Notes under the pieces: generated by a model
What the model was told of the DNA's origin: nothing
The model's input: the letters and a program-made list of their open reading frames with translations, nothing else
Database searches by the model: none
Assembly: GCA_902762785.1 (NCBI GenBank)
Contig: CACWPL010000018.1
Coordinates: 1-55,304 of the forward strand
DNA: 55,304 nucleotides
Direction of reading: 5' to 3'
Origin: an uncultured Ruminococcus sp.
GTDB lineage: Bacteria > Bacillota > Clostridia > Oscillospirales > Ruminococcaceae
Program-made: the position numbers and the translations under genes
Shown here: one piece after another, positions 1 to 55,304 of the stretch
How positions within the stretch are numbered: the first letter of the stretch is position 1
Layout of the letters: every line of letters begins with the position of its first letter

Positions 1-33
1 GCGGAAAAAGCGGCGGCGGCGCGCAGCGCCGCC
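1..33. repeat. GC-rich hairpin repeat, copy 1
   Basis: The first 20 bases are identical to 35581-35600. Positions 15-22 pair with 26-33 around a GCA loop. In the second copy (35595-35613) one stem base pair is swapped on both sides (GC to CC on the left, GC to GG on the right), so the hairpin is kept. This points to a dispersed structured repeat. It is cut by the window edge. Confidence 0.6.
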
Positions 34-114
34 ATTTTCTCCCCCCGCCCCTGGGGGCGGGGGGCAGGGGGGTGGGGAGAAGCCGCCTAGAAAAACGACT
101 TTTTTGACAGACTG

Positions 115-158
115 AAACTTTTTTTACGGAAAAAAGTTTGATCAAAAAAACGGTCGCT
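115..158. repeat. AT-rich hairpin repeat, copy 1
   Basis: A 10-bp stem (AAACTTTTTT at 115-124 with AAAAAAGTTT at 130-139) is followed by a conserved tail ending CGGTCGCT. Positions 127-158 are identical over 32 bases to 33104-33135. The element lies between the window edge and the first gene and could act as a terminator of a gene outside the window. Confidence 0.65.
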
Positions 159-230
159 TTTGTATCCAGATGATACCATGCATGATACCGTGTCCACGGC
201 ACATACTCCCCCTAGAAAGGAGTGATCCGC

Positions 231-689
231 ATGGAACAGAAGGAACGACTGCACACCTCCGCGAACCCCGTGGAGACCGTCCTCAGCGGCCTCTACAAGA
301 ACGCCTGCGTCGGGGCGGACGCGATCAGCGCGCTCCTGTGTGAGGTCGACAACGGCAAGCTCCGCCGGGAGCTGTTCGAGCAGCGCGCATGGTACCGTAG
401 CCAGATGCAGCGCATCCGCGCACAGATGGCCGAGATCTGGCTCGAGCCCCTCGAGCGCGGCGAGACCGCCCGCAAATGGAGCCGCTTCATGATCCGCGCC
501 AAGGCCAGGGTCGGCATGACCGTCCAGGCCGCCGCCAAGCTCATGGTCGAGGGCACGCAGATGGGGATGGTGCAGCTCCACCAGCTCCTAAACCGCGCCG
601 AGAACATCCCCGACGACCTGCGCGCGCAGGTGCAGGACATCCTCACGCACGAGCAGGGCCTGCTCGACCGGCTCTGCCCGTACCTGTGA
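231..689 (+). CDS. Hypothetical small all-helical (ferritin-like?) protein
   Basis: This 152-residue protein is not recognised with certainty. The start is ATG 231, 8 bases after an AAAGGAG ribosome binding site at 216-222; an upstream in-frame GTG at 222 overlaps that site and is rejected. The sequence is predicted helical throughout, without a signal peptide or membrane segment. It has a long amphipathic middle part rich in Arg, Glu and Met, and repeated heptad-like spacing that would suit a four-helix bundle of the DUF2383/ferritin-like kind. That comparison is only a fold-level guess. The gene stands alone, converging on fur, and its stop codon overlaps a possible 38-codon ORF. Confidence 0.7.
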   Translation: MEQKERLHTSANPVETVLSGLYKNACVGADAISALLCEVDNGKLRRELFEQRAWYRSQMQRIRAQMAEIWLEPLERGETARKWSRFMIRAKARVGMTVQAAAKLMVEGTQMGMVQLHQLLNRAENIPDDLRAQVQDILTHEQGLLDRLCPYL

Positions 690-802
690 GCGAGGACGTG
701 CGCATCTGGCATCCGCGGCCGCCCGACCCCGCACGCGAAGCCGCGCTCGATGCCCTCGCCGCCGGGGATGCCCCCGTCAAGCGCTGGCCGGATCGTCAGT
801 GA
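686..802 (+). CDS. Possible 38-codon ORF coupled to the preceding gene
   Basis: A GTG at 686 overlaps the TGA of the upstream gene (GTGA), the usual arrangement for translational coupling in this genome (compare 40625). It would encode 38 residues rich in Ala, Pro and Arg, with no recognisable domain. Its 3' end overlaps the last 7 bases of the convergent fur-like gene. It has no ribosome binding site of its own beyond coupling. It may be a real small protein or chance open frame in GC-rich DNA. Confidence 0.25.
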   Translation: MSEDVRIWHPRPPDPAREAALDALAAGDAPVKRWPDRQ

Positions 803-1263
803 TCGCAGGGATCGTGAGCCGTGGCCGTCTCGTCCGTCACGCTGGACGGATCCTCGAGCGCACGGCACTCCTTGCAGAGCCCGTAGAGCACCGTCTTGGA
901 CTGGTCGATCTGGAAGCCGTGATGCTCCAAAATGTGCTGCTCCAGACCGTCCAGATGCTCGCAATGCAAATGGATCAGACGCTCGCAGCGCATACACTTG
1001 AGATGGAAATGCCGTTTGCATGCCCCGTCCGGCGCGACGTATTCATAGCACGCGCAGGTGCGGGGATCGATGGTGTATTTCCGCAGGACGCCGTCGGTCA
1101 CGAGCGCGTCGAGATAGCGATAGATCGTCGCCGTGCCGACGGGCGTGCCGTCCGCCTCGAGGTGACGGCTCAGCTCCTGCGCGGTGACGTGCTGGCCGGC
1201 ATGGGTGGAGAGGTATTGCAGGATCTTTTCCTTCTGCCGGGTCTTGTAGCCGCCCTGCTTCAT
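796..1263 (-). CDS. Fur-family metal-dependent transcriptional repressor
   Basis: A 155-residue Fur/Zur/PerR-type regulator. The N-terminal winged helix covers about residues 5-80, with the TATIYRYLDAL stretch matching the family's DNA-recognition helix region (T-(V/I)-YR-(A/N)L). The C-terminal part carries two CxxC pairs (CMRC near the HFHLKC segment, CKEC near the end) that form the structural zinc site, plus His-rich metal-sensing residues (HFH, HLHCEH). The start ATG 1263 overlaps the TGA of the ybjN-like gene (ATGA). Earlier in-frame codons lie inside that gene and were rejected. It is the last gene of a minus-strand run from pspA. Which metal or peroxide it senses cannot be told from sequence. 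A Zur-like or PerR-like role is possible. Confidence 0.88.
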   Translation of the reverse strand: MKQGGYKTRQKEKILQYLSTHAGQHVTAQELSRHLEADGTPVGTATIYRYLDALVTDGVLRKYTIDPRTCACYEYVAPDGACKRHFHLKCMRCERLIHLHCEHLDGLEQHILEHHGFQIDQSKTVLYGLCKECRALEDPSSVTDETATAHDPCDH

Positions 1264-1730
1264 GCGTCCTCGTCCTCCGGGAGCTCCATGATCGTCTGCA
1301 CCAGCTTGGGGACGTCCCATCCCTCCTCGCCGATCCCGACGAGGCCGAGGGCGATGCGCTCGATCATGTCGATGGCGTAGCTGATCTGCTCGGCGACGTC
1401 ATCAGACGTGGCCGGCGCCTTCGTGTAGAGCGCCCCGATCCGGAACGCAGCATAGCGCTCCGACAGGTCGATGTACATGGCGCCGGTGGAGAGCAGGAAG
1501 TTCGTGAGATTCGCGGCCTGGATCAGGTCCATGAGGGACTCCTCGGGCAGATGACGGTCGAACGCGGCGCTGACCGTGACGCCGACGCCGTCGGTGACGA
1601 TGCGGAGGAGGGCACCGTCGCTCGTCTGAGGGAGCTGCACGGCGCTGTAGAAGGTGCCGTCCTCCTCCTGGAACTGCCATCCGTACTGTTCAAAAAAGCC
1701 GCGGATGGCCTGGGCGAACTGTTCTTCCAT
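1260..1730 (-). CDS. YbjN-domain protein
   Basis: A 156-residue acidic cytoplasmic protein with the alpha/beta layout of the YbjN/type III secretion chaperone-like superfamily: an N-terminal helix (about 1-17), a GWQFQEEDG strand, a central beta-rich part, a helical LMDLIQAANLTNFLL segment, a beta strand ending YAAFRIG, and a C-terminal helix. The start at ATG 1730 is preceded by an AAAGTAGG-like site. Upstream in-frame codons run through low-complexity sequence and a hairpin, so they are rejected. Proteins of this family are thought to be chaperone- or sensor-like, but the role here is unknown. It is coupled to the Fur-like gene by a 4-base overlap, so the two are probably co-translated. Confidence 0.75.
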   Translation of the reverse strand: MEEQFAQAIRGFFEQYGWQFQEEDGTFYSAVQLPQTSDGALLRIVTDGVGVTVSAAFDRHLPEESLMDLIQAANLTNFLLSTGAMYIDLSERYAAFRIGALYTKAPATSDDVAEQISYAIDMIERIALGLVGIGEEGWDVPKLVQTIMELPEDEDA

Positions 1731-1780
1731 AAATGACCTACTTTCTGCGGCAGCGGCCGCTGCTGTGCTGCGATAAGATA

Positions 1781-1807
1781 GCTCCCCCCGGGTCGGCCGG
1801 GGGGAGC
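1781..1807 (-). terminator. Hairpin after pspA (partial terminator?)
   Basis: A perfect 11-bp GC stem (1781-1791 with 1797-1807) with a 5-base loop sits 20 bases after the pspA stop on the minus strand. Only a weak U-rich tail (TATCTTATC) follows. It may lower expression of ybjN and fur relative to pspA instead of ending all transcription. Confidence 0.5.
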
Positions 1808-1827
1808 CTGACTTGCTGGGGGAACGA

Positions 1828-2607
1828 TCAGCCCTCGCCGCCCTCACCGGCGACCGCAGCAGACGCGGCCTCGGCAGCGGCTGCCTCAGCAGCGGCGATC
1901 TGCTCCTCGAGCGAGGGCTCGCCCTCGACGGTCGGGGAGGTCTGGCCGAGCTCGGCCATCAGGCGCTGGAGCTCGCTGTCGACCTTGGCATCGGTCTGGA
2001 GCTGCTCGAAGGTCTCGTAGTCCTTCTGGGAGGTGGCGCCGGCCATCTGGGAGAACGCCTCGGCCTCGGCCTCCTTCTCCATGACCTTCTGCTCCATGCG
2101 GTTGAACTTCTCGAAGGAGCTGGAGGTGTCGATGCCGCCGATGGACTTGGCGAGGCTCTTCTGGGTCTCGGCCATCTGGCTGCGTGCGATCAGCATGGCC
2201 TGACGGCTCTTGGCCTCGGCCATCTTGGCCTTCAGGGTCTCGACCTGGGTCTTGATGGCCTCGGTCTGGTTGGAGATGGTCTCGTGCATCTCGCGATAGG
2301 TGTTGACCTCCTCATCGGCCTTGACCTTCTGGGAGAGGGCACGCTTGGCGAGGTCGGTATTGCCGGAGGCGAGGGCAGCCTTGGCCTTGGCCTCCCAATC
2401 GGCGGACTTGCGGACAGCGTCATTGAGCTGCTTCTCGGCCATACGCTCGCTGGCAACGGCCTTGCCGAGCGCCTGGGTGGACTTCTGGAGCTCCTTGTCC
2501 ATGTCCATGATGATCTGCTTGACCATCTTCTCGGGGTCCTCCGCGCGGTCGATCAGGTCGTTGACGTTGGACTTGAAGATGTCGCTGATCCTAGAAAAAA
2601 TTCCCAT
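1828..2607 (-). CDS. pspA: PspA/IM30 (Vipp1-like) membrane-stress protein
   Basis: A 259-residue protein of the PspA/IM30 family, which binds the inner face of the membrane and forms ESCRT-III-like oligomers under envelope stress. The N-terminus MGIFSRISDIFKSNVNDLID is the classic family start, with an amphipathic membrane-binding helix, then EDPEKMVKQIIMDM. Residues 25 to about 190 form a continuous coiled coil. The C-terminal tail is Ala/Glu-rich and low in complexity. The start ATG 2607 is preceded by TGGAGGAA; an in-frame ATG 18 bases upstream lies before that site and is rejected. It is the first gene of the run and has a strong promoter at 2702-2730. Confidence 0.92.
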   Translation of the reverse strand: MGIFSRISDIFKSNVNDLIDRAEDPEKMVKQIIMDMDKELQKSTQALGKAVASERMAEKQLNDAVRKSADWEAKAKAALASGNTDLAKRALSQKVKADEEVNTYREMHETISNQTEAIKTQVETLKAKMAEAKSRQAMLIARSQMAETQKSLAKSIGGIDTSSSFEKFNRMEQKVMEKEAEAEAFSQMAGATSQKDYETFEQLQTDAKVDSELQRLMAELGQTSPTVEGEPSLEEQIAAAEAAAAEAASAAVAGEGGEG

Positions 2608-2701
2608 GATAGTTCCTCCATTCATGCAGACGATGCGGCAGATGCGCCGCGAAGACTGGCTTTGTCAGGCAGTCGGCAGAACGTCTCTGCCGCGTATCTC
2701 T

Positions 2702-2730
2702 ATCATACCATATTTTATTGAAAATGTCAA
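2702..2730 (-). promoter_or_regulatory. Sigma-A promoter of pspA
   Basis: On the minus strand TTGACA (2725-2730) and TATGAT (2702-2707) are separated by exactly 17 bases, about 95 bases upstream of the pspA start. A perfect -35 box makes this a strong housekeeping promoter. No sigma-54 type (GG-N10-GC) element, as used by enterobacterial psp, is seen. Confidence 0.8.
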
Positions 2731-2788
2731 TGGCCACGGACATTTTTCCACATGTCCGCCCTGCGGGGGCTCCGCTGCCCCTCCCGCC

Positions 2789-2817
2789 TTGACAGGGAGC
2801 ATCTCCTATGGTATACT
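2789..2817 (+). promoter_or_regulatory. Sigma-A promoter of the LRR gene array
   Basis: TTGACA (2789-2794), a 17-base spacer and TATACT (2812-2817) lie about 80 bases upstream of the first LRR gene. It is divergent from the pspA promoter, 58 bases away. The three LRR genes that follow have gaps of 33 and 24 bases and no terminator between them, so this promoter probably drives all three. Confidence 0.8.
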
Positions 2818-2899
2818 AGAGATATGACCAGAAACACGCGCGATACCGCGTGCGGATATGTCCAAAATACACAGATAACACAGGAGGGAGGGGCTATCC

Positions 2900-4765
2900 A
2901 TGCCATTCGAGATCCATGACGGGGTATTGAAAAAGTACTTCGAGGAGGACGGCGTCACGGAGGTCGCCGTGCCGGAGGGCGTGACGGCGATCGGGGAGGG
3001 TGCTTTCCAGGGATGCCGCACACTGACGGCGGTGACGCTCCCGGAGAGCGTGCAGACCATCGGCGAGCTCGCGTTCGCGGGATGCGCCGCACTGACCTCC
3101 ATCCGCCTCCCGCGCCGGATGCAGGAGATCGGCGCTCACGCGTTCCAGGGGTGTGGGTGCCTGCGGTCGCTCACGCTGCCGGAGGGGCTGACGACGATCC
3201 AATGGGGGACCTTCCGGTGGTGCAGGGGGATGACGTCAGTGACGTTCCCCGAGAGCCTGGAGTCCATCTGTGTCAATGCGTTCGAGGGATGCAGCGCCCT
3301 GACGGCGGTCACGCTGCCGGCGGGGATGACGGCGATCGGCGCGGCTGCTTTCCAGGACTGCGAGGCGCTGACGGCCGTCACGCTCCCGGAGCGCCTGGAG
3401 ATGCTCTACGACCGCGCGTTTGCAGGATGTACACAGCTCGCCGCCATCACGTTCCCATCGGGAACGTTCATGACCGAAGCGGGGGTGTTCAAGGGGACGG
3501 CGTGGGAGGACGCGCTGCCGGACGGCCTTGTCATCATCGGGGATCTGCTCTACCGTTACCGGGGCACGGAAGCGCAGGTCACGGTGCCGGAGGGCGTGCG
3601 CTTCATCGGCGGCGGTGCGTTCATGGATCAAAGCACGGTGACTGCGGTGACGTTCCCGGAGGGACTCGCGGCGATCGGCCCATATGCGTTCTTGCGATGC
3701 ATCTCGCTGGGCGCGGTCACGTTCCCGGAGAGCCTTCGGTACATCCTGGATCATGCCTTTTTCGCCTGCAAACAGCTCACCTTCGACCGCCTCCCGGCGT
3801 CCCTGCGGGTGATCGAAAAGGAGGCGTTTCAGAACTGCACCGCCCTCGAGACGGTCAGCATCCCGGACAGCGTGGAGCTGCTCGGAGCGTCCGTGTTCTA
3901 TGGATGTGACGGACTGACGTCGATCCGATTCCCGGCGCAGCTCGAGGAGATCGGCAGTAACATGCTCTCGCGGTGCAGCAGACTGACGTCCGTCACGCTC
4001 CCGGACGGACTGAAGATGATCGGCAGCGGCGCTTTCCTCGGCTGCGAGGCTTTGCCCGCGCTCACCATCCCGGACAGCGTGATGACGATCGACGACCGCG
4101 CGTTCGAGGGATGCGAGCGCCTGACATCGCTCGTCCTCCCGCCGGGCCTGCGGACGGTCGAGGGTTCGATGTTCGTCGGGTGCGCCTCTCTCACGGCGCT
4201 CACCATCCCGGAGGGCGTGGAGAGGCTCGAGGACCGTGCGCTCGAGGACTGCACGAGCCTGACCACGCTCCACCTGCCGGCGCACCTCCGGCACATCGGC
4301 CAGACCGTGTTCTTCGGATGCAACGCCCTGCGCACGATCACCTGGCGCGGCCATCGGCTGCCGGGGCCTGCCGCGTACCCGGAGCTGTCCGCGTCTGGCC
4401 TGCATTTGATGCTCACGCTCGTCCTCAGCGGCTTCGCGCCGATGGAGGAGCTCTTCATGGATCCGGAGGATCTGGACGGTGTCGTGGGGCTGGCGCTCGG
4501 TGTGCTCGTCAGCGTGGGGTATGAGGACCCGGCGCTCTGGCCGTATGTGGAGGAACGGTTCGCCGAGACCCTCATCGGCCGGATCGAGCATGACGATGCC
4601 GCGGCGATGCAGAAGCTCCTCGCGTACAAAGGCCCCCTCGCTGATGAAGCGGTCGAGATGCTGCTCGAGTACGCTGTGGAGGCCGATGCGAAGTCGTGCT
4701 ATCTCGTCCTCGTGAACGAGAAGGAAAGGCGCGGTCTCCTCGGTGACGAGGAGAAGCGGCTATAA
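2900..4765 (+). CDS. BspA-type leucine-rich repeat protein 1 (621 aa)
   Basis: A 621-residue protein with about 20 BspA-type LRRs (LRR_5 family) of roughly 23 residues from residue 16 to about 480. The repeat reads approximately AF-x-x-C-x-x-L-T-x-V-T-L-P-x-x-L-x-x-I. It begins with a short cap, MPFEIHDGVLKKYF, shared with the next two genes, and ends with a helical domain (about 500-621) closing in LVNEKERRGLLGDEEKRL, also shared. There is no signal peptide, lipobox, LPXTG or membrane segment, so it is predicted to stay in the cytoplasm, unlike most known BspA-like adhesins. The start ATG 2900 follows GGAGGGAGGGG. Strong promoter upstream. Binding partner unknown. An irregular repeat around residues 200-225 marks an insertion in the solenoid. 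Confidence 0.85.
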   Translation: MPFEIHDGVLKKYFEEDGVTEVAVPEGVTAIGEGAFQGCRTLTAVTLPESVQTIGELAFAGCAALTSIRLPRRMQEIGAHAFQGCGCLRSLTLPEGLTTIQWGTFRWCRGMTSVTFPESLESICVNAFEGCSALTAVTLPAGMTAIGAAAFQDCEALTAVTLPERLEMLYDRAFAGCTQLAAITFPSGTFMTEAGVFKGTAWEDALPDGLVIIGDLLYRYRGTEAQVTVPEGVRFIGGGAFMDQSTVTAVTFPEGLAAIGPYAFLRCISLGAVTFPESLRYILDHAFFACKQLTFDRLPASLRVIEKEAFQNCTALETVSIPDSVELLGASVFYGCDGLTSIRFPAQLEEIGSNMLSRCSRLTSVTLPDGLKMIGSGAFLGCEALPALTIPDSVMTIDDRAFEGCERLTSLVLPPGLRTVEGSMFVGCASLTALTIPEGVERLEDRALEDCTSLTTLHLPAHLRHIGQTVFFGCNALRTITWRGHRLPGPAAYPELSASGLHLMLTLVLSGFAPMEELFMDPEDLDGVVGLALGVLVSVGYEDPALWPYVEERFAETLIGRIEHDDAAAMQKLLAYKGPLADEAVEMLLEYAVEADAKSCYLVLVNEKERRGLLGDEEKRL

Positions 4766-4798
4766 GTCAAAAAAGTCTACATAAAGGAGGGGATGGCC

Positions 4799-6016
4799 AT
4801 GTCGTTCGAGATCAATGGAGGGGTATTGGAGAAGTACATCGAGGAGGACGGCGTCACGGAGGTCATCGTGCCGGCGGGCGTGAAGGCGGTCGGGGCATCC
4901 GCGTTCGAGGGATGCCGCACACTGACGGCGGTGACGCTCCCGGCGGGCCTCGCGCAGATCGGCGACAACGCCTTTGATCGCTGCGAGTCGCTGACGTCGG
5001 TCGTGCTCCCGGAGGGCCTTAAGGAGATCGGCGACTACGCCTTCAACGGCTGCAAGGCGCTGAAGGCGGTCACGATCCCGGCGGGGCTCGAATACCTTGG
5101 GAACAATGCCTTCGCGTACTGTATGGCGCTCGACACGGTCACGATCGGGGAGGGCCTGGAGGTCATCGAGGAGGCGGCGTTCAAGTATTGCTCCGGGATG
5201 ACGTCGGTCTCGCTGCCGCAGAGCCTCAGGGAGATCGGCCTCGACGCCTTCAACACCTGCGGCATCCCCGAGATCGCGCTCCCGGCGGGACTGGAGATCA
5301 TCGGCTCGTCGGCATTCGAGTGCAGCGGGCTGCGCTCGCTCGTGGTGCCGGAGAACGTGCGCGAGATCGGGGCGTATCTGGCGATGCAGTGCGATGACCT
5401 GACCGAGGTCACGCTCCCGGCGGGGCTCGAGGTGATCCGGGCAGCCATGTTCTCGGAGTGCAGGCAGTTGGTCAGCGTGACGATCCCGCCGTCCGTGAAG
5501 CGCATCTGTTGGGACGCGTTCGGGCGATGCGAGCGCTTGACCGCGCTCACGCTCCCGGACAGTCTGGAGGAGATCGAGACCGAGGCCTTCCAGGAGTGTC
5601 CTGCCCTGGAGACACTGCTGTGGCGCGGGCAGGCGCTGCCGTCTCCGGCGGCCTATCTGGACGCGCCGGACGTGCTGGATGCGCTCCTCATGCTCACGCT
5701 CGACGATGCCTATGGGCGCGCGCCCTCGGAGGAGGCGTGTCAGATGCTCGGCTTTCGGTATGCCATGGGGTACCGAGATGATGCGTTCGATGACTGTGTG
5801 ACACGCCATCTCGGCGGCGTCCTGCGCGACCGTGTCAAGGCGGAGGACAGCGAATCGGTCCGCCGCATCCTCCAAAAAGAGGCAGATCTCACCTATGATG
5901 CGCTCGCCGCATGCACCGCGTTCGCCGGAGAGACGGGCGCGAAGGAGCCGTATCTCATGCTCGTGAACGAGATGGCACGGCGCGGCCTTGTCGGGGAGGA
6001 CGGGAAACGCCTATAA
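4799..6016 (+). CDS. BspA-type leucine-rich repeat protein 2 (405 aa)
   Basis: A shorter paralogue of the preceding gene, with about 11-12 LRR_5 repeats followed by the same C-terminal helical region ending LVNEMARRGLVGEDGKRL. The start is taken as ATG 4799 (MSFEINGG), which is 8 bases after AAAGGAGG and matches the first residues of the paralogues; ATG 4793 is only 2 bases from the site. No signal peptide. It lies 33 bases downstream of LRR 1 and is probably in the same transcript. The repeat number differs from its neighbours (about 20, 11, 18), as expected if repeats are gained and lost by recombination. Confidence 0.84.
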   Translation: MSFEINGGVLEKYIEEDGVTEVIVPAGVKAVGASAFEGCRTLTAVTLPAGLAQIGDNAFDRCESLTSVVLPEGLKEIGDYAFNGCKALKAVTIPAGLEYLGNNAFAYCMALDTVTIGEGLEVIEEAAFKYCSGMTSVSLPQSLREIGLDAFNTCGIPEIALPAGLEIIGSSAFECSGLRSLVVPENVREIGAYLAMQCDDLTEVTLPAGLEVIRAAMFSECRQLVSVTIPPSVKRICWDAFGRCERLTALTLPDSLEEIETEAFQECPALETLLWRGQALPSPAAYLDAPDVLDALLMLTLDDAYGRAPSEEACQMLGFRYAMGYRDDAFDDCVTRHLGGVLRDRVKAEDSESVRRILQKEADLTYDALAACTAFAGETGAKEPYLMLVNEMARRGLVGEDGKRL

Positions 6017-6040
6017 GTCTGAAAAAAGGAGGAAATGGCC

Positions 6041-7741
6041 ATGCCGTTCGAGATCCATGACGGGGTATTGGAGAAGTACATCCGGGAGGACGGCGTCACG
6101 GAGGTCGTCGTGCCGGAGGGGGTGACGAAGATCGAGAGCCGCGCGTTCGCCTATTGCCGGGAGCTGACGGCGGTCATCCTCCCGGAGAGCCTGCAAGAGA
6201 TCGGGATGATGGCGTTCGATGAATGCAGCGGCCTGACCACGGTGCGCTTCCCGCGGCATCTCGACCGGCTGTGGCCCTATGCGTTCCAGTTTTGCAGCCA
6301 ACTGACGTCCGTCACGCTCCCGGACGGCCTGCAGGCGCTCGAGGATGGGACGTTCAAGGGGTGCCGGCATCTGACCGATGTCACGCTCCCGGACGGCCTG
6401 CGGCACATCGGGAAGGAGGCGTTCTACGGATGCGGCGCGCTGCGGCGGATCGTCATCCCGGAGACCGTGCAGCGGATCTGCGCACATGCGTTCCATGGCT
6501 GCGAGTCTCTCGCCGATGTCACGCTCCCGGCGACCGCGCCGACCATCATGGAGGACGTGTTCCTGGATACGCCGTGGATCACCGCGGGGGAGGGGCCGTT
6601 CCGGATCATCGGCGACCTGCTGCTGCGGTACACGGGAACGGATGCCGAGGTCACAGTCCCGCCGTGCGTGACGAGGATCGCCGGGAGCGCGTTCGAGCGA
6701 TGCACGAACGTGACCACAGTCACGCTGCACGCCCATGTCACGGAGATCGGGCCGCGCGCCTTTTTCCAATGCACCGCGCTGGAGGAGATCGCGCTCCCGG
6801 GGGCGCTGGAGACCATCGGCAGCGGCGCATTTCGGGAGTGTGCGCGCCTGACCGCCGTCAGGCTGCCGAGCGTGGTGCTGCGGATCGGCGAATCGGCGTT
6901 CCAGGGATGCACCGCGCTGCGGGAGATCACGATCCCGCACAGTGTACGGGAGACCGGACGCTCGCTGTTCAGCGGCTGCACGGCACTGACGAGCGTCCGG
7001 CTGTCGCGGCGCATGACGGCGGTCGTGCCGTCGATGTTCGCGCACTGTACCTCGCTGACGCAGGTGGAGATCCCGGAGGGACCGCAGACTGTCGGCGCGA
7101 CTGCGTTCGCGGGATGCACCAGTCTGCGGACGATCCGTCTGCCCACCTCGGTGAGGGAGATCGGGCATGGGGCGTTCATGGGGTGTGACAGTCTGACCGA
7201 CATCGACCTGTCGCCGGACATCGAGACGATCTGGGGATCGGCGTTCGCGCAATGCCGAAGCCTGACGTCCATCGGCCTCCCGGATCATCTGCGTGAGATG
7301 CATGATGCGTTCCCGGAATGTCCGCGTCTGCGCGAGGTGACGCATCGCGGCCGGACCTACGCGCTGCCGGCGCTGCTGCACACGATCCCGCCCGAAGCGA
7401 GGGACGCCGTGTTCCGCATGATCCTCGGCCATCCCTGGGACGACCGCTATCCCATGTCCACGCTCGCCCCGGCGTTCGCAGTGCTGTTCCTCATGGGGAT
7501 GGACGACCCGGCGTTCCTTGCGGCCGTGCAAAAGCACCGCGTCAAGCTCCTGCGCTGGCTCCTCAAGACGGACGACGCCGCGGACCTGCGCGTGCTCCTC
7601 GACCGCCTGCCGTTCACGCGGCGCGATCTCTATAACGGCGTCTATGCGGCATCCGAGGCCGGGGCGAAGGCGTGCTACATCCTCCTCCTCAACGAGATCC
7701 GCGAGGGCGGCGAGCTGGCAAAAAAAGACCGCCGTCTATAG
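6041..7741 (+). CDS. BspA-type leucine-rich repeat protein 3 (566 aa)
   Basis: The third tandem paralogue: the cap MPFEIHDGVLEKYIREDG, about 18 LRR_5 repeats to residue ~430, and the C-terminal helical domain ending LLNEIREGGELAKKDRRL. As in LRR 1, one repeat near residue 170-200 is interrupted by an insertion (DVFLDTPWITAGEG and following), so LRR 1 and LRR 3 share this architecture and LRR 2 lacks it. The start ATG 6041 is 8 bases after AAAGGAGG; ATG 6035 is too close. Cytoplasmic by lack of any export signal. A strong terminator follows at 7802. Confidence 0.84.
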   Translation: MPFEIHDGVLEKYIREDGVTEVVVPEGVTKIESRAFAYCRELTAVILPESLQEIGMMAFDECSGLTTVRFPRHLDRLWPYAFQFCSQLTSVTLPDGLQALEDGTFKGCRHLTDVTLPDGLRHIGKEAFYGCGALRRIVIPETVQRICAHAFHGCESLADVTLPATAPTIMEDVFLDTPWITAGEGPFRIIGDLLLRYTGTDAEVTVPPCVTRIAGSAFERCTNVTTVTLHAHVTEIGPRAFFQCTALEEIALPGALETIGSGAFRECARLTAVRLPSVVLRIGESAFQGCTALREITIPHSVRETGRSLFSGCTALTSVRLSRRMTAVVPSMFAHCTSLTQVEIPEGPQTVGATAFAGCTSLRTIRLPTSVREIGHGAFMGCDSLTDIDLSPDIETIWGSAFAQCRSLTSIGLPDHLREMHDAFPECPRLREVTHRGRTYALPALLHTIPPEARDAVFRMILGHPWDDRYPMSTLAPAFAVLFLMGMDDPAFLAAVQKHRVKLLRWLLKTDDAADLRVLLDRLPFTRRDLYNGVYAASEAGAKACYILLLNEIREGGELAKKDRRL

Positions 7742-7801
7742 CGGGGAGCCCCCGCTGGCGAGTCCCATTCGGAAGGCACGACGCAGTTTGCTTTTCAACG
7801 C

Positions 7802-7845
7802 TTGCCCCCAATGGCCTGGCGGCCAAAGGGGGCAATGCTATTTTT
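7802..7845 (+). terminator. Terminator of the LRR array
   Basis: TTGCCCCC (7802-7809) pairs with GGGGGCAA (7828-7835), with an inner GGCC/GGCC pairing, and is followed by a run of Ts at 7841-7845. A second hairpin (CTCCCGGC/GCCGGGAG, 7852-7870) follows. A smaller GCGGGG/CCCCGC hairpin overlaps the end of the third LRR gene. Confidence 0.7.
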
Positions 7846-7974
7846 GATCTACTCCCGGCGGAGCCGGGAGCCGCGTTCGAGATACCATGTTCGTAAACGA
7901 CTGCCGTCTATTAGATGCTGCGCCCGGGACGCGGGAACGTCTCGGGCGTGTCGTTTTGGCGATCATAGGCGACA

Positions 7975-8865
7975 TCATAGCCGCCGCGCCGTGTCCTCCA
8001 AAAGACCGCGGCGGCGCATCTCATCGACGATGTGGATATACGCCTCCTTTTCGCCGCACTGCGACGCCTCCTCCGCGAGGGCGGGGAGGACCTTGTCGGG
8101 GACGCGGTCGCGCGACGGGAGCAGGGCGCACAGATAGGCCGTCTCGCCGTGCCGGATGAACATCCTGGCGATGACCCCGCCGTAGTACAGGAGCGCCCTT
8201 TGCGCCCCGGCATCCGTGGGGGCCTGCCGGTCCATCTCCATGAGGCAGACGGCGAACGTGAGCGTCGGGACCAGGAGCGGCTGGAGGAGCTCGCCCGAAA
8301 GGACGCGCAGCGCACGGCAGACGTTCCGCTCGACGTTCCCATCCTCCCGGAGGCAGCGGAACGGGACAGCGACCCCGCCGAGGGCGATGGTCAGGCGCGG
8401 ATCACTGTCGCTGAAAGCGCCGCTGCGGATCTCCTGGACGGGCGCGGAGAAGGTCAGCGTGCGCAGGGAGAGGCACCGCGCGAACGCGAACTCGCCGATC
8501 ATCTCGACCGTGGCCGGGATCGTGAGCGTCTCGAGGGCGTGGCACCCGTAGAACGCAGTATCGCGGATCTCCCGGAGACCGTCCGAGAGGGTGACGTGCG
8601 TGAGGGCGCGGCAGCTGCGGAAGCAGTCCTTGGGCAGGAGCGCGACGCCCGCGGGGATGTTCACGTCCGTGAGGGACGTGCAGCGGCGGAAGGCGCTCTC
8701 CCCGATGGCGGTGATCGTGTCGGGGAGGTGGACGGACGTGATGGCCTCCTGTCCCCGGAAGGCCTCGGCGTGGATGTAGCGCATCCCCTCCGGCACCGTG
8801 ACCGCGCCCCCGCTGCCGCGGTAGCCGTTCACAGTGATGCGTTCGGTGATGAGGTCGCCCTTCAT
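7975..8865 (-). CDS. BspA-type leucine-rich repeat protein 4 (296 aa), divergent copy
   Basis: A 296-residue relative of the three tandem LRR proteins on the opposite strand. It has about 6-7 LRR_5 repeats (residues 20-170) and the same C-terminal helical region, ending IVDEMRRRGLLEDTARRL. The N-terminal cap differs (MKGDLITERITVNGYRGSGG), so it is a more distant copy. The start ATG 8865 is preceded by AAAGGAG, and a good promoter lies 34 bases further up. No signal peptide. It converges on the plus-strand array, and the 230 bases between them hold hairpins. Confidence 0.82.
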   Translation of the reverse strand: MKGDLITERITVNGYRGSGGAVTVPEGMRYIHAEAFRGQEAITSVHLPDTITAIGESAFRRCTSLTDVNIPAGVALLPKDCFRSCRALTHVTLSDGLREIRDTAFYGCHALETLTIPATVEMIGEFAFARCLSLRTLTFSAPVQEIRSGAFSDSDPRLTIALGGVAVPFRCLREDGNVERNVCRALRVLSGELLQPLLVPTLTFAVCLMEMDRQAPTDAGAQRALLYYGGVIARMFIRHGETAYLCALLPSRDRVPDKVLPALAEEASQCGEKEAYIHIVDEMRRRGLLEDTARRL

Positions 8866-8898
8866 GGCGATGGCTCCTTTCTGTGTGGGTATGGTCTC

Positions 8899-8927
8899 AT
8901 TATAGCACGTTCGGGACCGTTTGTCCA
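8899..8927 (-). promoter_or_regulatory. Promoter of LRR gene 4
   Basis: On the minus strand TGGACA (8922-8927), a 17-base spacer and TATAAT (8899-8904) precede the gene start by about 34 bases. Confidence 0.75.
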
Positions 8928-9023
8928 GAGAGAGGGCGTCCGTTCGGTTGTGCAGATCCACTAGAACTGTCCCCGCACACGGTACATTTGCGCGTCATAG
9001 ACGTACAAAATCGATCACACCCC

Positions 9024-9052
9024 TTTACAAACCGCCTGCAACGTAGTATAAT
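9024..9052 (+). promoter_or_regulatory. Promoter of thrH-like gene
   Basis: TTTACA (9024-9029), a 17-base spacer and a perfect TATAAT (9047-9052), about 67 bases before the start codon. Confidence 0.8.
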
Positions 9053-9118
9053 AGGAGAGTAAAAAAAAGACACCGCGGGCGTTCATGCTGCGCGGGACAG
9101 ATATTGGAGGACTTTACC

Positions 9119-9727
9119 ATGGCTGATATGAACATCACCTGCCTGGATCTCGAGGGCGTGCTCGTCCCGGAGATCTGGATCGCATTCGCCGACGCGAGCG
9201 GCATCCCGGAGCTGCGCCGCACCACCCGCGACGAGCCGGATTACGACAAGCTCATGAAGTACCGTCTGGCCATCCTGAAGGAGCACGGCCTCGGCCTCAA
9301 GGAGATCCAGGCGACCATCGCCAAGATCGACCCGATGCCCGGCGCCAAGGCGTTCCTCGATGAGCTGCGCAGCATCACCCAGGTCATCATCCTCAGCGAC
9401 ACCTTCACGCAGTTCGCGCAGCCGCTGATGAAGAAGCTCGGCTGGCCGACCATCTTCTGCAACACCCTCGAGGTGGCCGAGGACGGCGAGATCACGGGCT
9501 TCCGCATGCGCTGCGAGAAGTCCAAGTACACCACCGTCAAGGCGCTGCAGTCCATCGGCTTCCAGACCATCGCGTCCGGCGACAGCTACAACGACCTCGG
9601 CATGATCCAGGCCAGCAAGGCGGGCTTCCTCTTCAAGTCCACCGCCCAGATCAAGGCCGACCACCCCGAGCTCCCCGCCTACGAGACCTACGACGAGCTC
9701 CTCGCCGCCATCAAGGCCGCGCTCTGA
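9119..9727 (+). CDS. thrH: ThrH-type phosphoserine phosphatase / homoserine phosphotransferase
   Basis: A 202-residue HAD-superfamily enzyme of the ThrH type, the bifunctional family that removes phosphate from phosphoserine and can pass it to homoserine. Motif I is CLDLEGVLVPE (the DxEGxxxPE form typical of ThrH instead of DxD), motif II is the ILSDTF stretch, and motif IV is SGDSYNDLGM near residue 155. The length matches the family (about 200-205). The start ATG 9119 follows TTGGAGGA. A TTG 15 bases upstream would overlap that site and is rejected. It is monocistronic, with its own promoter and terminator. No thrB or serB lies nearby, so its role in serine or threonine synthesis is inferred from the family. 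Confidence 0.87.
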   Translation: MADMNITCLDLEGVLVPEIWIAFADASGIPELRRTTRDEPDYDKLMKYRLAILKEHGLGLKEIQATIAKIDPMPGAKAFLDELRSITQVIILSDTFTQFAQPLMKKLGWPTIFCNTLEVAEDGEITGFRMRCEKSKYTTVKALQSIGFQTIASGDSYNDLGMIQASKAGFLFKSTAQIKADHPELPAYETYDELLAAIKAAL

Positions 9728-9741
9728 GTCATCGCGCATGC

Positions 9742-9783
9742 ACGCTCCCTCCGTCATCCGGCGGAAGGGGCGTTTCGTTTTTT
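9742..9783 (+). terminator. Terminator of thrH-like gene
   Basis: A 12-bp stem with one mismatch (9742-9753 with 9761-9772) followed by a T-rich tail up to 9783, 15 bases after the stop codon. Confidence 0.7.
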
Positions 9784-9829
9784 ACGCCGCCGCGGTGTCC
9801 CGCCGTCGAGCCGATCGCGCCGGGACGTC

Positions 9830-9858
9830 TTGCCAAAGCCATCGAAATATGGTATAAT
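9830..9858 (+). promoter_or_regulatory. Promoter of radA
   Basis: TTGCCA (9830-9835), a 17-base spacer and TATAAT (9853-9858), 34 bases before the radA start. Confidence 0.8.
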
Positions 9859-9892
9859 AAAGACGACTTCCCAAACAGAAAGAAGGCCGACC

Positions 9893-11293
9893 ATGGCAAA
9901 GCGTGACCGTATCGAATATGTCTGCACGGAATGTGGCTTCGTTTCGCCCAAATGGAACGGGTCGTGTCCCGGCTGCGGCAAGTGGAACACCCTCGAGGAG
10001 ACCGTCCCGGCGGCGGGCACGGGCGCGGGCGGGAGCCGTCCGCTGACCGACCTCTCCTCGCGCATCCGCCCCATCACCGGCATCACCGCCCAGGAGGAGA
10101 TCCGCTACAGCACCGGCTGCGGCGAGCTCGACCGCGTCCTCGGCGGCGGGCTGGTCAAGGGCTCCATCGTCCTGCTCGGAGGCGAGCCGGGCATCGGCAA
10201 ATCGACCCTGCTGCTCCAAATTTGTCGCTATCTCGGCAAGGGACACGATGTGCTGTACGTCTCCGGCGAGGAGTCGGCCCGGCAGATCGGGCTGCGTGCG
10301 GAGCGCCTCGGCGTCAAGTCCGACCGGCTCTACATCCTCACCGAGACGGACGCCCAGGCCATCGCCGACACTGTCGGCATCGCCAAGCCCGATGTCGTCA
10401 TCATCGACTCCATCCAGACCATGCAGCTCACGACCCTCTCCTCGACCCCCGGGAGCCTGACGCAGGTGCGCGAGTGTACCGACCTCTTCATGCACATGGC
10501 CAAAAGGCTCGAGATCCCGACGTTTTTGGTCGGTCACGTCAACAAGGACGGCGCCATCGCCGGCCCGAAGGTCATGGAGCACATCGTGGACACGGTGCTC
10601 TTCTTCGAGGGCGAGCGCCACATGAGCTACCGCGTGCTGCGGGCGGTCAAGAACCGCTTCGGCTCGACCAACGAGATCGGCGTCTTCGACATGCAGGAGA
10701 AGGGCCTGCGCGAGGTGGAGGACCCGTCGCTGATGCTGCTGGCGGGGCGGCCGCTGGGCGTCTCGGGGACGTGCATCGCGTGCGTGACCGAGGGGACGCG
10801 CCCCATCCTCGCGGAGGTGCAGGCGCTCGTGGCAAAGTCCGGCTTCACGTCGCCGCGCCGCACCGCCACCGGCTTCGACCTCAACCGCATGAGCCTGCTG
10901 CTGGCCGTGCTGGAGAAGCGGTTCGGGCTATCCTACGGGGCTTTCGACGTCTATTTGAACATCGTCGGGGGCTTCAAGCTCGACGAGCCGGCGGGCGATC
11001 TGCCGGTGACGCTCGCGCTCTGGTCGGCACTGACCGACCGCGCCCTCCCCGATAAGCTCATCGCCATCGGCGAGGTGGGACTGGCCGGCGAGATCCGCAA
11101 TGTCTCCCACATCGTCGGACGTGTCGAGGAGGCCAGGCGCATGGGCTTCGAGGTCTGCATCGTGCCGAAGCAGGCGCTCGCGGCGCTGCCGAAGAGCTCC
11201 CGCGCCCTGCGGATCTTCGGCGTCAGCAGCATCCGCCAGGCGTTCCGCGTCCTCGAAAAGCTCGCGGGAGAGACGGCGGGGAAGAACAGTTGA
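9893..11293 (+). CDS. radA: DNA repair protein RadA
   Basis: A 466-residue RadA (Sms), a RecA-like ATPase that helps branch migration and resolution of recombination intermediates. The N-terminal C4 zinc finger (CTECGFVSPKWNGSCPGC, residues 10-27) is intact. The Walker A motif GEPGIGKST is near residue 100, the Walker B strand is DVVIIDSIQTM, and the RadA-specific KNRFG motif is near residue 253. A Lon-protease-like C-terminal domain follows. Length is normal for the family. The start MAKRDR at 9893 was chosen because the upstream extension overlaps the promoter. It has its own promoter. Nothing unusual was seen. Confidence 0.97.
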   Translation: MAKRDRIEYVCTECGFVSPKWNGSCPGCGKWNTLEETVPAAGTGAGGSRPLTDLSSRIRPITGITAQEEIRYSTGCGELDRVLGGGLVKGSIVLLGGEPGIGKSTLLLQICRYLGKGHDVLYVSGEESARQIGLRAERLGVKSDRLYILTETDAQAIADTVGIAKPDVVIIDSIQTMQLTTLSSTPGSLTQVRECTDLFMHMAKRLEIPTFLVGHVNKDGAIAGPKVMEHIVDTVLFFEGERHMSYRVLRAVKNRFGSTNEIGVFDMQEKGLREVEDPSLMLLAGRPLGVSGTCIACVTEGTRPILAEVQALVAKSGFTSPRRTATGFDLNRMSLLLAVLEKRFGLSYGAFDVYLNIVGGFKLDEPAGDLPVTLALWSALTDRALPDKLIAIGEVGLAGEIRNVSHIVGRVEEARRMGFEVCIVPKQALAALPKSSRALRIFGVSSIRQAFRVLEKLAGETAGKNS

Positions 11294-11384
11294 ACGATAG
11301 CGCGCGGGAGGGCATCTTTCTTGAAAAGACACGCTCATCCTGCCCACATCCCGATATGACCTGATGATCTGAAAGGAGACCACC

Positions 11385-12311
11385 ATGATCTACACCATCA
11401 CCTTCGATCCTGCGATCGACTATTATGTGACCGTCCCGGAGCTGCAAATGGGGACGGTGACGCGTGCGAAAGAGACGGCCATCGAGCCGGGCGGCAAGGG
11501 ACTGAACGTCTCGACCGTGCTGCATCATCTCGGCGTCCCCACGACTGCCCTCGGATTCCTCGCCGGGGAGACCGGCGACATGCTCGCGGCGATGCTCGCG
11601 GAGCGCGGCGTGCCGACCGACCTCATCCGCCTGCCGGAGGGACGCTCGCGCATCAACGTCAAGCTCCACACCAAGACCGTCACCGAGATCAACGGCGCCG
11701 GTCCCGCCCCCGATGCCGCCGCGATGGATGCGCTTTATGCCCGCCTCGATGCCATGCAGGACGGCGACACCCTCGTCCTCGCCGGGAGCGTGCCGCAGGG
11801 CGTCAGTGACACGCTGTACTGCGATATTTTGGAGCGTGTCAAGGACAAGCAGCTCCGCGTCGCGGTCGACGCGTCCGGCGACCTCCTGCGCAAGACCCTC
11901 GCCTACCACCCCTTCCTCATCAAGCCGAACCACATCGAGCTGGGCGCCCTCTTCGGCGTGCGGCTCGGGACGCCGCGCGAGGCCGAGCGCTATGCCCGCC
12001 GCCTCCAGGACCTCGGCGCGCAGAACGTCCTCGTCTCGATGGGCGAGCGCGGGGCCGTTTTGGTGGATGCTGAGGGCAACGCCTACGCCCGCCGCGCGAT
12101 GAGCGGCAAGGCCCTGCGCACGACCGGCGCGGGCGATTCCATGCTCGCCGGATTCCTCGCCGGGTGCGACCGATACGGCGACCTCTCCCGCGCCCTGACG
12201 CTCGGCATCGCCGCCGCGAGCGCGACCGTCTTCTCCGGCACGCTCTCGCCCGCCGACATGACCGCGCAGTTCTTCGAGACCATGGAGCGCGCGATCGGTG
12301 AGCACGTCTGA
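11385..12311 (+). CDS. PfkB-family sugar-phosphate kinase (1-phosphofructokinase-like)
   Basis: A 308-residue PfkB/ribokinase-family enzyme of the 1-phosphofructokinase/tagatose-6-phosphate kinase (FruK/LacC) branch. These phosphorylate a sugar phosphate using ATP. The N-terminal MIYTITFDPAIDY and the GGKGLNVS motif (residues about 37-44) are typical of this branch, and the C-terminal PfkB signature TTGAGDSMLAGF holds the catalytic Asp. The start follows GAAAGGAG. No fructose PTS gene (fruA) or FruR regulator lies beside it, so fructose 1-phosphate versus tagatose 6-phosphate cannot be separated here. It is 91 bases after radA, with no clear promoter of its own, and shares a terminator with the convergent histidine kinase. 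Confidence 0.9.
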   Translation: MIYTITFDPAIDYYVTVPELQMGTVTRAKETAIEPGGKGLNVSTVLHHLGVPTTALGFLAGETGDMLAAMLAERGVPTDLIRLPEGRSRINVKLHTKTVTEINGAGPAPDAAAMDALYARLDAMQDGDTLVLAGSVPQGVSDTLYCDILERVKDKQLRVAVDASGDLLRKTLAYHPFLIKPNHIELGALFGVRLGTPREAERYARRLQDLGAQNVLVSMGERGAVLVDAEGNAYARRAMSGKALRTTGAGDSMLAGFLAGCDRYGDLSRALTLGIAAASATVFSGTLSPADMTAQFFETMERAIGEHV

Positions 12312-12339
12312 ACCGCGGCGGCTCTGATACGGTAAGACG

Positions 12340-12369
12340 AAGGCGCCCCCTCGTGTGAGGGGGCGCCTT
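12340..12369. terminator. Bidirectional terminator between convergent genes
   Basis: A perfect 13-bp stem (AAGGCGCCCCCTC with its complement) around a GTGT loop lies between the pfkB-type gene and the convergent kinase gene. The stem ends in AA on one side and TT on the other, as expected for use from both strands. Confidence 0.8.
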
Positions 12370-12373
12370 GCTG

Positions 12374-14065
12374 TCATGCCTTCAGGGCCGCGGTGAACGT
12401 GTCATCGGTGCAGGAGAGCTTCAGCTTCATGCGGCACGCCTTCGCGGCACGGTCGGCGAGGGAGAGGCCGAGACCGCTGCCGGTCTTGCCGGTGCGGGAG
12501 GCGTCGCCCTTCGCGAAGGGACGCTTGAGGTCGGTCACGTCCACGCGGGCGGCCACCGAGTTCGCGACGGTCAGGCCGAGCGGGCCGGATGTCACGGTGA
12601 TCGTCCCGCCGTCGGGGGTGTACTTGACGGCGTTCGAGATCAGGTTCTCCACGGCCGTCTCCAGCAGGGCGGCGTCCGTGATCAGCGTCCCCTTGCCGGA
12701 CGTCTCGACCCGGATGCCCCGCTCCTCGAGCAGCACCCGGTACGGCGCGAGGCACTTTTCCGCGACCGCCGCCAGCGCGACCGTCTCATGGTGCCCCGCG
12801 CAGTCGGGCATGTGGTCGAGCGCGAGCGTCCGGGAGATGATGCCGTCCGTATATGCCACATTGTCCATGATCGCCTGCAAATACCGCTTGCGCTCTTCGT
12901 CGGTGAGCCGGCCGTCCATCAGATTCTCCGCATAGCCGCCGATGGCCATGAGGGGGGTCTTGACGTCGTGGGCGAGGTCATTGGTCAGGGCACGCTGGAA
13001 GTCCTCCTGCGCATAGGCGGCCTTCTTCTTCGTATAGATGAGCGCCGTCACCACGAGCCAGATCAGCAGGACTGCGGCGATCTCGAGGATCATGTCGCGC
13101 TTGAACATCTGATCCACAGCGTCCGGCCAGGTGTCCACGAGGAAGCGGTCGGCGAGCAGGTATGTCTCCCCGCCGAAGCGGACGGGGCGGTCGAGGGTGA
13201 GCAGGAGACGCCCGTCCTCGGTGTAGTTTGTGAGATGGGTGGACCAGCCGGAGCGCCAGTCCTGCATCTCGAACGTGTCAGAAAATGCCATGAACACGCC
13301 CTTCTTCGTCCCATGCATCGCCGCCCGGAACGCGCGGGGATACGAGTCGCCCGTGGCAGTATCGGTCACGATCAGCTCCATAGCCGGGTCGTCATAGTCG
13401 ATGGTGAACGGCTCGCCCTCGAGAAACTCATGCTCGCCGGTGCTGTACTCGATGACGCCGGTGTGCGGGAGGAAGGTGTGCGTCTTGGGGTCGGCATAGA
13501 CGGAATCGAGGCGGATGGCGGCGAAGGAGTCCCCATGGGTGTTCTCGATGACGTCGGTGAGGAGGCGGTCGAGGCCGGGGTGCTCATAGGCGGACGGGTC
13601 GCAGGAGTACCAGCCGTTGCGGGGGTCGGCCTTGTCGTAGATGATGCCGGTGAGCAGCGCCTCCTCGGAGGAGGCGGCGAGGGAGCCGTCCTCGGCGATG
13701 AGGGCGGAGAACGCCTCGCATCCGTCAAAATACTGCGGCACGATCTGGATCATGCCCTGATTCCCGCCGGTGACGAAGTCGCTCACGACGTCGTCGATGA
13801 CGATGTCATAGCCGGTGCCGAGGGCGAGCTCGATCTGTGCCTCGTTGAGGGAGCCGCCCTTGTCGTCGAGGCGGAGCAGATCGCGCTCGAGGTCGGTGAT
13901 GTCCTCCTCGATGGCGGCCATCGCGCCGGTGTGGATCTTGCGCGAGATGTGGTCATAGGTCGCCCAGACGATCAGCGCCGCCGCCGGCACCGCGATGACC
14001 GCGCCGCGCAGCAGGATGCCAAAAAAGCCGATGCGCCTTTTGTGCTGTCTTGTGTTCTTTTTCAT
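12374..14065 (-). CDS. Sensor histidine kinase
   Basis: A 563-residue membrane sensor kinase. It has a first membrane helix near residues 12-36, an extracytoplasmic sensor region of about 290 residues, a second membrane helix near 325-347, and then the kinase core. The phospho-acceptor H-box is DLAHDVKTPL (His near 367), the N-box is ENLISNAVKYTP, and the G-box is GSGLGLSLAD. There is no clear HAMP domain between the second helix and the H-box. The start MKKNTRQ at 14065 follows GGAGG; a start five codons earlier overlaps that site. It sits 42 bases downstream of its response regulator. The signal is unknown; the sensor region matches no family I can name. Confidence 0.93.
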   Translation of the reverse strand: MKKNTRQHKRRIGFFGILLRGAVIAVPAAALIVWATYDHISRKIHTGAMAAIEEDITDLERDLLRLDDKGGSLNEAQIELALGTGYDIVIDDVVSDFVTGGNQGMIQIVPQYFDGCEAFSALIAEDGSLAASSEEALLTGIIYDKADPRNGWYSCDPSAYEHPGLDRLLTDVIENTHGDSFAAIRLDSVYADPKTHTFLPHTGVIEYSTGEHEFLEGEPFTIDYDDPAMELIVTDTATGDSYPRAFRAAMHGTKKGVFMAFSDTFEMQDWRSGWSTHLTNYTEDGRLLLTLDRPVRFGGETYLLADRFLVDTWPDAVDQMFKRDMILEIAAVLLIWLVVTALIYTKKKAAYAQEDFQRALTNDLAHDVKTPLMAIGGYAENLMDGRLTDEERKRYLQAIMDNVAYTDGIISRTLALDHMPDCAGHHETVALAAVAEKCLAPYRVLLEERGIRVETSGKGTLITDAALLETAVENLISNAVKYTPDGGTITVTSGPLGLTVANSVAARVDVTDLKRPFAKGDASRTGKTGSGLGLSLADRAAKACRMKLKLSCTDDTFTAALKA

Positions 14066-14107
14066 AGTGATGACCTCCATTCTATCCTAGCAAAGGCGAT
14101 GTGGGCG

Positions 14108-14779
14108 TTACCCCTCCGTCATCCGATACCCCCGCCCGACGAGCGTCCGGATCTGGGCGCCGGCGGGGCCGAGGGCACGGCGGAGCTTTTTGATGTGCGT
14201 ATCGACGACGCGGTCGCTGCCGAAGTAGTCCATCCCCCAGACGCGGTCGAGCAGGGTCTCGCGGGAGACCGTCCACCCGGGGTGGCGCATGAGGTAGAGC
14301 AGGATGGCGAACTGCTTCGGCGGCAGGTCGAGCTCGGTGCCGTCCACCGTGCAGATGAGGCGGCGCGTGTCGACCGTGATGGCGCCGCAGACGAGGCGGT
14401 CATCGCAGACCGTGCCGCCCGCCCGCCGCAGCAGCGCCTCGCACTTGGCATACAGCGCCGACAGCAAAAACGGCTTGACGACGTAATCATCGCACCCGAG
14501 GTCATAGCCGGAGAGGATGTCCTCCTCGCGGCCGCGGGCGGTGATGAAGACGAGGGGGATGTCCGTCCGGCGGCGGATCTCGCGGCAGATGGTGAAGCCG
14601 TCCGCGCCCGGGAGCATGATGTCGAGCAGGACGAGGTCATAGCCTTTCAGGCCGGTGCGCACGAGGTCGAGCGCGGCCGCCCCGTCCTGCACGGTCTCCA
14701 CGGCGGCGCCGCGTGCGGTGAAATAGTGCCGGATGACCTCGCAGATCTGCGGGTCGTCCTCGATCAGCAGCAGCTCCAT
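14108..14779 (-). CDS. OmpR/PhoB-family response regulator
   Basis: A 223-residue response regulator. The receiver domain (1 to about 118) has the acidic pocket IEDD, the phospho-acceptor Asp in VLLDIMLPGADG (near residue 47), the Thr of FITA and the Lys of VVKPF. The C-terminal winged helix (about 125-222) contains the RVVDTHIKKLRR recognition helix and the closing GRGYRM motif. The start ATG 14779 follows AAAGGAGG. It is the first gene of a two-gene operon with the histidine kinase. Two adjacent 11-bp direct repeats upstream suggest that it controls its own operon. Confidence 0.95.
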   Translation of the reverse strand: MELLLIEDDPQICEVIRHYFTARGAAVETVQDGAAALDLVRTGLKGYDLVLLDIMLPGADGFTICREIRRRTDIPLVFITARGREEDILSGYDLGCDDYVVKPFLLSALYAKCEALLRRAGGTVCDDRLVCGAITVDTRRLICTVDGTELDLPPKQFAILLYLMRHPGWTVSRETLLDRVWGMDYFGSDRVVDTHIKKLRRALGPAGAQIRTLVGRGYRMTEG

Positions 14780-14802
14780 GGGATCGCCTCCTTTCATGTA
14801 CT

Positions 14803-14837
14803 AGGATACACCGTCCGTGTGTCCTTCGTGTGTCCTT
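14803..14837 (-). promoter_or_regulatory. Likely autoregulated promoter with OmpR-type direct repeats
   Basis: The 11-base unit CGTGTGTCCTT (plus-strand reading) occurs twice head to tail at 14816-14826 and 14827-14837, one helical turn apart, as OmpR-family dimers usually bind. On the minus strand a TATCCT -10 box (14803-14808) sits just downstream, and where the -35 box should be (14826-14831) there is no consensus, so the promoter probably needs the bound regulator. It is 24 bases upstream of the response regulator start. Confidence 0.5.
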
Positions 14838-14880
14838 GGGAGGTCTTTTCAAGGACTTTTCGGGGACGGCGGACGAGACC

Positions 14881-14909
14881 GCCCGGCACATCCCCAAGGC
14901 GTGCCGGGC
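14881..14909 (-). terminator. Terminator-like hairpin after the STAND-HEPN gene
   Basis: GCCCGGCAC (14881-14889) pairs perfectly with GTGCCGGGC (14901-14909) around an 11-base loop, just after the stop codon of the minus-strand ATPase. The tail is only weakly T-rich. Confidence 0.55.
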
Positions 14910-14915
14910 GTGCTG

Positions 14916-16469
14916 TCAGGAGATATGCCGAAGGATCTCCATGCAGTAGGAATTGATGATCTGCTGGTCCTCGGGCGTGTAGACGCGCTCGACGGAGCCG
15001 TGGACGACGGGGTTGCGTGCCTCGCCGCACTTTTTGAGCTTCTTATCCCATGTCTTCAGGAGATCATCATGGAACTCGCTGTGGAACACCGACCAATGCG
15101 CGCGGATGATCCTTGTCGCGTCCTCGAGGGACATCACGTTCAGCGCGGTCTCGTGGGCATTGAAGTCGCGGTTGGTCGCGTAGATCATCCATTTATAAGA
15201 CTTGGGGTCGAAGTGTTTGCCGCTGAGCTTTTTCCAGTCGAACGTCAGGATGTCGAACCACATCTCGTCGCCGGTCTTTGTCGTGCCGACGGCGCGGGCC
15301 AGCTCGTCCCGGTGCGTATCGAGCATCGCCTTGAGCTTCCGCTCGAGCGTGCTGAAATTGTTGAGCACGTCGTTCGAGACCGTCGCCCGGAGCAGATATT
15401 GCTTGAAGCCGGCCGAGAAGGGCAGGTATTCCTTGCCGTTGTCGATGACGTAGTTCAGGCTGATGAGGAGCTTGAGGTCCTCCGTCGTGACCAGATAGGC
15501 CGGGCCGATGATGGTCGCGACGAGCTTCTCGGCGAGGCTCACGCCCTTGCGGTCGCGGTCGAGGCCGAGGCACTTGTAGATGGAATCGTGATAGCCTCCG
15601 ATCGTGGAGAGGAGGGCAGAGGTGTCGAAGACGTTCTGGACGGGGAGCGCAGGCTCACCGCTGAGCTGGCGCTCAGCGAGCTCGTAGCCGACACACGACC
15701 AGAGATACGGCGAGCTGCCGCAGTGCGCCCGGATGAAGCCCGTGTCGGTCTCGGAGAGGGGGCGGCCGTAGTCGGTCTCGAGGATGCGGCAGTATTCGGC
15801 GATGTCCTCCTCCGTGAAGCCCTTGATGGGGAAGGGGTACATGACGCCCTTGAAGGAGGAGTTGTTCGGGTCGACGAACTCGATCATGCTCAGCTCCTGC
15901 CGCGAGACGGTGACGAGGCAGACCGAATACTCGGCGCTCGCCGTCAGCGAACGGAACAGCTCGAAATCGGCCTTGCTGGTGAAGACCTCGCGCGCCGCAT
16001 CGAACTCATCGACCACCAGCAGCACGGTCAGACCGGCATGCTTGACCCAGGTGAACACCTTCTGGAAGCTCATGCGGAGATAGGGGTCGGAGAGGTCGAG
16101 CGAGAGATGCTCCCGGATCTTCTTGCGGACCCTGGGGATCTCGGACCCTTCAAGGGTCTCGAGCCGCTCGTCGAGCTCGCGGACGATGACCGAGAGCAGC
16201 GCGGCGAAGCGCGTCTCGGCGTTCGTGTTGAACTGCTTGAGATCAAGGTAGAGGCAGATCAGGCCGGGATCCTTTTCCCGGAGCTGCCGGATGGTCTCCT
16301 TGACGACCGAGGTCTTTCCCATCCGATAAAGGCCATAGACATAGATGCCGCCTGTGGCCCGGAGCTTTTGCTCCGTCATGTGGACGAGCGTCTCGATCTT
16401 GTCACGGTAGCCGATCATGTGCGCACCGTAGACCTCGCCGCCGGTCAGAAAAATGTTGTTAGTCCTCAT
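14916..16469 (-). CDS. STAND-type ATPase with C-terminal HEPN-like motif
   Basis: A 517-residue protein. The N-terminal P-loop ATPase has a Walker A in YVYGLYRMGKTS (residues about 43-54) and a Walker B LLVVDEFDAA (about 152-161), of the archaeal-ATPase/STAND type used in signalling and defence. A winged-helix-like middle follows. The C-terminal 130 residues are helical and end with EARNPVVHGS, where Arg485 and His490 fit the Rx4-6H signature of HEPN ribonucleases. This is a reading of the motif, not a search result. The start is ATG 16469, 3 bases after the stop of the giant upstream gene, whose 3' end holds its ribosome binding site (AGAGGA), so the two are co-translated. Suggested role: effector of a two-protein conflict or stress system. 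Confidence 0.75.
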   Translation of the reverse strand: MRTNNIFLTGGEVYGAHMIGYRDKIETLVHMTEQKLRATGGIYVYGLYRMGKTSVVKETIRQLREKDPGLICLYLDLKQFNTNAETRFAALLSVIVRELDERLETLEGSEIPRVRKKIREHLSLDLSDPYLRMSFQKVFTWVKHAGLTVLLVVDEFDAAREVFTSKADFELFRSLTASAEYSVCLVTVSRQELSMIEFVDPNNSSFKGVMYPFPIKGFTEEDIAEYCRILETDYGRPLSETDTGFIRAHCGSSPYLWSCVGYELAERQLSGEPALPVQNVFDTSALLSTIGGYHDSIYKCLGLDRDRKGVSLAEKLVATIIGPAYLVTTEDLKLLISLNYVIDNGKEYLPFSAGFKQYLLRATVSNDVLNNFSTLERKLKAMLDTHRDELARAVGTTKTGDEMWFDILTFDWKKLSGKHFDPKSYKWMIYATNRDFNAHETALNVMSLEDATRIIRAHWSVFHSEFHDDLLKTWDKKLKKCGEARNPVVHGSVERVYTPEDQQIINSYCMEILRHIS

Positions 16470-16472
16470 AGT

Positions 16473-19400
16473 TCAATTTCCTCTTTTCAGATAGACCCGG
16501 AGCAGGTCTACCAGGATATAGCATTCCTCGCCCTCCCGAACGAGCACCTTGCGCAGGAAGAGCTGGTCGAGCAGCATGCGCTGGTGGTCGGCGGTGGGGA
16601 CGGAGAGCGACGAGATGCAGTCGATGTCGCTGATACGGATGCGGTCGTTTTGGTTGCAGTGTGCCGCGATATAGGTCAGCAGGGTCTTGTTGTCCTGCCG
16701 GATCTTATCTTCGTTCGCAAAGAAGCAGGGGTCGACGAGCTGGGCGTCGAAATAGTTGTCATCGAGCGCGGCGGCGTTCGAGGGGCTGAAGAGGAACTTG
16801 CTGACGAAGCTCTCGACCGTGATCTTCGTCACACGGGACGTGCCGCGATCGTTCATGTAGTCGACGAGACGGTCACAGAAGATCATGATGAGATAGGCGC
16901 TGCCCGCTGTGAGCCGGTAGATGAGGTCGACGGCGTCCTCGTCGAAGCGGCTCTTGCCGTCGAGCAGGATGGGGTCGGTGATGAGGTGCTTGGCGCTCTC
17001 CTCATCGAGGTAGCTGACGGGCATCTCCTTCATGCAGGCGAAGTCGTTGGCATACTCCTCCACGAAGCGCTTCATGCTGTCCTGCCCGATGACGATGGAG
17101 CAGATGTCGCGATTCTGGAGCAGCGCCTTCCAGAAGTGCGGGAAGCTGTCGTCGCAGCGCCCGCGCTTGATGTGCTCGTAGATGTAGGTGAACTCATCGA
17201 GGAAGAGCATGATGACCACGTTCTTCGGCCGCAGGGCACGCTCGATCTGCTCGAGCATGAGGTTGAACATGGGCGACTTGGGATCGGAGGCGATCGTCTG
17301 CGCCGCTTGGAAAAAGGAGCACTTCTTCTCGATCTCGTCATAGATGTCCGGGTCGTAGAGCTCGATCGCGGTCTCGAGCTTACTGATGAGCGTGCTCTTG
17401 ATCGAATCGGCGGACTGTTCGTTCTCGCCGACGCTGCCGAGGTCAACGATGAGGTAGCGGCCGGGATAGGCCTCCTCGATGCGCTTGCGCAGGTGCGCCA
17501 TGATGGAGCTCTTGCCGGCACGCTTCTGGCCGTAGATGTAGATGCCGCGGTGGGAGAGCACGCTGCCCGCGCCGATGTCGAGGCTCTCCACGATCTGCTC
17601 GATCTCCTTTTTGCGGCCGAAGAACATCTCGTCCGAGGTGACGGCGCCGCTGTCGGTGTAGGCCTTGTACTTGTTCTCGATCTTTTGGAACGCGGCGATG
17701 TTGGAGAGGTTGACCTGGAACACATCGCTGAAGGTCTCTTTGATCACCTCGCCGGAGCCGTCGTGGTAGCTGTAGTCGAAGGAGAAGCGCAGGTCGAGGA
17801 GGGTGCGCTCCTTCTCCTTCTCCGTGAAGGAGACAGCGACCTTGTATTCCTCCTTGCCCCTGCCGTGGACGGCCGTCACGGGATGGTCGGCCTCGCTGGC
17901 GACCTCGACATTGCCGCCCATGCCGGTCAGACGGATATTGGAGATGTCCGCCTTCTGGACATTGCCCTTGTTCTCGAGATAGAACGTCACCGCGGCCTTG
18001 TGCTCGGCCTCCTTGTAGAAGGCGGTCGGCTCCGGGCAGACCTCCAGCTTCGGCGCAGACTCGGCGTAGAGGGCGTTCTTCATGGCGCCCGCACGGCCTT
18101 TGAGCATGGAGACGGTATCCAGCATCCATTCATAGGAGAGGGCGGTGGGTGCTTCGAGGATCCTCCGCTCGAGGGACTCGCAGAGGTCGATGGCCTTGTC
18201 GAGCGCGTCCTCCCGGTCATCGACCATGGTGAGCTCGCGGGATTCCTGGAACTGCCGCAGGATCCTGCACATCTGGCGAAGATGGTCATCGTCGGTCTTG
18301 CAGAGGAAGGCGCCGGTGTCGAGACGGTCGATCCTGGTGAGGATCTCCTTGAGCTGCTCGGGCGCCTCGATGCTCCGGGAGATGCCGCCGAGCGTGCGCT
18401 CGAGGCCGCGCAGATCCTCGTTGTAGCGGTCCTTCGCCTTTCTCCAGTAGTCAAAGAAAGCGTCTTTGTTCGGGAGCGCCGGCGGCGTGTCCCGGAGGAA
18501 GCCGGAGAGCCATCCCAGGACGGCGGCGCGGAGCTTCTCGTGCTTGTAGACCGCGTCGATCATCCTGCGGACCTGGCCCGGGTAGTAATAGCGATAGCGG
18601 ATGACCAGTTCAAAGCTGCACGTCATCAGCTCCTTGACGGACAGGACGGTCTCCTGATAGGGCGGCGGCGTGAAGTCCAGGGCCGCGTCACGCGTCTGCT
18701 CGACGGCATCGGCCATCTCATTGTCCGAGAGGAAGAAGGAGCGGTAGAGCAGCAGGAAAGCATGGACGAGCGCGGGACTGCTCAGCGCGGGACCGCTCTT
18801 GCGGGACGGGGGCGACAGGAACCGCAGCGCGAGGAAGTAGTGATACCGATAGCTGTCCCGCACCAGGAAGGAACGCTTGACCTCGTCATCGGCGCGGCAT
18901 ATGAGCGCCTGGGCATAGAACTTCCCGGGCGTGGGGACGGCGTTCTTCTGGCCGCTGTCCGCGAACTGCTTGCTGATCCTGGCGAGCGCCAGATAGATCT
19001 GGCTCTGCTCGGCGAGGGAACGCTTGGCGCCGGCGAGGCTCTTGCGGACGACGTCTTTGATGTCTGCCGCGGCCTGTGCCGCATCGCCGGCATAGCGGCG
19101 CTTCGTCTCATCGAGGGAGTTCAGGATGCGCTGGCCGTAGAACGCCTTCTCGAGATCGACCTCGCTGAGCATACGGTCGAGCAGCTTGGGGATGGTGGTG
19201 TCGGTGTCCTCATAGCCGAAGCCGGCATCGCCATCCGTATCCTCGAGGGAGAGGGCCGTCTCGCTGCCGGCGGAGGAATAGGTGTCGTCGAGGATCTGCT
19301 GTGCCACGCTGTCGTTGCTGTTGCGGCGGAGGAGGCCGGCGGCGATCTGCTTGGCCTCTTCGGCCCTGCCGGACTGGTGATACAGGATCGCCAGATTCCG

Positions 19401-21767
19401 ATCCACCGTGGTCTCGTGCCGCGTGAGCGCGGCGATCACGGTGCTCGCAGTGATGGACGAGCGGTCGAGGGCGAAGAGACGCTTCCACTGCTGGAAGGTG
19501 TCGATCGCCTTCTCTCTGTCGCCGTTCTTCTGGTAGAGGGAGGCGAGGCGCATGAGGTAGCCCAGCTTGTGGTCGGTGCGGTAGGTGCTGCCGATCAGCT
19601 CGGTCAGATAGCGCTCGGCCTCCTCGAACGACCCGCCCTGCTCACGCGCCTGGATCTGGTAATTGTGGTAGGTCAGATCATCGAGCTTCGACCGATACTG
19701 GTCCAGCAGCGCGAGCGCCTGGGCGTGATCTTCCATGCGGAGGCAGCAGTTGATGAGCTGCTTGATGCGGTGGGACGCAGCGCGTCCGGCGCTGGGGATC
19801 ATCTCCTTGAGGAGCGCGATCTCCTCTTCGTACTGCCGCTCCTTCTCGAGGATGTCGATGAGCTGGTTCCGATACTTTTCCTCGCCGATCGTGCGGCGGT
19901 AGGTCTCCAGGATCTGCCGCGCGTCCTCGTGCCGGTCGGCCTGCTTGTAGATCATCGTCAGGTTGAGGGCGGCGGTGTTGACGGCCTCCATCGGAGGATG
20001 GGCAGCGAGCACGGCCTTGAAGCACGCCTCGGCCTTCTCGAGATCCTTCACGACCGTGAGATAGTGGGTCCCTTTTTTCAGCAGATCGGCGACGGATCCA
20101 TCGGGCGCTGCCTTTGGGACGGAGGGGAGCGGCGCGGGCGTTCGCGGCGCTGCGGCGGGCACATCGCCCTTCCAGACCGGCAGCGCTCTGTATGGGTGCG
20201 TGCAGGGCTCGAGCATCTGTGTCTCGAGCACATCGCGTTTTTGGAGGAACGTCTCGTACTGCTGCTCCGTGACGCGGGGGCGATACGTCTCGATCAGCGC
20301 CGGCTCTCTCTCCGCGTCGATCCAGACCTTCAGCGCGCGGTGCTTTTGATGCTCCTGGATGCCGATGAAGCGGACGGCCGTCTCACGGATATGCATATTG
20401 TCATGGAGATAGGCACGCAGCATCGGGTCGATCACGCAGTTATCCCAGAAGGCATAGTTCCGTCCGTCGAACTGGATCCGGCCAAAGAGGTGGCCGTTGG
20501 CATCGTAGTCCCCATAGCTGACGAGCACGCCATCCTTGACCTCGAAGCTGTCCTTTGGGGTACCGACCGCGCGGATGCAGTCGGCGGCCATGCCCTTCAT
20601 GCCGACGCCGAGCGTGAAGGAGACCTGGGGATACGGCTTGATCTCGTTCCAGAGCATGTCCCGCAGCACATCGTCCTCGACCTGGCGGATGTTGAGATAC
20701 AGAGACGTGCTTCTGTTCCATTTGATGAAGCCGTATGTGCGCTTCCAGAATTGGATGGTGCCCTGATAGCGCTGCTCGCCGGGAGCGGCGGGGGTGTCCG
20801 GCACATCCGGCTGCTGTACAGGGCGGGGGAGACGATGCGTATCGGACGGCAGCGTCCCGATCGGCAGCACCTGCGGCTTTCTCCGACGGGCACGATGGCG
20901 GATCGCCTTGAACAGCACGGGCAGCAGCTCCCGCTTGGAGCCGGAGACGCCATCGAGGTCGTCGAGCGTGGCAGAATAGCGTGAGAGCAGGGCGAGAAGC
21001 CCCCGGTAGAGCGCCTCTGCACAAGGCTCGTCGAGCGCCGCGGGATCGATCCGCTTGGACACATGGACGATGTCCTGTCCGTCCTTGAAGGTATAGAGCA
21101 GGTAGCACAGCGAGGTGAGGACTGCTGCATCGAACGGGTCGCCGGCCGCGATCAGACAGAGCAGCTCCGTGAGCGCGCGGTCGTCCCTCCCGGCCTTGGA
21201 GGCAGCGCAGGCGGCGTGGTAGTGGTCGCCGCCGAGATGGAAGGCATCGGCCGCCTCGAGATGGCGCCCGAGCGATGCAAGGACGAGACCCTCGGTGATC
21301 AGCAGCTCCGGGCCCTCCGGCAGATCGGCAAGCGCGGCGAGGAGCTGATCGCCCTTCTCCTCGAGGGCGTGGTTCTTTTGGGCATCGGCGAAGGCGTTCA
21401 TGACACGCTCCCATGTGTGATGATAGGGGCTGGCCTTCATCCTGCTGCGCAGCGCCTTCGTCTGGTCGACGGGCGCGATGCAGAAGGAGAGCGCGTCCAC
21501 GGCGGCCTTGGCCTCCTCCTGCCAGTACGTCACGTCCTGCGTCTTGACAGCGGGCGCTGCAGGCGCGGCAGAGAGCGACAGGTCGAAGGAGATATTGTCG
21601 ATCTGTTCATACTGGAACGCCGCAGGCAGGCCGTTCGACAGCACCTTGACCGCACTGTCGAGATACTTCACGAAGCGCAGCGGGCCCGTCCATCGGCCGT
21701 TGATCTGTAGGATAAAGGGCAGCGACTCGGCGCCCTCGAGCGTCGCCTGGATATCGTCTTTCGTCAT
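16473..21767 (-). CDS. Giant TPR / cold-shock-like / STAND ATPase protein (1764 aa)
   Basis: The largest gene in the window. Reading from the start MTKDDIQATLEG (ATG 21767, after GGAGGGAACGAG): an N-terminal region with helical repeats (about 80-290); two consecutive cold-shock-like beta barrels, the first with GTIQFWKRTYGFI (about 334-403) and the second with GRIQFDGRNYAFWDN (about 413-486); a long TPR array (about 540-880); a helical region to about 1250; an immunoglobulin-like beta domain (about 1270-1370); and a P-loop ATPase with Walker A YGQKRAGKSS (about 1409) and Walker B MLFLDEFTYIY (about 1520), ending in a winged-helix region. No signal peptide or membrane segment. The ATPase resembles that of the downstream STAND-HEPN protein, so the two may interact. 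It has its own perfect promoter. Domain limits are approximate. Function unknown; a sensor role is inferred. Confidence 0.75.
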   Translation of the reverse strand: MTKDDIQATLEGAESLPFILQINGRWTGPLRFVKYLDSAVKVLSNGLPAAFQYEQIDNISFDLSLSAAPAAPAVKTQDVTYWQEEAKAAVDALSFCIAPVDQTKALRSRMKASPYHHTWERVMNAFADAQKNHALEEKGDQLLAALADLPEGPELLITEGLVLASLGRHLEAADAFHLGGDHYHAACAASKAGRDDRALTELLCLIAAGDPFDAAVLTSLCYLLYTFKDGQDIVHVSKRIDPAALDEPCAEALYRGLLALLSRYSATLDDLDGVSGSKRELLPVLFKAIRHRARRRKPQVLPIGTLPSDTHRLPRPVQQPDVPDTPAAPGEQRYQGTIQFWKRTYGFIKWNRSTSLYLNIRQVEDDVLRDMLWNEIKPYPQVSFTLGVGMKGMAADCIRAVGTPKDSFEVKDGVLVSYGDYDANGHLFGRIQFDGRNYAFWDNCVIDPMLRAYLHDNMHIRETAVRFIGIQEHQKHRALKVWIDAEREPALIETYRPRVTEQQYETFLQKRDVLETQMLEPCTHPYRALPVWKGDVPAAAPRTPAPLPSVPKAAPDGSVADLLKKGTHYLTVVKDLEKAEACFKAVLAAHPPMEAVNTAALNLTMIYKQADRHEDARQILETYRRTIGEEKYRNQLIDILEKERQYEEEIALLKEMIPSAGRAASHRIKQLINCCLRMEDHAQALALLDQYRSKLDDLTYHNYQIQAREQGGSFEEAERYLTELIGSTYRTDHKLGYLMRLASLYQKNGDREKAIDTFQQWKRLFALDRSSITASTVIAALTRHETTVDRNLAILYHQSGRAEEAKQIAAGLLRRNSNDSVAQQILDDTYSSAGSETALSLEDTDGDAGFGYEDTDTTIPKLLDRMLSEVDLEKAFYGQRILNSLDETKRRYAGDAAQAAADIKDVVRKSLAGAKRSLAEQSQIYLALARISKQFADSGQKNAVPTPGKFYAQALICRADDEVKRSFLVRDSYRYHYFLALRFLSPPSRKSGPALSSPALVHAFLLLYRSFFLSDNEMADAVEQTRDAALDFTPPPYQETVLSVKELMTCSFELVIRYRYYYPGQVRRMIDAVYKHEKLRAAVLGWLSGFLRDTPPALPNKDAFFDYWRKAKDRYNEDLRGLERTLGGISRSIEAPEQLKEILTRIDRLDTGAFLCKTDDDHLRQMCRILRQFQESRELTMVDDREDALDKAIDLCESLERRILEAPTALSYEWMLDTVSMLKGRAGAMKNALYAESAPKLEVCPEPTAFYKEAEHKAAVTFYLENKGNVQKADISNIRLTGMGGNVEVASEADHPVTAVHGRGKEEYKVAVSFTEKEKERTLLDLRFSFDYSYHDGSGEVIKETFSDVFQVNLSNIAAFQKIENKYKAYTDSGAVTSDEMFFGRKKEIEQIVESLDIGAGSVLSHRGIYIYGQKRAGKSSIMAHLRKRIEEAYPGRYLIVDLGSVGENEQSADSIKSTLISKLETAIELYDPDIYDEIEKKCSFFQAAQTIASDPKSPMFNLMLEQIERALRPKNVVIMLFLDEFTYIYEHIKRGRCDDSFPHFWKALLQNRDICSIVIGQDSMKRFVEEYANDFACMKEMPVSYLDEESAKHLITDPILLDGKSRFDEDAVDLIYRLTAGSAYLIMIFCDRLVDYMNDRGTSRVTKITVESFVSKFLFSPSNAAALDDNYFDAQLVDPCFFANEDKIRQDNKTLLTYIAAHCNQNDRIRISDIDCISSLSVPTADHQRMLLDQLFLRKVLVREGEECYILVDLLRVYLKRGN

Positions 21768-21822
21768 CTCGTTCCCTCCATTCATGATATGGGGCGAGCC
21801 GCAGCTTTCGACTCTTATCATC

Positions 21823-21851
21823 ATTATAGCATATCGAACGAAGAATGTCAA
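21823..21851 (-). promoter_or_regulatory. Consensus promoter of the giant ATPase operon
   Basis: On the minus strand a perfect TTGACA (21846-21851), a 17-base spacer and a perfect TATAAT (21823-21828), about 56 bases upstream of the start codon. Full consensus suggests strong, possibly repressor-controlled, expression. Confidence 0.85.
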
Positions 21852-21940
21852 CACAAGATCTGTGGGATATGCCGAAAAAGTACAAAAAGCGGTCGTGTCC
21901 CTGTGCTGTCCCTCCTGCGGGACATCCAGGCGGGACGGCA

Positions 21941-21969
21941 TTGACAGGGGAGACGTCATCCTGTATAAT
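21941..21969 (+). promoter_or_regulatory. Consensus promoter of the MoxR-DUF5682-VWA operon
   Basis: A perfect TTGACA (21941-21946), a 17-base spacer and a perfect TATAAT (21964-21969), 43 bases before the MoxR start. It is divergent from the equally perfect promoter at 21823-21851. Between them lies a TGTCCC/GGGACA inverted repeat (21907-21924), a possible operator. Confidence 0.85.
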
Positions 21970-22012
21970 AAAAGAGACAAGACCCATCCCACATCCGCAA
22001 AGGAGGCCTATC

Positions 22013-23122
22013 ATGGAGCAACACCTCATCAAGCCGCCGGTGGAGCAGCGCTGCGCCGACGAGCTCGCGTTCCTCAAGGAGACCGACACCGGCCGCCGCC
22101 CCGAGAACTGGCAGCTCTCGCCGAAGGCCGTGCGCACCTTCATCCTCGGCGGCACCGTCAAGGCCGCGGACGGCCGCAGCATGGACATCCCCCGCAAGTT
22201 CTACGGCAACGACGCCCTCGTCGAGCGCTGCATCATCACCCTCGCGGGGAGCCGCGGCCTGATGCTCGTCGGCGAGCCGGGCACAGCCAAGACGATGCTC
22301 TCCGAGCTGCTGTCCGCCGCCATCTGCGGCACCAGCACCAACACCGTCCAGGGCACCGCCGGCACCACCGAGGACATGATCAAGTATAGCTGGAACTACG
22401 CCCTCCTCCTCGCCAAAGGTCCCTGCCGTGAGGCGCTCGTGCCGTCGCCGCTGCTGATCGGCATGGAGCGCGGCATCTTCGCACGCTTCGAGGAGATCAC
22501 CCGCACGCCCGCCGAGATCCAGGATTCCCTCATCTCCGTCATGAGCGACCAGATTCTGAACATCCCCGAGCTGGGCGACGAGGGACTCGTCTTCGCGCGT
22601 CCCGGCTTCAACATCATCGGCACCGCCAACACCCGCGACAAGGGCGTCAACGAGATGTCCGGCGCGCTCAAGCGGCGCTTCAATTTCGAGACCGTCGCGC
22701 CCGTGGGCGATGTCCGGCTCGAGCGCGAGATCATCCTCCGTGAGGCCACCGACCTCGCCCGTGCGGGACACATCGACTGTCCCGTCGATGAGGACGTCGC
22801 GGAGCTGCTGGCCGTCACCTACCACGAGCTGCGCGAGGGCATCACCGACACCGGCAAGCTCATCGAGAAGCCCGCCGCCGTCATGAGCACCGCCGAGGCC
22901 GTGTCCGTCTATTTCCAGACTCTGTGTCACGCGTGGTACTACGGCGACGGCACGATGGAGCTGCCCGTGCTGACGGAAAATCTCCTCGGCGCGGTCTGCA
23001 AGGAGAGCACCGACGACCTCGCCCGTCTGCGCAGCTACTTCCAGACGGCGGTCAAGGACAAGAGCACGCGGGAGGGCGGCATATGGAAAGAATACCTCAA
23101 AACAGCGTCAGTCTTGCGGTGA
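22013..23122 (+). CDS. MoxR-family AAA+ ATPase (DUF5682/VWA cluster)
   Basis: A 369-residue AAA+ ATPase of the MoxR/RavA type. Walker A is GEPGTAKT (residues 87-94), and an AAA core follows with the sensor-1 region around IIGTANTRDKG and the KRRFNFE segment. MoxR proteins act as chaperone-like ATPases that usually work with a VWA-domain partner; one is encoded two genes downstream. The start ATG 22013 follows AAAGGAGG. The 3' end overlaps the DUF5682 gene by 40 bases, so the genes are co-translated. The pairing with DUF5682, VWA and SWIM genes is a recurring neighbourhood in bacteria (known to me chiefly from actinobacteria), without a proven function. Confidence 0.9.
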   Translation: MEQHLIKPPVEQRCADELAFLKETDTGRRPENWQLSPKAVRTFILGGTVKAADGRSMDIPRKFYGNDALVERCIITLAGSRGLMLVGEPGTAKTMLSELLSAAICGTSTNTVQGTAGTTEDMIKYSWNYALLLAKGPCREALVPSPLLIGMERGIFARFEEITRTPAEIQDSLISVMSDQILNIPELGDEGLVFARPGFNIIGTANTRDKGVNEMSGALKRRFNFETVAPVGDVRLEREIILREATDLARAGHIDCPVDEDVAELLAVTYHELREGITDTGKLIEKPAAVMSTAEAVSVYFQTLCHAWYYGDGTMELPVLTENLLGAVCKESTDDLARLRSYFQTAVKDKSTREGGIWKEYLKTASVLR

Positions 23123-25497
23123 CGGAGCCGGACCTGACGGCGCCGGTCGTCTTCTTCCCGATCCGGCATCACAGCCCCGTCTGCGCGTGGCAGCTCCGGC
23201 GGCTCATCGAGGCGTATGGGCCGTCGTGCATCCTCGTGGAGGGGCCGGAGAATGCGAACGGCCTCCTGCCCATCCTCACCGACCCCGCCACCGAGCTGCC
23301 CGCCGCGCTCTACTATTTCTACCACGACAAGAAAAAACGCCTCTCCGACGAGGGGCGCGGCTATAGTTGCTATTATCCCTTCGTGTATGCGTCCCCCGAG
23401 CATACCGCGCTGACGGTCGGGCGGGGAAATGGCGTCCCTGCGTATTTTATCGACCTGCCGTATCACGACATCCTCCTCCACACGAAGGACGCCAATGGCC
23501 TGCGCCGCGACCAGGAGCGCCACAGCTACACCGACGACTCCCACCTCACGAGCGCGGCGTTCTACAAGGCCGTCTGCGAAAAGACGGGCGTGCGGAGCTT
23601 CGAGGAACTCTGGGAGAAGCGCTTCGAGATCGGGGGACTGCGGCTCGAGCCGGGCGCGTTCGTGAGGCTCATGCTGACCGACTGTCTCATCGCACGCGAG
23701 CTGACTCCCCCGGACGTCCTCGAGGCGGACGGCACCCTCGTCCGCGAGCAGCACATGGCCTTCCGCATCCGGGAGGCGATGGCGGTCCATCCGCGCGTGC
23801 TCGTCGTCACGGGCGGCTTCCATACGCCTGCGCTGATGGAACGTATCCAAAAAAAGGAAAAGGACGTCCACATGGCCTCCGTCCCCGCCGACCAGCAGGG
23901 GTGCTATGTGATCCCGTATTCCTACGAGGCCGCCGACGCGCTGCGGGGCTATGCCTCGGGGATGCCGCACCCCGGGTATTATGACCGCATCTACCAAACG
24001 ATGACCGTGCGCGGGACGGCCGAGGGCGTCTATGCGGACGTGGGACTGGCGCTCCTGACCGAGACGGCCAAGGCGTGCTCCGAGAAGGACCTCCCGCTCT
24101 CGATCGCCGACGTCACCGCCGCATGGACGGCCGCACAGGGACTGGCCGCGCTGCGGGATTCCACCGCCCCCGGCTACGCGGAGATCGCCGACGGCGTGAC
24201 GTCCGCGATGGTCAAGGGCGAGCTGACGGCGGCATCGTCCCTCCCGCTGCGCCTGCTCTCGGCCGCCGCGACCGGCACCGGGATGGGCCGCATCGGCGAC
24301 CGCAGCCATGTCCCGCCGCTCGTGCAGGACTTTGAGCGGGCGTGCGCGAAGTATCGCCTGAAGATCGCGACGATCGTCCCCGCCGACGCCGAGACCGCGC
24401 TCTTCACGAGCGAGCGCGAGCTGGAAAAGAGCCGATTCTTCCACCGGATGCGGATGCTGGAGACGGGCTTTGCCGAGCGAAAGGCCGGTCCCGACCTGCA
24501 CGGCTCGCGCGACCGCAGCCGCGTCCGGGAGCTGTGGCGCTACGCCCGAACGCCTGCCGTCGATGCCGCCCTCATCGACCACACCACCGACGGCCAGACC
24601 CTCGCGGAGGCCTGCCGCGGCACGGCGTCGCGGAGGATCGCGGCGTCCGGCCGGAGCGGGACGGCGGCGCATGTGATGGTCGACTGCTTCCTCGCGGGCA
24701 TCACGCTCGCGCCCGAGGACGTGGCCAAGACGGAGCGTCTGCTCGCGGAGGACGGCGACTTCTTCTCCCTCGGCGAGGGCCTGCACGCGTTCGACATGCT
24801 CTACGACCTGCGCACGCTCTACGGCTTCGAGGACCCTGCCGTCCGGCAGTATCTCGAACGCTGCTTCTCCAAGCTGATCGTGCTCGTGCCGACGATGGGC
24901 GCCGTGCAGCCGGAGCAGGCGGGCGCGTGCATCAAGATCCTGCGTGCCCTCTTCGGCACTGCCGGCCGCACCCTCCCGCACCGCATGGACGAGCTGCGCA
25001 CCGCGCTCGAGGCACTGGCCGGCGCGCCGCAGAAGGAGCCGTCCGTCCACGGGGCGGCGATGGGGCTATTGTATGCGATCGAGCCGTCCCGTCTGGCGGA
25101 CGCGGAGCGTGCGATGCGGGGCTATCTCCAGGGCGCGGCGTCGTACCGCAAGCAGGGCGCGCTCTATTTAAAAGGACTCTTCGAGACCGCCCGCGACATC
25201 GCCCTGACCGACACCGCGTTCATCCGCATGACGGACGAGCTGCTCGCGGGCATGGACACGGACGACCTCATGGAGGTGCTGCCCTCGCTGCGCCTGGCCT
25301 TCTCGTGCTTCGCGCCGCAGGAGACGCAGACCATCGCGGACGCCGTCGCCGCGCTCCACGGGCTCCGTGCGGACCGCATCCTCTGGGAAAAGGCCGCCGA
25401 CGAGGCCCTCGCCGCGTTCGGCGCGGAGGTGGATGCGGCAGTGTTCCGGGTGCTGCGGCAGGAAGATGTCATACCAGAAAGGAGCGATGCCCCATGA
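23083..25497 (+). CDS. DUF5682-family protein
   Basis: An 804-residue protein of the DUF5682 family. The family hallmark near the N-terminus is FFPIRHHSPVCAWQLRRL, followed by ILVEGPENA; conserved stretches such as VVTGGFHTPAL come near residue 245. The first ~280 residues suggest an alpha/beta domain with conserved His and Glu, possibly an enzymatic (TraB/PrgY-like) fold; this is inference. The rest is helical. The start ATG 23083 lies inside the MoxR gene after a GGGAGGG site; an earlier in-frame start would need a long Arg-rich shadow of MoxR and is rejected. It ends with a 4-base overlap (ATGA) with the VWA gene. Function unknown. Confidence 0.85.
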   Translation: MERIPQNSVSLAVTEPDLTAPVVFFPIRHHSPVCAWQLRRLIEAYGPSCILVEGPENANGLLPILTDPATELPAALYYFYHDKKKRLSDEGRGYSCYYPFVYASPEHTALTVGRGNGVPAYFIDLPYHDILLHTKDANGLRRDQERHSYTDDSHLTSAAFYKAVCEKTGVRSFEELWEKRFEIGGLRLEPGAFVRLMLTDCLIARELTPPDVLEADGTLVREQHMAFRIREAMAVHPRVLVVTGGFHTPALMERIQKKEKDVHMASVPADQQGCYVIPYSYEAADALRGYASGMPHPGYYDRIYQTMTVRGTAEGVYADVGLALLTETAKACSEKDLPLSIADVTAAWTAAQGLAALRDSTAPGYAEIADGVTSAMVKGELTAASSLPLRLLSAAATGTGMGRIGDRSHVPPLVQDFERACAKYRLKIATIVPADAETALFTSERELEKSRFFHRMRMLETGFAERKAGPDLHGSRDRSRVRELWRYARTPAVDAALIDHTTDGQTLAEACRGTASRRIAASGRSGTAAHVMVDCFLAGITLAPEDVAKTERLLAEDGDFFSLGEGLHAFDMLYDLRTLYGFEDPAVRQYLERCFSKLIVLVPTMGAVQPEQAGACIKILRALFGTAGRTLPHRMDELRTALEALAGAPQKEPSVHGAAMGLLYAIEPSRLADAERAMRGYLQGAASYRKQGALYLKGLFETARDIALTDTAFIRMTDELLAGMDTDDLMEVLPSLRLAFSCFAPQETQTIADAVAALHGLRADRILWEKAADEALAAFGAEVDAAVFRVLRQEDVIPERSDAP

Positions 25498-26633
25498 CGC
25501 CCGAGGAACGAACGGTCGACCGCTGGCGGCTGGTGCTGGGCAAGCAGAGCGACCGCGCCCTGCCGTTCGGCGGGGACGGCCAGGAGACGGCGCGTCTCAC
25601 GCAGATGGAGGACCTGCTCGAATACCTCTACGGCCGCGCGGCGGGGGACGATGTGCGGCAGGAGGGCACGTCGCGCGAGGGCGGCCAAGGCCCCTCGACC
25701 CTCCAGACCGCCGACTGGATCACGAGGGTCCGCGAGCTCTTCCCCCAGCAGACCGCCGACGTCCTCGAAAAGCACGCCCTCGAGGAGTTCGGCCTGACGG
25801 AGCTCCTGACCGACAAGGAGGTCCTCGAGAAGATGACGCCGGACATGGAGCTGCTGCGGATGGTGCTCCAGCTAAGGCACCTGATGCGCGGGGAGGTGCT
25901 CGAGGTCGCCAAGCGCGTCGCGGCGAAAGTGGCCGAAGAGCTGCGAAAAAAGCTCGAGGACAGCGTGCGGCGCTCCCTCCTCGGCCGCATCGACCGGAGC
26001 CTGTCGAGCCCCGTCCGCTCGGCGCGGAACTTGGACATCCAAAAGACCATCCGCCGCAACCTCAAGCACTACGACCCCGAGCGCGGCCAGCTCATCCTCG
26101 AGGACGTCTATTTCAGCGGCCGCGTCAAGCGGCACAGCAAATGGCGCGTGATCCTGGCGATCGACGAATCCGGGTCGATGCTGGGGTCGGTCATCCACGC
26201 GGCGGTGATGGCGCAGATCCTCGCGAAGCTGCCGTTCGCGGACGTGCGTCTGGTCATTTTTGACACGAACGTCGTCGATCTCTCCGGGCAGGTCGAGGAG
26301 CCGGCGGAAGTGCTGATGAGCGTGCAGCTCGGCGGCGGCACGGACATCGGGCGCGCGCTCGGCTACTGCGCCGGCCTCATCGAGGCGCCCGCCCGCACGG
26401 CCGTCTTCTGCGTGACCGACCTCTACGAGGGCGGGTCGCGGGACGTCCTCCTGCGCACGGCCAAGGGCATCCTCGAGAGCGGCGCGCGCCTGAACTTCCT
26501 CACCGCCCTCGACGAGACCGCCGCCCCGGTCTTCGACCGCGTCCTCGGGCAGCAGCTCGCGGACATGGGCGCCTTCGTCGGTGCCCTCACCCCCGAGCAG
26601 ATGGGGGCCTACATCGGGCGGATGATCGGGTAG
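25494..26633 (+). CDS. VWA (von Willebrand factor A) domain protein
   Basis: A 379-residue cytoplasmic protein: an N-terminal helical region (1 to about 200) and a C-terminal VWA domain with an intact metal-ion-dependent adhesion site: DESGSM (Asp224, Ser226, Ser228), the Thr of GGGTDIG, and a late Asp in CVTDLYEGG. VWA proteins of this type are partners of MoxR ATPases, which remodel or load metal or substrate on a client. The start ATG 25494 overlaps the DUF5682 stop (ATGA) after AAAGGAG; the much longer open frame upstream is an out-of-frame shadow of DUF5682. It is immediately followed by the 89-bp tandem array. Confidence 0.9.
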   Translation: MTPEERTVDRWRLVLGKQSDRALPFGGDGQETARLTQMEDLLEYLYGRAAGDDVRQEGTSREGGQGPSTLQTADWITRVRELFPQQTADVLEKHALEEFGLTELLTDKEVLEKMTPDMELLRMVLQLRHLMRGEVLEVAKRVAAKVAEELRKKLEDSVRRSLLGRIDRSLSSPVRSARNLDIQKTIRRNLKHYDPERGQLILEDVYFSGRVKRHSKWRVILAIDESGSMLGSVIHAAVMAQILAKLPFADVRLVIFDTNVVDLSGQVEEPAEVLMSVQLGGGTDIGRALGYCAGLIEAPARTAVFCVTDLYEGGSRDVLLRTAKGILESGARLNFLTALDETAAPVFDRVLGQQLADMGAFVGALTPEQMGAYIGRMIG

Positions 26634-26636
26634 GAC

Positions 26637-27170
26637 GGTCTGTTCCTGTGGACGACACGGCACAGCGTCCGCCCCGAAAAATGCCGCTATCTCGCGTATT
26701 TTCACCCCGGAGAGGGCCGACGTTCGGTCTGTTCCTGTGGACGACACGGCACAGCGTCCTGCCGGAAAAATGCCGCTATCTCGCGCGTTTTCGCCCCGGA
26801 GAGGGTCGACGTTCGGTCTGTTCTTGTGGACGACACGGCACAGCGTCCGGCCGGAAAAATGCCGCTATCTCGCGCGTTTTCGCCCCGGAGAGGGTCGCCG
26901 TTCGGTCTGTTCCTGTGGACGACACGGCACAGCGTCCGCCCCGAAAAATGCCGCTATCTCGCGCGTTTTCGCCACGGAGAGGGTCGCCGTTCGGTCTGTT
27001 CTTGTGGACGACACGGCACAGCATCCGACCCGAAAAATGCCGCTATCTAGCGCGTTTTCGCCCCGGAGAGGGCCGCCGTTCGGTCTGTTCCTGTGGACGA
27101 CACGGCACAGCGTCCGGCCTGAAAAATGCCGCTATCTCGCGCGTTTTCGCCCTGGAGAGGGTCGCCGTCC
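26637..27170. repeat. Six 89-bp tandem direct repeats
   Basis: Six head-to-tail copies begin at 26637, 26726, 26815, 26904, 26993 and 27082, each exactly 89 bases, with a few substitutions per copy. A typical unit runs from GGTCTGTTCCTGTGG through ATGCCGCTATCTCGCG to CCCCGGAGAGGGTCG. Each contains a GGACG...CGTCC inverted repeat and a CGAAAA...TTTTCG inverted repeat. Because 89 is not a multiple of 3 the frame shifts in every unit, so it is not a repeated protein. It starts 3 bases after the VWA stop and ends about 150 bases before the SWIM gene. There are no unique spacers, so it is not a CRISPR array. Confidence 0.93.
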
Positions 27171-27318
27171 AAGCGCGCGGCGTCCGTCCGTCAAAGTGTA
27201 TCGCGGAAAGGCGGACGCCCCGACCGTGAAGGATGCCGCCCGGACGGACGACCGCTGTCTTATCTGACCGAAAAAACGCGATCCATCGCCCATATCCCAT
27301 CCAGAAAGGAGCATCCCT

Positions 27319-29370
27319 ATGACCGCAGAGCTGCGCGCCGCACTGGCTGCGGCGGATGAGGCGTACCTCATCGGCATGTCGAACAAGGGCATCTACAAAC
27401 GCGCCGTCAAGGACCTCGAGGACGCGGACGTCACCGTCACGGAGACAGAGGACGGCGTCTCGGTCGCGCTGGGCGGCGAGGTCTGCACGGTCTGCGACCC
27501 GCTCTGGGAGAGCCGCTGCACCTGCCCCTCGCGGAGCGTCTGCCGCCATCTGGTCGGCGCGATCGTCTGGCTGCGCGACCATGCCGGGGACGATGCCGCG
27601 GATGACGAGGACGCCGCGCCTGACGAGGACGACGATGCCCCGCGTGTCACCGATGTGGATGATGCTGATGCTGATGCTGACGGCGATGCCGCCCCGGCCC
27701 TCCCGGAGGCGCTCTATACTGCGCTCTCTGCCGTCACGGAGGCACAGCTCCGGCGTGCGCTGGGGACGCAGGCACGGGGGTACGTCGAGGCGCTCGACGA
27801 CATCGTCCTGACCGAGGGGACCGTCCTCGGGGCGACCCTCCCGGACGGGACGGCCGTGCGGCTCCTCGCGCCGCTGGAGGCCTCGACGTGCGCGTGTCAT
27901 AAAAAGGAGCTCTGCCCGCACAAGGCCGCCGCGATCCTGGCGTGGCAGGTGCGGCAGGGGATGTGCGACAAGGCGGCTTTCGTGCAGCAGGCAGAGGCGC
28001 TGCCGGACGAGGAGGCCGCGGCCGTCCGTGCGGAGGCGGCACGCGACCTCGGCATCCTCGCGGACGTCCTGCAATGGGGACTGGTGCGCTGCCCGGAGCG
28101 CCTGACGGAGCATCTGGAGGCCGCGGCCGTCCAGTGTCACGGGCTTCGGATGGCGGACGCGGAGAGCGCGCTGCGGGGCATCCGGATGGCGGTGGAGGCG
28201 AGCCGGGAGCGGCGTGCCGTGGCGGACACGGAGGCGCTGCTGCACCGGATCTGCCGGACGGCGCGCTCGCTCGTGCGTCTCCAGGAACAGGAGACGATCG
28301 GTGAGTCCGACATCGGCGCCTTCCGCGACCGCTACGAGCCGCACCGCGGGTCGCTGACGCTGCTGCCGATGGCCAAGCGCCCGGTGTTCGAGGGGGCGTA
28401 TCAGGGGATGGTCTATTATTTCCTGGACGTCACGGAGGGCGAAACACCGCGGTTCTTGCAGTACGCCGACCTGCGCCCGGTGTTCTATGAGACGAGCCGG
28501 CCGCGCCGCGCGAATCTGACGCCGCTCTGGAACTCGGGACTGCCGATGCGTGCGCTGATGACGTACAAGCTGGTGCTGGAGAACGCGAAGATCGCGGGGG
28601 ACAAGCTCTCGTCCTCGCAGGAGACGGCGCTGGCGGTGCGGTCGGCGCTGTCACTGGACTGCGATGAGGTGCGGTCGCTCGTGTGGCAGAGCTTCCGCGC
28701 GGTGGCGGCCGACCTCGTCGAGCGTGACGACCCGCGGGAGACGGCGCAGCTCTATCTGATCTGCCCGCAGCGCTGTCTGGGCAGCGGATTCGACCGGCAC
28801 ACGCAGCGCCTGACCGTCCGTCTGGAGGACGGGGCGGGGACGACGGCGGCGGTGCAGGTGAAGTACCGCGCGGAGACGAAGACGCTCGTGGAGAACTTAG
28901 AGCGCATCGCGGCGAAGATGACGCAGACGCCGGACACGACCTATGTCTGGCTCTGCCGCGCGGCTTTGACGGCGGACGGCCTCGCCCTGACGCCGATCGA
29001 GGTGTACGACAGCATCCACATCGACCGCGCCGCGCCCGCCCCCACGGACGGCCTCCTGCGGCAGCGGGAGAACGCCTATGTCCCGCAGCTCCTGGCCTTG
29101 CTCGACGAGGTCGGGGACGCCATGACGGCGCTCCTGCAGGCGGGCAGCCGGACGGCTGGGACGTCAGGTCTGGAGGCACTGGCCGCGCGTGCGGGGCAGG
29201 CGGGGATGCAGGGCCTCGCCGACCTCCTGCACGCCCTCACGGACGCCGTCGCGGCGAGCCGTCATTCCGTCCGGCCTGACCCGCTCGCCGTCCTGCGGGC
29301 GCTGCTCCCGCTGGCAAGATATGTCACCATTGCGAAGCGGCGGCTGTATGCACGGTGCGCGGCAGGGTGA
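27319..29370 (+). CDS. SWIM zinc-finger protein with two SWIM motifs
   Basis: A 683-residue protein. SWIM fingers (CxC-xn-CxH) bind zinc and, usually, nucleic acid or protein. The first is CTCPSRSVCRH (Cys67, Cys69, Cys75, His77). A second is CACHKKELCPH (Cys191, Cys193, Cys199, His201). Between them is a very acidic stretch (about 91-125). The remaining 480 residues are mixed alpha/beta without a family I recognise. The start ATG 27319 follows GAAAGGAG. It is in line with the MoxR-DUF5682-VWA genes and is the expected fourth member of that set, but the 89-bp array separates it. No obvious sigma-A promoter is seen in the 149 bases between array and start. Confidence 0.88.
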   Translation: MTAELRAALAAADEAYLIGMSNKGIYKRAVKDLEDADVTVTETEDGVSVALGGEVCTVCDPLWESRCTCPSRSVCRHLVGAIVWLRDHAGDDAADDEDAAPDEDDDAPRVTDVDDADADADGDAAPALPEALYTALSAVTEAQLRRALGTQARGYVEALDDIVLTEGTVLGATLPDGTAVRLLAPLEASTCACHKKELCPHKAAAILAWQVRQGMCDKAAFVQQAEALPDEEAAAVRAEAARDLGILADVLQWGLVRCPERLTEHLEAAAVQCHGLRMADAESALRGIRMAVEASRERRAVADTEALLHRICRTARSLVRLQEQETIGESDIGAFRDRYEPHRGSLTLLPMAKRPVFEGAYQGMVYYFLDVTEGETPRFLQYADLRPVFYETSRPRRANLTPLWNSGLPMRALMTYKLVLENAKIAGDKLSSSQETALAVRSALSLDCDEVRSLVWQSFRAVAADLVERDDPRETAQLYLICPQRCLGSGFDRHTQRLTVRLEDGAGTTAAVQVKYRAETKTLVENLERIAAKMTQTPDTTYVWLCRAALTADGLALTPIEVYDSIHIDRAAPAPTDGLLRQRENAYVPQLLALLDEVGDAMTALLQAGSRTAGTSGLEALAARAGQAGMQGLADLLHALTDAVAASRHSVRPDPLAVLRALLPLARYVTIAKRRLYARCAAG

Positions 29371-29484
29371 GGGGTATCTCGCCATATATCGCAAAATAGC
29401 GGAAAAACCGTCAACGATCTGAATAAAAAAGCCGCCACTTGACAGGCGCGATCTCGCCAAAAGGCCGAAAATCCCGCGTTCCCC

Positions 29485-29514
29485 TTGACAGTCCGGGGGA
29501 AGTCGTGGTAGAAT
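29485..29514 (+). promoter_or_regulatory. Promoter of the HPr-like gene
   Basis: TTGACA (29485-29490), an 18-base spacer and TAGAAT (29509-29514). A TATAAT at 29514-29519 overlaps but would give a 23-base spacer. The leader to the start codon is about 100 bases. A further TTGACA at 29442 has no matching -10 box. Confidence 0.6.
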
Positions 29515-29617
29515 ATAATCACAGTCTTGGAAGAGGCTGTACACAAGGAAAAAAATGAACGCAAACACACCCCACTCGACACGATCATGTCCCAACATCT
29601 AAAGGAGGTAGATCTTT

Positions 29618-29848
29618 ATGACAACGACATTTGTTCGCCTGAATGCGATCGACGATGTGAAGCAGTTCGTGAACACGATCATGCGCTTCGATTTCGACAT
29701 CGACCTCGTCTCCGGCCGGTACGCCGTGGATGCAAAGTCCATCATGGGTATCTTCAGCCTGGATCTCTCGAAGGACATCGAGCTCCGCGCGTATACGGAC
29801 GACGCTGAGGAGCTGTTCGCTGCGATCGACAAGTTCATCGTCAAGTAA
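29618..29848 (+). CDS. Crh-like HPr protein lacking the active His
   Basis: A 76-residue HPr-fold protein. The regulatory serine region is conserved: DAKSIMGIFSLDL, with Ser41 matching Ser46 of HPr, the target of HPr kinase. The phospho-acceptor region around His15 (GLHARPA in HPr) is replaced by AIDDVKQF, so it cannot carry phosphate in the PTS. That combination is the one found in Bacillus Crh, a partner of the catabolite regulator CcpA. A role in carbon catabolite control is therefore likely but inferred. The start ATG 29618 follows AAAGGAGG. It has its own promoter. It is unrelated to the SWIM gene upstream as far as can be seen. Confidence 0.82.
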   Translation: MTTTFVRLNAIDDVKQFVNTIMRFDFDIDLVSGRYAVDAKSIMGIFSLDLSKDIELRAYTDDAEELFAAIDKFIVK

Positions 29849-29958
29849 GCGAAAAGATAGAGAAACGTCATGCCCGCGCGCATGAAAATGTTTTGCATCA
29901 CTGCTCTCCGTTCTGCGGGGGGCAGTTATTGTTTGTTATCATATCATTAGGAGGACTC

Positions 29959-30699
29959 ATGCGATACATCACCGAGGAGATGCTGGCGTTCCTGGCCGGC
30001 ATCCGCGCGAACAACACGAAGGAATGGTTCGAGCCGCGCAAGGCGGCCTATCTGGAGACGGTCTACGAGCCGCTGAAAGCGCTTGGCGAGGCGCTGTTCG
30101 CGCCCTACGCCGACCGTCCCGGCATGATGCACAAGGCCGCCCGCATCTACCGTGACGCCCAGTTCCCGCCCTATCTGCACTATCGCGATACGATGTGGAT
30201 CTACGTCCGCCGTGAGGCGATGTACTGGAGCCGGACGCCCTCGCTGTTCTTCGAGGTCTCGCCGGAGGGGGCGCGCTTCGGGATGCGGATGAGCGCCCCG
30301 CAGCCGGCTTTTATGGCGTATCTGCGTGATATTTGGACGGAGGACGCCGCGCCGTTCGTCGAGATGGTCGAGGCCCTGGAGGCACAGGGACTGCCCCTCA
30401 CGGGCGACGAGTACAAGCGTCCCAAGCCCTGCCCGGACGAGGCGCTGCTGCCGTATTTCAAAAAGAAGGCCCTGACCGTGGAGACGACCCTCCCGCCCGG
30501 GGACGTCCTCTTCGGGGACGACCTCGCCGCGCAGGTGCTGACGGTCTTTGACGCCGTCCTCCCGCTGCACGACTGGCTCTGGCAGCAGCTCGACGCCTTC
30601 ACCGCCGCCCAGTCCGCCCCGCCGGATGCCGCGCCCAAGGGGACACCGAAGGACGAGCCGCCGCTGATCCAGGCGCCGAAGGACGATTTTATGTGGTGA
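29959..30699 (+). CDS. DUF2461 (TIGR02453) family protein
   Basis: A 246-residue cytoplasmic protein of the DUF2461 family. Features seen: LAGIRANNTKEWFEPRK near the N-terminus (the family's F/L-L-x-x-L-x-x-NN-x-x-WF motif), RIYRDAQFPPYLHY (the R-D-x-RF motif) near residue 65, then the FEVSPEGARFGMRMSAP stretch. The C-terminal 30 residues are Pro/Asp-rich and disordered. No biochemical role is established for the family. The start ATG 29959 follows AGGAGG; a longer open frame upstream lacks a ribosome binding site. Repeat modules begin soon after the stop. Confidence 0.85.
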   Translation: MRYITEEMLAFLAGIRANNTKEWFEPRKAAYLETVYEPLKALGEALFAPYADRPGMMHKAARIYRDAQFPPYLHYRDTMWIYVRREAMYWSRTPSLFFEVSPEGARFGMRMSAPQPAFMAYLRDIWTEDAAPFVEMVEALEAQGLPLTGDEYKRPKPCPDEALLPYFKKKALTVETTLPPGDVLFGDDLAAQVLTVFDAVLPLHDWLWQQLDAFTAAQSAPPDAAPKGTPKDEPPLIQAPKDDFMW

Positions 30700-30712
30700 G
30701 CGAGGTGCTTTT

Positions 30713-30756
30713 GCCGCCTATCGGCGGCCTAGGAGGGGGCTCCGCGCCCCCTCCTA
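30713..30756. repeat. Paired palindromic repeat modules (copy A)
   Basis: GCCGCC-TATC-GGCGGC (30713-30728) is followed directly by TAGGAGGGGGC-TCCGC-GCCCCCTCCTA (30730-30756). The second module recurs at 33210, 50482, 50643 and 51934 and the first type at 33237, 35567, 50669, 51915 and 51962, often side by side. Located after the DUF2461 gene, where it could also act in termination or RNA stabilisation. Confidence 0.75.
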
Positions 30757-30768
30757 AACCTCCCCTCG

Positions 30769-30815
30769 GCATAAGCAGACGGCCAGCGAGCTTGCGAGCG
30801 CGGCCGGTCGCTTAT
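30769..30815. repeat. 47-bp inverted repeat, left copy
   Basis: These 47 bases are the exact reverse complement of 33031-33077. The element begins GCATAAGC and is itself partly palindromic (closing GCTTATGC at 30810-30817). The two copies bracket nadA-mnmA. Confidence 0.85.
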
Positions 30816-30897
30816 GCAACGCAGAACTCTCATAGATGATGGGCTTTTTGGTCAGACTGACCTCCCCTGTAAGAGGAGCCTTTTCGCCCCTGTGTGC

Positions 30898-30926
30898 TTG
30901 ACATATCTCCTAAAATGGTGTACAAT
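30898..30926 (+). promoter_or_regulatory. Promoter of nadA-mnmA
   Basis: TTGACA (30898-30903), a 17-base spacer and TACAAT (30921-30926), 76 bases before the nadA start. Confidence 0.8.
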
Positions 30927-30930
30927 AAAA

Positions 30931-30960
30931 GCATACCGAAAGCATACTATTTTGGTATGC
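30931..30960 (+). promoter_or_regulatory. Possible operator in the nadA leader
   Basis: GCATACC (30931-30937) and GGTATGC (30954-30960) form an inverted repeat, with another GCATAC between them (30942-30947). It starts 5 bases after the -10 box, where a repressor would block transcription. NAD synthesis genes in Firmicutes are often controlled by a niacin-responsive repressor (NiaR). I cannot confirm that this site matches its motif. Confidence 0.4.
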
Positions 30961-31001
30961 GGCGCGGGAACGTACAAATAACAAAAAAGGCGGTAACAGC
31001 T

Positions 31002-31919
31002 ATGAACGTACAAGAGATGCAGCAGGAGATCCTGCGTTTGAAGAAGGAACGCGACATGTGCATCCTCGCGCACAGCTACCAGGCGCGCGAGATCGTCGAG
31101 ATCGCGGACATCGTCGGCGACTCGTATGCGCTGTCGGTCAAGGCCAAGAGCGTGCCGCAGGAGAACGTCCTGATGTGCGGCGTGCGGTTCATGGCCGAGA
31201 CGGTCAAGATCCTCTCCCCCCAGAAGCGCGTCTGGCTCTCCAACGCCATCGCCGGATGTCCCATGGCCGAGCAGATGGACAAGGCCATGATCGCCCAGGT
31301 CAAGGAGATGTACCCCGACTACACCGTCATGGCCTACGTCAACACCACCGCAGAGCTAAAGACCATCGCGGACGTCTGCGTCACCTCCAGCTCCGCCGTC
31401 AAGATCGCGAAGGCCATCGACAGCGACAAGATCCTCTTCATCCCCGACTGCAACCTCGGCGCCTTCACGGCCAAGGCCTGCCCCGATAAGACCTTCAAGC
31501 TCCTCCAGGGCGGGTGCCCCGTCCATGCCGCCGTGCCGCCCAAGGCCGTCGCAGAGGCCAAGGCGCTGCACCCCGAGGCGCTCGTGCTCGTCCACCCCGA
31601 GTGCGTCCCCGGTGTCACCGAGCAGGCGGACTATGTCGGCTCCACCGCCGGGATCATGGAGTTCGCCAAGCAGTCCGACGCCCGTGAGTTCATCATCGGC
31701 ACGGAGATCTCGATCGCGGAGCACCTGCAATACGAGTGCCCGGACAAGATGTTCTACCCGCTGACTAAGCACCTCATCTGCCCGAACATGAAGGCCACGA
31801 CTCTTGTGGACGTCTATCGCTGCCTGCGCGGCGAGTTCGGCGAGGAGATCCTTCTCGATGACGAGACCATCGCACAGGCGCGGCGCTGCATCGACCGCAT
31901 GATCGAGCTGGGCGGCTGA
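31002..31919 (+). CDS. nadA: Quinolinate synthase NadA
   Basis: A 305-residue quinolinate synthase, which condenses iminoaspartate with dihydroxyacetone phosphate using a [4Fe-4S] cluster. The three cluster cysteines are expected in CGVRFMAETVKIL...AGCPMAEQM (first), VHPECVPGV (second) and LICPNMKATTL (third). Repeats of the three-domain fold are visible, for example the HSYQ start and TSSSAV. Length is normal. The start ATG 31002 follows AAGGCGG; upstream in-frame ATGs overlap the promoter and operator. Its stop overlaps the mnmA start (TGATG). The usual partners nadB and nadC are not next to it in this window. Confidence 0.95.
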   Translation: MNVQEMQQEILRLKKERDMCILAHSYQAREIVEIADIVGDSYALSVKAKSVPQENVLMCGVRFMAETVKILSPQKRVWLSNAIAGCPMAEQMDKAMIAQVKEMYPDYTVMAYVNTTAELKTIADVCVTSSSAVKIAKAIDSDKILFIPDCNLGAFTAKACPDKTFKLLQGGCPVHAAVPPKAVAEAKALHPEALVLVHPECVPGVTEQADYVGSTAGIMEFAKQSDAREFIIGTEISIAEHLQYECPDKMFYPLTKHLICPNMKATTLVDVYRCLRGEFGEEILLDDETIAQARRCIDRMIELGG

Positions 31920-32983
31920 TGCGCGCGCTCATCGCCATGTCCGGCGGGGTGGACAGCTCGGTCGCGGCCGTGCTGATGCAGGAGGCCGGGCACGAGTGCA
32001 TCGGCGCGACCATGCATCTTTTCCACAATGAGGACGCCGGCATCCCGCGCGCCAAGACCTGCTGCTCGCTCGACGATGTCCAGGATGCCAAGCTCGTCGC
32101 CGCCAAGCGCGGGATGCTGCACTATGTCTTCAATTTTGGGGATGCCTTTCGGGAGCACGTCATGGCGCCTTTCGTGGAGGACTACGCCGCGGGACGCACG
32201 CCGTCGCCGTGCATCGAGTGCAACCGCTGGCTCAAATTCGACGTCCTCATGCGCAGGATGGAGGAGCTTCGGTGCGACTGCATCGTCACCGGGCACTATG
32301 CCCGCAGCGAGTACGACCCCGCGTCCGGCCGGTGGCTCCTGAGGACCGCCGCGGACACGGCCAAGGACCAGACGTATTACCTTTATAAGATGACGCAGGC
32401 GCAGCTCGCCGCGGTGCGGTTCCCGCTGGGCGGGATGCAGAAGGCCGAGGTGCGCGAGACGGCCATCCGCGCGGGACTGGACAACGCCCGCAAGCGCGAC
32501 AGCCAGGACATCTGCTTCGTCCCGGACGGCGACCATGCGGCGTTCATCGAGCGGTTCGCGGGGCATCCGTGGCCGCACGGCGAGATCGTCGACACGGAGG
32601 GGCACGTCCTGGGCGAGCATCAGGGCATCATCCGCTACACGATCGGACAGCGCAAGGGCCTGGGCATCGCGGCGGGACGGCCGCTGTATGTCTGCCGGAT
32701 CGACGCGGCACAGAACCGCGTGATCGTCGGGGACGACGCCGCCCTCTGGACACAGGACCTCTTCGCGGACGAGCTGAACATGATCGCCGTCCCGGAGATC
32801 GTCGGGGAGATGCGCGTGACGGCGAAGATCCGCAGCCGCCACCAGGCCGCCCCCGCGACCGCATGGATGGAGGACGGCCGTCTGCACGTCCGGTTCGACG
32901 AGCCGCAGCGCGCCGTGACCCCCGGTCAGGCCGTCGTGCTCTACCAGGACGACATCGTCATCGGCGGGGGGAGGATCGTGTGA
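31919..32983 (+). CDS. mnmA: tRNA 2-thiouridylase MnmA
   Basis: A 354-residue tRNA-specific 2-thiouridylase, which makes s2U34 in Glu, Gln and Lys tRNAs. The PP-loop ATPase motif SGGVDSS is at residues 8-14. The two catalytic cysteines are in SPCIECNR (near residue 99) and SQDICFVPDGD (near residue 200). A C-terminal beta-barrel follows. The length is typical. The start ATG 31919 overlaps the nadA stop and has no separate ribosome binding site, so it is translated by coupling. NadA and MnmA otherwise belong to separate pathways; both depend on cellular sulfur supply, which may explain the pairing (inference). Confidence 0.96.
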   Translation: MRALIAMSGGVDSSVAAVLMQEAGHECIGATMHLFHNEDAGIPRAKTCCSLDDVQDAKLVAAKRGMLHYVFNFGDAFREHVMAPFVEDYAAGRTPSPCIECNRWLKFDVLMRRMEELRCDCIVTGHYARSEYDPASGRWLLRTAADTAKDQTYYLYKMTQAQLAAVRFPLGGMQKAEVRETAIRAGLDNARKRDSQDICFVPDGDHAAFIERFAGHPWPHGEIVDTEGHVLGEHQGIIRYTIGQRKGLGIAAGRPLYVCRIDAAQNRVIVGDDAALWTQDLFADELNMIAVPEIVGEMRVTAKIRSRHQAAPATAWMEDGRLHVRFDEPQRAVTPGQAVVLYQDDIVIGGGRIV

Positions 32984-32985
32984 AG

Positions 32986-33004
32986 CCAGGGGCTCCGCCC
33001 CTGG
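32986..33004 (+). terminator. Hairpin after mnmA
   Basis: CCAGGGGC-TCC-GCCCCTGG, an 8-bp perfect stem 2 bases after the mnmA stop. No T-run follows, so it may be an RNA-stabilising repeat module instead of a full terminator. A similar GCAGGGGAT-CAC-ATCCCCTGC hairpin occurs at 50611. Confidence 0.45.
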
Positions 33005-33030
33005 ACCCCGCCAAGGGGGCGCTACTGTGT

Positions 33031-33077
33031 ATAAGCGACCGGCCGCGCTCGCAAGCTCGCTGGCCGTCTGCTTATGC
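33031..33077. repeat. 47-bp inverted repeat, right copy
   Basis: Exact reverse complement of 30769-30815. It lies 48 bases after the mnmA stop. Confidence 0.85.
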
Positions 33078-33092
33078 CCTCTGGACTCCCGC

Positions 33093-33135
33093 AAACTTTT
33101 TTGCGGAAAAAAGTTTGATCAAAAAAACGGTCGCT
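33093..33135. repeat. AT-rich hairpin repeat, copy 2
   Basis: AAACTTTTTT (33093-33102) pairs with AAAAAAGTTT (33107-33116) and is followed by the same tail as the copy at 115-158; 32 bases are identical. The A/T runs make it a plausible terminator of nadA-mnmA as well as a repeat. Confidence 0.65.
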
Positions 33136-33178
33136 GTGGTCGTGTCCAACAATCACAAAGACTTAAAAGTTTTTGGTC

Positions 33179-33255
33179 GAGCTTTTTTCAAAAAGCTCGC
33201 AGGGGTGGTTTAGGAGGGGACAGCGTCCCCTCCTAAGCCGTCGCAACGCGACGGC
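33179..33255. repeat. Three consecutive palindromic modules (copy B)
   Basis: GAGCTTTTT-TC-AAAAAGCTC (33179-33198), TTAGGAGGGGA-CAGCG-TCCCCTCCTAA (33210-33236) and GCCGTCGC-AAC-GCGACGGC (33237-33255) follow one another. The latter two are the same module types as at 30713-30756. With the two repeats before them they fill almost all of the 305 bases between mnmA and mtaB. Confidence 0.75.
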
Positions 33256-33288
33256 AAAAACGTCCCCCATATCAGAAAGGAGCCGCCC

Positions 33289-34578
33289 ATGCGCGCCTAT
33301 CTCCACACGCTCGGATGCAAGGTGAACGCCGTCGAGACGGACAGCATCGCGGCGCTGCTGCGTGACGCCGGACACACCATCACCGACGTCCCCGCCGACG
33401 CCGACCTCATCGTCCTCAACACCTGCACCGTCACGGCGTCCGGCGACCATCGCATGCGGCGCACGCTCCATCGCCTCCGCGCGGCCGCGCCGGGGGCGGT
33501 CATCGTCCTGACGGGGTGCTATGTCCAGGCCTTCCCGGACGATGCCGCTGCGCTCCCCGAGGCCGACATCCTCGTCGGCACGGGCGGCCGCGCCCAGATC
33601 CCCGCCCTCGCCGCCGCCTTTCGGGAGGACGGCACGCGCCGGACGCTCTGCCTGCCGCACCCCAGGGGCGAGGCGTTCGAGACGCTCCCCGTCGGCACGG
33701 ATGCCGCGCATACACGCGCTTTCCTCAAGCTCCAGGACGGATGCGACCGCTTCTGCACCTACTGCATCATCCCCTATGCCCGCGGCCGGAGCCGGTCGTG
33801 CAGCGCCGCACAGCTCCGCGCGGACGCCGCCGCGCTCGTCGGGAAGGGCTACCGCGAGATCGTGCTCTGCGGCATCGACCTTGCCGCGTGGCAGGACGGT
33901 CCCCTCGACCTCGCCGACGCTGCCGCCATCTGCGCGGACGCCGGAGCCGAGCGCATCCGTCTCGGCTCGCTCGAGCCGCAGGGGCTTAGCCGCGACATGC
34001 TCGCGCGCCTCGCCGCCGTCCCGGGCGTCTGCCCCCAGCTCCACATCGCGTCCCAGAGCGGCAGCGACCGCATCCTCGCGGCCATGCACCGACGCTGCAC
34101 GTCCGCGCAGTTCCTTGCACTTTTGGACGATGTACGGGCATTTTTCCCCGACTGCGCCGTCTCCACGGACATCATGACCGGCTTCCCCGGCGAGACCGAC
34201 GCCGACCACGCCGCCTCGCTGGCGTTCGCGGAGCGGGCGGGATTTGCGCGGATGCACGTTTTCCGCTGGTCGCCGCGGCCGGGGACACCGGCGGCGTCCT
34301 ACCCCGACCAGGTGCCGGAGGCAGTCAAAAAAGCACGCGCCGAAGCCCTCCAAGCCCTCAGTGCAAGGCAGTACGGCGCGTTCCTCGGGTCCTGCGTCGG
34401 CGGGACGGAGGCCGTGCTGTTCGAGCGCGAGCGCGACGGCGTCCACCGCGGCCATACGCCCCGATTCGCGCCCGTGCGCATCCCCGCCGCCCCCGATGCT
34501 CCGTCTTTGCGCGGACAGGTGCGGCAGGTCCGCATCGTCGGCGTCGAGGAGGGGGCGCTGGCGGGGGAGCTGGTGTGA
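33289..34578 (+). CDS. mtaB: tRNA t6A37 methylthiotransferase MtaB
   Basis: A 429-residue radical-SAM methylthiotransferase, which turns t6A37 into ms2t6A in ANN-decoding tRNAs. The N-terminal UPF0004 domain starts LGCKVNAVETDSI and has the further cluster cysteines in NTCTVT and TGCYVQ. The radical-SAM signature is DGCDRFCTYCIIPYARG (near residue 150), the CxxxCxxC that holds the second [4Fe-4S] cluster. A TRAM-like C-terminal domain follows. Length is normal. The start follows AAAGGAG. Together with mnmA it makes a small cluster of anticodon-loop thiolation genes. Confidence 0.95.
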   Translation: MRAYLHTLGCKVNAVETDSIAALLRDAGHTITDVPADADLIVLNTCTVTASGDHRMRRTLHRLRAAAPGAVIVLTGCYVQAFPDDAAALPEADILVGTGGRAQIPALAAAFREDGTRRTLCLPHPRGEAFETLPVGTDAAHTRAFLKLQDGCDRFCTYCIIPYARGRSRSCSAAQLRADAAALVGKGYREIVLCGIDLAAWQDGPLDLADAAAICADAGAERIRLGSLEPQGLSRDMLARLAAVPGVCPQLHIASQSGSDRILAAMHRRCTSAQFLALLDDVRAFFPDCAVSTDIMTGFPGETDADHAASLAFAERAGFARMHVFRWSPRPGTPAASYPDQVPEAVKKARAEALQALSARQYGAFLGSCVGGTEAVLFERERDGVHRGHTPRFAPVRIPAAPDAPSLRGQVRQVRIVGVEEGALAGELV

Positions 34579-34620
34579 TGACGGTATTCTCGATATATCG
34601 CGTTTTTTATTAGGAGGATG

Positions 34621-34650
34621 ACGCCCCGTGTCCGGTCGGATGCGGGGCGT
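34621..34650 (+). terminator. Hairpin after mtaB
   Basis: ACGCCCCG (34621-34628) pairs with CGGGGCGT (34643-34650). It is 42 bases past the mtaB stop, and a run of Ts (34605-34611) lies before it instead of after it, so efficient termination is uncertain. Confidence 0.45.
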
Positions 34651-34711
34651 TCGTGCGTTCGGGAGGGCATTCGTCTCACACAAGGCAATGTCCCACTTTT
34701 CCGACGGTCTG

Positions 34712-35012
34712 TGTGGAAAAGCGGACCAGCGTGCCGCATACCGCCGCTCTGTCACGATGCGCCGTGTCCTCCCGTCCACATGGAGCAGTCTGTTTTTGTC
34801 GATATTTGGCACATCCTGACAGACGGGCGCTGCCTCGCCGTCCTTCTGCGTGACACCGTGCCTCTACAAACAGTATATCCCGTCGGAAAACTTTCCACAA
34901 TGTCGGGAAATGGCACGGCGGCGTGCTTTTCCACACTTTCCACTGTGTTTTCCACATCCGTCCCCACGAAGACAAGCCGTTTCCACATTCTTTTCCACAC
35001 AGGTGTTGAAAA
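34712..35012. other. Cluster of DnaA-box-like sites in a gene-free stretch
   Basis: This 300-base stretch, which has no convincing gene, holds four exact matches to the relaxed DnaA box TTWTNCACA, all TTTTCCACA: 34712-34720 (minus), 34927-34935, 34948-34956 and 34991-34999 (plus). One-mismatch sites are at 34891-34899, 34979-34987 and 35004-35012 (minus). Most lie within 130 bases. No dnaA, dnaN, rpmH or parAB gene is near, so a chromosomal origin is unlikely; a DnaA-titrating or regulatory locus is possible. The longest open frames across it lack ribosome binding sites and are rejected. Confidence 0.55.
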
Positions 35013-35104
35013 CGTGGTGGAGAAATCCGTTCACACCCTGTATGATCGGCGGCACGGTCGCCCTTCCTTATGACGAAGATGCCCCACAGAAAGGACGGAT
35101 GGCC

Positions 35105-35346
35105 ATGACGGGGCAGCAGATCATCGGGCGCGTGATCGCGGCGGAGCGGCCGGAGCGCGTTTGGTGCGAGCGGGCGGTGCTCTACCTGCGGCCGGGGACG
35201 AGCGAGGGCCGCTGCGCACCGCCCGCGCCTTCCTCGACACCCTCGCCGACACGCGCCCCCACCTGAAGCGCGGCCTGTGGGGCGCCGCGGGGTTCGCCGC
35301 CGGGATGTGGTGCGCCGCCGCGCTGATGGGCGGCGCGGGACTGTGA
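35105..35346 (+). pseudogene. Possible small membrane protein with a frameshift
   Basis: An ATG at 35105, about 9 bases after AGAAAGGA, opens a frame that begins MTGQQIIGRVIAAERPERVW and stops at 35266 after a Pro/Ser-rich nonsense-like tail. The next frame from about 35195 to 35346 reads more like protein (RTARAFLDTLADTRPHLKRG) and ends in a hydrophobic helix (AAGFAAGMWCAAALMGGAG). Joining the two would give about 80 residues with a C-terminal membrane anchor. The break falls in a GC-rich run near 35195-35215. It could be a real frameshift, a sequencing error, or chance. Confidence 0.3.
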
Positions 35347-35876
35347 CGGGGGGTGTCCCGTTCGGCGGCACGGCACACGGCGTCCCCGCACATCGCCCGC
35401 TGACGGCCGGCCGCCCTTGTGCTTTAATGGAAATTGGCTATATCAAGCCGTTCTGCGTCCCGCCCTTGCTGACGGAGTCTCACCTCTGGACGGTATGAGG
35501 ATGGTGCTTTGAAGGGAGGACGGGGAGCGGGGGCTCGGCGTTTGGATGAGACTTGACTGCGCGGCCGCCGCCGTCAGGCGGCGGAAAAAGCGGCGGCGGC
35601 CCGCAGGGCCGCCTATCGATTCCCCCTCTCCCCGGACGGGGTGCCAGACTCATATCCATTGTCTGGCACTGCTCGTCATCAAACAGCATCCTGTCTCTTC
35701 CTCGGTCGGATGGGGTCAGGGGGTGAGGGGCGACCGGGGACGCACGAACGTCGTGCCATTCCTAAAACTGGTGGAGGCAAACATCCCCCGCGGGCACCGC
35801 GCGCGTGCGTTTGCTTACAAAGTGCGATGTGTTACCCGTATGGAAAATAAAAATTCGTGAAAGTGCAAAAAAGGCT
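35347..35876. other. Gene-free stretch before rlmB
   Basis: About 530 bases with no supported gene. It contains the hairpin repeats at 35567-35613 and an AT-richer part just before the rlmB promoter. Open frames here (for example 35546-35860) have no ribosome binding site or recognisable composition. I see nothing else in it. Confidence 0.5.
35567..35613. repeat. Palindromic modules, including copy 2 of the window-start repeat
   Basis: GCCGCC-GTCA-GGCGGC (35567-35582) runs into the second copy of the repeat at 1-33: the first 20 bases (35581-35600) are identical and the following hairpin (35595-35613) shows a paired substitution relative to copy 1. The first module is the same as at 51962-51977 except for one loop base. 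Confidence 0.65.
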
Positions 35877-35905
35877 TGTAATTTTTTTGTAACTATGTTA
35901 TAATA
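35877..35905 (+). promoter_or_regulatory. Promoter of rlmB
   Basis: TTGTAA (35877-35882), a 17-base T-rich spacer and a perfect TATAAT (35900-35905), about 90 bases before the start. It probably also serves the P-type ATPase-like gene 12 bases downstream of rlmB. Confidence 0.75.
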
Positions 35906-35995
35906 GGAGATGTGGGGCGAGGTCTGCCCATTTGGGGGCGGACGTTGGGTCTGGAAATGAGAGAGCGTATCCCACGAAAGGTGGACAAAAAGACC

Positions 35996-36769
35996 ATGCA
36001 GGACAAGAAGCATGACAAAAACAGACAAGAGAAACAGTTCGAGGCGCCGGAGGACCTCGTCATCGGCCGCAATCCCGTGCGGGAGCTGCTGCGGAGCGGG
36101 GCGCCGGTCGACACCGTCTACATCAGCGGCACCGCAGGCGGACTGAGCGAGATCGTCTCGCTCGCGCAGGAGCGGGGCGCCGTCATCAAGACCGTCACCG
36201 AGCAGAAGCTCGGGCAGATCGCCGGCGGCGGCGTCCATCAGGGCGTGGCCGCAAGGACCGCGGCGGCGGCATATGTCACCGTCGAGGACCTGCTCGCCGT
36301 GTCGCAGAAGAAGGGGACCGCCCCCTTCCTCATCATCTGCGACGGCATCGAGGACCCGCACAACCTCGGCGCCATCCTCCGCACCGCCGAGACCGCGGGC
36401 GCGGACGGGGTCATCATCCCCAAGCGCCGCAGCGCCATGCTGACCGCCACCGTCCACAAGACCTCCGCCGGTGCCGCGAGCTGGGTGCCGGTCGCACGCG
36501 TCCCCAATATCCCCGCCGCCATCGACCAGCTCAAAAAGGCCGGTGTATGGGTCTACGGCACGGATATGGACGGGGAGACCTATACGAATGTGCAGTTCGA
36601 TGGGGCCTTGGCGCTCGTCATCGGCTCGGAGGGGAGCGGCATGAGCCGGCTCGTCCGGGAGCGGTGCGATGTGCTGGTGCGTCTGCCCATGAAGGGACGC
36701 ATCACCTCCCTCAATGCCTCCGTGGCCGCAGGGATCTTTATGTATGAAGTGGTACGCCAGAGAGGATGA
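35996..36769 (+). CDS. rlmB: TrmH/SpoU-family rRNA 2'-O-methyltransferase RlmB
   Basis: A 257-residue SPOUT-class methyltransferase, probably RlmB (TrmH family group 3), which methylates a guanosine of 23S rRNA. After a basic tail (MQDKKHDKNRQEK) comes the substrate-binding domain (VIGRNPVRELL, near 20-30). The SPOUT core contains the three family motifs: DGIEDPHNLGAILRTAE (motif 1), VIGSEGSGMS (motif 2) and RITSLNASVAAGIFMYE (motif 3), which make the trefoil knot for SAM. The start ATG 35996 follows GAAAGGTGG; upstream in-frame codons would cover that site. No defect seen. Confidence 0.93.
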   Translation: MQDKKHDKNRQEKQFEAPEDLVIGRNPVRELLRSGAPVDTVYISGTAGGLSEIVSLAQERGAVIKTVTEQKLGQIAGGGVHQGVAARTAAAAYVTVEDLLAVSQKKGTAPFLIICDGIEDPHNLGAILRTAETAGADGVIIPKRRSAMLTATVHKTSAGAASWVPVARVPNIPAAIDQLKKAGVWVYGTDMDGETYTNVQFDGALALVIGSEGSGMSRLVRERCDVLVRLPMKGRITSLNASVAAGIFMYEVVRQRG

Positions 36770-36781
36770 ACAGGCAAGCGT

Positions 36782-39178
36782 ATGGATGATAAACGAGACA
36801 TGTCGCTCGACGACATTTTAAAGGACGCCGGGATCGACGACCTCCCCGGCGGCGATGCCCCGACCCCGCAGCCGGACGCACCGGCGCCGGAGAAGGCCTT
36901 CGCGCCGCAGGAGACACGCGAGCCGTCCCGTCCCGCACCGCGTCCGATGACACCGCGCCCCGCTGCGCCCGCCCCTGCGCCCGTGCAGGACGACACGCCC
37001 CGCAGCTTCGGGGACGATACCCCCAAGATCCGCCGCATGAGCGACTCGACCCGTGCGCGCGAGATCGAGAAGAGCCGCAAGCGTGCCCGCAAGGCGCGCC
37101 GCCCGGACAAGAAGGCCGCCGATAAGGCCTATACTTATGAAAAAGAACGTCCCGAGGGCGAGTATGCGTATACGCAGATCCACGGGGCGAAGCGTGCCGC
37201 CAAGCGCAAGAAGGTCAAGCGGACCCCCGACCTGACCGCTGCCGGTACCGAGACGATCCATTTCAACATACAGGACATCATCTCCGTCTCGCAGGCAGAG
37301 CCGGAGCCGGTCGAGCCGGTCGAGGTAGAGCCGGCACCGCGCGCGGCGCATACGAGCCTCGACCTGCGCGGGAAGGCCGCCTCGGACGCCGTGGCGCTCG
37401 ACGTCAGCATCCGCCGCTCCAAGGAGGAGGCCGAGGCCGAGAACCGCCGCCGCAAGGAGCAGTCCGACCGCATGGGCCTCGAGACGACCCACGACATCCG
37501 CGCCGACATCGCAGAGCTGCGCAGCGCCATGAGCTTCCGCACCTTCGCGCTCGGCGTCATCCTCGTGATCGCGGGGCTCATCGCCGTGGGCGACAGCCTG
37601 CATTGGTGGTGGGTCGAGGGGATGCACCCCGTCATGATGGCCGTCATCATGCTCCTGCTGGGCTTCGCTGCGTGCGCTGTTTGTACGCCCGTGCTGCGAA
37701 ACGGCTTCACCCGTCTCATCAAGCTCCAGGCCGATACGGACTCCGTCGCAGCCGCCGCCCTTGCCGCGTGCATGGGCTCGTGCTGTGCGAATCTCGTCAC
37801 CAGCATCGGCTGGGGGACGTATACGCCCTATTTCCTGCCGTGCGCTGTGTTCGCGCTCCTGCTGCACTCCGTCGGCAAGCTCCTCATCGTGGACAGAGAG
37901 CTGACCAACCTCCGCTTCGTCCACAAGCGCTTCGACTGCTACGGTCTGACCATCGTCGAGGACGAGCAGCGTGCGGATGCCCTCACGCGCGGCGTCCTGC
38001 CCGACTTCCCCATTTTGGCCACGATGCGTCACACCGACCAGCTCCATGACTTCCGCAAGTACACCTATTCCGCCGACCTCGGCGACCGCTTCTGCCGGCT
38101 CCTCGCGCCGGTCGAGGTCTGCGCAGGGCTCATCGGGGCGGCCGTCCTGACGTTTTTGCGCTCGGACACGCTGTCCTTCTTCTTCCACATCCTGTCCATG
38201 ACGACCGTCGCCGCGAGCTGCGCGGCCGTGACCTTCGTGGTGAACCTCCCGCTCCTCGCGGCGGCGCACCGCATGGTCAAGCACGGCGCCCTCATGCTCG
38301 GCTACCAGAGCGTGGACGATTTCTATGACACCAATGCCATCATGCTCGACGCGGCCACCCTCTTCCCGGAGGGCAGCGTCAAGCTCGCGGGCGTGCGCAT
38401 GTTCACGAACGTCAAGACGGACGAGATCCTGCTGAACGCCGCGAGCCTCACCCGCGCCGCGGGGAGCGTGTTCGGCAGCATGTGGGGCGAGGTGCTCCAG
38501 GGGCGCGAGAAGCATCTGTTCCCCGTGGAGAGCTACCAGTATGAGGACGGCCTCGGGCTGAGCGGTTGGATCCACAGCCAGCGCATCCTCCTCGGCAGCC
38601 GCGACCTCATGACTGCCCACAACATCGAGGGACTGCCCTCCCGTACCCGCGAATCCGAGATGGTCGGCACCGACCAGGAGGCCATCTATATGTCCGTCTC
38701 GGGCAATCTGGCGGCCGTGTTCCTCGTGGAGCTGACCGCGGACCGGCAGGTCAAGTATTGCGCACAGTCCGCGCAGCGCCATGACCTCTGCCTCGTCCTG
38801 CGCAGCGTCGACCCCACCGTGACCGTCGCCAAGCTCGCGCGCCTGTTCGACATCGTGCCGGACATGGTCAAGGTCATCCCCTCCAAGCTCCATGACACCT
38901 ACGCGCTCGAGACGTCCCCCGTGCCGTCCCTGAGCGCCTCGATGGCCAGCACCGGCAGCTTCGTCAGCGTCGCACAGCTCATCGTCGGCGCCAAGATCCT
39001 GCGGCGCAAGGCCATGTTCGGGGTGTTCGTCCAGGCAGTCGCCGTGCTGCTCGGGCTCGGGCTCGTCGTGCTCGAGACCGTGCTCCATGTCGGCCTCACG
39101 CCCGGCCGGATGCTGCTCTTCCAGCTCCTCACGTCCCTTCTGACCATTTTGGCCGTGAACCTGCGCAAGACCATCTGA
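36782..39178 (+). CDS. P-type ATPase-like membrane protein with degenerate catalytic motifs
   Basis: A 798-residue membrane protein. The first ~250 residues are a charged, Pro/Ala- and Lys/Arg-rich disordered tail. Membrane helices follow (from about residue 254: FRTFALGVILVIAGLIAVG), with further pairs around 290-370 and 440-500 and two at the C-terminus. The soluble part follows P-type ATPase order: where DKTGTLT should be there is MLDAATLFPEG (near residue 520), so the Asp remains but Lys-Thr-Gly are lost; the N-domain GxG and G-N/S-R-x-L-M motifs are recognisable (YEDGLGLSG, LLGSRDLM); TGDN is replaced by LRSVDPT. It therefore probably does not hydrolyse ATP by the usual cycle. The start is 12 bases after rlmB, before an LCP gene. 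Function unknown; a cell-envelope role is inferred. Confidence 0.72.
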   Translation: MDDKRDMSLDDILKDAGIDDLPGGDAPTPQPDAPAPEKAFAPQETREPSRPAPRPMTPRPAAPAPAPVQDDTPRSFGDDTPKIRRMSDSTRAREIEKSRKRARKARRPDKKAADKAYTYEKERPEGEYAYTQIHGAKRAAKRKKVKRTPDLTAAGTETIHFNIQDIISVSQAEPEPVEPVEVEPAPRAAHTSLDLRGKAASDAVALDVSIRRSKEEAEAENRRRKEQSDRMGLETTHDIRADIAELRSAMSFRTFALGVILVIAGLIAVGDSLHWWWVEGMHPVMMAVIMLLLGFAACAVCTPVLRNGFTRLIKLQADTDSVAAAALAACMGSCCANLVTSIGWGTYTPYFLPCAVFALLLHSVGKLLIVDRELTNLRFVHKRFDCYGLTIVEDEQRADALTRGVLPDFPILATMRHTDQLHDFRKYTYSADLGDRFCRLLAPVEVCAGLIGAAVLTFLRSDTLSFFFHILSMTTVAASCAAVTFVVNLPLLAAAHRMVKHGALMLGYQSVDDFYDTNAIMLDAATLFPEGSVKLAGVRMFTNVKTDEILLNAASLTRAAGSVFGSMWGEVLQGREKHLFPVESYQYEDGLGLSGWIHSQRILLGSRDLMTAHNIEGLPSRTRESEMVGTDQEAIYMSVSGNLAAVFLVELTADRQVKYCAQSAQRHDLCLVLRSVDPTVTVAKLARLFDIVPDMVKVIPSKLHDTYALETSPVPSLSASMASTGSFVSVAQLIVGAKILRRKAMFGVFVQAVAVLLGLGLVVLETVLHVGLTPGRMLLFQLLTSLLTILAVNLRKTI

Positions 39179-39236
39179 TACGGCCACCCGCGCAGTTTTC
39201 CCCATTTTTCCCCGTTTACTTAAGGAGACGATCTCT

Positions 39237-40628
39237 ATGGCAGATCTGCCAAGACCGACCAAACGCCCCGGCAGCGGGGCAGATCCCAAGCGCGGCCAGT
39301 CCCTCCGGGGCGCTGCGCCCGTGCTGCCGACCGCCGAGAACGGTACACGCCGTGACCTGAACGGCGATACGACCGAGTTCCGGGCACCGCGGCCGTCCTA
39401 CGACCCCTACACCGGCGAGCCCCTGGATCCCCAGACGCCGGGACGCTCGAACGACCCGGAATACCCCACCTTCGATGACTATAACCACCGCGGCGAGCGC
39501 CCCCGAAAGGAGCGCCGTCCCTCCGGCGACGGCTACCGGCAGGAGCGCCGTCCCTCCGGCGATGGCTACCGGCAGGAACGGCCCGCGCCCCGTCCGAGAC
39601 GAGGGGACGACTACATCGAGGAACGTCCCGTCCGGCGGAAAAAGACGCGCCGCCGTCATCATAGGAGCCTCCTTTGGCGCATCCTGCGGCCGTTCGTCGT
39701 GCTCGCGGTCGTCATCTTCGTGCTCTATTCCGCCGCGGCCATCTTCATGATAAAGAAGCTCGACAAGGCCGAGCGGATGCCCAGGACGTATACCAGCGGC
39801 ACGCTCGATGCCCCGTATGTCCGCAGCATCCTCCTCATCGGCACGGACACACGCGACCTGGCCACCGACCGCGGCCGCTCGGACTCCATGATCCTCCTCA
39901 CGCTCAATTCCCGGACGAAGACCATCGGCCTGACATCCTTCATGCGCGACGCCTACGTCAGCATCCCCGGCCACGGCGAGGCCAAGCTCAATGCCGCCTA
40001 TTCCTACGGCGGCGCCGAGCTCCTCATGGACACGCTCGAGGCCAATTATAATGTCAGCATCGACGACTACTGCTGCGTCACCTTCGCCGGCTTTGCGGGC
40101 GTCATCGACGCCTTCGGCGGTGTGGACATCTCCCTCACCGATGCCGAGGCCGAGCAGATCAACATCATCCTCCAGAGCGAGGTCAATGAGCTGATGGGCG
40201 ACGACAAGCTCGCCGACCTCCTCCCCGGCGGCGGTACCTACACCCTCACCGGCAAGCAGGCCCTCAGCTACGCCCGCATCCGCCACGTCGGCAATGCCGA
40301 TTTCGAGCGGACGAGCCGTCAGCGCGAGGTCATGCAGCTCCTGCTCGAGGGCGCCAAGTCCCGGTTCGCCTCGGCCGTGCCGAAGCTCGCGGACGCCGCT
40401 TTGCCCCATGTTGCGACCAATATGGACGACGTTTCGCTCTACCTGCTCTCGCTGCGCGCGCCGTTCCTGCTGGGCTACGACATCTCCCAGATGCAGATCC
40501 CCGCGGACGGCACCTGGTCGTATGGCGACCGCGGCGGGCAGTCCGTCCTGATCGTGGACTTCGCCGCCGATCAGCAGATCCTGCGCGATACCGTCTACGC
40601 GTCCACGGCGCCGGAGGATGGACAGTGA
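39237..40628 (+). CDS. LytR-CpsA-Psr (LCP) family protein
   Basis: A 463-residue LCP protein; these membrane enzymes attach teichoic acids or other glycopolymers to peptidoglycan. A 140-residue Pro/Arg-rich cytoplasmic tail is followed by one membrane helix (about 143-170) and the extracytoplasmic LCP domain: LLIGTDTRDL, RSDSMILLTLN (Asp and Arg for the pyrophosphate lipid), SFMRDAYVSIPG, KLNAAYSYGG, and the C-terminal ALSYARIRH...DFERTSRQREV motif. The tail contains a perfect 11-residue duplication (RRPSGDGYRQE twice, 33-base direct repeat from 39530). The start follows AAGGAG. The stop overlaps the next gene's GTG. It lies among cell-envelope genes. Confidence 0.93.
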   Translation: MADLPRPTKRPGSGADPKRGQSLRGAAPVLPTAENGTRRDLNGDTTEFRAPRPSYDPYTGEPLDPQTPGRSNDPEYPTFDDYNHRGERPRKERRPSGDGYRQERRPSGDGYRQERPAPRPRRGDDYIEERPVRRKKTRRRHHRSLLWRILRPFVVLAVVIFVLYSAAAIFMIKKLDKAERMPRTYTSGTLDAPYVRSILLIGTDTRDLATDRGRSDSMILLTLNSRTKTIGLTSFMRDAYVSIPGHGEAKLNAAYSYGGAELLMDTLEANYNVSIDDYCCVTFAGFAGVIDAFGGVDISLTDAEAEQINIILQSEVNELMGDDKLADLLPGGGTYTLTGKQALSYARIRHVGNADFERTSRQREVMQLLLEGAKSRFASAVPKLADAALPHVATNMDDVSLYLLSLRAPFLLGYDISQMQIPADGTWSYGDRGGQSVLIVDFAADQQILRDTVYASTAPEDGQ

Positions 40629-41239
40629 AGCGCCGACTGGCGGCGGCCGTCCTCGCGGCGGCGCTGCTGACCGGGTGCGGTGCGCCAAGGCAGGTCGCCC
40701 CGGCATCTGCACCGACGGAGCCGACCGTCCCGACCGAGCCCGCCCCCACGTTCCCGACGCGTTCGCTCGACCATGTGACCGACGAGGTCGGGGTCTTTGC
40801 GGACGATGAGGCCGAGGCGCTCGAGGCAAGGCTCGCGGACATCTGCGCCGCGCAGATGCTGGAGGCATGCGTCATCGTGACCGGCGAGACGGCGGACGAC
40901 CCCGGATATGCCGCATCGACGGCGTTCATCGACCGCTACGGGATCGCGGCGAGCGGCTTTGTGATACGGCTCGACGAGACCGGCGGGCAGGACGCGTTCG
41001 TCCTCATGGGCGCGTGTCAGTATCAGACCGCCGACACGGAGATGGCCCTTGCGAAGGCCACGCCGTACCTTGCGGCAGGGGAGACCGCCGCAGGCATCTC
41101 CATTTTGCTCGACGCGACGTCCGCCCTTGACGGCAGCGTTCCGTATGAGCCGGAGACCGCGCCGGATGACCTTGACGCGCCCCCGATGCCGGAGGACGAT
41201 GCCGCTGTCGACGACGAAGTGTCGGAAAATGACGAGTAA
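40625..41239 (+). CDS. TPM-like (YgcG-type) lipoprotein
   Basis: A 204-residue lipoprotein. The signal peptide ends in the lipobox LLTGC (Cys about residue 18), a Pro/Thr linker follows, and then a domain that begins with the TPM-family pattern VTDEVGVFADDEAEALEARLADI (about 51-73), followed by VIVTGETADD and a YGI...FVIRLDE strand. TPM domains are found in secreted YgcG-like proteins of unclear function. The C-terminal 35 residues are acidic and disordered. The start is GTG 40625, overlapping the LCP stop (GTGA). It is probably co-translated with the LCP protein. Confidence 0.75.
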   Translation: MKRRLAAAVLAAALLTGCGAPRQVAPASAPTEPTVPTEPAPTFPTRSLDHVTDEVGVFADDEAEALEARLADICAAQMLEACVIVTGETADDPGYAASTAFIDRYGIAASGFVIRLDETGGQDAFVLMGACQYQTADTEMALAKATPYLAAGETAAGISILLDATSALDGSVPYEPETAPDDLDAPPMPEDDAAVDDEVSENDE

Positions 41240-41257
41240 TACCCTCTCCTATACCTT

Positions 41258-41263
41258 TATAAT
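41258..41263 (+). promoter_or_regulatory. Possible -10 box of the MoxR-DUF58-TGase operon
   Basis: A perfect TATAAT 64 bases before the MoxR start. The bases 17 upstream do not resemble TTGACA, so this may be a weak or activated promoter. Confidence 0.35.
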
Positions 41264-41326
41264 AGAGATCCGCACAGCTCGCGCCCCCCATAGCGAGCGT
41301 AATACTTTTGGCAAGGAGTACCACCT

Positions 41327-42262
41327 ATGCAAACAGACGTACAGAACATCCTAAAGAGCACAGGCCGGGTGATCGTGGGGAAGGACACGACGATCCTTCA
41401 GGCGGTCATCGCGATGCTGTGCGGCGGCCATGTGCTGCTCGAGGACGTGCCGGGTGTCGGCAAGACGAAGCTGGCGGCGGCGCTCGCGAAGTCCGTCGGC
41501 GGCGAGTTCCACCGCATCCAGCTCACGCCGGACATCATGCCGTCGGACATCACGGGCTTTTCCGTGGTCGACCAGCGGGACGGCTCGCTGGAGTACCGTC
41601 CCGGCGCGGCGATGTGCAATTTCCTGCTCGCCGACGAGATCAACCGCGCCTCTCCGAAGGCCCAGTCCGCACTGCTGGAGATCATGGAGGAGCACCAGAT
41701 CTCACTGGACGGCCAGACCCACGTCCTGCCGAGCCCCTTCATGGTCATCGCGACGCAGAACCCCGTCGAGACCTACGGCACCTACCACCTCCCCGAGGCG
41801 CAGATGGACCGCTTCTTCATGAAGATCTCGATGGGCTATCCCACGCCCGCCGAGGAGCTGGCCATCCTGGACCGCAACGGCGCGGATGACCCCATCCACA
41901 ACATCACCGCCCCCGTCATCACCACCGCCGAGGTCACGGCGCTGCAAAAGCGCGTCACCGAGGTGCAGGTGTCGGCGGCCGTCAGGGACTACATTTTGCG
42001 CCTCGTCCAGGCAACGCGTGACAGCGACCTGACCACCCTGGGCGTGTCCCCCCGCGGCTCCATCGCGTGCTTTAAGGCCGTGCGTGCCGCCGCCTTCGTC
42101 AACGGGCGGACGTTCGCGACCCCGGACGACGTCAAGGCGCTGGCCGTCGCCGTCCTCTCCCACCGCATCTTGCTCTCGCCGAAGGGACGCAACTCTCTCG
42201 GCTCCCCCGAGCGGCTCGTCGAGCAGCTCCTCCAGACGCTGCCGGTGCCGGCAGGCGCGTGA
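41327..42262 (+). CDS. MoxR-family AAA+ ATPase
   Basis: A 311-residue MoxR ATPase. Walker A is EDVPGVGKT (near residue 45), Walker B is LLADEINRASPKAQSALLE (near 105), and sensor 1 is VIATQNPVETYGTYHLPEAQMDRF. This is the common MoxR Proper form found with DUF58 and transglutaminase-like membrane proteins, as here. The start follows AAGGAG. The stop overlaps the DUF58 start (TGATG), so translation is coupled. It is distinct from the MoxR at 22013, which belongs to another cluster. Confidence 0.95.
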   Translation: MQTDVQNILKSTGRVIVGKDTTILQAVIAMLCGGHVLLEDVPGVGKTKLAAALAKSVGGEFHRIQLTPDIMPSDITGFSVVDQRDGSLEYRPGAAMCNFLLADEINRASPKAQSALLEIMEEHQISLDGQTHVLPSPFMVIATQNPVETYGTYHLPEAQMDRFFMKISMGYPTPAEELAILDRNGADDPIHNITAPVITTAEVTALQKRVTEVQVSAAVRDYILRLVQATRDSDLTTLGVSPRGSIACFKAVRAAAFVNGRTFATPDDVKALAVAVLSHRILLSPKGRNSLGSPERLVEQLLQTLPVPAGA

Positions 42263-43455
42263 TGCCGCGGCGCCGGAACACCGTCATCCTCGAACGCATC
42301 AAGCTCGTGCTCGCGCTCGCGTGCATGGCGGGGATGGCCTACGTCTTCACCTTTTACCTTGACAGCGACATCGGTGTCGTCGTCTGCGCGTTCCTGATCC
42401 TCGCGCCGCTCCTCTCGGTGCTGCTCGCCTGGATCGCCGCACGGCACGTCACCGTCACCCTCTCCGCGCCGGACTGTCTCCCCAAGGGACGCCATTTCGC
42501 CGTGAGGCTCCATGCCGTCTTCGGCGCACGGCTCCCGGTGCCGTTCCTGCGCGTGAAGTTCGCCCAGGAGGCCAATTTCGCCCCGGATGACCCCCGCGCC
42601 GTCCAGAGCGCCATGACCTTCACCGAGCCGCTCGACATGGAGCACGGCCTCAGGGCCCTCTACGCCGGCCGCGGACTCGTGGGCGCGGAGACGCTCTATG
42701 TCTCCGACTATCTGGGACTGGCCCAGTTCCCCGTCAAGGATCCGCCCGGTGCCGTGCGCATCGGCGTGATCCCGCTCGTGCCGGAGCTGACCGGCGCCGG
42801 CATGATGCTCCGCACGGTCAATGACATCGTCATGACCGACGACGAGGAGGAGGAGACCAACGTCCTCTACGCCTCCCAGTCCACCCCGGGCTACATCCAC
42901 CGCGACTATCTCCCCGGCGACGACCTGCGCCGCATCAATTGGAAGATGTCCGCGAAGCGCCGCAAGCTGATGATCCGCATGGACGAGGCCGCCTCGACCG
43001 TCCGGCCGACGCTCGTCCTCGACCTTGCGCCCCAGCATGACGCCTCGGGCCTCGCCCTGCGCGAGCGCATGATGGAGGGCGCGCTCGGTCTGCTCCGCCT
43101 GCTCGTGCGGCAGGGCATCGTCTGCTCGCTGCGGTATCCCACCGACGGCGGATGGACCATGCTCCCCCTCGACACCGAGGACAGCGTCCAGGAGGCCGCG
43201 ATCGCCCTTGCCGACGCCGATTTTTCCGGCGACAGCCAGCGCATCGACCCCGGCGTCCGCGCTGACCATGCCGGTGCCGTCATCGTCTTCACGTCCATGC
43301 CCGACGCCGCGCTCGACGCCGCGCTCGGGGGCTTCAAGGACTGCGGCTATCTCCTCTGCGTCTGCCCGGTCACGGAGCCGCTGCCGACCCTCGCGAACGC
43401 CGATGCCCTCTGGCAGATGGACGAGAGCTTCGGCTTCACATCCCTGCGAAAGTGA
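42262..43455 (+). CDS. DUF58 (VWA-like) membrane protein
   Basis: A 397-residue DUF58 protein. Two closely spaced membrane helices near the N-terminus (about 10-60) are followed by a beta-rich region and then the DUF58 signature YLPGDDLRRINWKMSAKRRKLMIR (around residues 215-238), after which comes a VWA-like fold (TLVLDLAP). These proteins act with MoxR ATPases; the exact client is unknown. The start ATG 42262 overlaps the MoxR stop by one base; a GTG 3 bases earlier is also possible. Nine bases separate it from the transglutaminase gene. Confidence 0.93.
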   Translation: MPRRRNTVILERIKLVLALACMAGMAYVFTFYLDSDIGVVVCAFLILAPLLSVLLAWIAARHVTVTLSAPDCLPKGRHFAVRLHAVFGARLPVPFLRVKFAQEANFAPDDPRAVQSAMTFTEPLDMEHGLRALYAGRGLVGAETLYVSDYLGLAQFPVKDPPGAVRIGVIPLVPELTGAGMMLRTVNDIVMTDDEEEETNVLYASQSTPGYIHRDYLPGDDLRRINWKMSAKRRKLMIRMDEAASTVRPTLVLDLAPQHDASGLALRERMMEGALGLLRLLVRQGIVCSLRYPTDGGWTMLPLDTEDSVQEAAIALADADFSGDSQRIDPGVRADHAGAVIVFTSMPDAALDAALGGFKDCGYLLCVCPVTEPLPTLANADALWQMDESFGFTSLRK

Positions 43456-43464
43456 GGTGGCGCT

Positions 43465-45795
43465 ATGACTGAGACCCTTGGCAGCCGCCTGATGACGCGC
43501 CTGCGTGCGTGGGGCGATACCCCCGCCGCCCGCGTCCTCCATACCCTCTGCGGCGACCCCGTCCAGATGTACGCCGTGTTCCTCGTCATGACCTGCATGT
43601 ACTATTATCATCAAAGCTGGACATGGCTCTACACGGTCATCGCCATCTTGCTCAGCTTCGTGCTCATGAGGTTCTACGACTTCTGCGCGAAAAAGGGCTT
43701 CGTTGGGTCGATATTGTACCTCGTCTATCTGTTCGCCGGACTGTACGGCGTCTCGATGCTGACGGACTACGGCCGCCTCTCCTACCCCCTGACCTTCGCC
43801 GTGTGGTTCCTGACGCCGCAAAGCGTCGTGGACTTCTCGCTCATCTACACGATCGCCATCTATTGCCTGATGATCGGGTTCTTGACGAGCACGGTCTACT
43901 ACTTCGCAAAGATCCGCTACCGCATGACCATGCAGCTCCTCATCATGCTCATCCCCTTGAGCTTCTACGCCAAGGAGTCGCTGCACATGCCCGCGCTCAT
44001 GGTCATCATTTTGCTGGCGAGCTATTTTTTGCTGATGATCTACTGCCGCCAGCTCCGCGAGACCGACCAGGTGCGCGTCCTCCCGGGCGTCCACACGGGC
44101 GTGTCTATCGCGATCTACGTCGCGGCGTTCACCATCCTCGCCGCCATCGTCCCCAAGCCCGCCATCGTGGCGAATCGTGAGTTCATCGAGAACGCGATGA
44201 GCTATTCGACATGGTCCGACCGATTGATGGACGCGATCAGCATGTTCACCGAGGTGACGGACAACCGCTCGCCCTTCGGCAATTCCAACACGCGGTCGCT
44301 GTATTATGCCCATGCCGACGAGCCCCTGCGCCTGCGCACACAGACCTTCTCCTATTATACGGACGACGGCGCGTGGCACGTCACCGACTATGACCGCTTC
44401 GAGCAGTCGGTCCAGACCCCGCTGACCTATTCGCCGCGTGCGCTGATGGCCGCCATCCAGGCCGCCGCCGCGCAGGACGAGGCCTTCGCAGAGGAATACG
44501 GCCTGACCGACCTCCCCGGCATCTCCCTCCCCGACCGCGGCCCGGCCGAGCTGACGCTGTTCCCGGTGTACTTCCTGTACCACCAGAACGGCTCCGTCGC
44601 CGCCCCGACCCGCACGCAGGATCTCGCGTTCGTGGACGACAGTCTGCGCTCCGGGCTCGACAGCTATGCGGCGTCCGAGACCGGCGCATTACAGGGCTTT
44701 TTGAGCGGCACGACCTTCACCTACTGGCCGGACAGCGACGTGCGGACGGAGAACGTCCGGGCGTTCCTGGGGCATTTTACGCAGGAGACGTATGCCGTCC
44801 TGCTGCACGATGCCGCCGACGTCCTCGCGGGGACCGACCCGGAGGCGAGCGCCCTGCTCCAAACGGCGCTCGACGAGTATTGGGACGCCTACGCCGAATA
44901 CTACGAGGACGACCGCCTCGACTACCAGTCGCCCACGATCGAACGCCTCGCCGCCGAGATCACGGACGGACTGGACAGCGACATCGAACGCGCCCTCGCG
45001 ATCGAGCGCTGGTTCGAGGATGCGGGGTACCTCTATGATGACAGCTACCAGCGTGACGCCGGTGAGAACGTCGATGATTTTTTGAACGACGTCCGCCGCG
45101 GCGTCTGCTATGAATATGCCACCGCCATGACGCTCATGTGCCGTTCGCTGGGGATGCCCACGCGCTTCGCGACCGGCTACAGTCTGAGCGAGCCCTACCG
45201 CGGCACCATCGCCGACGATGACGGCGACGAGTTCCAGATGAACTTCGTCATCAAGGCACGGGACGCCCATGCGTTCCCCGAGGTCTACATCGCCGGATAC
45301 GGCTGGTGCAGCTTCGAGCCGACGGTCGGCAACACCGCCACACAGGAGGCCACGCCCGAGAACCGCAACGTCTCCCGCTGGGGACTGGTGCTGCTGGTGC
45401 TCGCGGGACTGGTGTTCGTCGGGTGGCTCTGCGCACCCTGGGTGCGTGAGCGGCTCTTCCGCCGCGATCTCCAACGTATGACTGCGCAGGACTGCGCTGC
45501 CGCCGTGTTCCGGCGGATGCGTGAGGTGCTGCGTTCACCGGAGAGCATGACGGTCAGCGAATTGGCCGCGGCGTCCGCTCCGTTCTACACGGAGCACGCC
45601 ACCTTCGCTGCCCTCGATGCGCTCCTGTATAGTCAGACGCCTGTGACGGCCACAACGTCACAGACGCTTGCCGGTGACTATGTCGCCTGGCAGGAAAAAC
45701 GTAGAACGTATGAAAAGGAAAAAAGAGAAGCGCAGCGGGCGGCACGCCGAGAGGAAAGAAAACAGGCACGCCGCTCCGAGCGAAAGGAGTTATGA
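43465..45795 (+). CDS. Transglutaminase-like membrane protein (TgpA type)
   Basis: A 776-residue membrane protein. About five or six helices fill the first ~215 residues, then a large extracytoplasmic part contains the transglutaminase-like core with the catalytic triad: Cys in GVCYEYATAM (near 549), His in DAHAFPEVYI (near 597) and Asp/Glu in WCSFEPT (near 615). Another membrane helix (GLVLLVLAGLVFVGWL, about 635-655) precedes a cytoplasmic tail that ends in a very basic, Arg/Glu-rich stretch. The start follows GAGGTGG. Third gene of the MoxR-DUF58-TGase operon. Some relatives process proteins at the cell surface; the substrate here is unknown. Confidence 0.93.
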   Translation: MTETLGSRLMTRLRAWGDTPAARVLHTLCGDPVQMYAVFLVMTCMYYYHQSWTWLYTVIAILLSFVLMRFYDFCAKKGFVGSILYLVYLFAGLYGVSMLTDYGRLSYPLTFAVWFLTPQSVVDFSLIYTIAIYCLMIGFLTSTVYYFAKIRYRMTMQLLIMLIPLSFYAKESLHMPALMVIILLASYFLLMIYCRQLRETDQVRVLPGVHTGVSIAIYVAAFTILAAIVPKPAIVANREFIENAMSYSTWSDRLMDAISMFTEVTDNRSPFGNSNTRSLYYAHADEPLRLRTQTFSYYTDDGAWHVTDYDRFEQSVQTPLTYSPRALMAAIQAAAAQDEAFAEEYGLTDLPGISLPDRGPAELTLFPVYFLYHQNGSVAAPTRTQDLAFVDDSLRSGLDSYAASETGALQGFLSGTTFTYWPDSDVRTENVRAFLGHFTQETYAVLLHDAADVLAGTDPEASALLQTALDEYWDAYAEYYEDDRLDYQSPTIERLAAEITDGLDSDIERALAIERWFEDAGYLYDDSYQRDAGENVDDFLNDVRRGVCYEYATAMTLMCRSLGMPTRFATGYSLSEPYRGTIADDDGDEFQMNFVIKARDAHAFPEVYIAGYGWCSFEPTVGNTATQEATPENRNVSRWGLVLLVLAGLVFVGWLCAPWVRERLFRRDLQRMTAQDCAAAVFRRMREVLRSPESMTVSELAAASAPFYTEHATFAALDALLYSQTPVTATTSQTLAGDYVAWQEKRRTYEKEKREAQRAARREERKQARRSERKEL

Positions 45796-45802
45796 TACGC
45801 CA

Positions 45803-47032
45803 ATGTCAAACAAAAGAACGAAAAAAGCCCTTGCAGGCGGTCTCCTAGCAGCGGTGCTGGCCATCTCCGCGCTGGGTGCCGGCCTTACCCAGGCGGCGAC
45901 CTCGACCGCGTACAAGAGCTGGAAGCAGTATGGCAGCAGCTGGAGCTCCCTGTCCCTCGGTGCGAGCAGCACCAATGTGGCAAGGAGCGGCTGTGCCGTG
46001 ACCTCGGCAGCGATCCTCATGGTCCATTCGGGCTCCGTGAGCGCTGACGACTTCGACCCCGGCACCATCGTCAGCTACATGAACACCCACGGCGGCTTCA
46101 CCAGCTCCGGCTGCATCAATTGGGACAAGCTCACGAGCTATGCCCCGTCCTTCGTTTACCACGGCCGCCTGTCCCTCTCGGGCACCCAGGCGCAGAAGGC
46201 CGCGAAGATGAAGGAGCTGATGGACCAGGGCTACTACCTGATCGCGAACGTCAAGAACGGCGGCCACTTCGTCGCCATCGAGAGCGTGAGCGGCCAGAAC
46301 GTCACCATGATGGACCCGGGCAGCCGTTCGACCTCGCTCTTTGGCCAGTATGCGGCCTCGGGCGTGATCTCGCTGCGCATCTTCAAGGGCGCGAACAGCA
46401 ATGCTGTGACCGTGCAGGAGATGCCGGAGGAGACGACTGCCGAAACGACGACAACTGAGGAAACGACCACCACGGAGGCCGCGACCACGGCTCCCGAGAC
46501 GACGGTGGAGACGGTAGAGACGACCGAGGCCGTACAGGAGACGACCGAGGCAGCCACGACGACCACCGCCGCTGAGACCACCACGACCAAGACGACCACG
46601 ACCACGACTGCCGCCCCGCAGACCACTGCCGCGCCGCAGACCACGGTCGTGACGACCGCGACGACCGTCGTTTACACGACCCAGGCACCGACCACGACGG
46701 CGCCCGTCCAGACGACTGCCGCACCGGTACAGACCACTGCCGCGCCCGTGACCGAGCCGGCACAGACCACGCTTGCCACCGTGATCGCCCCGAGCGAGCT
46801 GGATGCCGCCCTCTTTGAGATCGGGCAGCGCCACTACCTCATGAACGTCAAGTTCATGACGATGGACAATCTCCATCTGCGCGAGGAGGCCAACACGAAG
46901 AGCGACATCCTCTGCGTGATCCCTGCGGGGACGTATCTGGATGTGGTCGAGGTCGATGACGAGTTCGAGTGGGGCCGCGTCTCCTATAACGGCAACGAGG
47001 GTTGGATCTCCCTGTATTACGCAGGCCTGTAA
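45803..47032 (+). CDS. Secreted C39-like peptidase with Thr-rich linker and SH3 domain
   Basis: A 409-residue exported protein. The signal peptide (residues 1-31) ends near LTQAA. A papain-like C39-type domain follows, with Cys in SGCAVTSAAIL (near 70), His in GGHFVAIESV (near 155) and Asp in MMDPGS. A Thr/Ala/Pro-rich linker of about 130 residues (around 210-340) leads to a bacterial SH3 domain (LHLREEANTKSDIL...GWISLYY) that would bind cell wall. Start ATG 45803: the GAAAGGAG site is 13 bases upstream, inside the end of the transglutaminase gene. Suggested role: a cell-wall-attached peptidase or amidase; its place after the transglutaminase operon may mean co-expression. Confidence 0.85.
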   Translation: MSNKRTKKALAGGLLAAVLAISALGAGLTQAATSTAYKSWKQYGSSWSSLSLGASSTNVARSGCAVTSAAILMVHSGSVSADDFDPGTIVSYMNTHGGFTSSGCINWDKLTSYAPSFVYHGRLSLSGTQAQKAAKMKELMDQGYYLIANVKNGGHFVAIESVSGQNVTMMDPGSRSTSLFGQYAASGVISLRIFKGANSNAVTVQEMPEETTAETTTTEETTTTEAATTAPETTVETVETTEAVQETTEAATTTTAAETTTTKTTTTTTAAPQTTAAPQTTVVTTATTVVYTTQAPTTTAPVQTTAAPVQTTAAPVTEPAQTTLATVIAPSELDAALFEIGQRHYLMNVKFMTMDNLHLREEANTKSDILCVIPAGTYLDVVEVDDEFEWGRVSYNGNEGWISLYYAGL

Positions 47033-47079
47033 ACCCCAAATGCCGCGATAGATAGGCAAGATACATCTCGTATAGCAGC

Positions 47080-47113
47080 GCCGCCAGACCTGTCAGCGCA
47101 TAGGTCTGGCGGC
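47080..47113 (+). terminator. Terminator after the C39-like gene
   Basis: GCCGCCAGACCT (47080-47091) pairs perfectly with AGGTCTGGCGGC (47102-47113), a 12-bp stem followed by a short A/T-rich tail (ATATTAT), 24 bases before the prmA start. Confidence 0.65.
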
Positions 47114-47137
47114 ATATTATCCCAAAGGAGGAGACAT

Positions 47138-48103
47138 ATGGACTGGTTCGAGGTAACGATCAAAACGGAGACCCCCGCCGTGGACGTGCTCTGCGCGATG
47201 CTCACGGACTACGGCGTCAAGGGCTTTTCCGTGCAGGACAAGGAGAGCTTCCAGGAGTTCCTGGACGACAAGGACGGCAAGTGGGACTACATCGAGGATG
47301 ACCTCATGGGTCTGGCAAATTGCGACACGACGGTGACATTCTATCTCCCGGACGACGCCCAGGGCGCGGAGCAGTTCGCGGGCATCCGGGGGCTTCTGGA
47401 GTCGCTGCGGGCGCGGGAGGACGCGGCGTTCTTCGGCGACCTGACGCTGACGAGCGGGAGCGTCCGCGAGGACGATTGGGCGAACAACTGGAAGCAGTAT
47501 TTCAAGCCGCTGTGCGTGGGCGAGCGTCTGCTCATCAAGCCGTCGTGGGAGCCGGTGCCGGCGGGGAACACGCGGCAGATCCTCGAGATCGACCCGGCGT
47601 CGAGCTTCGGCACGGGGCAGCACCACACGACGCGGCTCTGTCTGGAGCTGGTGGAGCAGGTGCTGACCGCGGGCGACCGCGTGCTCGACCTGGGGTGCGG
47701 GAGCGGCATCCTGTCCATCGGGGCGATGCTCCTGGGGGCGCAGTCTGCCACGGCGGTGGACATCGTGGACAACTCCGTCCGCACGGCCGCCGAGAACGCC
47801 CAGAAGAACGGCATCTCTCCCGACCGCTACACGGCGCTTTGCGGCGACATCATCGGCGACGAGGCCCTGCGGACACAGCTCGGCACGGGCTATGACCTGA
47901 TCTGCGCGAACATCGTCGCGGACGTCCTCATCGCGATGAGCGGTCTCTTCGGGACGTTCCTCCGTCCCGGCGGACACCTCATCGTCTCCGGCATCATCAC
48001 CGAGCGCAAGGACGAGGTGCTCGATGTCCTCGAAACGAAGGGCTTCAAGCGTCTCGACGTCCGCGAGAAAGAGGGATGGTGCGCGGCGCTTTTGGAGGCG
48101 TGA
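47138..48103 (+). CDS. prmA: Ribosomal protein L11 methyltransferase PrmA
   Basis: A 321-residue PrmA, which trimethylates ribosomal protein L11. The N-terminal L11-recognition domain (1 to about 60) begins MDWFEVTIKTE. The catalytic domain has the PrmA-specific FGTGQHHTTRLCLE (near 161) that contacts SAM, the SAM-binding VLDLGCGSGILSIGAM (near 185), and DLICANIVADVL (near 250), with the Asn of the NI motif. Length is slightly above that of E. coli PrmA, as is usual in Firmicutes. The start follows AAAGGAGG. Confidence 0.96.
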   Translation: MDWFEVTIKTETPAVDVLCAMLTDYGVKGFSVQDKESFQEFLDDKDGKWDYIEDDLMGLANCDTTVTFYLPDDAQGAEQFAGIRGLLESLRAREDAAFFGDLTLTSGSVREDDWANNWKQYFKPLCVGERLLIKPSWEPVPAGNTRQILEIDPASSFGTGQHHTTRLCLELVEQVLTAGDRVLDLGCGSGILSIGAMLLGAQSATAVDIVDNSVRTAAENAQKNGISPDRYTALCGDIIGDEALRTQLGTGYDLICANIVADVLIAMSGLFGTFLRPGGHLIVSGIITERKDEVLDVLETKGFKRLDVREKEGWCAALLEA

Positions 48104-48193
48104 GGGATCGCAGCGAGCGGAACGCCTCGTTCTCCACATTGCATATCTTCACCCTGTCAACTTTGTGCAGGATGCACAAAATGGGAGAAGTAA

Positions 48194-48240
48194 ATTTAGC
48201 TAAAAAATGCATGGTAATTTAAGTTAAACTGTGCTATAAT
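48194..48240 (+). promoter_or_regulatory. Mannanase promoter with two palindromic boxes
   Basis: A TATAAT (48235-48240) is preceded by two A/T palindromes: TTTAGCTAAA (48194-48203, perfect) and TTTAAGTTAAA (48218-48228). The second lies in the -35/-10 spacer and the first just upstream of the -35 position; centres are about 24 bases apart, so both are on nearly the same helix face. No -35 consensus is seen (TGGTAA at 17 bases). This fits a regulated polysaccharide-utilisation gene. The regulator is unknown. Confidence 0.5.
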
Positions 48241-48250
48241 AAGGTAGACG

Positions 48251-48322
48251 GCGGGCGAGATCCCGCTGCGATGACACAGCAGGACGGCAGAGGGCCGTCC
48301 GGGGGCGCAGGAGAGAGCGCCC
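48251..48322 (+). other. Structured 5' leader of the mannanase gene
   Basis: The roughly 115-base leader contains three consecutive stem-loops: GCGGG/CCCGC (48251-48266), GGACGGC/GCCGTCC (48282-48300, 5-base loop) and GGGCGC/GCGCCC (48303-48322). No T-run follows, and the pattern does not match a riboswitch class I know. It may stabilise the mRNA or control translation of this secreted enzyme. Confidence 0.45.
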
Positions 48323-48359
48323 GTAGAAAGGGAAGACTCAGCATTAGAGGAGGGTCATT

Positions 48360-50456
48360 ATGAAGAGAAGGAACAGGATCGTCAGCGCGATGCTGGCGGC
48401 ATCGATGTGCGGCTCGCTCGTCGGCGCGCTGCCGGTGAGCGTGTTCGCCGAGGACGCAGAGCCCGCGAACGTCCTCCAGCTCGGGACCTATGAGGTCGAG
48501 ACGTTCGAGGGCGTCGACCAGGTCTGGACGTCCATCTATGAGAACCAGATCCCCGGGTACTCCGGCGAGGGCTTCGCGTACCTCACCAATGCCACCCTGA
48601 CCGCCTATGTCGAGGTCGAGGAGGAGGGCATGTATCAGGTGGACGTGCGCGCGGCACAGATCCTCAGCGAGCCCGGCGGTTCGCGTCAGCAGACCATCGC
48701 CATCAACGACATCAACTATACCTATAACATGCCCTACGCCAACGAGTGGACGGACATGACCTTCGGCGTGTTCCGCTTCAAGAAGGGCATCAACAAGGTC
48801 GAGCTGAAGCCACTTTATGGCTATGGTGCGTATGATACGATGACCATCAGCAAGGCGGTGCTCCCCGAGCTGAAGGGCTCTGCCATCCCCTGCGACCCCA
48901 AGGCGACCCCCGAGGCCAAGAGCCTGCTCGCGTATCTGAATTCTGTGTACGGTAAGCATGTGCTGACCGGCCAGCAGGAGATCTACGGCGGCGGTCACGG
49001 CGTGCAGACGTCCATCCGCTATGACGCCACCGCGGACAAGTGCGTCGACGAGAACGGCAAGGAGTACACGATCGTGCCCGGTGACTACGGCGAGGCCGGC
49101 GACGGCTCCAAGTTCCCGTGGCACTGCGTGGACGAGAACGGGCAGGACTATGTCTACAACACCCAGAACCGCGTCTACGGCTACAATGACTATGAGCAGG
49201 AGTGCCGCTATCTCTACGAGACGACCGGCAAGTACCCGGCCATCCGCGGCTTCGACCTGAACTGCCACAACCCCGGCTTTGCCTGGGAGGACGGCGTCGC
49301 CGACCGCATGATCGACTGGGCGACCAAGCGCAACGGCATCGTCACCATTAGCTGGCACTGCACCGTGCCGACGTCCATGGCCGACTTCGAGATCGACAAG
49401 GACGGCAACATCACCAAGATCTCGAACGACTGGCAGAAGTTCACCTACTCCGAGAAGACCGATTTTAGCCCCGCGAACGTCATGATCGAGGGCACGAAGG
49501 AGAACGTCTTCTACAACGAGGCGATCAAGCTGGCCGCCGCGGAGCTGCAAAAGCTCCAGGATGCGGGCGTGCCGGTGCTGTTCCGTCCGCTGCACGAGGC
49601 CGAGGGCAACCAGGGGCAGAAGCCCGGCGACGGCTCCGGCGCGTGGTTCTGGTGGGCGAAGGAGGGCGCCGAGGTCTACAACCAGCTCTGGAAGTACCTC
49701 TATGACAAGCTGACCAACGAGTACGGCCTGCACAACCTCATCTGGGAGCAGAATCTGTATGCGTGGTCGGATGACTCCGCGCTCTGGTATACGGGCGATG
49801 ACTATGTGGACATCGTAGGCTTCGATAAGTACAATTCGCAGTACAACCGCCACGACGGCAAGACCTCCGGGCCGAACTTCGACTCCGAGAGCAAGATCTT
49901 CTGGTCGCAGGTCGGCTATGTGGACAACAAGAAGATGGTGTCCATGCCCGAGAACGACTGCATCCCGTCCGTGGAGAACATGGAGGTCGAGCAGGCGTAT
50001 TGGCTCTACTTCTGCACCTGGTATGACGGCGAGAGCGGCGCACCGCAGTTCATCTCCGGCGATGCCTATCAGGATGTGGACAACGTGAAGTCTGTTTATA
50101 ATTCTGACCTCTGCATCACCCTCGATGAGCTCCCCGCCGATCTGTACTCCAACGGCGGCACCGTGACGCCGACCGAGGCGACCGACAAGCCCACCGAGGC
50201 GACCGACAAGCCCACCGACAAGCCCACCGAGCCCGACCCGACCGGCATCACCTTCGGTGACGTGGACGAGAGCGGCGTGGTCGACATCATGGACGTCATC
50301 GCGATCAACAAGTCGCTCCTTGGCGGCCTGACCCTGTCCAATGCGGGCAGAGCCAATGCCGACGTCGACACGTCCGGCGTGGTCGACACCACCGACGCCC
50401 TCAACATCCTCAAGGCCGTCGTCAAGCTCGTGACGCTGCCGGTGAAGGGCGAATGA
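48360..50456 (+). CDS. Dockerin-bearing GH26 beta-mannanase
   Basis: A 698-residue secreted endo-beta-1,4-mannanase. The signal peptide (1 to about 30) ends SVFAEDA. A carbohydrate-binding module of the CBM35/CBM6 kind follows (about 40-170: the beta-sandwich with EGMYQVDVRAAQ). The GH26 domain (about 180-600) has the acid/base Glu in RPLHEAEG (near 412) and the likely nucleophile Glu in MPENDCIP (near 530). A linker of PTEATDK repeats leads to a C-terminal dockerin with two calcium-binding repeats (GDVDESGVVDIMDV and ADVDTSGVVDTTDA, about 640-690). The dockerin implies docking to a cellulosome cohesin, as in ruminococci. Start ATG 48360 after AGAGGAGGG. No scaffoldin is encoded in the window. 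Confidence 0.94.
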   Translation: MKRRNRIVSAMLAASMCGSLVGALPVSVFAEDAEPANVLQLGTYEVETFEGVDQVWTSIYENQIPGYSGEGFAYLTNATLTAYVEVEEEGMYQVDVRAAQILSEPGGSRQQTIAINDINYTYNMPYANEWTDMTFGVFRFKKGINKVELKPLYGYGAYDTMTISKAVLPELKGSAIPCDPKATPEAKSLLAYLNSVYGKHVLTGQQEIYGGGHGVQTSIRYDATADKCVDENGKEYTIVPGDYGEAGDGSKFPWHCVDENGQDYVYNTQNRVYGYNDYEQECRYLYETTGKYPAIRGFDLNCHNPGFAWEDGVADRMIDWATKRNGIVTISWHCTVPTSMADFEIDKDGNITKISNDWQKFTYSEKTDFSPANVMIEGTKENVFYNEAIKLAAAELQKLQDAGVPVLFRPLHEAEGNQGQKPGDGSGAWFWWAKEGAEVYNQLWKYLYDKLTNEYGLHNLIWEQNLYAWSDDSALWYTGDDYVDIVGFDKYNSQYNRHDGKTSGPNFDSESKIFWSQVGYVDNKKMVSMPENDCIPSVENMEVEQAYWLYFCTWYDGESGAPQFISGDAYQDVDNVKSVYNSDLCITLDELPADLYSNGGTVTPTEATDKPTEATDKPTDKPTEPDPTGITFGDVDESGVVDIMDVIAINKSLLGGLTLSNAGRANADVDTSGVVDTTDALNILKAVVKLVTLPVKGE

Positions 50457-50481
50457 GCCGTTGCTGCCGCTAGCGCGGCAG

Positions 50482-50539
50482 TTAGGAGGGGCTCCTCGCC
50501 CCTCCTAAACCTCCCTCGGCAGGAGGCTGAGCCTCCTGC
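50482..50539. repeat. Palindromic modules after the mannanase (copy C)
   Basis: TTAGGAGGGG-CTCCTCG-CCCCTCCTAA (50482-50508), followed after ACCTCCCTCGGC by GCAGGAGGC-TGA-GCCTCCTGC (50519-50539). The same ACCTCCC(C)TCGGC link occurs after the module at 30730-30756. Confidence 0.7.
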
Positions 50540-50560
50540 ACCTGCATCACTATATATGTT

Positions 50561-50594
50561 TTAAGGGCTCCTGTTTTGATGCAGGAGCCCTTAA
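50561..50594. terminator. Bidirectional terminator of the mannanase and the PLP enzyme gene
   Basis: A perfect 13-bp stem (TTAAGGGCTCCTG with CAGGAGCCCTTAA) around an 8-base loop, A/T-rich on both sides. It lies between two convergent genes. Confidence 0.8.
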
Positions 50595-50610
50595 TATATG
50601 GTGTCGGGGT

Positions 50611-50684
50611 GCAGGGGATCACATCCCCTGCCAGGGGAGGTTTAGGAGGGGGCAGCGCCCCCTCCTAGGCCGGCGCAAGCCGGC
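50611..50684. repeat. Three palindromic modules (copy D)
   Basis: GCAGGGGAT-CAC-ATCCCCTGC (50611-50631), TAGGAGGGGGC-AGC-GCCCCCTCCTA (50643-50667) and GCCGGC-GCAA-GCCGGC (50669-50684) run directly up to the stop codon of the PLP enzyme gene. Confidence 0.75.
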
Positions 50685-50688
50685 AAAT

Positions 50689-51885
50689 TCAGTCTACCGT
50701 CTCCAATCCCTCCGCCTCGAAGGCCTGCTTGAGGTCGGCGATGAGGTCGTTCTTGTCCTCGATGCCGATGGCGACGCGGTAGAAGCCGCCGTGGAACTCC
50801 TGCGGGTAGAGGTACATGCGCTCGTCGTCCTCGCCGAGGAAGACGATGAGGGACGCGGCATTGCCCAAGGAGACGGCGGACGTGAAGACATTCAGATGGG
50901 TGATGACACGATTGTAGAGGTCATGCTCGCCGTTCAGGCCGAAGGAGAGGACGCCGCCGAAGCCGTGGGTCATCTGCTTTTTGGCCAGCTCATGGCCGTG
51001 ATGGGAGGCAAGTCCCGGGTAGGCGACGAAGCTGACGCACGGCTGGCGCTCGAGCCACTGGGCGACCGCGAGGGCGTTGTCGTTGTGGACCTGCATCCGC
51101 AGGGGGAAGGTCGCGGCGCCGCGCTGGATGAGCCAGGCGTTGAAGGGCGAGATGCATCCGCCGATGTTGACCTGTGCCTGATAGCGGATCTGGTCCATGA
51201 CGTCGTGGGGGCCGATGACGGCGCCGCCCATGGAGTCGCCGTGGCCGTTGATGTACTTGGTCAGGCTCTCGACGACGTAGTCCACGCCGTATTCGAGCGG
51301 GCGGGTGTTATAGGGCGAAGAGAACGTGTTGTCCACGCTGACCTCGATCCCGTGCTCATGCGCGAGGGCGACGATCCCGGCGATGTCGCAGATGCAGAGG
51401 GTGGGATTGCCGGGGGTCTCGAAGTGGATCAGCTTGGTGTTCGGGCGGATGGCGCGGCGCACCTCCTCGAGGTCGGTGCAGTCGACGATGGTCGTCTCGA
51501 TGCCCCATTTCTCGGTCCACAGCTCGTGGAAGATGCGGTAGGTGGCGATATAGGTGACGGTCGAGAAGATGACGTGATCGCCCTTTTTCAGCTTCGTGAA
51601 GAACAGCGCCGACAGCGCCGCCACGCCGCTCGCCAGGACGACGCAGTCCTCGCCGCCCTCGAGGTTCGCGATCTTGCGCTCGAGCATCCCCTGGTTCACG
51701 CCGCCGTTGCGGGTGTAGATGTTCGCCTCGCTCGCCGACCAGTTCATCTGGGATGCGTCATACGGCAGCAGGAAGCTGTTCGCCATGTATACCGCCGGTT
51801 CGATCGCGCCCGTCGCCGGGTCCGGCTCGTTCCCGACATGGATCGCACGGGTCTGGAAGCTCATTTCGTCTAAAGGCTTGCTCAT
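50689..51885 (-). CDS. PLP-dependent Cys/Met metabolism enzyme (trans-sulfuration family)
   Basis: A 398-residue fold-type I PLP enzyme of the Cys/Met metabolism family (cystathionine gamma-synthase, cystathionine beta/gamma-lyase, methionine gamma-lyase). Motifs: TRAIHVGNEPDP at the start, YTRNGGVNQGMLERKIANLEGGEDCVVLASG (cofactor phosphate site), VDNTFSSPYNTRPLEYGVDYVVESLTKYINGHGD with the PLP-binding Lys near residue 206. Substrate cannot be settled by eye: the usual Tyr and Arg contacts are partly altered (SFLLPYDASQMNW near the N-terminus). The start ATG 51885 follows AAAGGAG. It is downstream of ileS on the same strand with only hairpin repeats between, so it may be expressed partly from the ileS transcript. 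Confidence 0.88.
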   Translation of the reverse strand: MSKPLDEMSFQTRAIHVGNEPDPATGAIEPAVYMANSFLLPYDASQMNWSASEANIYTRNGGVNQGMLERKIANLEGGEDCVVLASGVAALSALFFTKLKKGDHVIFSTVTYIATYRIFHELWTEKWGIETTIVDCTDLEEVRRAIRPNTKLIHFETPGNPTLCICDIAGIVALAHEHGIEVSVDNTFSSPYNTRPLEYGVDYVVESLTKYINGHGDSMGGAVIGPHDVMDQIRYQAQVNIGGCISPFNAWLIQRGAATFPLRMQVHNDNALAVAQWLERQPCVSFVAYPGLASHHGHELAKKQMTHGFGGVLSFGLNGEHDLYNRVITHLNVFTSAVSLGNAASLIVFLGEDDERMYLYPQEFHGGFYRVAIGIEDKNDLIADLKQAFEAEGLETVD

Positions 51886-51914
51886 GGGTGGGACTCCTTT
51901 CTGGGGCGGCGTTT

Positions 51915-51977
51915 CCGTCGCTCGCGCGACGGCTAGGAGGGGGCTCCGCGCCCCCTCCTAGGCCGCCGTTAGGCGGC
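51915..51977. repeat. Three palindromic modules (copy E) between ileS and the PLP gene
   Basis: CCGTCGC-TCGC-GCGACGG (51915-51932), TAGGAGGGGGC-TCCGC-GCCCCCTCCTA (51934-51960) and GCCGCC-GTTA-GGCGGC (51962-51977) abut, ending 2 bases before the ileS stop codon. In an intergenic space of only 94 bases they could end most ileS transcripts. Confidence 0.75.
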
Positions 51978-51979
51978 AA

Positions 51980-54900
51980 TTACACGCGCTCTACCTTGAT
52001 CGTGATGCTCTCGTCCCCGAGATCCCAGGTCTTGCCGTCGGTGGAGGCGGCGGGGGTGAGGGTGTCGGCGAGGACGTCGGCGCAGATGGACGACGCATTT
52101 TCCGTCAGGAGCGCGGTCAGCTTCTCGGAGGCCGTGAACGTCACGTTGATGCGGTCCATCACCTCAAAGCCGGAGTCCTTGCGCATGTTCTGGAGCTTGG
52201 ACACGACCTCGCGGACAAGGCCCTCGGCCTCCAGCTCCGGCGTCAGCGTCGTGTCGAGCGCGACGGTCACGCCCTGCTCCGCGATCACGGTGAAGCCCTC
52301 CTGCTGTGCCGTGTCGATCAGCAGATCGTCCTTCGTCAGGGAGATGTCGCCGGTGGAGAGCGTCAGGGTCAGCGTGCCGGTCTCCTCAAGGGACGCCATC
52401 GCAGCATTGCCGTCGAGCTTGGTCAGTGCCTCGCGGATCTCGCCGAGCTGCTTGCCGTACTTCGGGCCCAGCGTGCGCATCTGCGGCTTGAACGTGTAGG
52501 TCATGAAGTCGGACAGACCGTCCGTGAAGGTCACGTTCTTCAGATTCAGCTCCTCGCGGATGACGGTCACGAAGCTGTCATCGAGCTTGCGCTCCGCCTT
52601 GACGTACATCACGCGCAGCGGCTGACGGTTCTTGCGGCTCGACGCATTGCGCGCCGCACGGCCGAGCGCCACGATCTCCATCGCCTCGGCCATCGTGGCC
52701 TCGAGGTCGGCGTCGATCATGGACGCGTCTGCGGTCGGATAGTCGCACAGATGGATGCTCTCCGGCGCGGAGGCGTCCACGCTGCGGACGATGTTCTGAT
52801 AGATCTCCTCCGTGATGAACGGGATCATCGGCGCGGCGCAGCGGCAGACGGCATCGAGCGCCGTGTAGAGCGTCATGTACGCATTGATCGTGTCCTGCGT
52901 CATCTCCTCGTTCCAGAAGCGCTCACGGCCGCGGCGGACGTACCAGTTCGACAGCTCGTCCACAAAGTCCTGCATCGCCTTGGCGGCCTCCGGGATGCGG
53001 TAGCCGTTCAGGTTCTCGTCCGCGGTGCGGATCATCGTGTTCATCCGCGACAGGAGCCACTTGTCCATGACGGAGAGCGACGCCGTGTCCAGCGTGTACT
53101 TCGTCGGGTCGAACTGATGGATCTCCGCGTAGAGGACATAGAAAGCATAGGTGTTCCAGAGGGTGTTCATGAACTTGCGCTGTCCCTCGATGACGACCTT
53201 GTCGTGGAACTTGTTCGGCAGCCACGGCTGGGAGTTCGTGTAGAAATACCACCGGATCGCGTCGGCGCCGAGCTTGTCGAGCGCGGTGAACGGGTCGACG
53301 GCGTTGCCCTTGCTCTTGGACATCTTCTCGCCGTTCTCATCTAGGACGAGACCGAGGACGATGACGTTCCGGAAGGGCGCCTTGTCGAAGAGGAGCGTCG
53401 AGATGGCGAGCAGGGAATAGAACCACCCGCGCGTCTGGTCGACGGCCTCGGAGATGAAGTCCGCCGGGAACTGCTGCTCGAAGAGGTCCTTGTTCTCGAA
53501 CGGATAGTGATGCTGTGCGAACGGCATGGAGCCGGAGTCGAACCAGCAGTCGATGACCTCGGGGACGCGGTGCATCTCGCCGCCGCAGTCCGGGCAGGTG
53601 AGGGTCACGCTGTCGATGTAGGGACGGTGCAGCTCGATGTCGTCCGGGCAATTCTTGGACATGGACTTGAGCTCCGCGATCGAGCCGACGCAGTGGCGCT
53701 TGCCGCAGGCGCACTCCCAGATGTTCAGCGGGGTGCCCCAATAGCGGTTGCGCGAGATGCCCCAATCCTGGACATTGCGGAGCCAGTCGCCGAAGCGGCC
53801 CTTGCCGACGTTCTCCGGGAACCAGTTGATCGTGTCGTTGTTGGCGATGAGGCGGTCGCGCATCTCGGTCATGCGGATGAACCAGGTCTCGCGCGCGTAG
53901 TAGATCAGCGGGGACTTGCAGCGCCAGCAGTGCGGATAGTCATGCTCGAACTTCGGCGCGGCGAAGAGCTTGCCCTGGGCGTCGAGGTCTTTCAGCACCT
54001 CGGGGTCGGCGTCCTTCACGAAAAGGCCTGCATACGGCGTTTCTGCGGTCATGAGGCCCTTGGCGTCCACGAACTGCACGAACGGCAGGTCGTAGTTCCG
54101 GCCGACACGCGAGTCGTCCTCACCGAAGGCCGGCGCGATGTGGACGATGCCGGTACCGTCGCTCATGGTAACATAGGTATCGCAGGTGACGAAATGCGCC
54201 TTCTTGCCCTGCTTGGCAGCGGCCTCACCGGCGCACGCGAACAGCGGCTCATAGGCGATGCCCTCGAGGTCCTTGCCGGTGTAGGTCTCCAGCACCTCAT
54301 AGGCGGGATCGCCGAGGGAGCCGAGGACGGTGTCGAGGAGGGCGTCGGCCATGATGTAGATGCGGCCGTCCGCAGCCTTGACCTTGTCATAAGTTGCCTC
54401 GGGATGGACGCAGAGCGCGACGTTCGAGGGGAGCGTCCAGGGGGTCGTCGTCCACGCGAGGAAATACTCATTCTCGCGGTCGCGGATCTTGAAGCGAACG
54501 ATGGCGGAGCGCTCCTTGACGAGCTTATAGCCCTGCGCGACCTCGTGAGAGGACAGCGGCGTGCCGCAGTGCGGGCAATAGGGCACGATCTTGAAGCCCT
54601 TGTAGAGGAGGCCCTTGTTGTAGATCTCCTTGAGCGCCCACCACTCGGACTCGATGAAGTCATTGTGATACGTCACATAGGGATGCTCCATATCCGCCCA
54701 GAATCCGACGGTCTCGGAGAAGTCCTCCCACATGCCCTTGTACTGCCAAACGGACTCCTTGCACTTCTTGATGAAGGGCTCGAGGCCGTACTTCTCGATC
54801 TGCTCCTTGCCGTCGAGGCCGAGCGCCTTCTCGACCTCCAGCTCGACGGGGAGGCCGTGGGTGTCCCAGCCGGCCTTGCGGGGCACGAAATAGCCCTTCA

Positions 54901-55120
54901 TGGTGCGGTAGCGGGGGATCATGTCCTTGATGGCGCGCGTCAGGACGTGGCCGATGTGGGGCTTGCCGTTCGCGGTGGGCGGGCCGTCATAGAAGACGTA
55001 GGACCCGGCGGCGGCGGGCTTTTCCATGCTCTTCTGGAAGATGTGGTTGGCGATCCAGAACTCCTTGATCGCCTTCTCGCGGGCGACGAAGCCAAGATCG
55101 CTGTTGACCTTTTTGTACAT
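51980..55120 (-). CDS. ileS: Isoleucyl-tRNA synthetase (type-2-like)
   Basis: A 1046-residue class I isoleucyl-tRNA synthetase. The HIGH motif is GKPHIGHVL (near residue 55), and KMSKS is intact in GEKMSKSKGN (near 600). A CP1 editing domain is present (LAWTTTPWTLPSNVAL, with the Thr-rich and WT(T)PWT motif). Length and the N-terminal text (RYRTMKGYFVPRKAGWDTHG) resemble the longer, eukaryote-like IleS2 branch, which is often less sensitive to mupirocin; this is inference. The C-terminus lacks the zinc-binding CxxC pair of IleS1 but has the long RNA-binding extension. Start ATG 55120 follows TGGAGG; the upstream in-frame extension crosses the T-box. Expression is expected to follow uncharged tRNA-Ile. 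Confidence 0.96.
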   Translation of the reverse strand: MYKKVNSDLGFVAREKAIKEFWIANHIFQKSMEKPAAAGSYVFYDGPPTANGKPHIGHVLTRAIKDMIPRYRTMKGYFVPRKAGWDTHGLPVELEVEKALGLDGKEQIEKYGLEPFIKKCKESVWQYKGMWEDFSETVGFWADMEHPYVTYHNDFIESEWWALKEIYNKGLLYKGFKIVPYCPHCGTPLSSHEVAQGYKLVKERSAIVRFKIRDRENEYFLAWTTTPWTLPSNVALCVHPEATYDKVKAADGRIYIMADALLDTVLGSLGDPAYEVLETYTGKDLEGIAYEPLFACAGEAAAKQGKKAHFVTCDTYVTMSDGTGIVHIAPAFGEDDSRVGRNYDLPFVQFVDAKGLMTAETPYAGLFVKDADPEVLKDLDAQGKLFAAPKFEHDYPHCWRCKSPLIYYARETWFIRMTEMRDRLIANNDTINWFPENVGKGRFGDWLRNVQDWGISRNRYWGTPLNIWECACGKRHCVGSIAELKSMSKNCPDDIELHRPYIDSVTLTCPDCGGEMHRVPEVIDCWFDSGSMPFAQHHYPFENKDLFEQQFPADFISEAVDQTRGWFYSLLAISTLLFDKAPFRNVIVLGLVLDENGEKMSKSKGNAVDPFTALDKLGADAIRWYFYTNSQPWLPNKFHDKVVIEGQRKFMNTLWNTYAFYVLYAEIHQFDPTKYTLDTASLSVMDKWLLSRMNTMIRTADENLNGYRIPEAAKAMQDFVDELSNWYVRRGRERFWNEEMTQDTINAYMTLYTALDAVCRCAAPMIPFITEEIYQNIVRSVDASAPESIHLCDYPTADASMIDADLEATMAEAMEIVALGRAARNASSRKNRQPLRVMYVKAERKLDDSFVTVIREELNLKNVTFTDGLSDFMTYTFKPQMRTLGPKYGKQLGEIREALTKLDGNAAMASLEETGTLTLTLSTGDISLTKDDLLIDTAQQEGFTVIAEQGVTVALDTTLTPELEAEGLVREVVSKLQNMRKDSGFEVMDRINVTFTASEKLTALLTENASSICADVLADTLTPAASTDGKTWDLGDESITIKVERV

Positions 55121-55144
55121 GCTGTTCGACCTCCATTTTTTGGG

Positions 55145-55304
55145 AAAAAATAAAGCGACCCGCCCAGCCAGGGACAGATCGTTTCGCGTCTGTGATACCA
55201 CCTAAAACAGGACTGTAGACCATCATCTACGCTTCGGATAACGCGGAAGCAGCGTCGCAGCTTACTGGACAGGGGGCACGGATCTCGTGCGCTCTGGGGT
55301 TCTG
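55145..55304 (-). promoter_or_regulatory. T-box leader (riboswitch) of ileS, cut by the window end
   Basis: On the minus strand the T-box core AGGTGGTATCACA (plus positions 55191-55203) is followed by ACGCGAAACG and a GC-rich stem ending in a run of Us (plus positions 55145-55154), the terminator that uncharged tRNA prevents. An AGTA element in the visible part (plus positions about 55261-55264) fits stem I. The specifier loop and promoter lie at or past the window edge, so the Ile codon cannot be confirmed, although an ATC triplet occurs at about 55281-55283. Confidence 0.85.

Follow-up and report, generated by a model that had tools for sequence, protein, structure and literature searches.

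Two adjacent genes on the minus strand of a 55,304-nucleotide stretch of DNA, here called the window, encode a giant protein of 1764 residues (P0001, gene 1) and a smaller protein of 517 residues (P0002, gene 2). An earlier note, made from the sequence alone, read them as a pair of related STAND-type ATPases in which a repeat-bearing giant is coupled to a potential HEPN ribonuclease, a design associated with prokaryotic immunity, and did not recognise the pair as a described system. The locus raises the questions of whether the two genes form a unit, whether the smaller protein ends in a HEPN domain, what the pair might do and how it relates to systems already predicted. We find the pair to be a real, conserved and rare two-gene system.

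Organization of the gene pair

The two open reading frames lie on the minus strand as proposed, and the intergenic gap is exactly 3 bases (Table 1). GC3 is gene-like for both (0.88 and 0.86), and the predicted operon promoter ends about 55 bases upstream of the gene 1 start. Both genes are real and form one operon. The relatedness of the two ATPases also stands, as a search with P0002 finds the ATPase of P0001 (E=7.8e-7, 22% identity). An open frame of 2055 aa runs antisense to both genes on the plus strand (window positions 14817-20984); this is probably a compositional effect, an antisense frame arising from GC-rich codon use.

Table 1. Features of the gene pair and their coordinates in the window
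Feature	Position	Strand	Description	Basis
Gene 1 (P0001)	16473..21767	-	1764 aa, ATG at 21767	ORF, GC3, Pfam, homology to L064
Gene 2 (P0002)	14916..16469	-	517 aa; STAND-like ATPase and C-terminal HEPN-like domain	ORF, Pfam, homology to L064 partner
Sigma-70-type operon promoter	21823..21851	-	TTGACA, 17 nt, TATAAT, extended -10	12/12 consensus match, predicted
Probable ribosome-binding site of gene 2	16479..16483	-	GAGGA, within final codons of gene 1	sequence
P0001 N-terminal small barrel	21573..21767	-	residues 1-65	resemblance by eye
P0001 first cold-shock-like barrel	20574..20765	-	residues 335-398	CSD E=0.059, 13.7 bits, model positions 2-63 of 66: weak
P0001 second putative cold-shock-like barrel	20343..20540	-	residues ~410-475	by eye only
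P0001 TPR region	19458..20072	-	residues ~566-770	Pfam TPR_19 E=1.7e-7 and others
P0001 Ig-like beta-rich region	17703..18035	-	residues ~1245-1355, ahead of ATPase	alignment with relatives
P0001 C-terminal ATPase	16476..17642	-	residues ~1376-1764	FFGR, Walker A GQKRAGKSS at 1413, Walker B LFLDEF
P0002 ATPase	15660..16418	-	residues ~18-270; Walker A GLYRMGKTS, Walker B LLVVDEFD	AAA_16 E=3.6e-8
P0002 HEPN-like C-terminal domain	14919..15272	-	residues ~400-517	relatives' HEPN matches, Rx4H conservation, profile comparison
P0002 Rx4H motif	15000..15017	-	RNPVVH, residues 485-490	R485, N486, P487, H490 invariant in P0002, L064, L015

Domain architecture of the two proteins

P0001 is laid out as a small N-terminal barrel, a cold-shock-like barrel, TPRs, a helical part, an Ig-like domain and a C-terminal STAND/AAA ATPase. 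The TPRs named in the earlier note are borne out by Pfam. Of its two cold-shock barrels, the first is retained as a weak CSD match, but the second finds no fitting Pfam match and is without profile support. A PDB search with the first barrel returned cold-shock-domain proteins only at E values of 0.69 and 1.5, ranked under two unrelated nuclease chains, and an AlphaFold single-sequence model of both barrels reached a pLDDT of 36.8. The Ig-like stretch likewise holds in part, since it aligns with relatives but has no fitting Pfam match in P0001. Judged by eye, the small N-terminal barrel is resembled by the start of another giant (L017, genome G086) and by that of the ORF just upstream of the giant at locus L064. 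No Pfam model matches this barrel in P0001 or L017, and L064 gives only weak matches (DUF6897, E=0.07; CusF_Ec, E=0.21).

STAND NTPases are marked by a GRExE-like N-motif, Walker A, Walker B and GxP. Read by eye, P0001 has GRKKE, Walker A and Walker B, with GSA at the GxP position, and P0002 has GYRDKIE, Walker A and B, and GSSP. AAA_16 matches above the Pfam cut-off begin at residue 1382 of P0001 and at residue 24 of P0002, and nSTAND1 matches P0001 under its cut-off. The P-loops of both ATPases are intact, and K52 and D154 of P0002 are invariant in the alignment of relatives (A1).

Distribution and pairing of relatives

Relatives were assigned by sequence to classes that we label I, II and III. 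Class I giants share the Ig-like region, and their ATPase forms the very end of the protein, with 351-380 residues past Walker A in the 11 giants measured. The downstream side is visible for 12 of them: the window giant, L016/L017, L018-L024, L062, L063 and L064, where the G086 giant, spread over two contigs (L016, L017), counts as one gene. In the neighbour search all 12 adjoin a second ATPase gene directly downstream, in agreement with the expectation that the two genes occur together, and the pair is retained despite identities of only ~14-27%. The pairing of giant and partner ATPases is well supported by these comparisons of sequence. One further locus (L015, G370) shows the partner only, near a contig end and with a repeat-like N-terminus; it is included among the 13 class I partners and stands outside the 12 giants.

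The closest relative, L064, comes from the same order and another family. Its giant aligns with P0001 over ~1500 positions (301 bits, 25% identity), and its 508-aa partner aligns with P0002 over the whole length (24% identity; E=3e-25 when the two sequences are compared directly). Window-type partners are also homologous to those of the type found at L018 (hhalign E=2.6e-21). Two loci show interruptions. At L064, the ORF with the small N-terminal barrel (137-535) and the rest of the giant (551-5404) share a frame and are separated by a stop. At L021 (2468-7387), the partner ATPase gene is interrupted by an insert of ~4.9 kb whose ORFs appear by eye to be Mu-type phage-like, with a Mor-like regulator and capsid- and protease-like products.

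The system is sparsely distributed. Among 24 other genomes of the genus, P0002 found no match in 23 and a close copy in none; the sole match (G021) is weak (E=9.6e-4) and falls inside a distant giant with its own partner gene (L023). In the class sample, P0002 matched 3 and P0001 matched 7 of 391 genomes, the own genome included in both counts. A profile of the giant C-terminus, applied at E up to 1e-10, hit 16 of 398 genomes of the phylum sample and 8 of 375 of the order sample, again with the own genome included. From the 15 other genomes of the phylum sample 10 were taken, the five left out having frames of 380-393 aa; among those taken, L051 is not a giant. From the seven of the order sample five were taken, frames of 384 and 408 aa being left out, and L066 (758 aa) is not a giant. 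A scan of genome contigs for relatives yielded three loci. The giant at L053 reaches the edge of its contig, which puts its partner out of view. No relative was found in plasmids searched with P0002 and with the L020 giant, in phage records searched for both proteins, or in viral contigs examined by pattern scans, which work best at near relatives.

The C-terminal domain of P0002

The earlier note had read RNPVVH near the C-terminus of P0002 as the Rx4H signature of HEPN ribonucleases, and the motif is present there. Taken in P0002 alone, it is not significant (shuffle P of 0.33), and two further Rx4H strings lie in the final 110 residues. P0002 matches no HEPN profile even at E up to 10, and an AlphaFold single-sequence model of residues 350-517 is all-helical with a pLDDT of 42. 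These observations would suit another helical domain in which Rx4H occurs by chance. We regard this reading as very unlikely, for the aligned motif is retained in distant relatives and the L064 partner matches two HEPN profiles in the same region.

Across the class I partners, Rx4H occurs within the final 110 residues in 9 of 13, against 1.54 expected from shuffles, and its recurrence exceeds chance. The proposed conservation of Arg485 and His490 is upheld for these nine but fails in the other four: the L016 and L063 partners have no motif, that of L023 has a shorter spacing (RNLIH) and that of L024 has no Arg at this place. In the closest relative, RNPIAHG aligns to the RNPVVHG of the window. 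Two Pfam families match the C-terminus of the L064 partner under their curated cut-offs: HEPN_Swt1 (E=7.6e-4; 20.2 bits against a cut-off of 27.5) and HEPN_RiboL-PSP (E=1.1e-3). The L015 partner matches HEPN_Swt1 at E=0.06.

Profiles of the C-termini were further compared by hhalign with members of HEPN_Swt1, for which 9 of 12 matches were used. The window type gave P=0.0045 with five members and 0.013 with nine, and RN..H is in register with the nine-member alignment; the L018 type gave P=0.06 and 0.0023. The hhalign probabilities of these class I comparisons are low (0.9-12.6%). Control pairs gave 0.17-0.46 in four of five cases, the fifth being scored by a trivial 17-residue overlap, and the window-type and L018-type C-terminal profiles gave just 0.038 against each other. 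On the basis of the recurrence of Rx4H, the aligned RNPxxH, the sub-cut-off HEPN matches in relatives and the profile comparison, the C-terminus of P0002 is a probable HEPN domain, whose activity may have been lost in some branches.

Related architectures

Class II comprises nine loci (L042-L050) and class III three (L052, L054, L065). They resemble the window pair in that the gene next to a giant ATPase encodes a HEPN-like domain with Rx4H at its C-terminus: in all 12, a gene of 355-490 aa ending in RN..AH comes directly after the giant. The giants measure 1495-2273 aa, that of L047 being cut by its contig with 998 aa seen. Unlike P0002, the partners lack the Walker A pattern, and the P-loop of the giants is GGRQ.GK in the 11 checked of 12. 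Rx4H is present in 12 of 12 partners against 3.4 of 12 expected by shuffling. Class II and class III partners are mutually homologous (1.1e-12); against members of HEPN_Swt1 they score 1.8e-4 (probability 49%) and 3.6e-4 (37%). Between class I and class II/III, the partner profiles gave 0.007 (over 23 columns at the motif) and 0.099 for the window type, and 0.41 and 0.72 for the L018 type. As this comparison is weak, we do not claim homology of these partners over their whole length. When the P0002 C-terminus was aligned with two class III partners (A6), the motif did not line up, and this alignment was discarded. Class II/III pairs may be of the nSTAND2 type discussed below; five of their proteins were scanned without an nSTAND2 match, and three scanned against PADLOC gave no match.

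One of the class I loci, L024, lies on an Acinetobacter ursingii plasmid (NZ_MH220285.1, 6265-11788). Here, a type I methylase-specificity protein of 1323 aa has the class I ATPase as its C-terminal part, so that type I methylase and specificity domains are fused to the Ig-like/STAND ATPase and replace the TPR part. The partner is a second ATPase whose C-terminus retains the H, and not the R, of the HEPN motif. Its gene occurs in three Acinetobacter ursingii records and is in pieces in two of them.

The L024 fusion, together with its partner having H without R, would also fit a two-ATPase, ORC/Cdc6-like hetero-oligomer that couples a sensor to varied outputs and in which the HEPN-like domain, in this branch, serves for binding or oligomerisation and is not an RNase. 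The missing motif in the L016 and L063 partners points the same way, as does the marking of several HEPN families as without Rx4-6H in Table 1 of PMC3710099. Such a reading is nonetheless unlikely in our estimation, given that 9 of 13 class I and 12 of 12 class II/III partners retain Rx4H, beyond what a need for the fold alone would require.

In the same order as the window, L066 (4745-7018) encodes a 758-aa protein that unites a true CSD (E=2.8e-12) and an AAA_35 ATPase on one chain, with RRCPDH close to the C-terminus. The L066 and P0001 ATPases align weakly (E=0.002), and the protein is possibly a one-chain counterpart of the pair.

Genomic context

The window pair sits between a two-component system, recognised by eye, and a MoxR-DUF5682-VWA operon identified by Pfam; the other neighbours are metabolic or housekeeping genes, and the surroundings are not a classic defence island. 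The operon (22013-26633), divergent from the pair, encodes a MoxR AAA ATPase, a DUF5682 protein and a CoxE-type VWA protein, and a predicted promoter with a 12/12 match faces the MoxR gene at 21941-21969 on the plus strand. A functional link between the pair and this operon was considered and rejected: of the 24 other genomes of the genus, 13 have the MoxR gene, and the pair did not adjoin it in the 11 whose surroundings were seen, two of which extend just ~1-2 kb past MoxR. The queries used for MoxR started at 21956, ~19 codons ahead of the likely start. Elsewhere in the window, three tandem ORFs of 621, 407 and 568 aa with similar starts occupy 2900-7738; the first matches Pfam LRR_5 and encodes a leucine-rich-repeat protein of the BspA type, and the minus strand has another LRR_5 gene at 7978-8961.

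The neighbours of relatives favour a possible role in defence. A WYL or WCX gene lies near the pair in all four class I loci with profiled or annotated neighbours (L018, L019, L024, L062), and in L024 a type I R subunit is encoded directly upstream, with the WYL gene farther upstream. At L062, a 3130-aa giant and a 637-aa partner are followed by a third gene (13985-16849) with a WYL-like match just below the cut-off (E=2.2e-4). In class II/III, L042 and L043 have MrfA-like helicases nearby, L043 also a GmrSD gene, L046 a HerA-type ATPase and L065 a weak ResIII match. Scanned with the PADLOC models, P0001 gave no match and P0002 only mad8 (E=0.0047), over the ATPase; in neither PADLOC nor NCBIfam did a match come near a cut-off.

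An immune role of the pair is plausible, given how patchily it occurs and which genes lie near some of its relatives. The pair might instead belong to housekeeping or the stress response, for instance as an RNA system switched by cold or translation stress. Cold-shock-like and TPR parts, the ordinary neighbours in the window, the lack of P0002 matches in plasmids and that of either protein in phage records are in keeping with such a function. We nevertheless judge it quite improbable: a close copy is present in 0 of 24 other genus genomes (G021 holding one distant pair), yet MoxR is present in 13 of the same 24, and restriction or WYL genes lie near several relatives.

Comparison with predicted systems

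The nearest precedent is the nSTAND2 system (Kaur, Burroughs and Aravind 2021; PMC8195603), which the available portion of that paper presents as a predicted mobile two-gene operon whose proteins are both STAND NTPases. They are predicted to form a toroidal hetero-multimer in which one member is inactive and carries a fused GT4 or HEPN domain, and the window pair would act in a similar way. Two adjacent genes that both carry STAND cores are common to this system and the window pair, as to the other class I pairs (12 of 12 with the window), the nSTAND2 effector often being a HEPN RNase. In that same portion, however, the effector STAND is described as having eroded NTP motifs, whereas P0002 keeps GLYRMGKTS and VVDEFD, and the description contains no TPR/cold-shock/Ig giant of the kind present in the window pair. 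The nSTAND2 profile PF20702 matches neither P0001 (E up to 1) nor P0002 (E up to 10). It was found in 0 of 129 phylum genomes, the own genome included; as it gave zero matches anywhere, this count is no proof of absence. Among the relatives, only the L024 partner matches it (E=0.012). For the arginine finger conserved in both nSTAND2 proteins, a candidate SR that follows the Walker B strand can be read by eye in P0002 and in the partners of L064, L015, L016 and L024; it is absent in L018-type partners and not clear in the giants.

A second precedent is given by Anantharaman 2013 (PMC3710099), where, in the part of the source available, Swt1-like HEPN domains, mostly active, are reported in fusions with STAND-ATPase, TPR and S1, Npun_F6454 among them. 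Compared by description only, these proteins share with the window pair a parts list of Swt1-type HEPN, STAND ATPase, TPR and an OB-type RNA-binding domain; they differ in being fusions, whereas the window has two genes and two ATPases.

Looser likenesses exist to two further systems, each taken from the available part of its source. CoCoNuTs (PMC11090510) are NTPase systems with cold-shock-like OB folds, Ig-like domains, HEPN and predicted RNA targeting; they are built on a McrB GTPase and a McrC homologue with coiled coils and no STAND pair, and the likeness is one of analogy only. Neither protein of the window pair matches McrB, whether in Pfam (E up to 1) or in NCBIfam (E up to 0.1). In the BREX-related DUF499 systems (PMC12839542), HEPN is fused to a BrxC-related ATPase and accompanied by a methylase and a helicase; there HEPN is N-terminal on DUF499 and a TPR giant is lacking, and DUF499 in Pfam matches neither P0001 nor P0002. 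The available portions of PMC7159879, PMC13092281 and PMC10853773 contain nothing closer to the pair. A TPR/cold-shock giant with a STAND-HEPN partner appears in no title or abstract of the literature searched, which leaves most subscription papers outside it.

The suggestion that the pair is an undescribed system has to be tempered accordingly. The exact combination of a TPR/cold-shock/Ig giant and a STAND-HEPN partner with intact motifs did not turn up in the literature searched, but the kind has been predicted, both as a STAND-STAND operon with HEPN or GT4 (PMC8195603) and as HEPN-STAND-TPR-S1 fusions (PMC3710099). What sets the window pair apart is the intactness of both P-loops, the TPR/cold-shock-like giant and the lack of an nSTAND2 profile match; the kind itself has precedents.

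A model for the gene pair

On balance, we lean towards reading the pair as a self-contained, NTP-switched system that combines a sensor with a HEPN RNase effector and halts the cell or the invader. P0001 would be the sensor, its TPR and cold-shock-like parts binding a trigger that might be RNA or a foreign protein. Trigger binding would let its C-terminal STAND ATPase engage that of P0002 in an ATP-dependent hetero-oligomer, which would bring the HEPN domains of P0002 together as an active RNase. The activated RNase would then cut RNA, and the cell or the invader would be halted. What the analysis establishes is how the genes are organised, that their motifs are intact and that these are conserved; the RNase activity, the hetero-oligomer, the trigger and the defence role we infer.

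The front of the giants varies from the TPR/cold-shock arrangement of the window through proteins of ~3100 residues to the type I methylase-specificity module of Acinetobacter. A broader and more tentative idea, to which we give somewhat less than even weight, is that paired active STAND ATPases are a rare, taxonomically broad coupling module, in which one ATPase carries a giant front that is swapped and the other delivers a HEPN RNase. With both ATPases firing, unlike in nSTAND2, the module might act as a hetero-ring RNase switch, here with an RNA-type sensor.

Should the model be correct, the pair would add a two-gene STAND-HEPN lineage in which sensor and RNase each have an active ATPase. 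The giant sensors would be exchangeable, one of them being fused to type I modification machinery, and the compact operons would lend themselves to studying the activation of a HEPN RNase by a STAND pair. The lineage may also connect the predicted nSTAND2 operons, the HEPN-STAND-TPR fusions and restriction systems.
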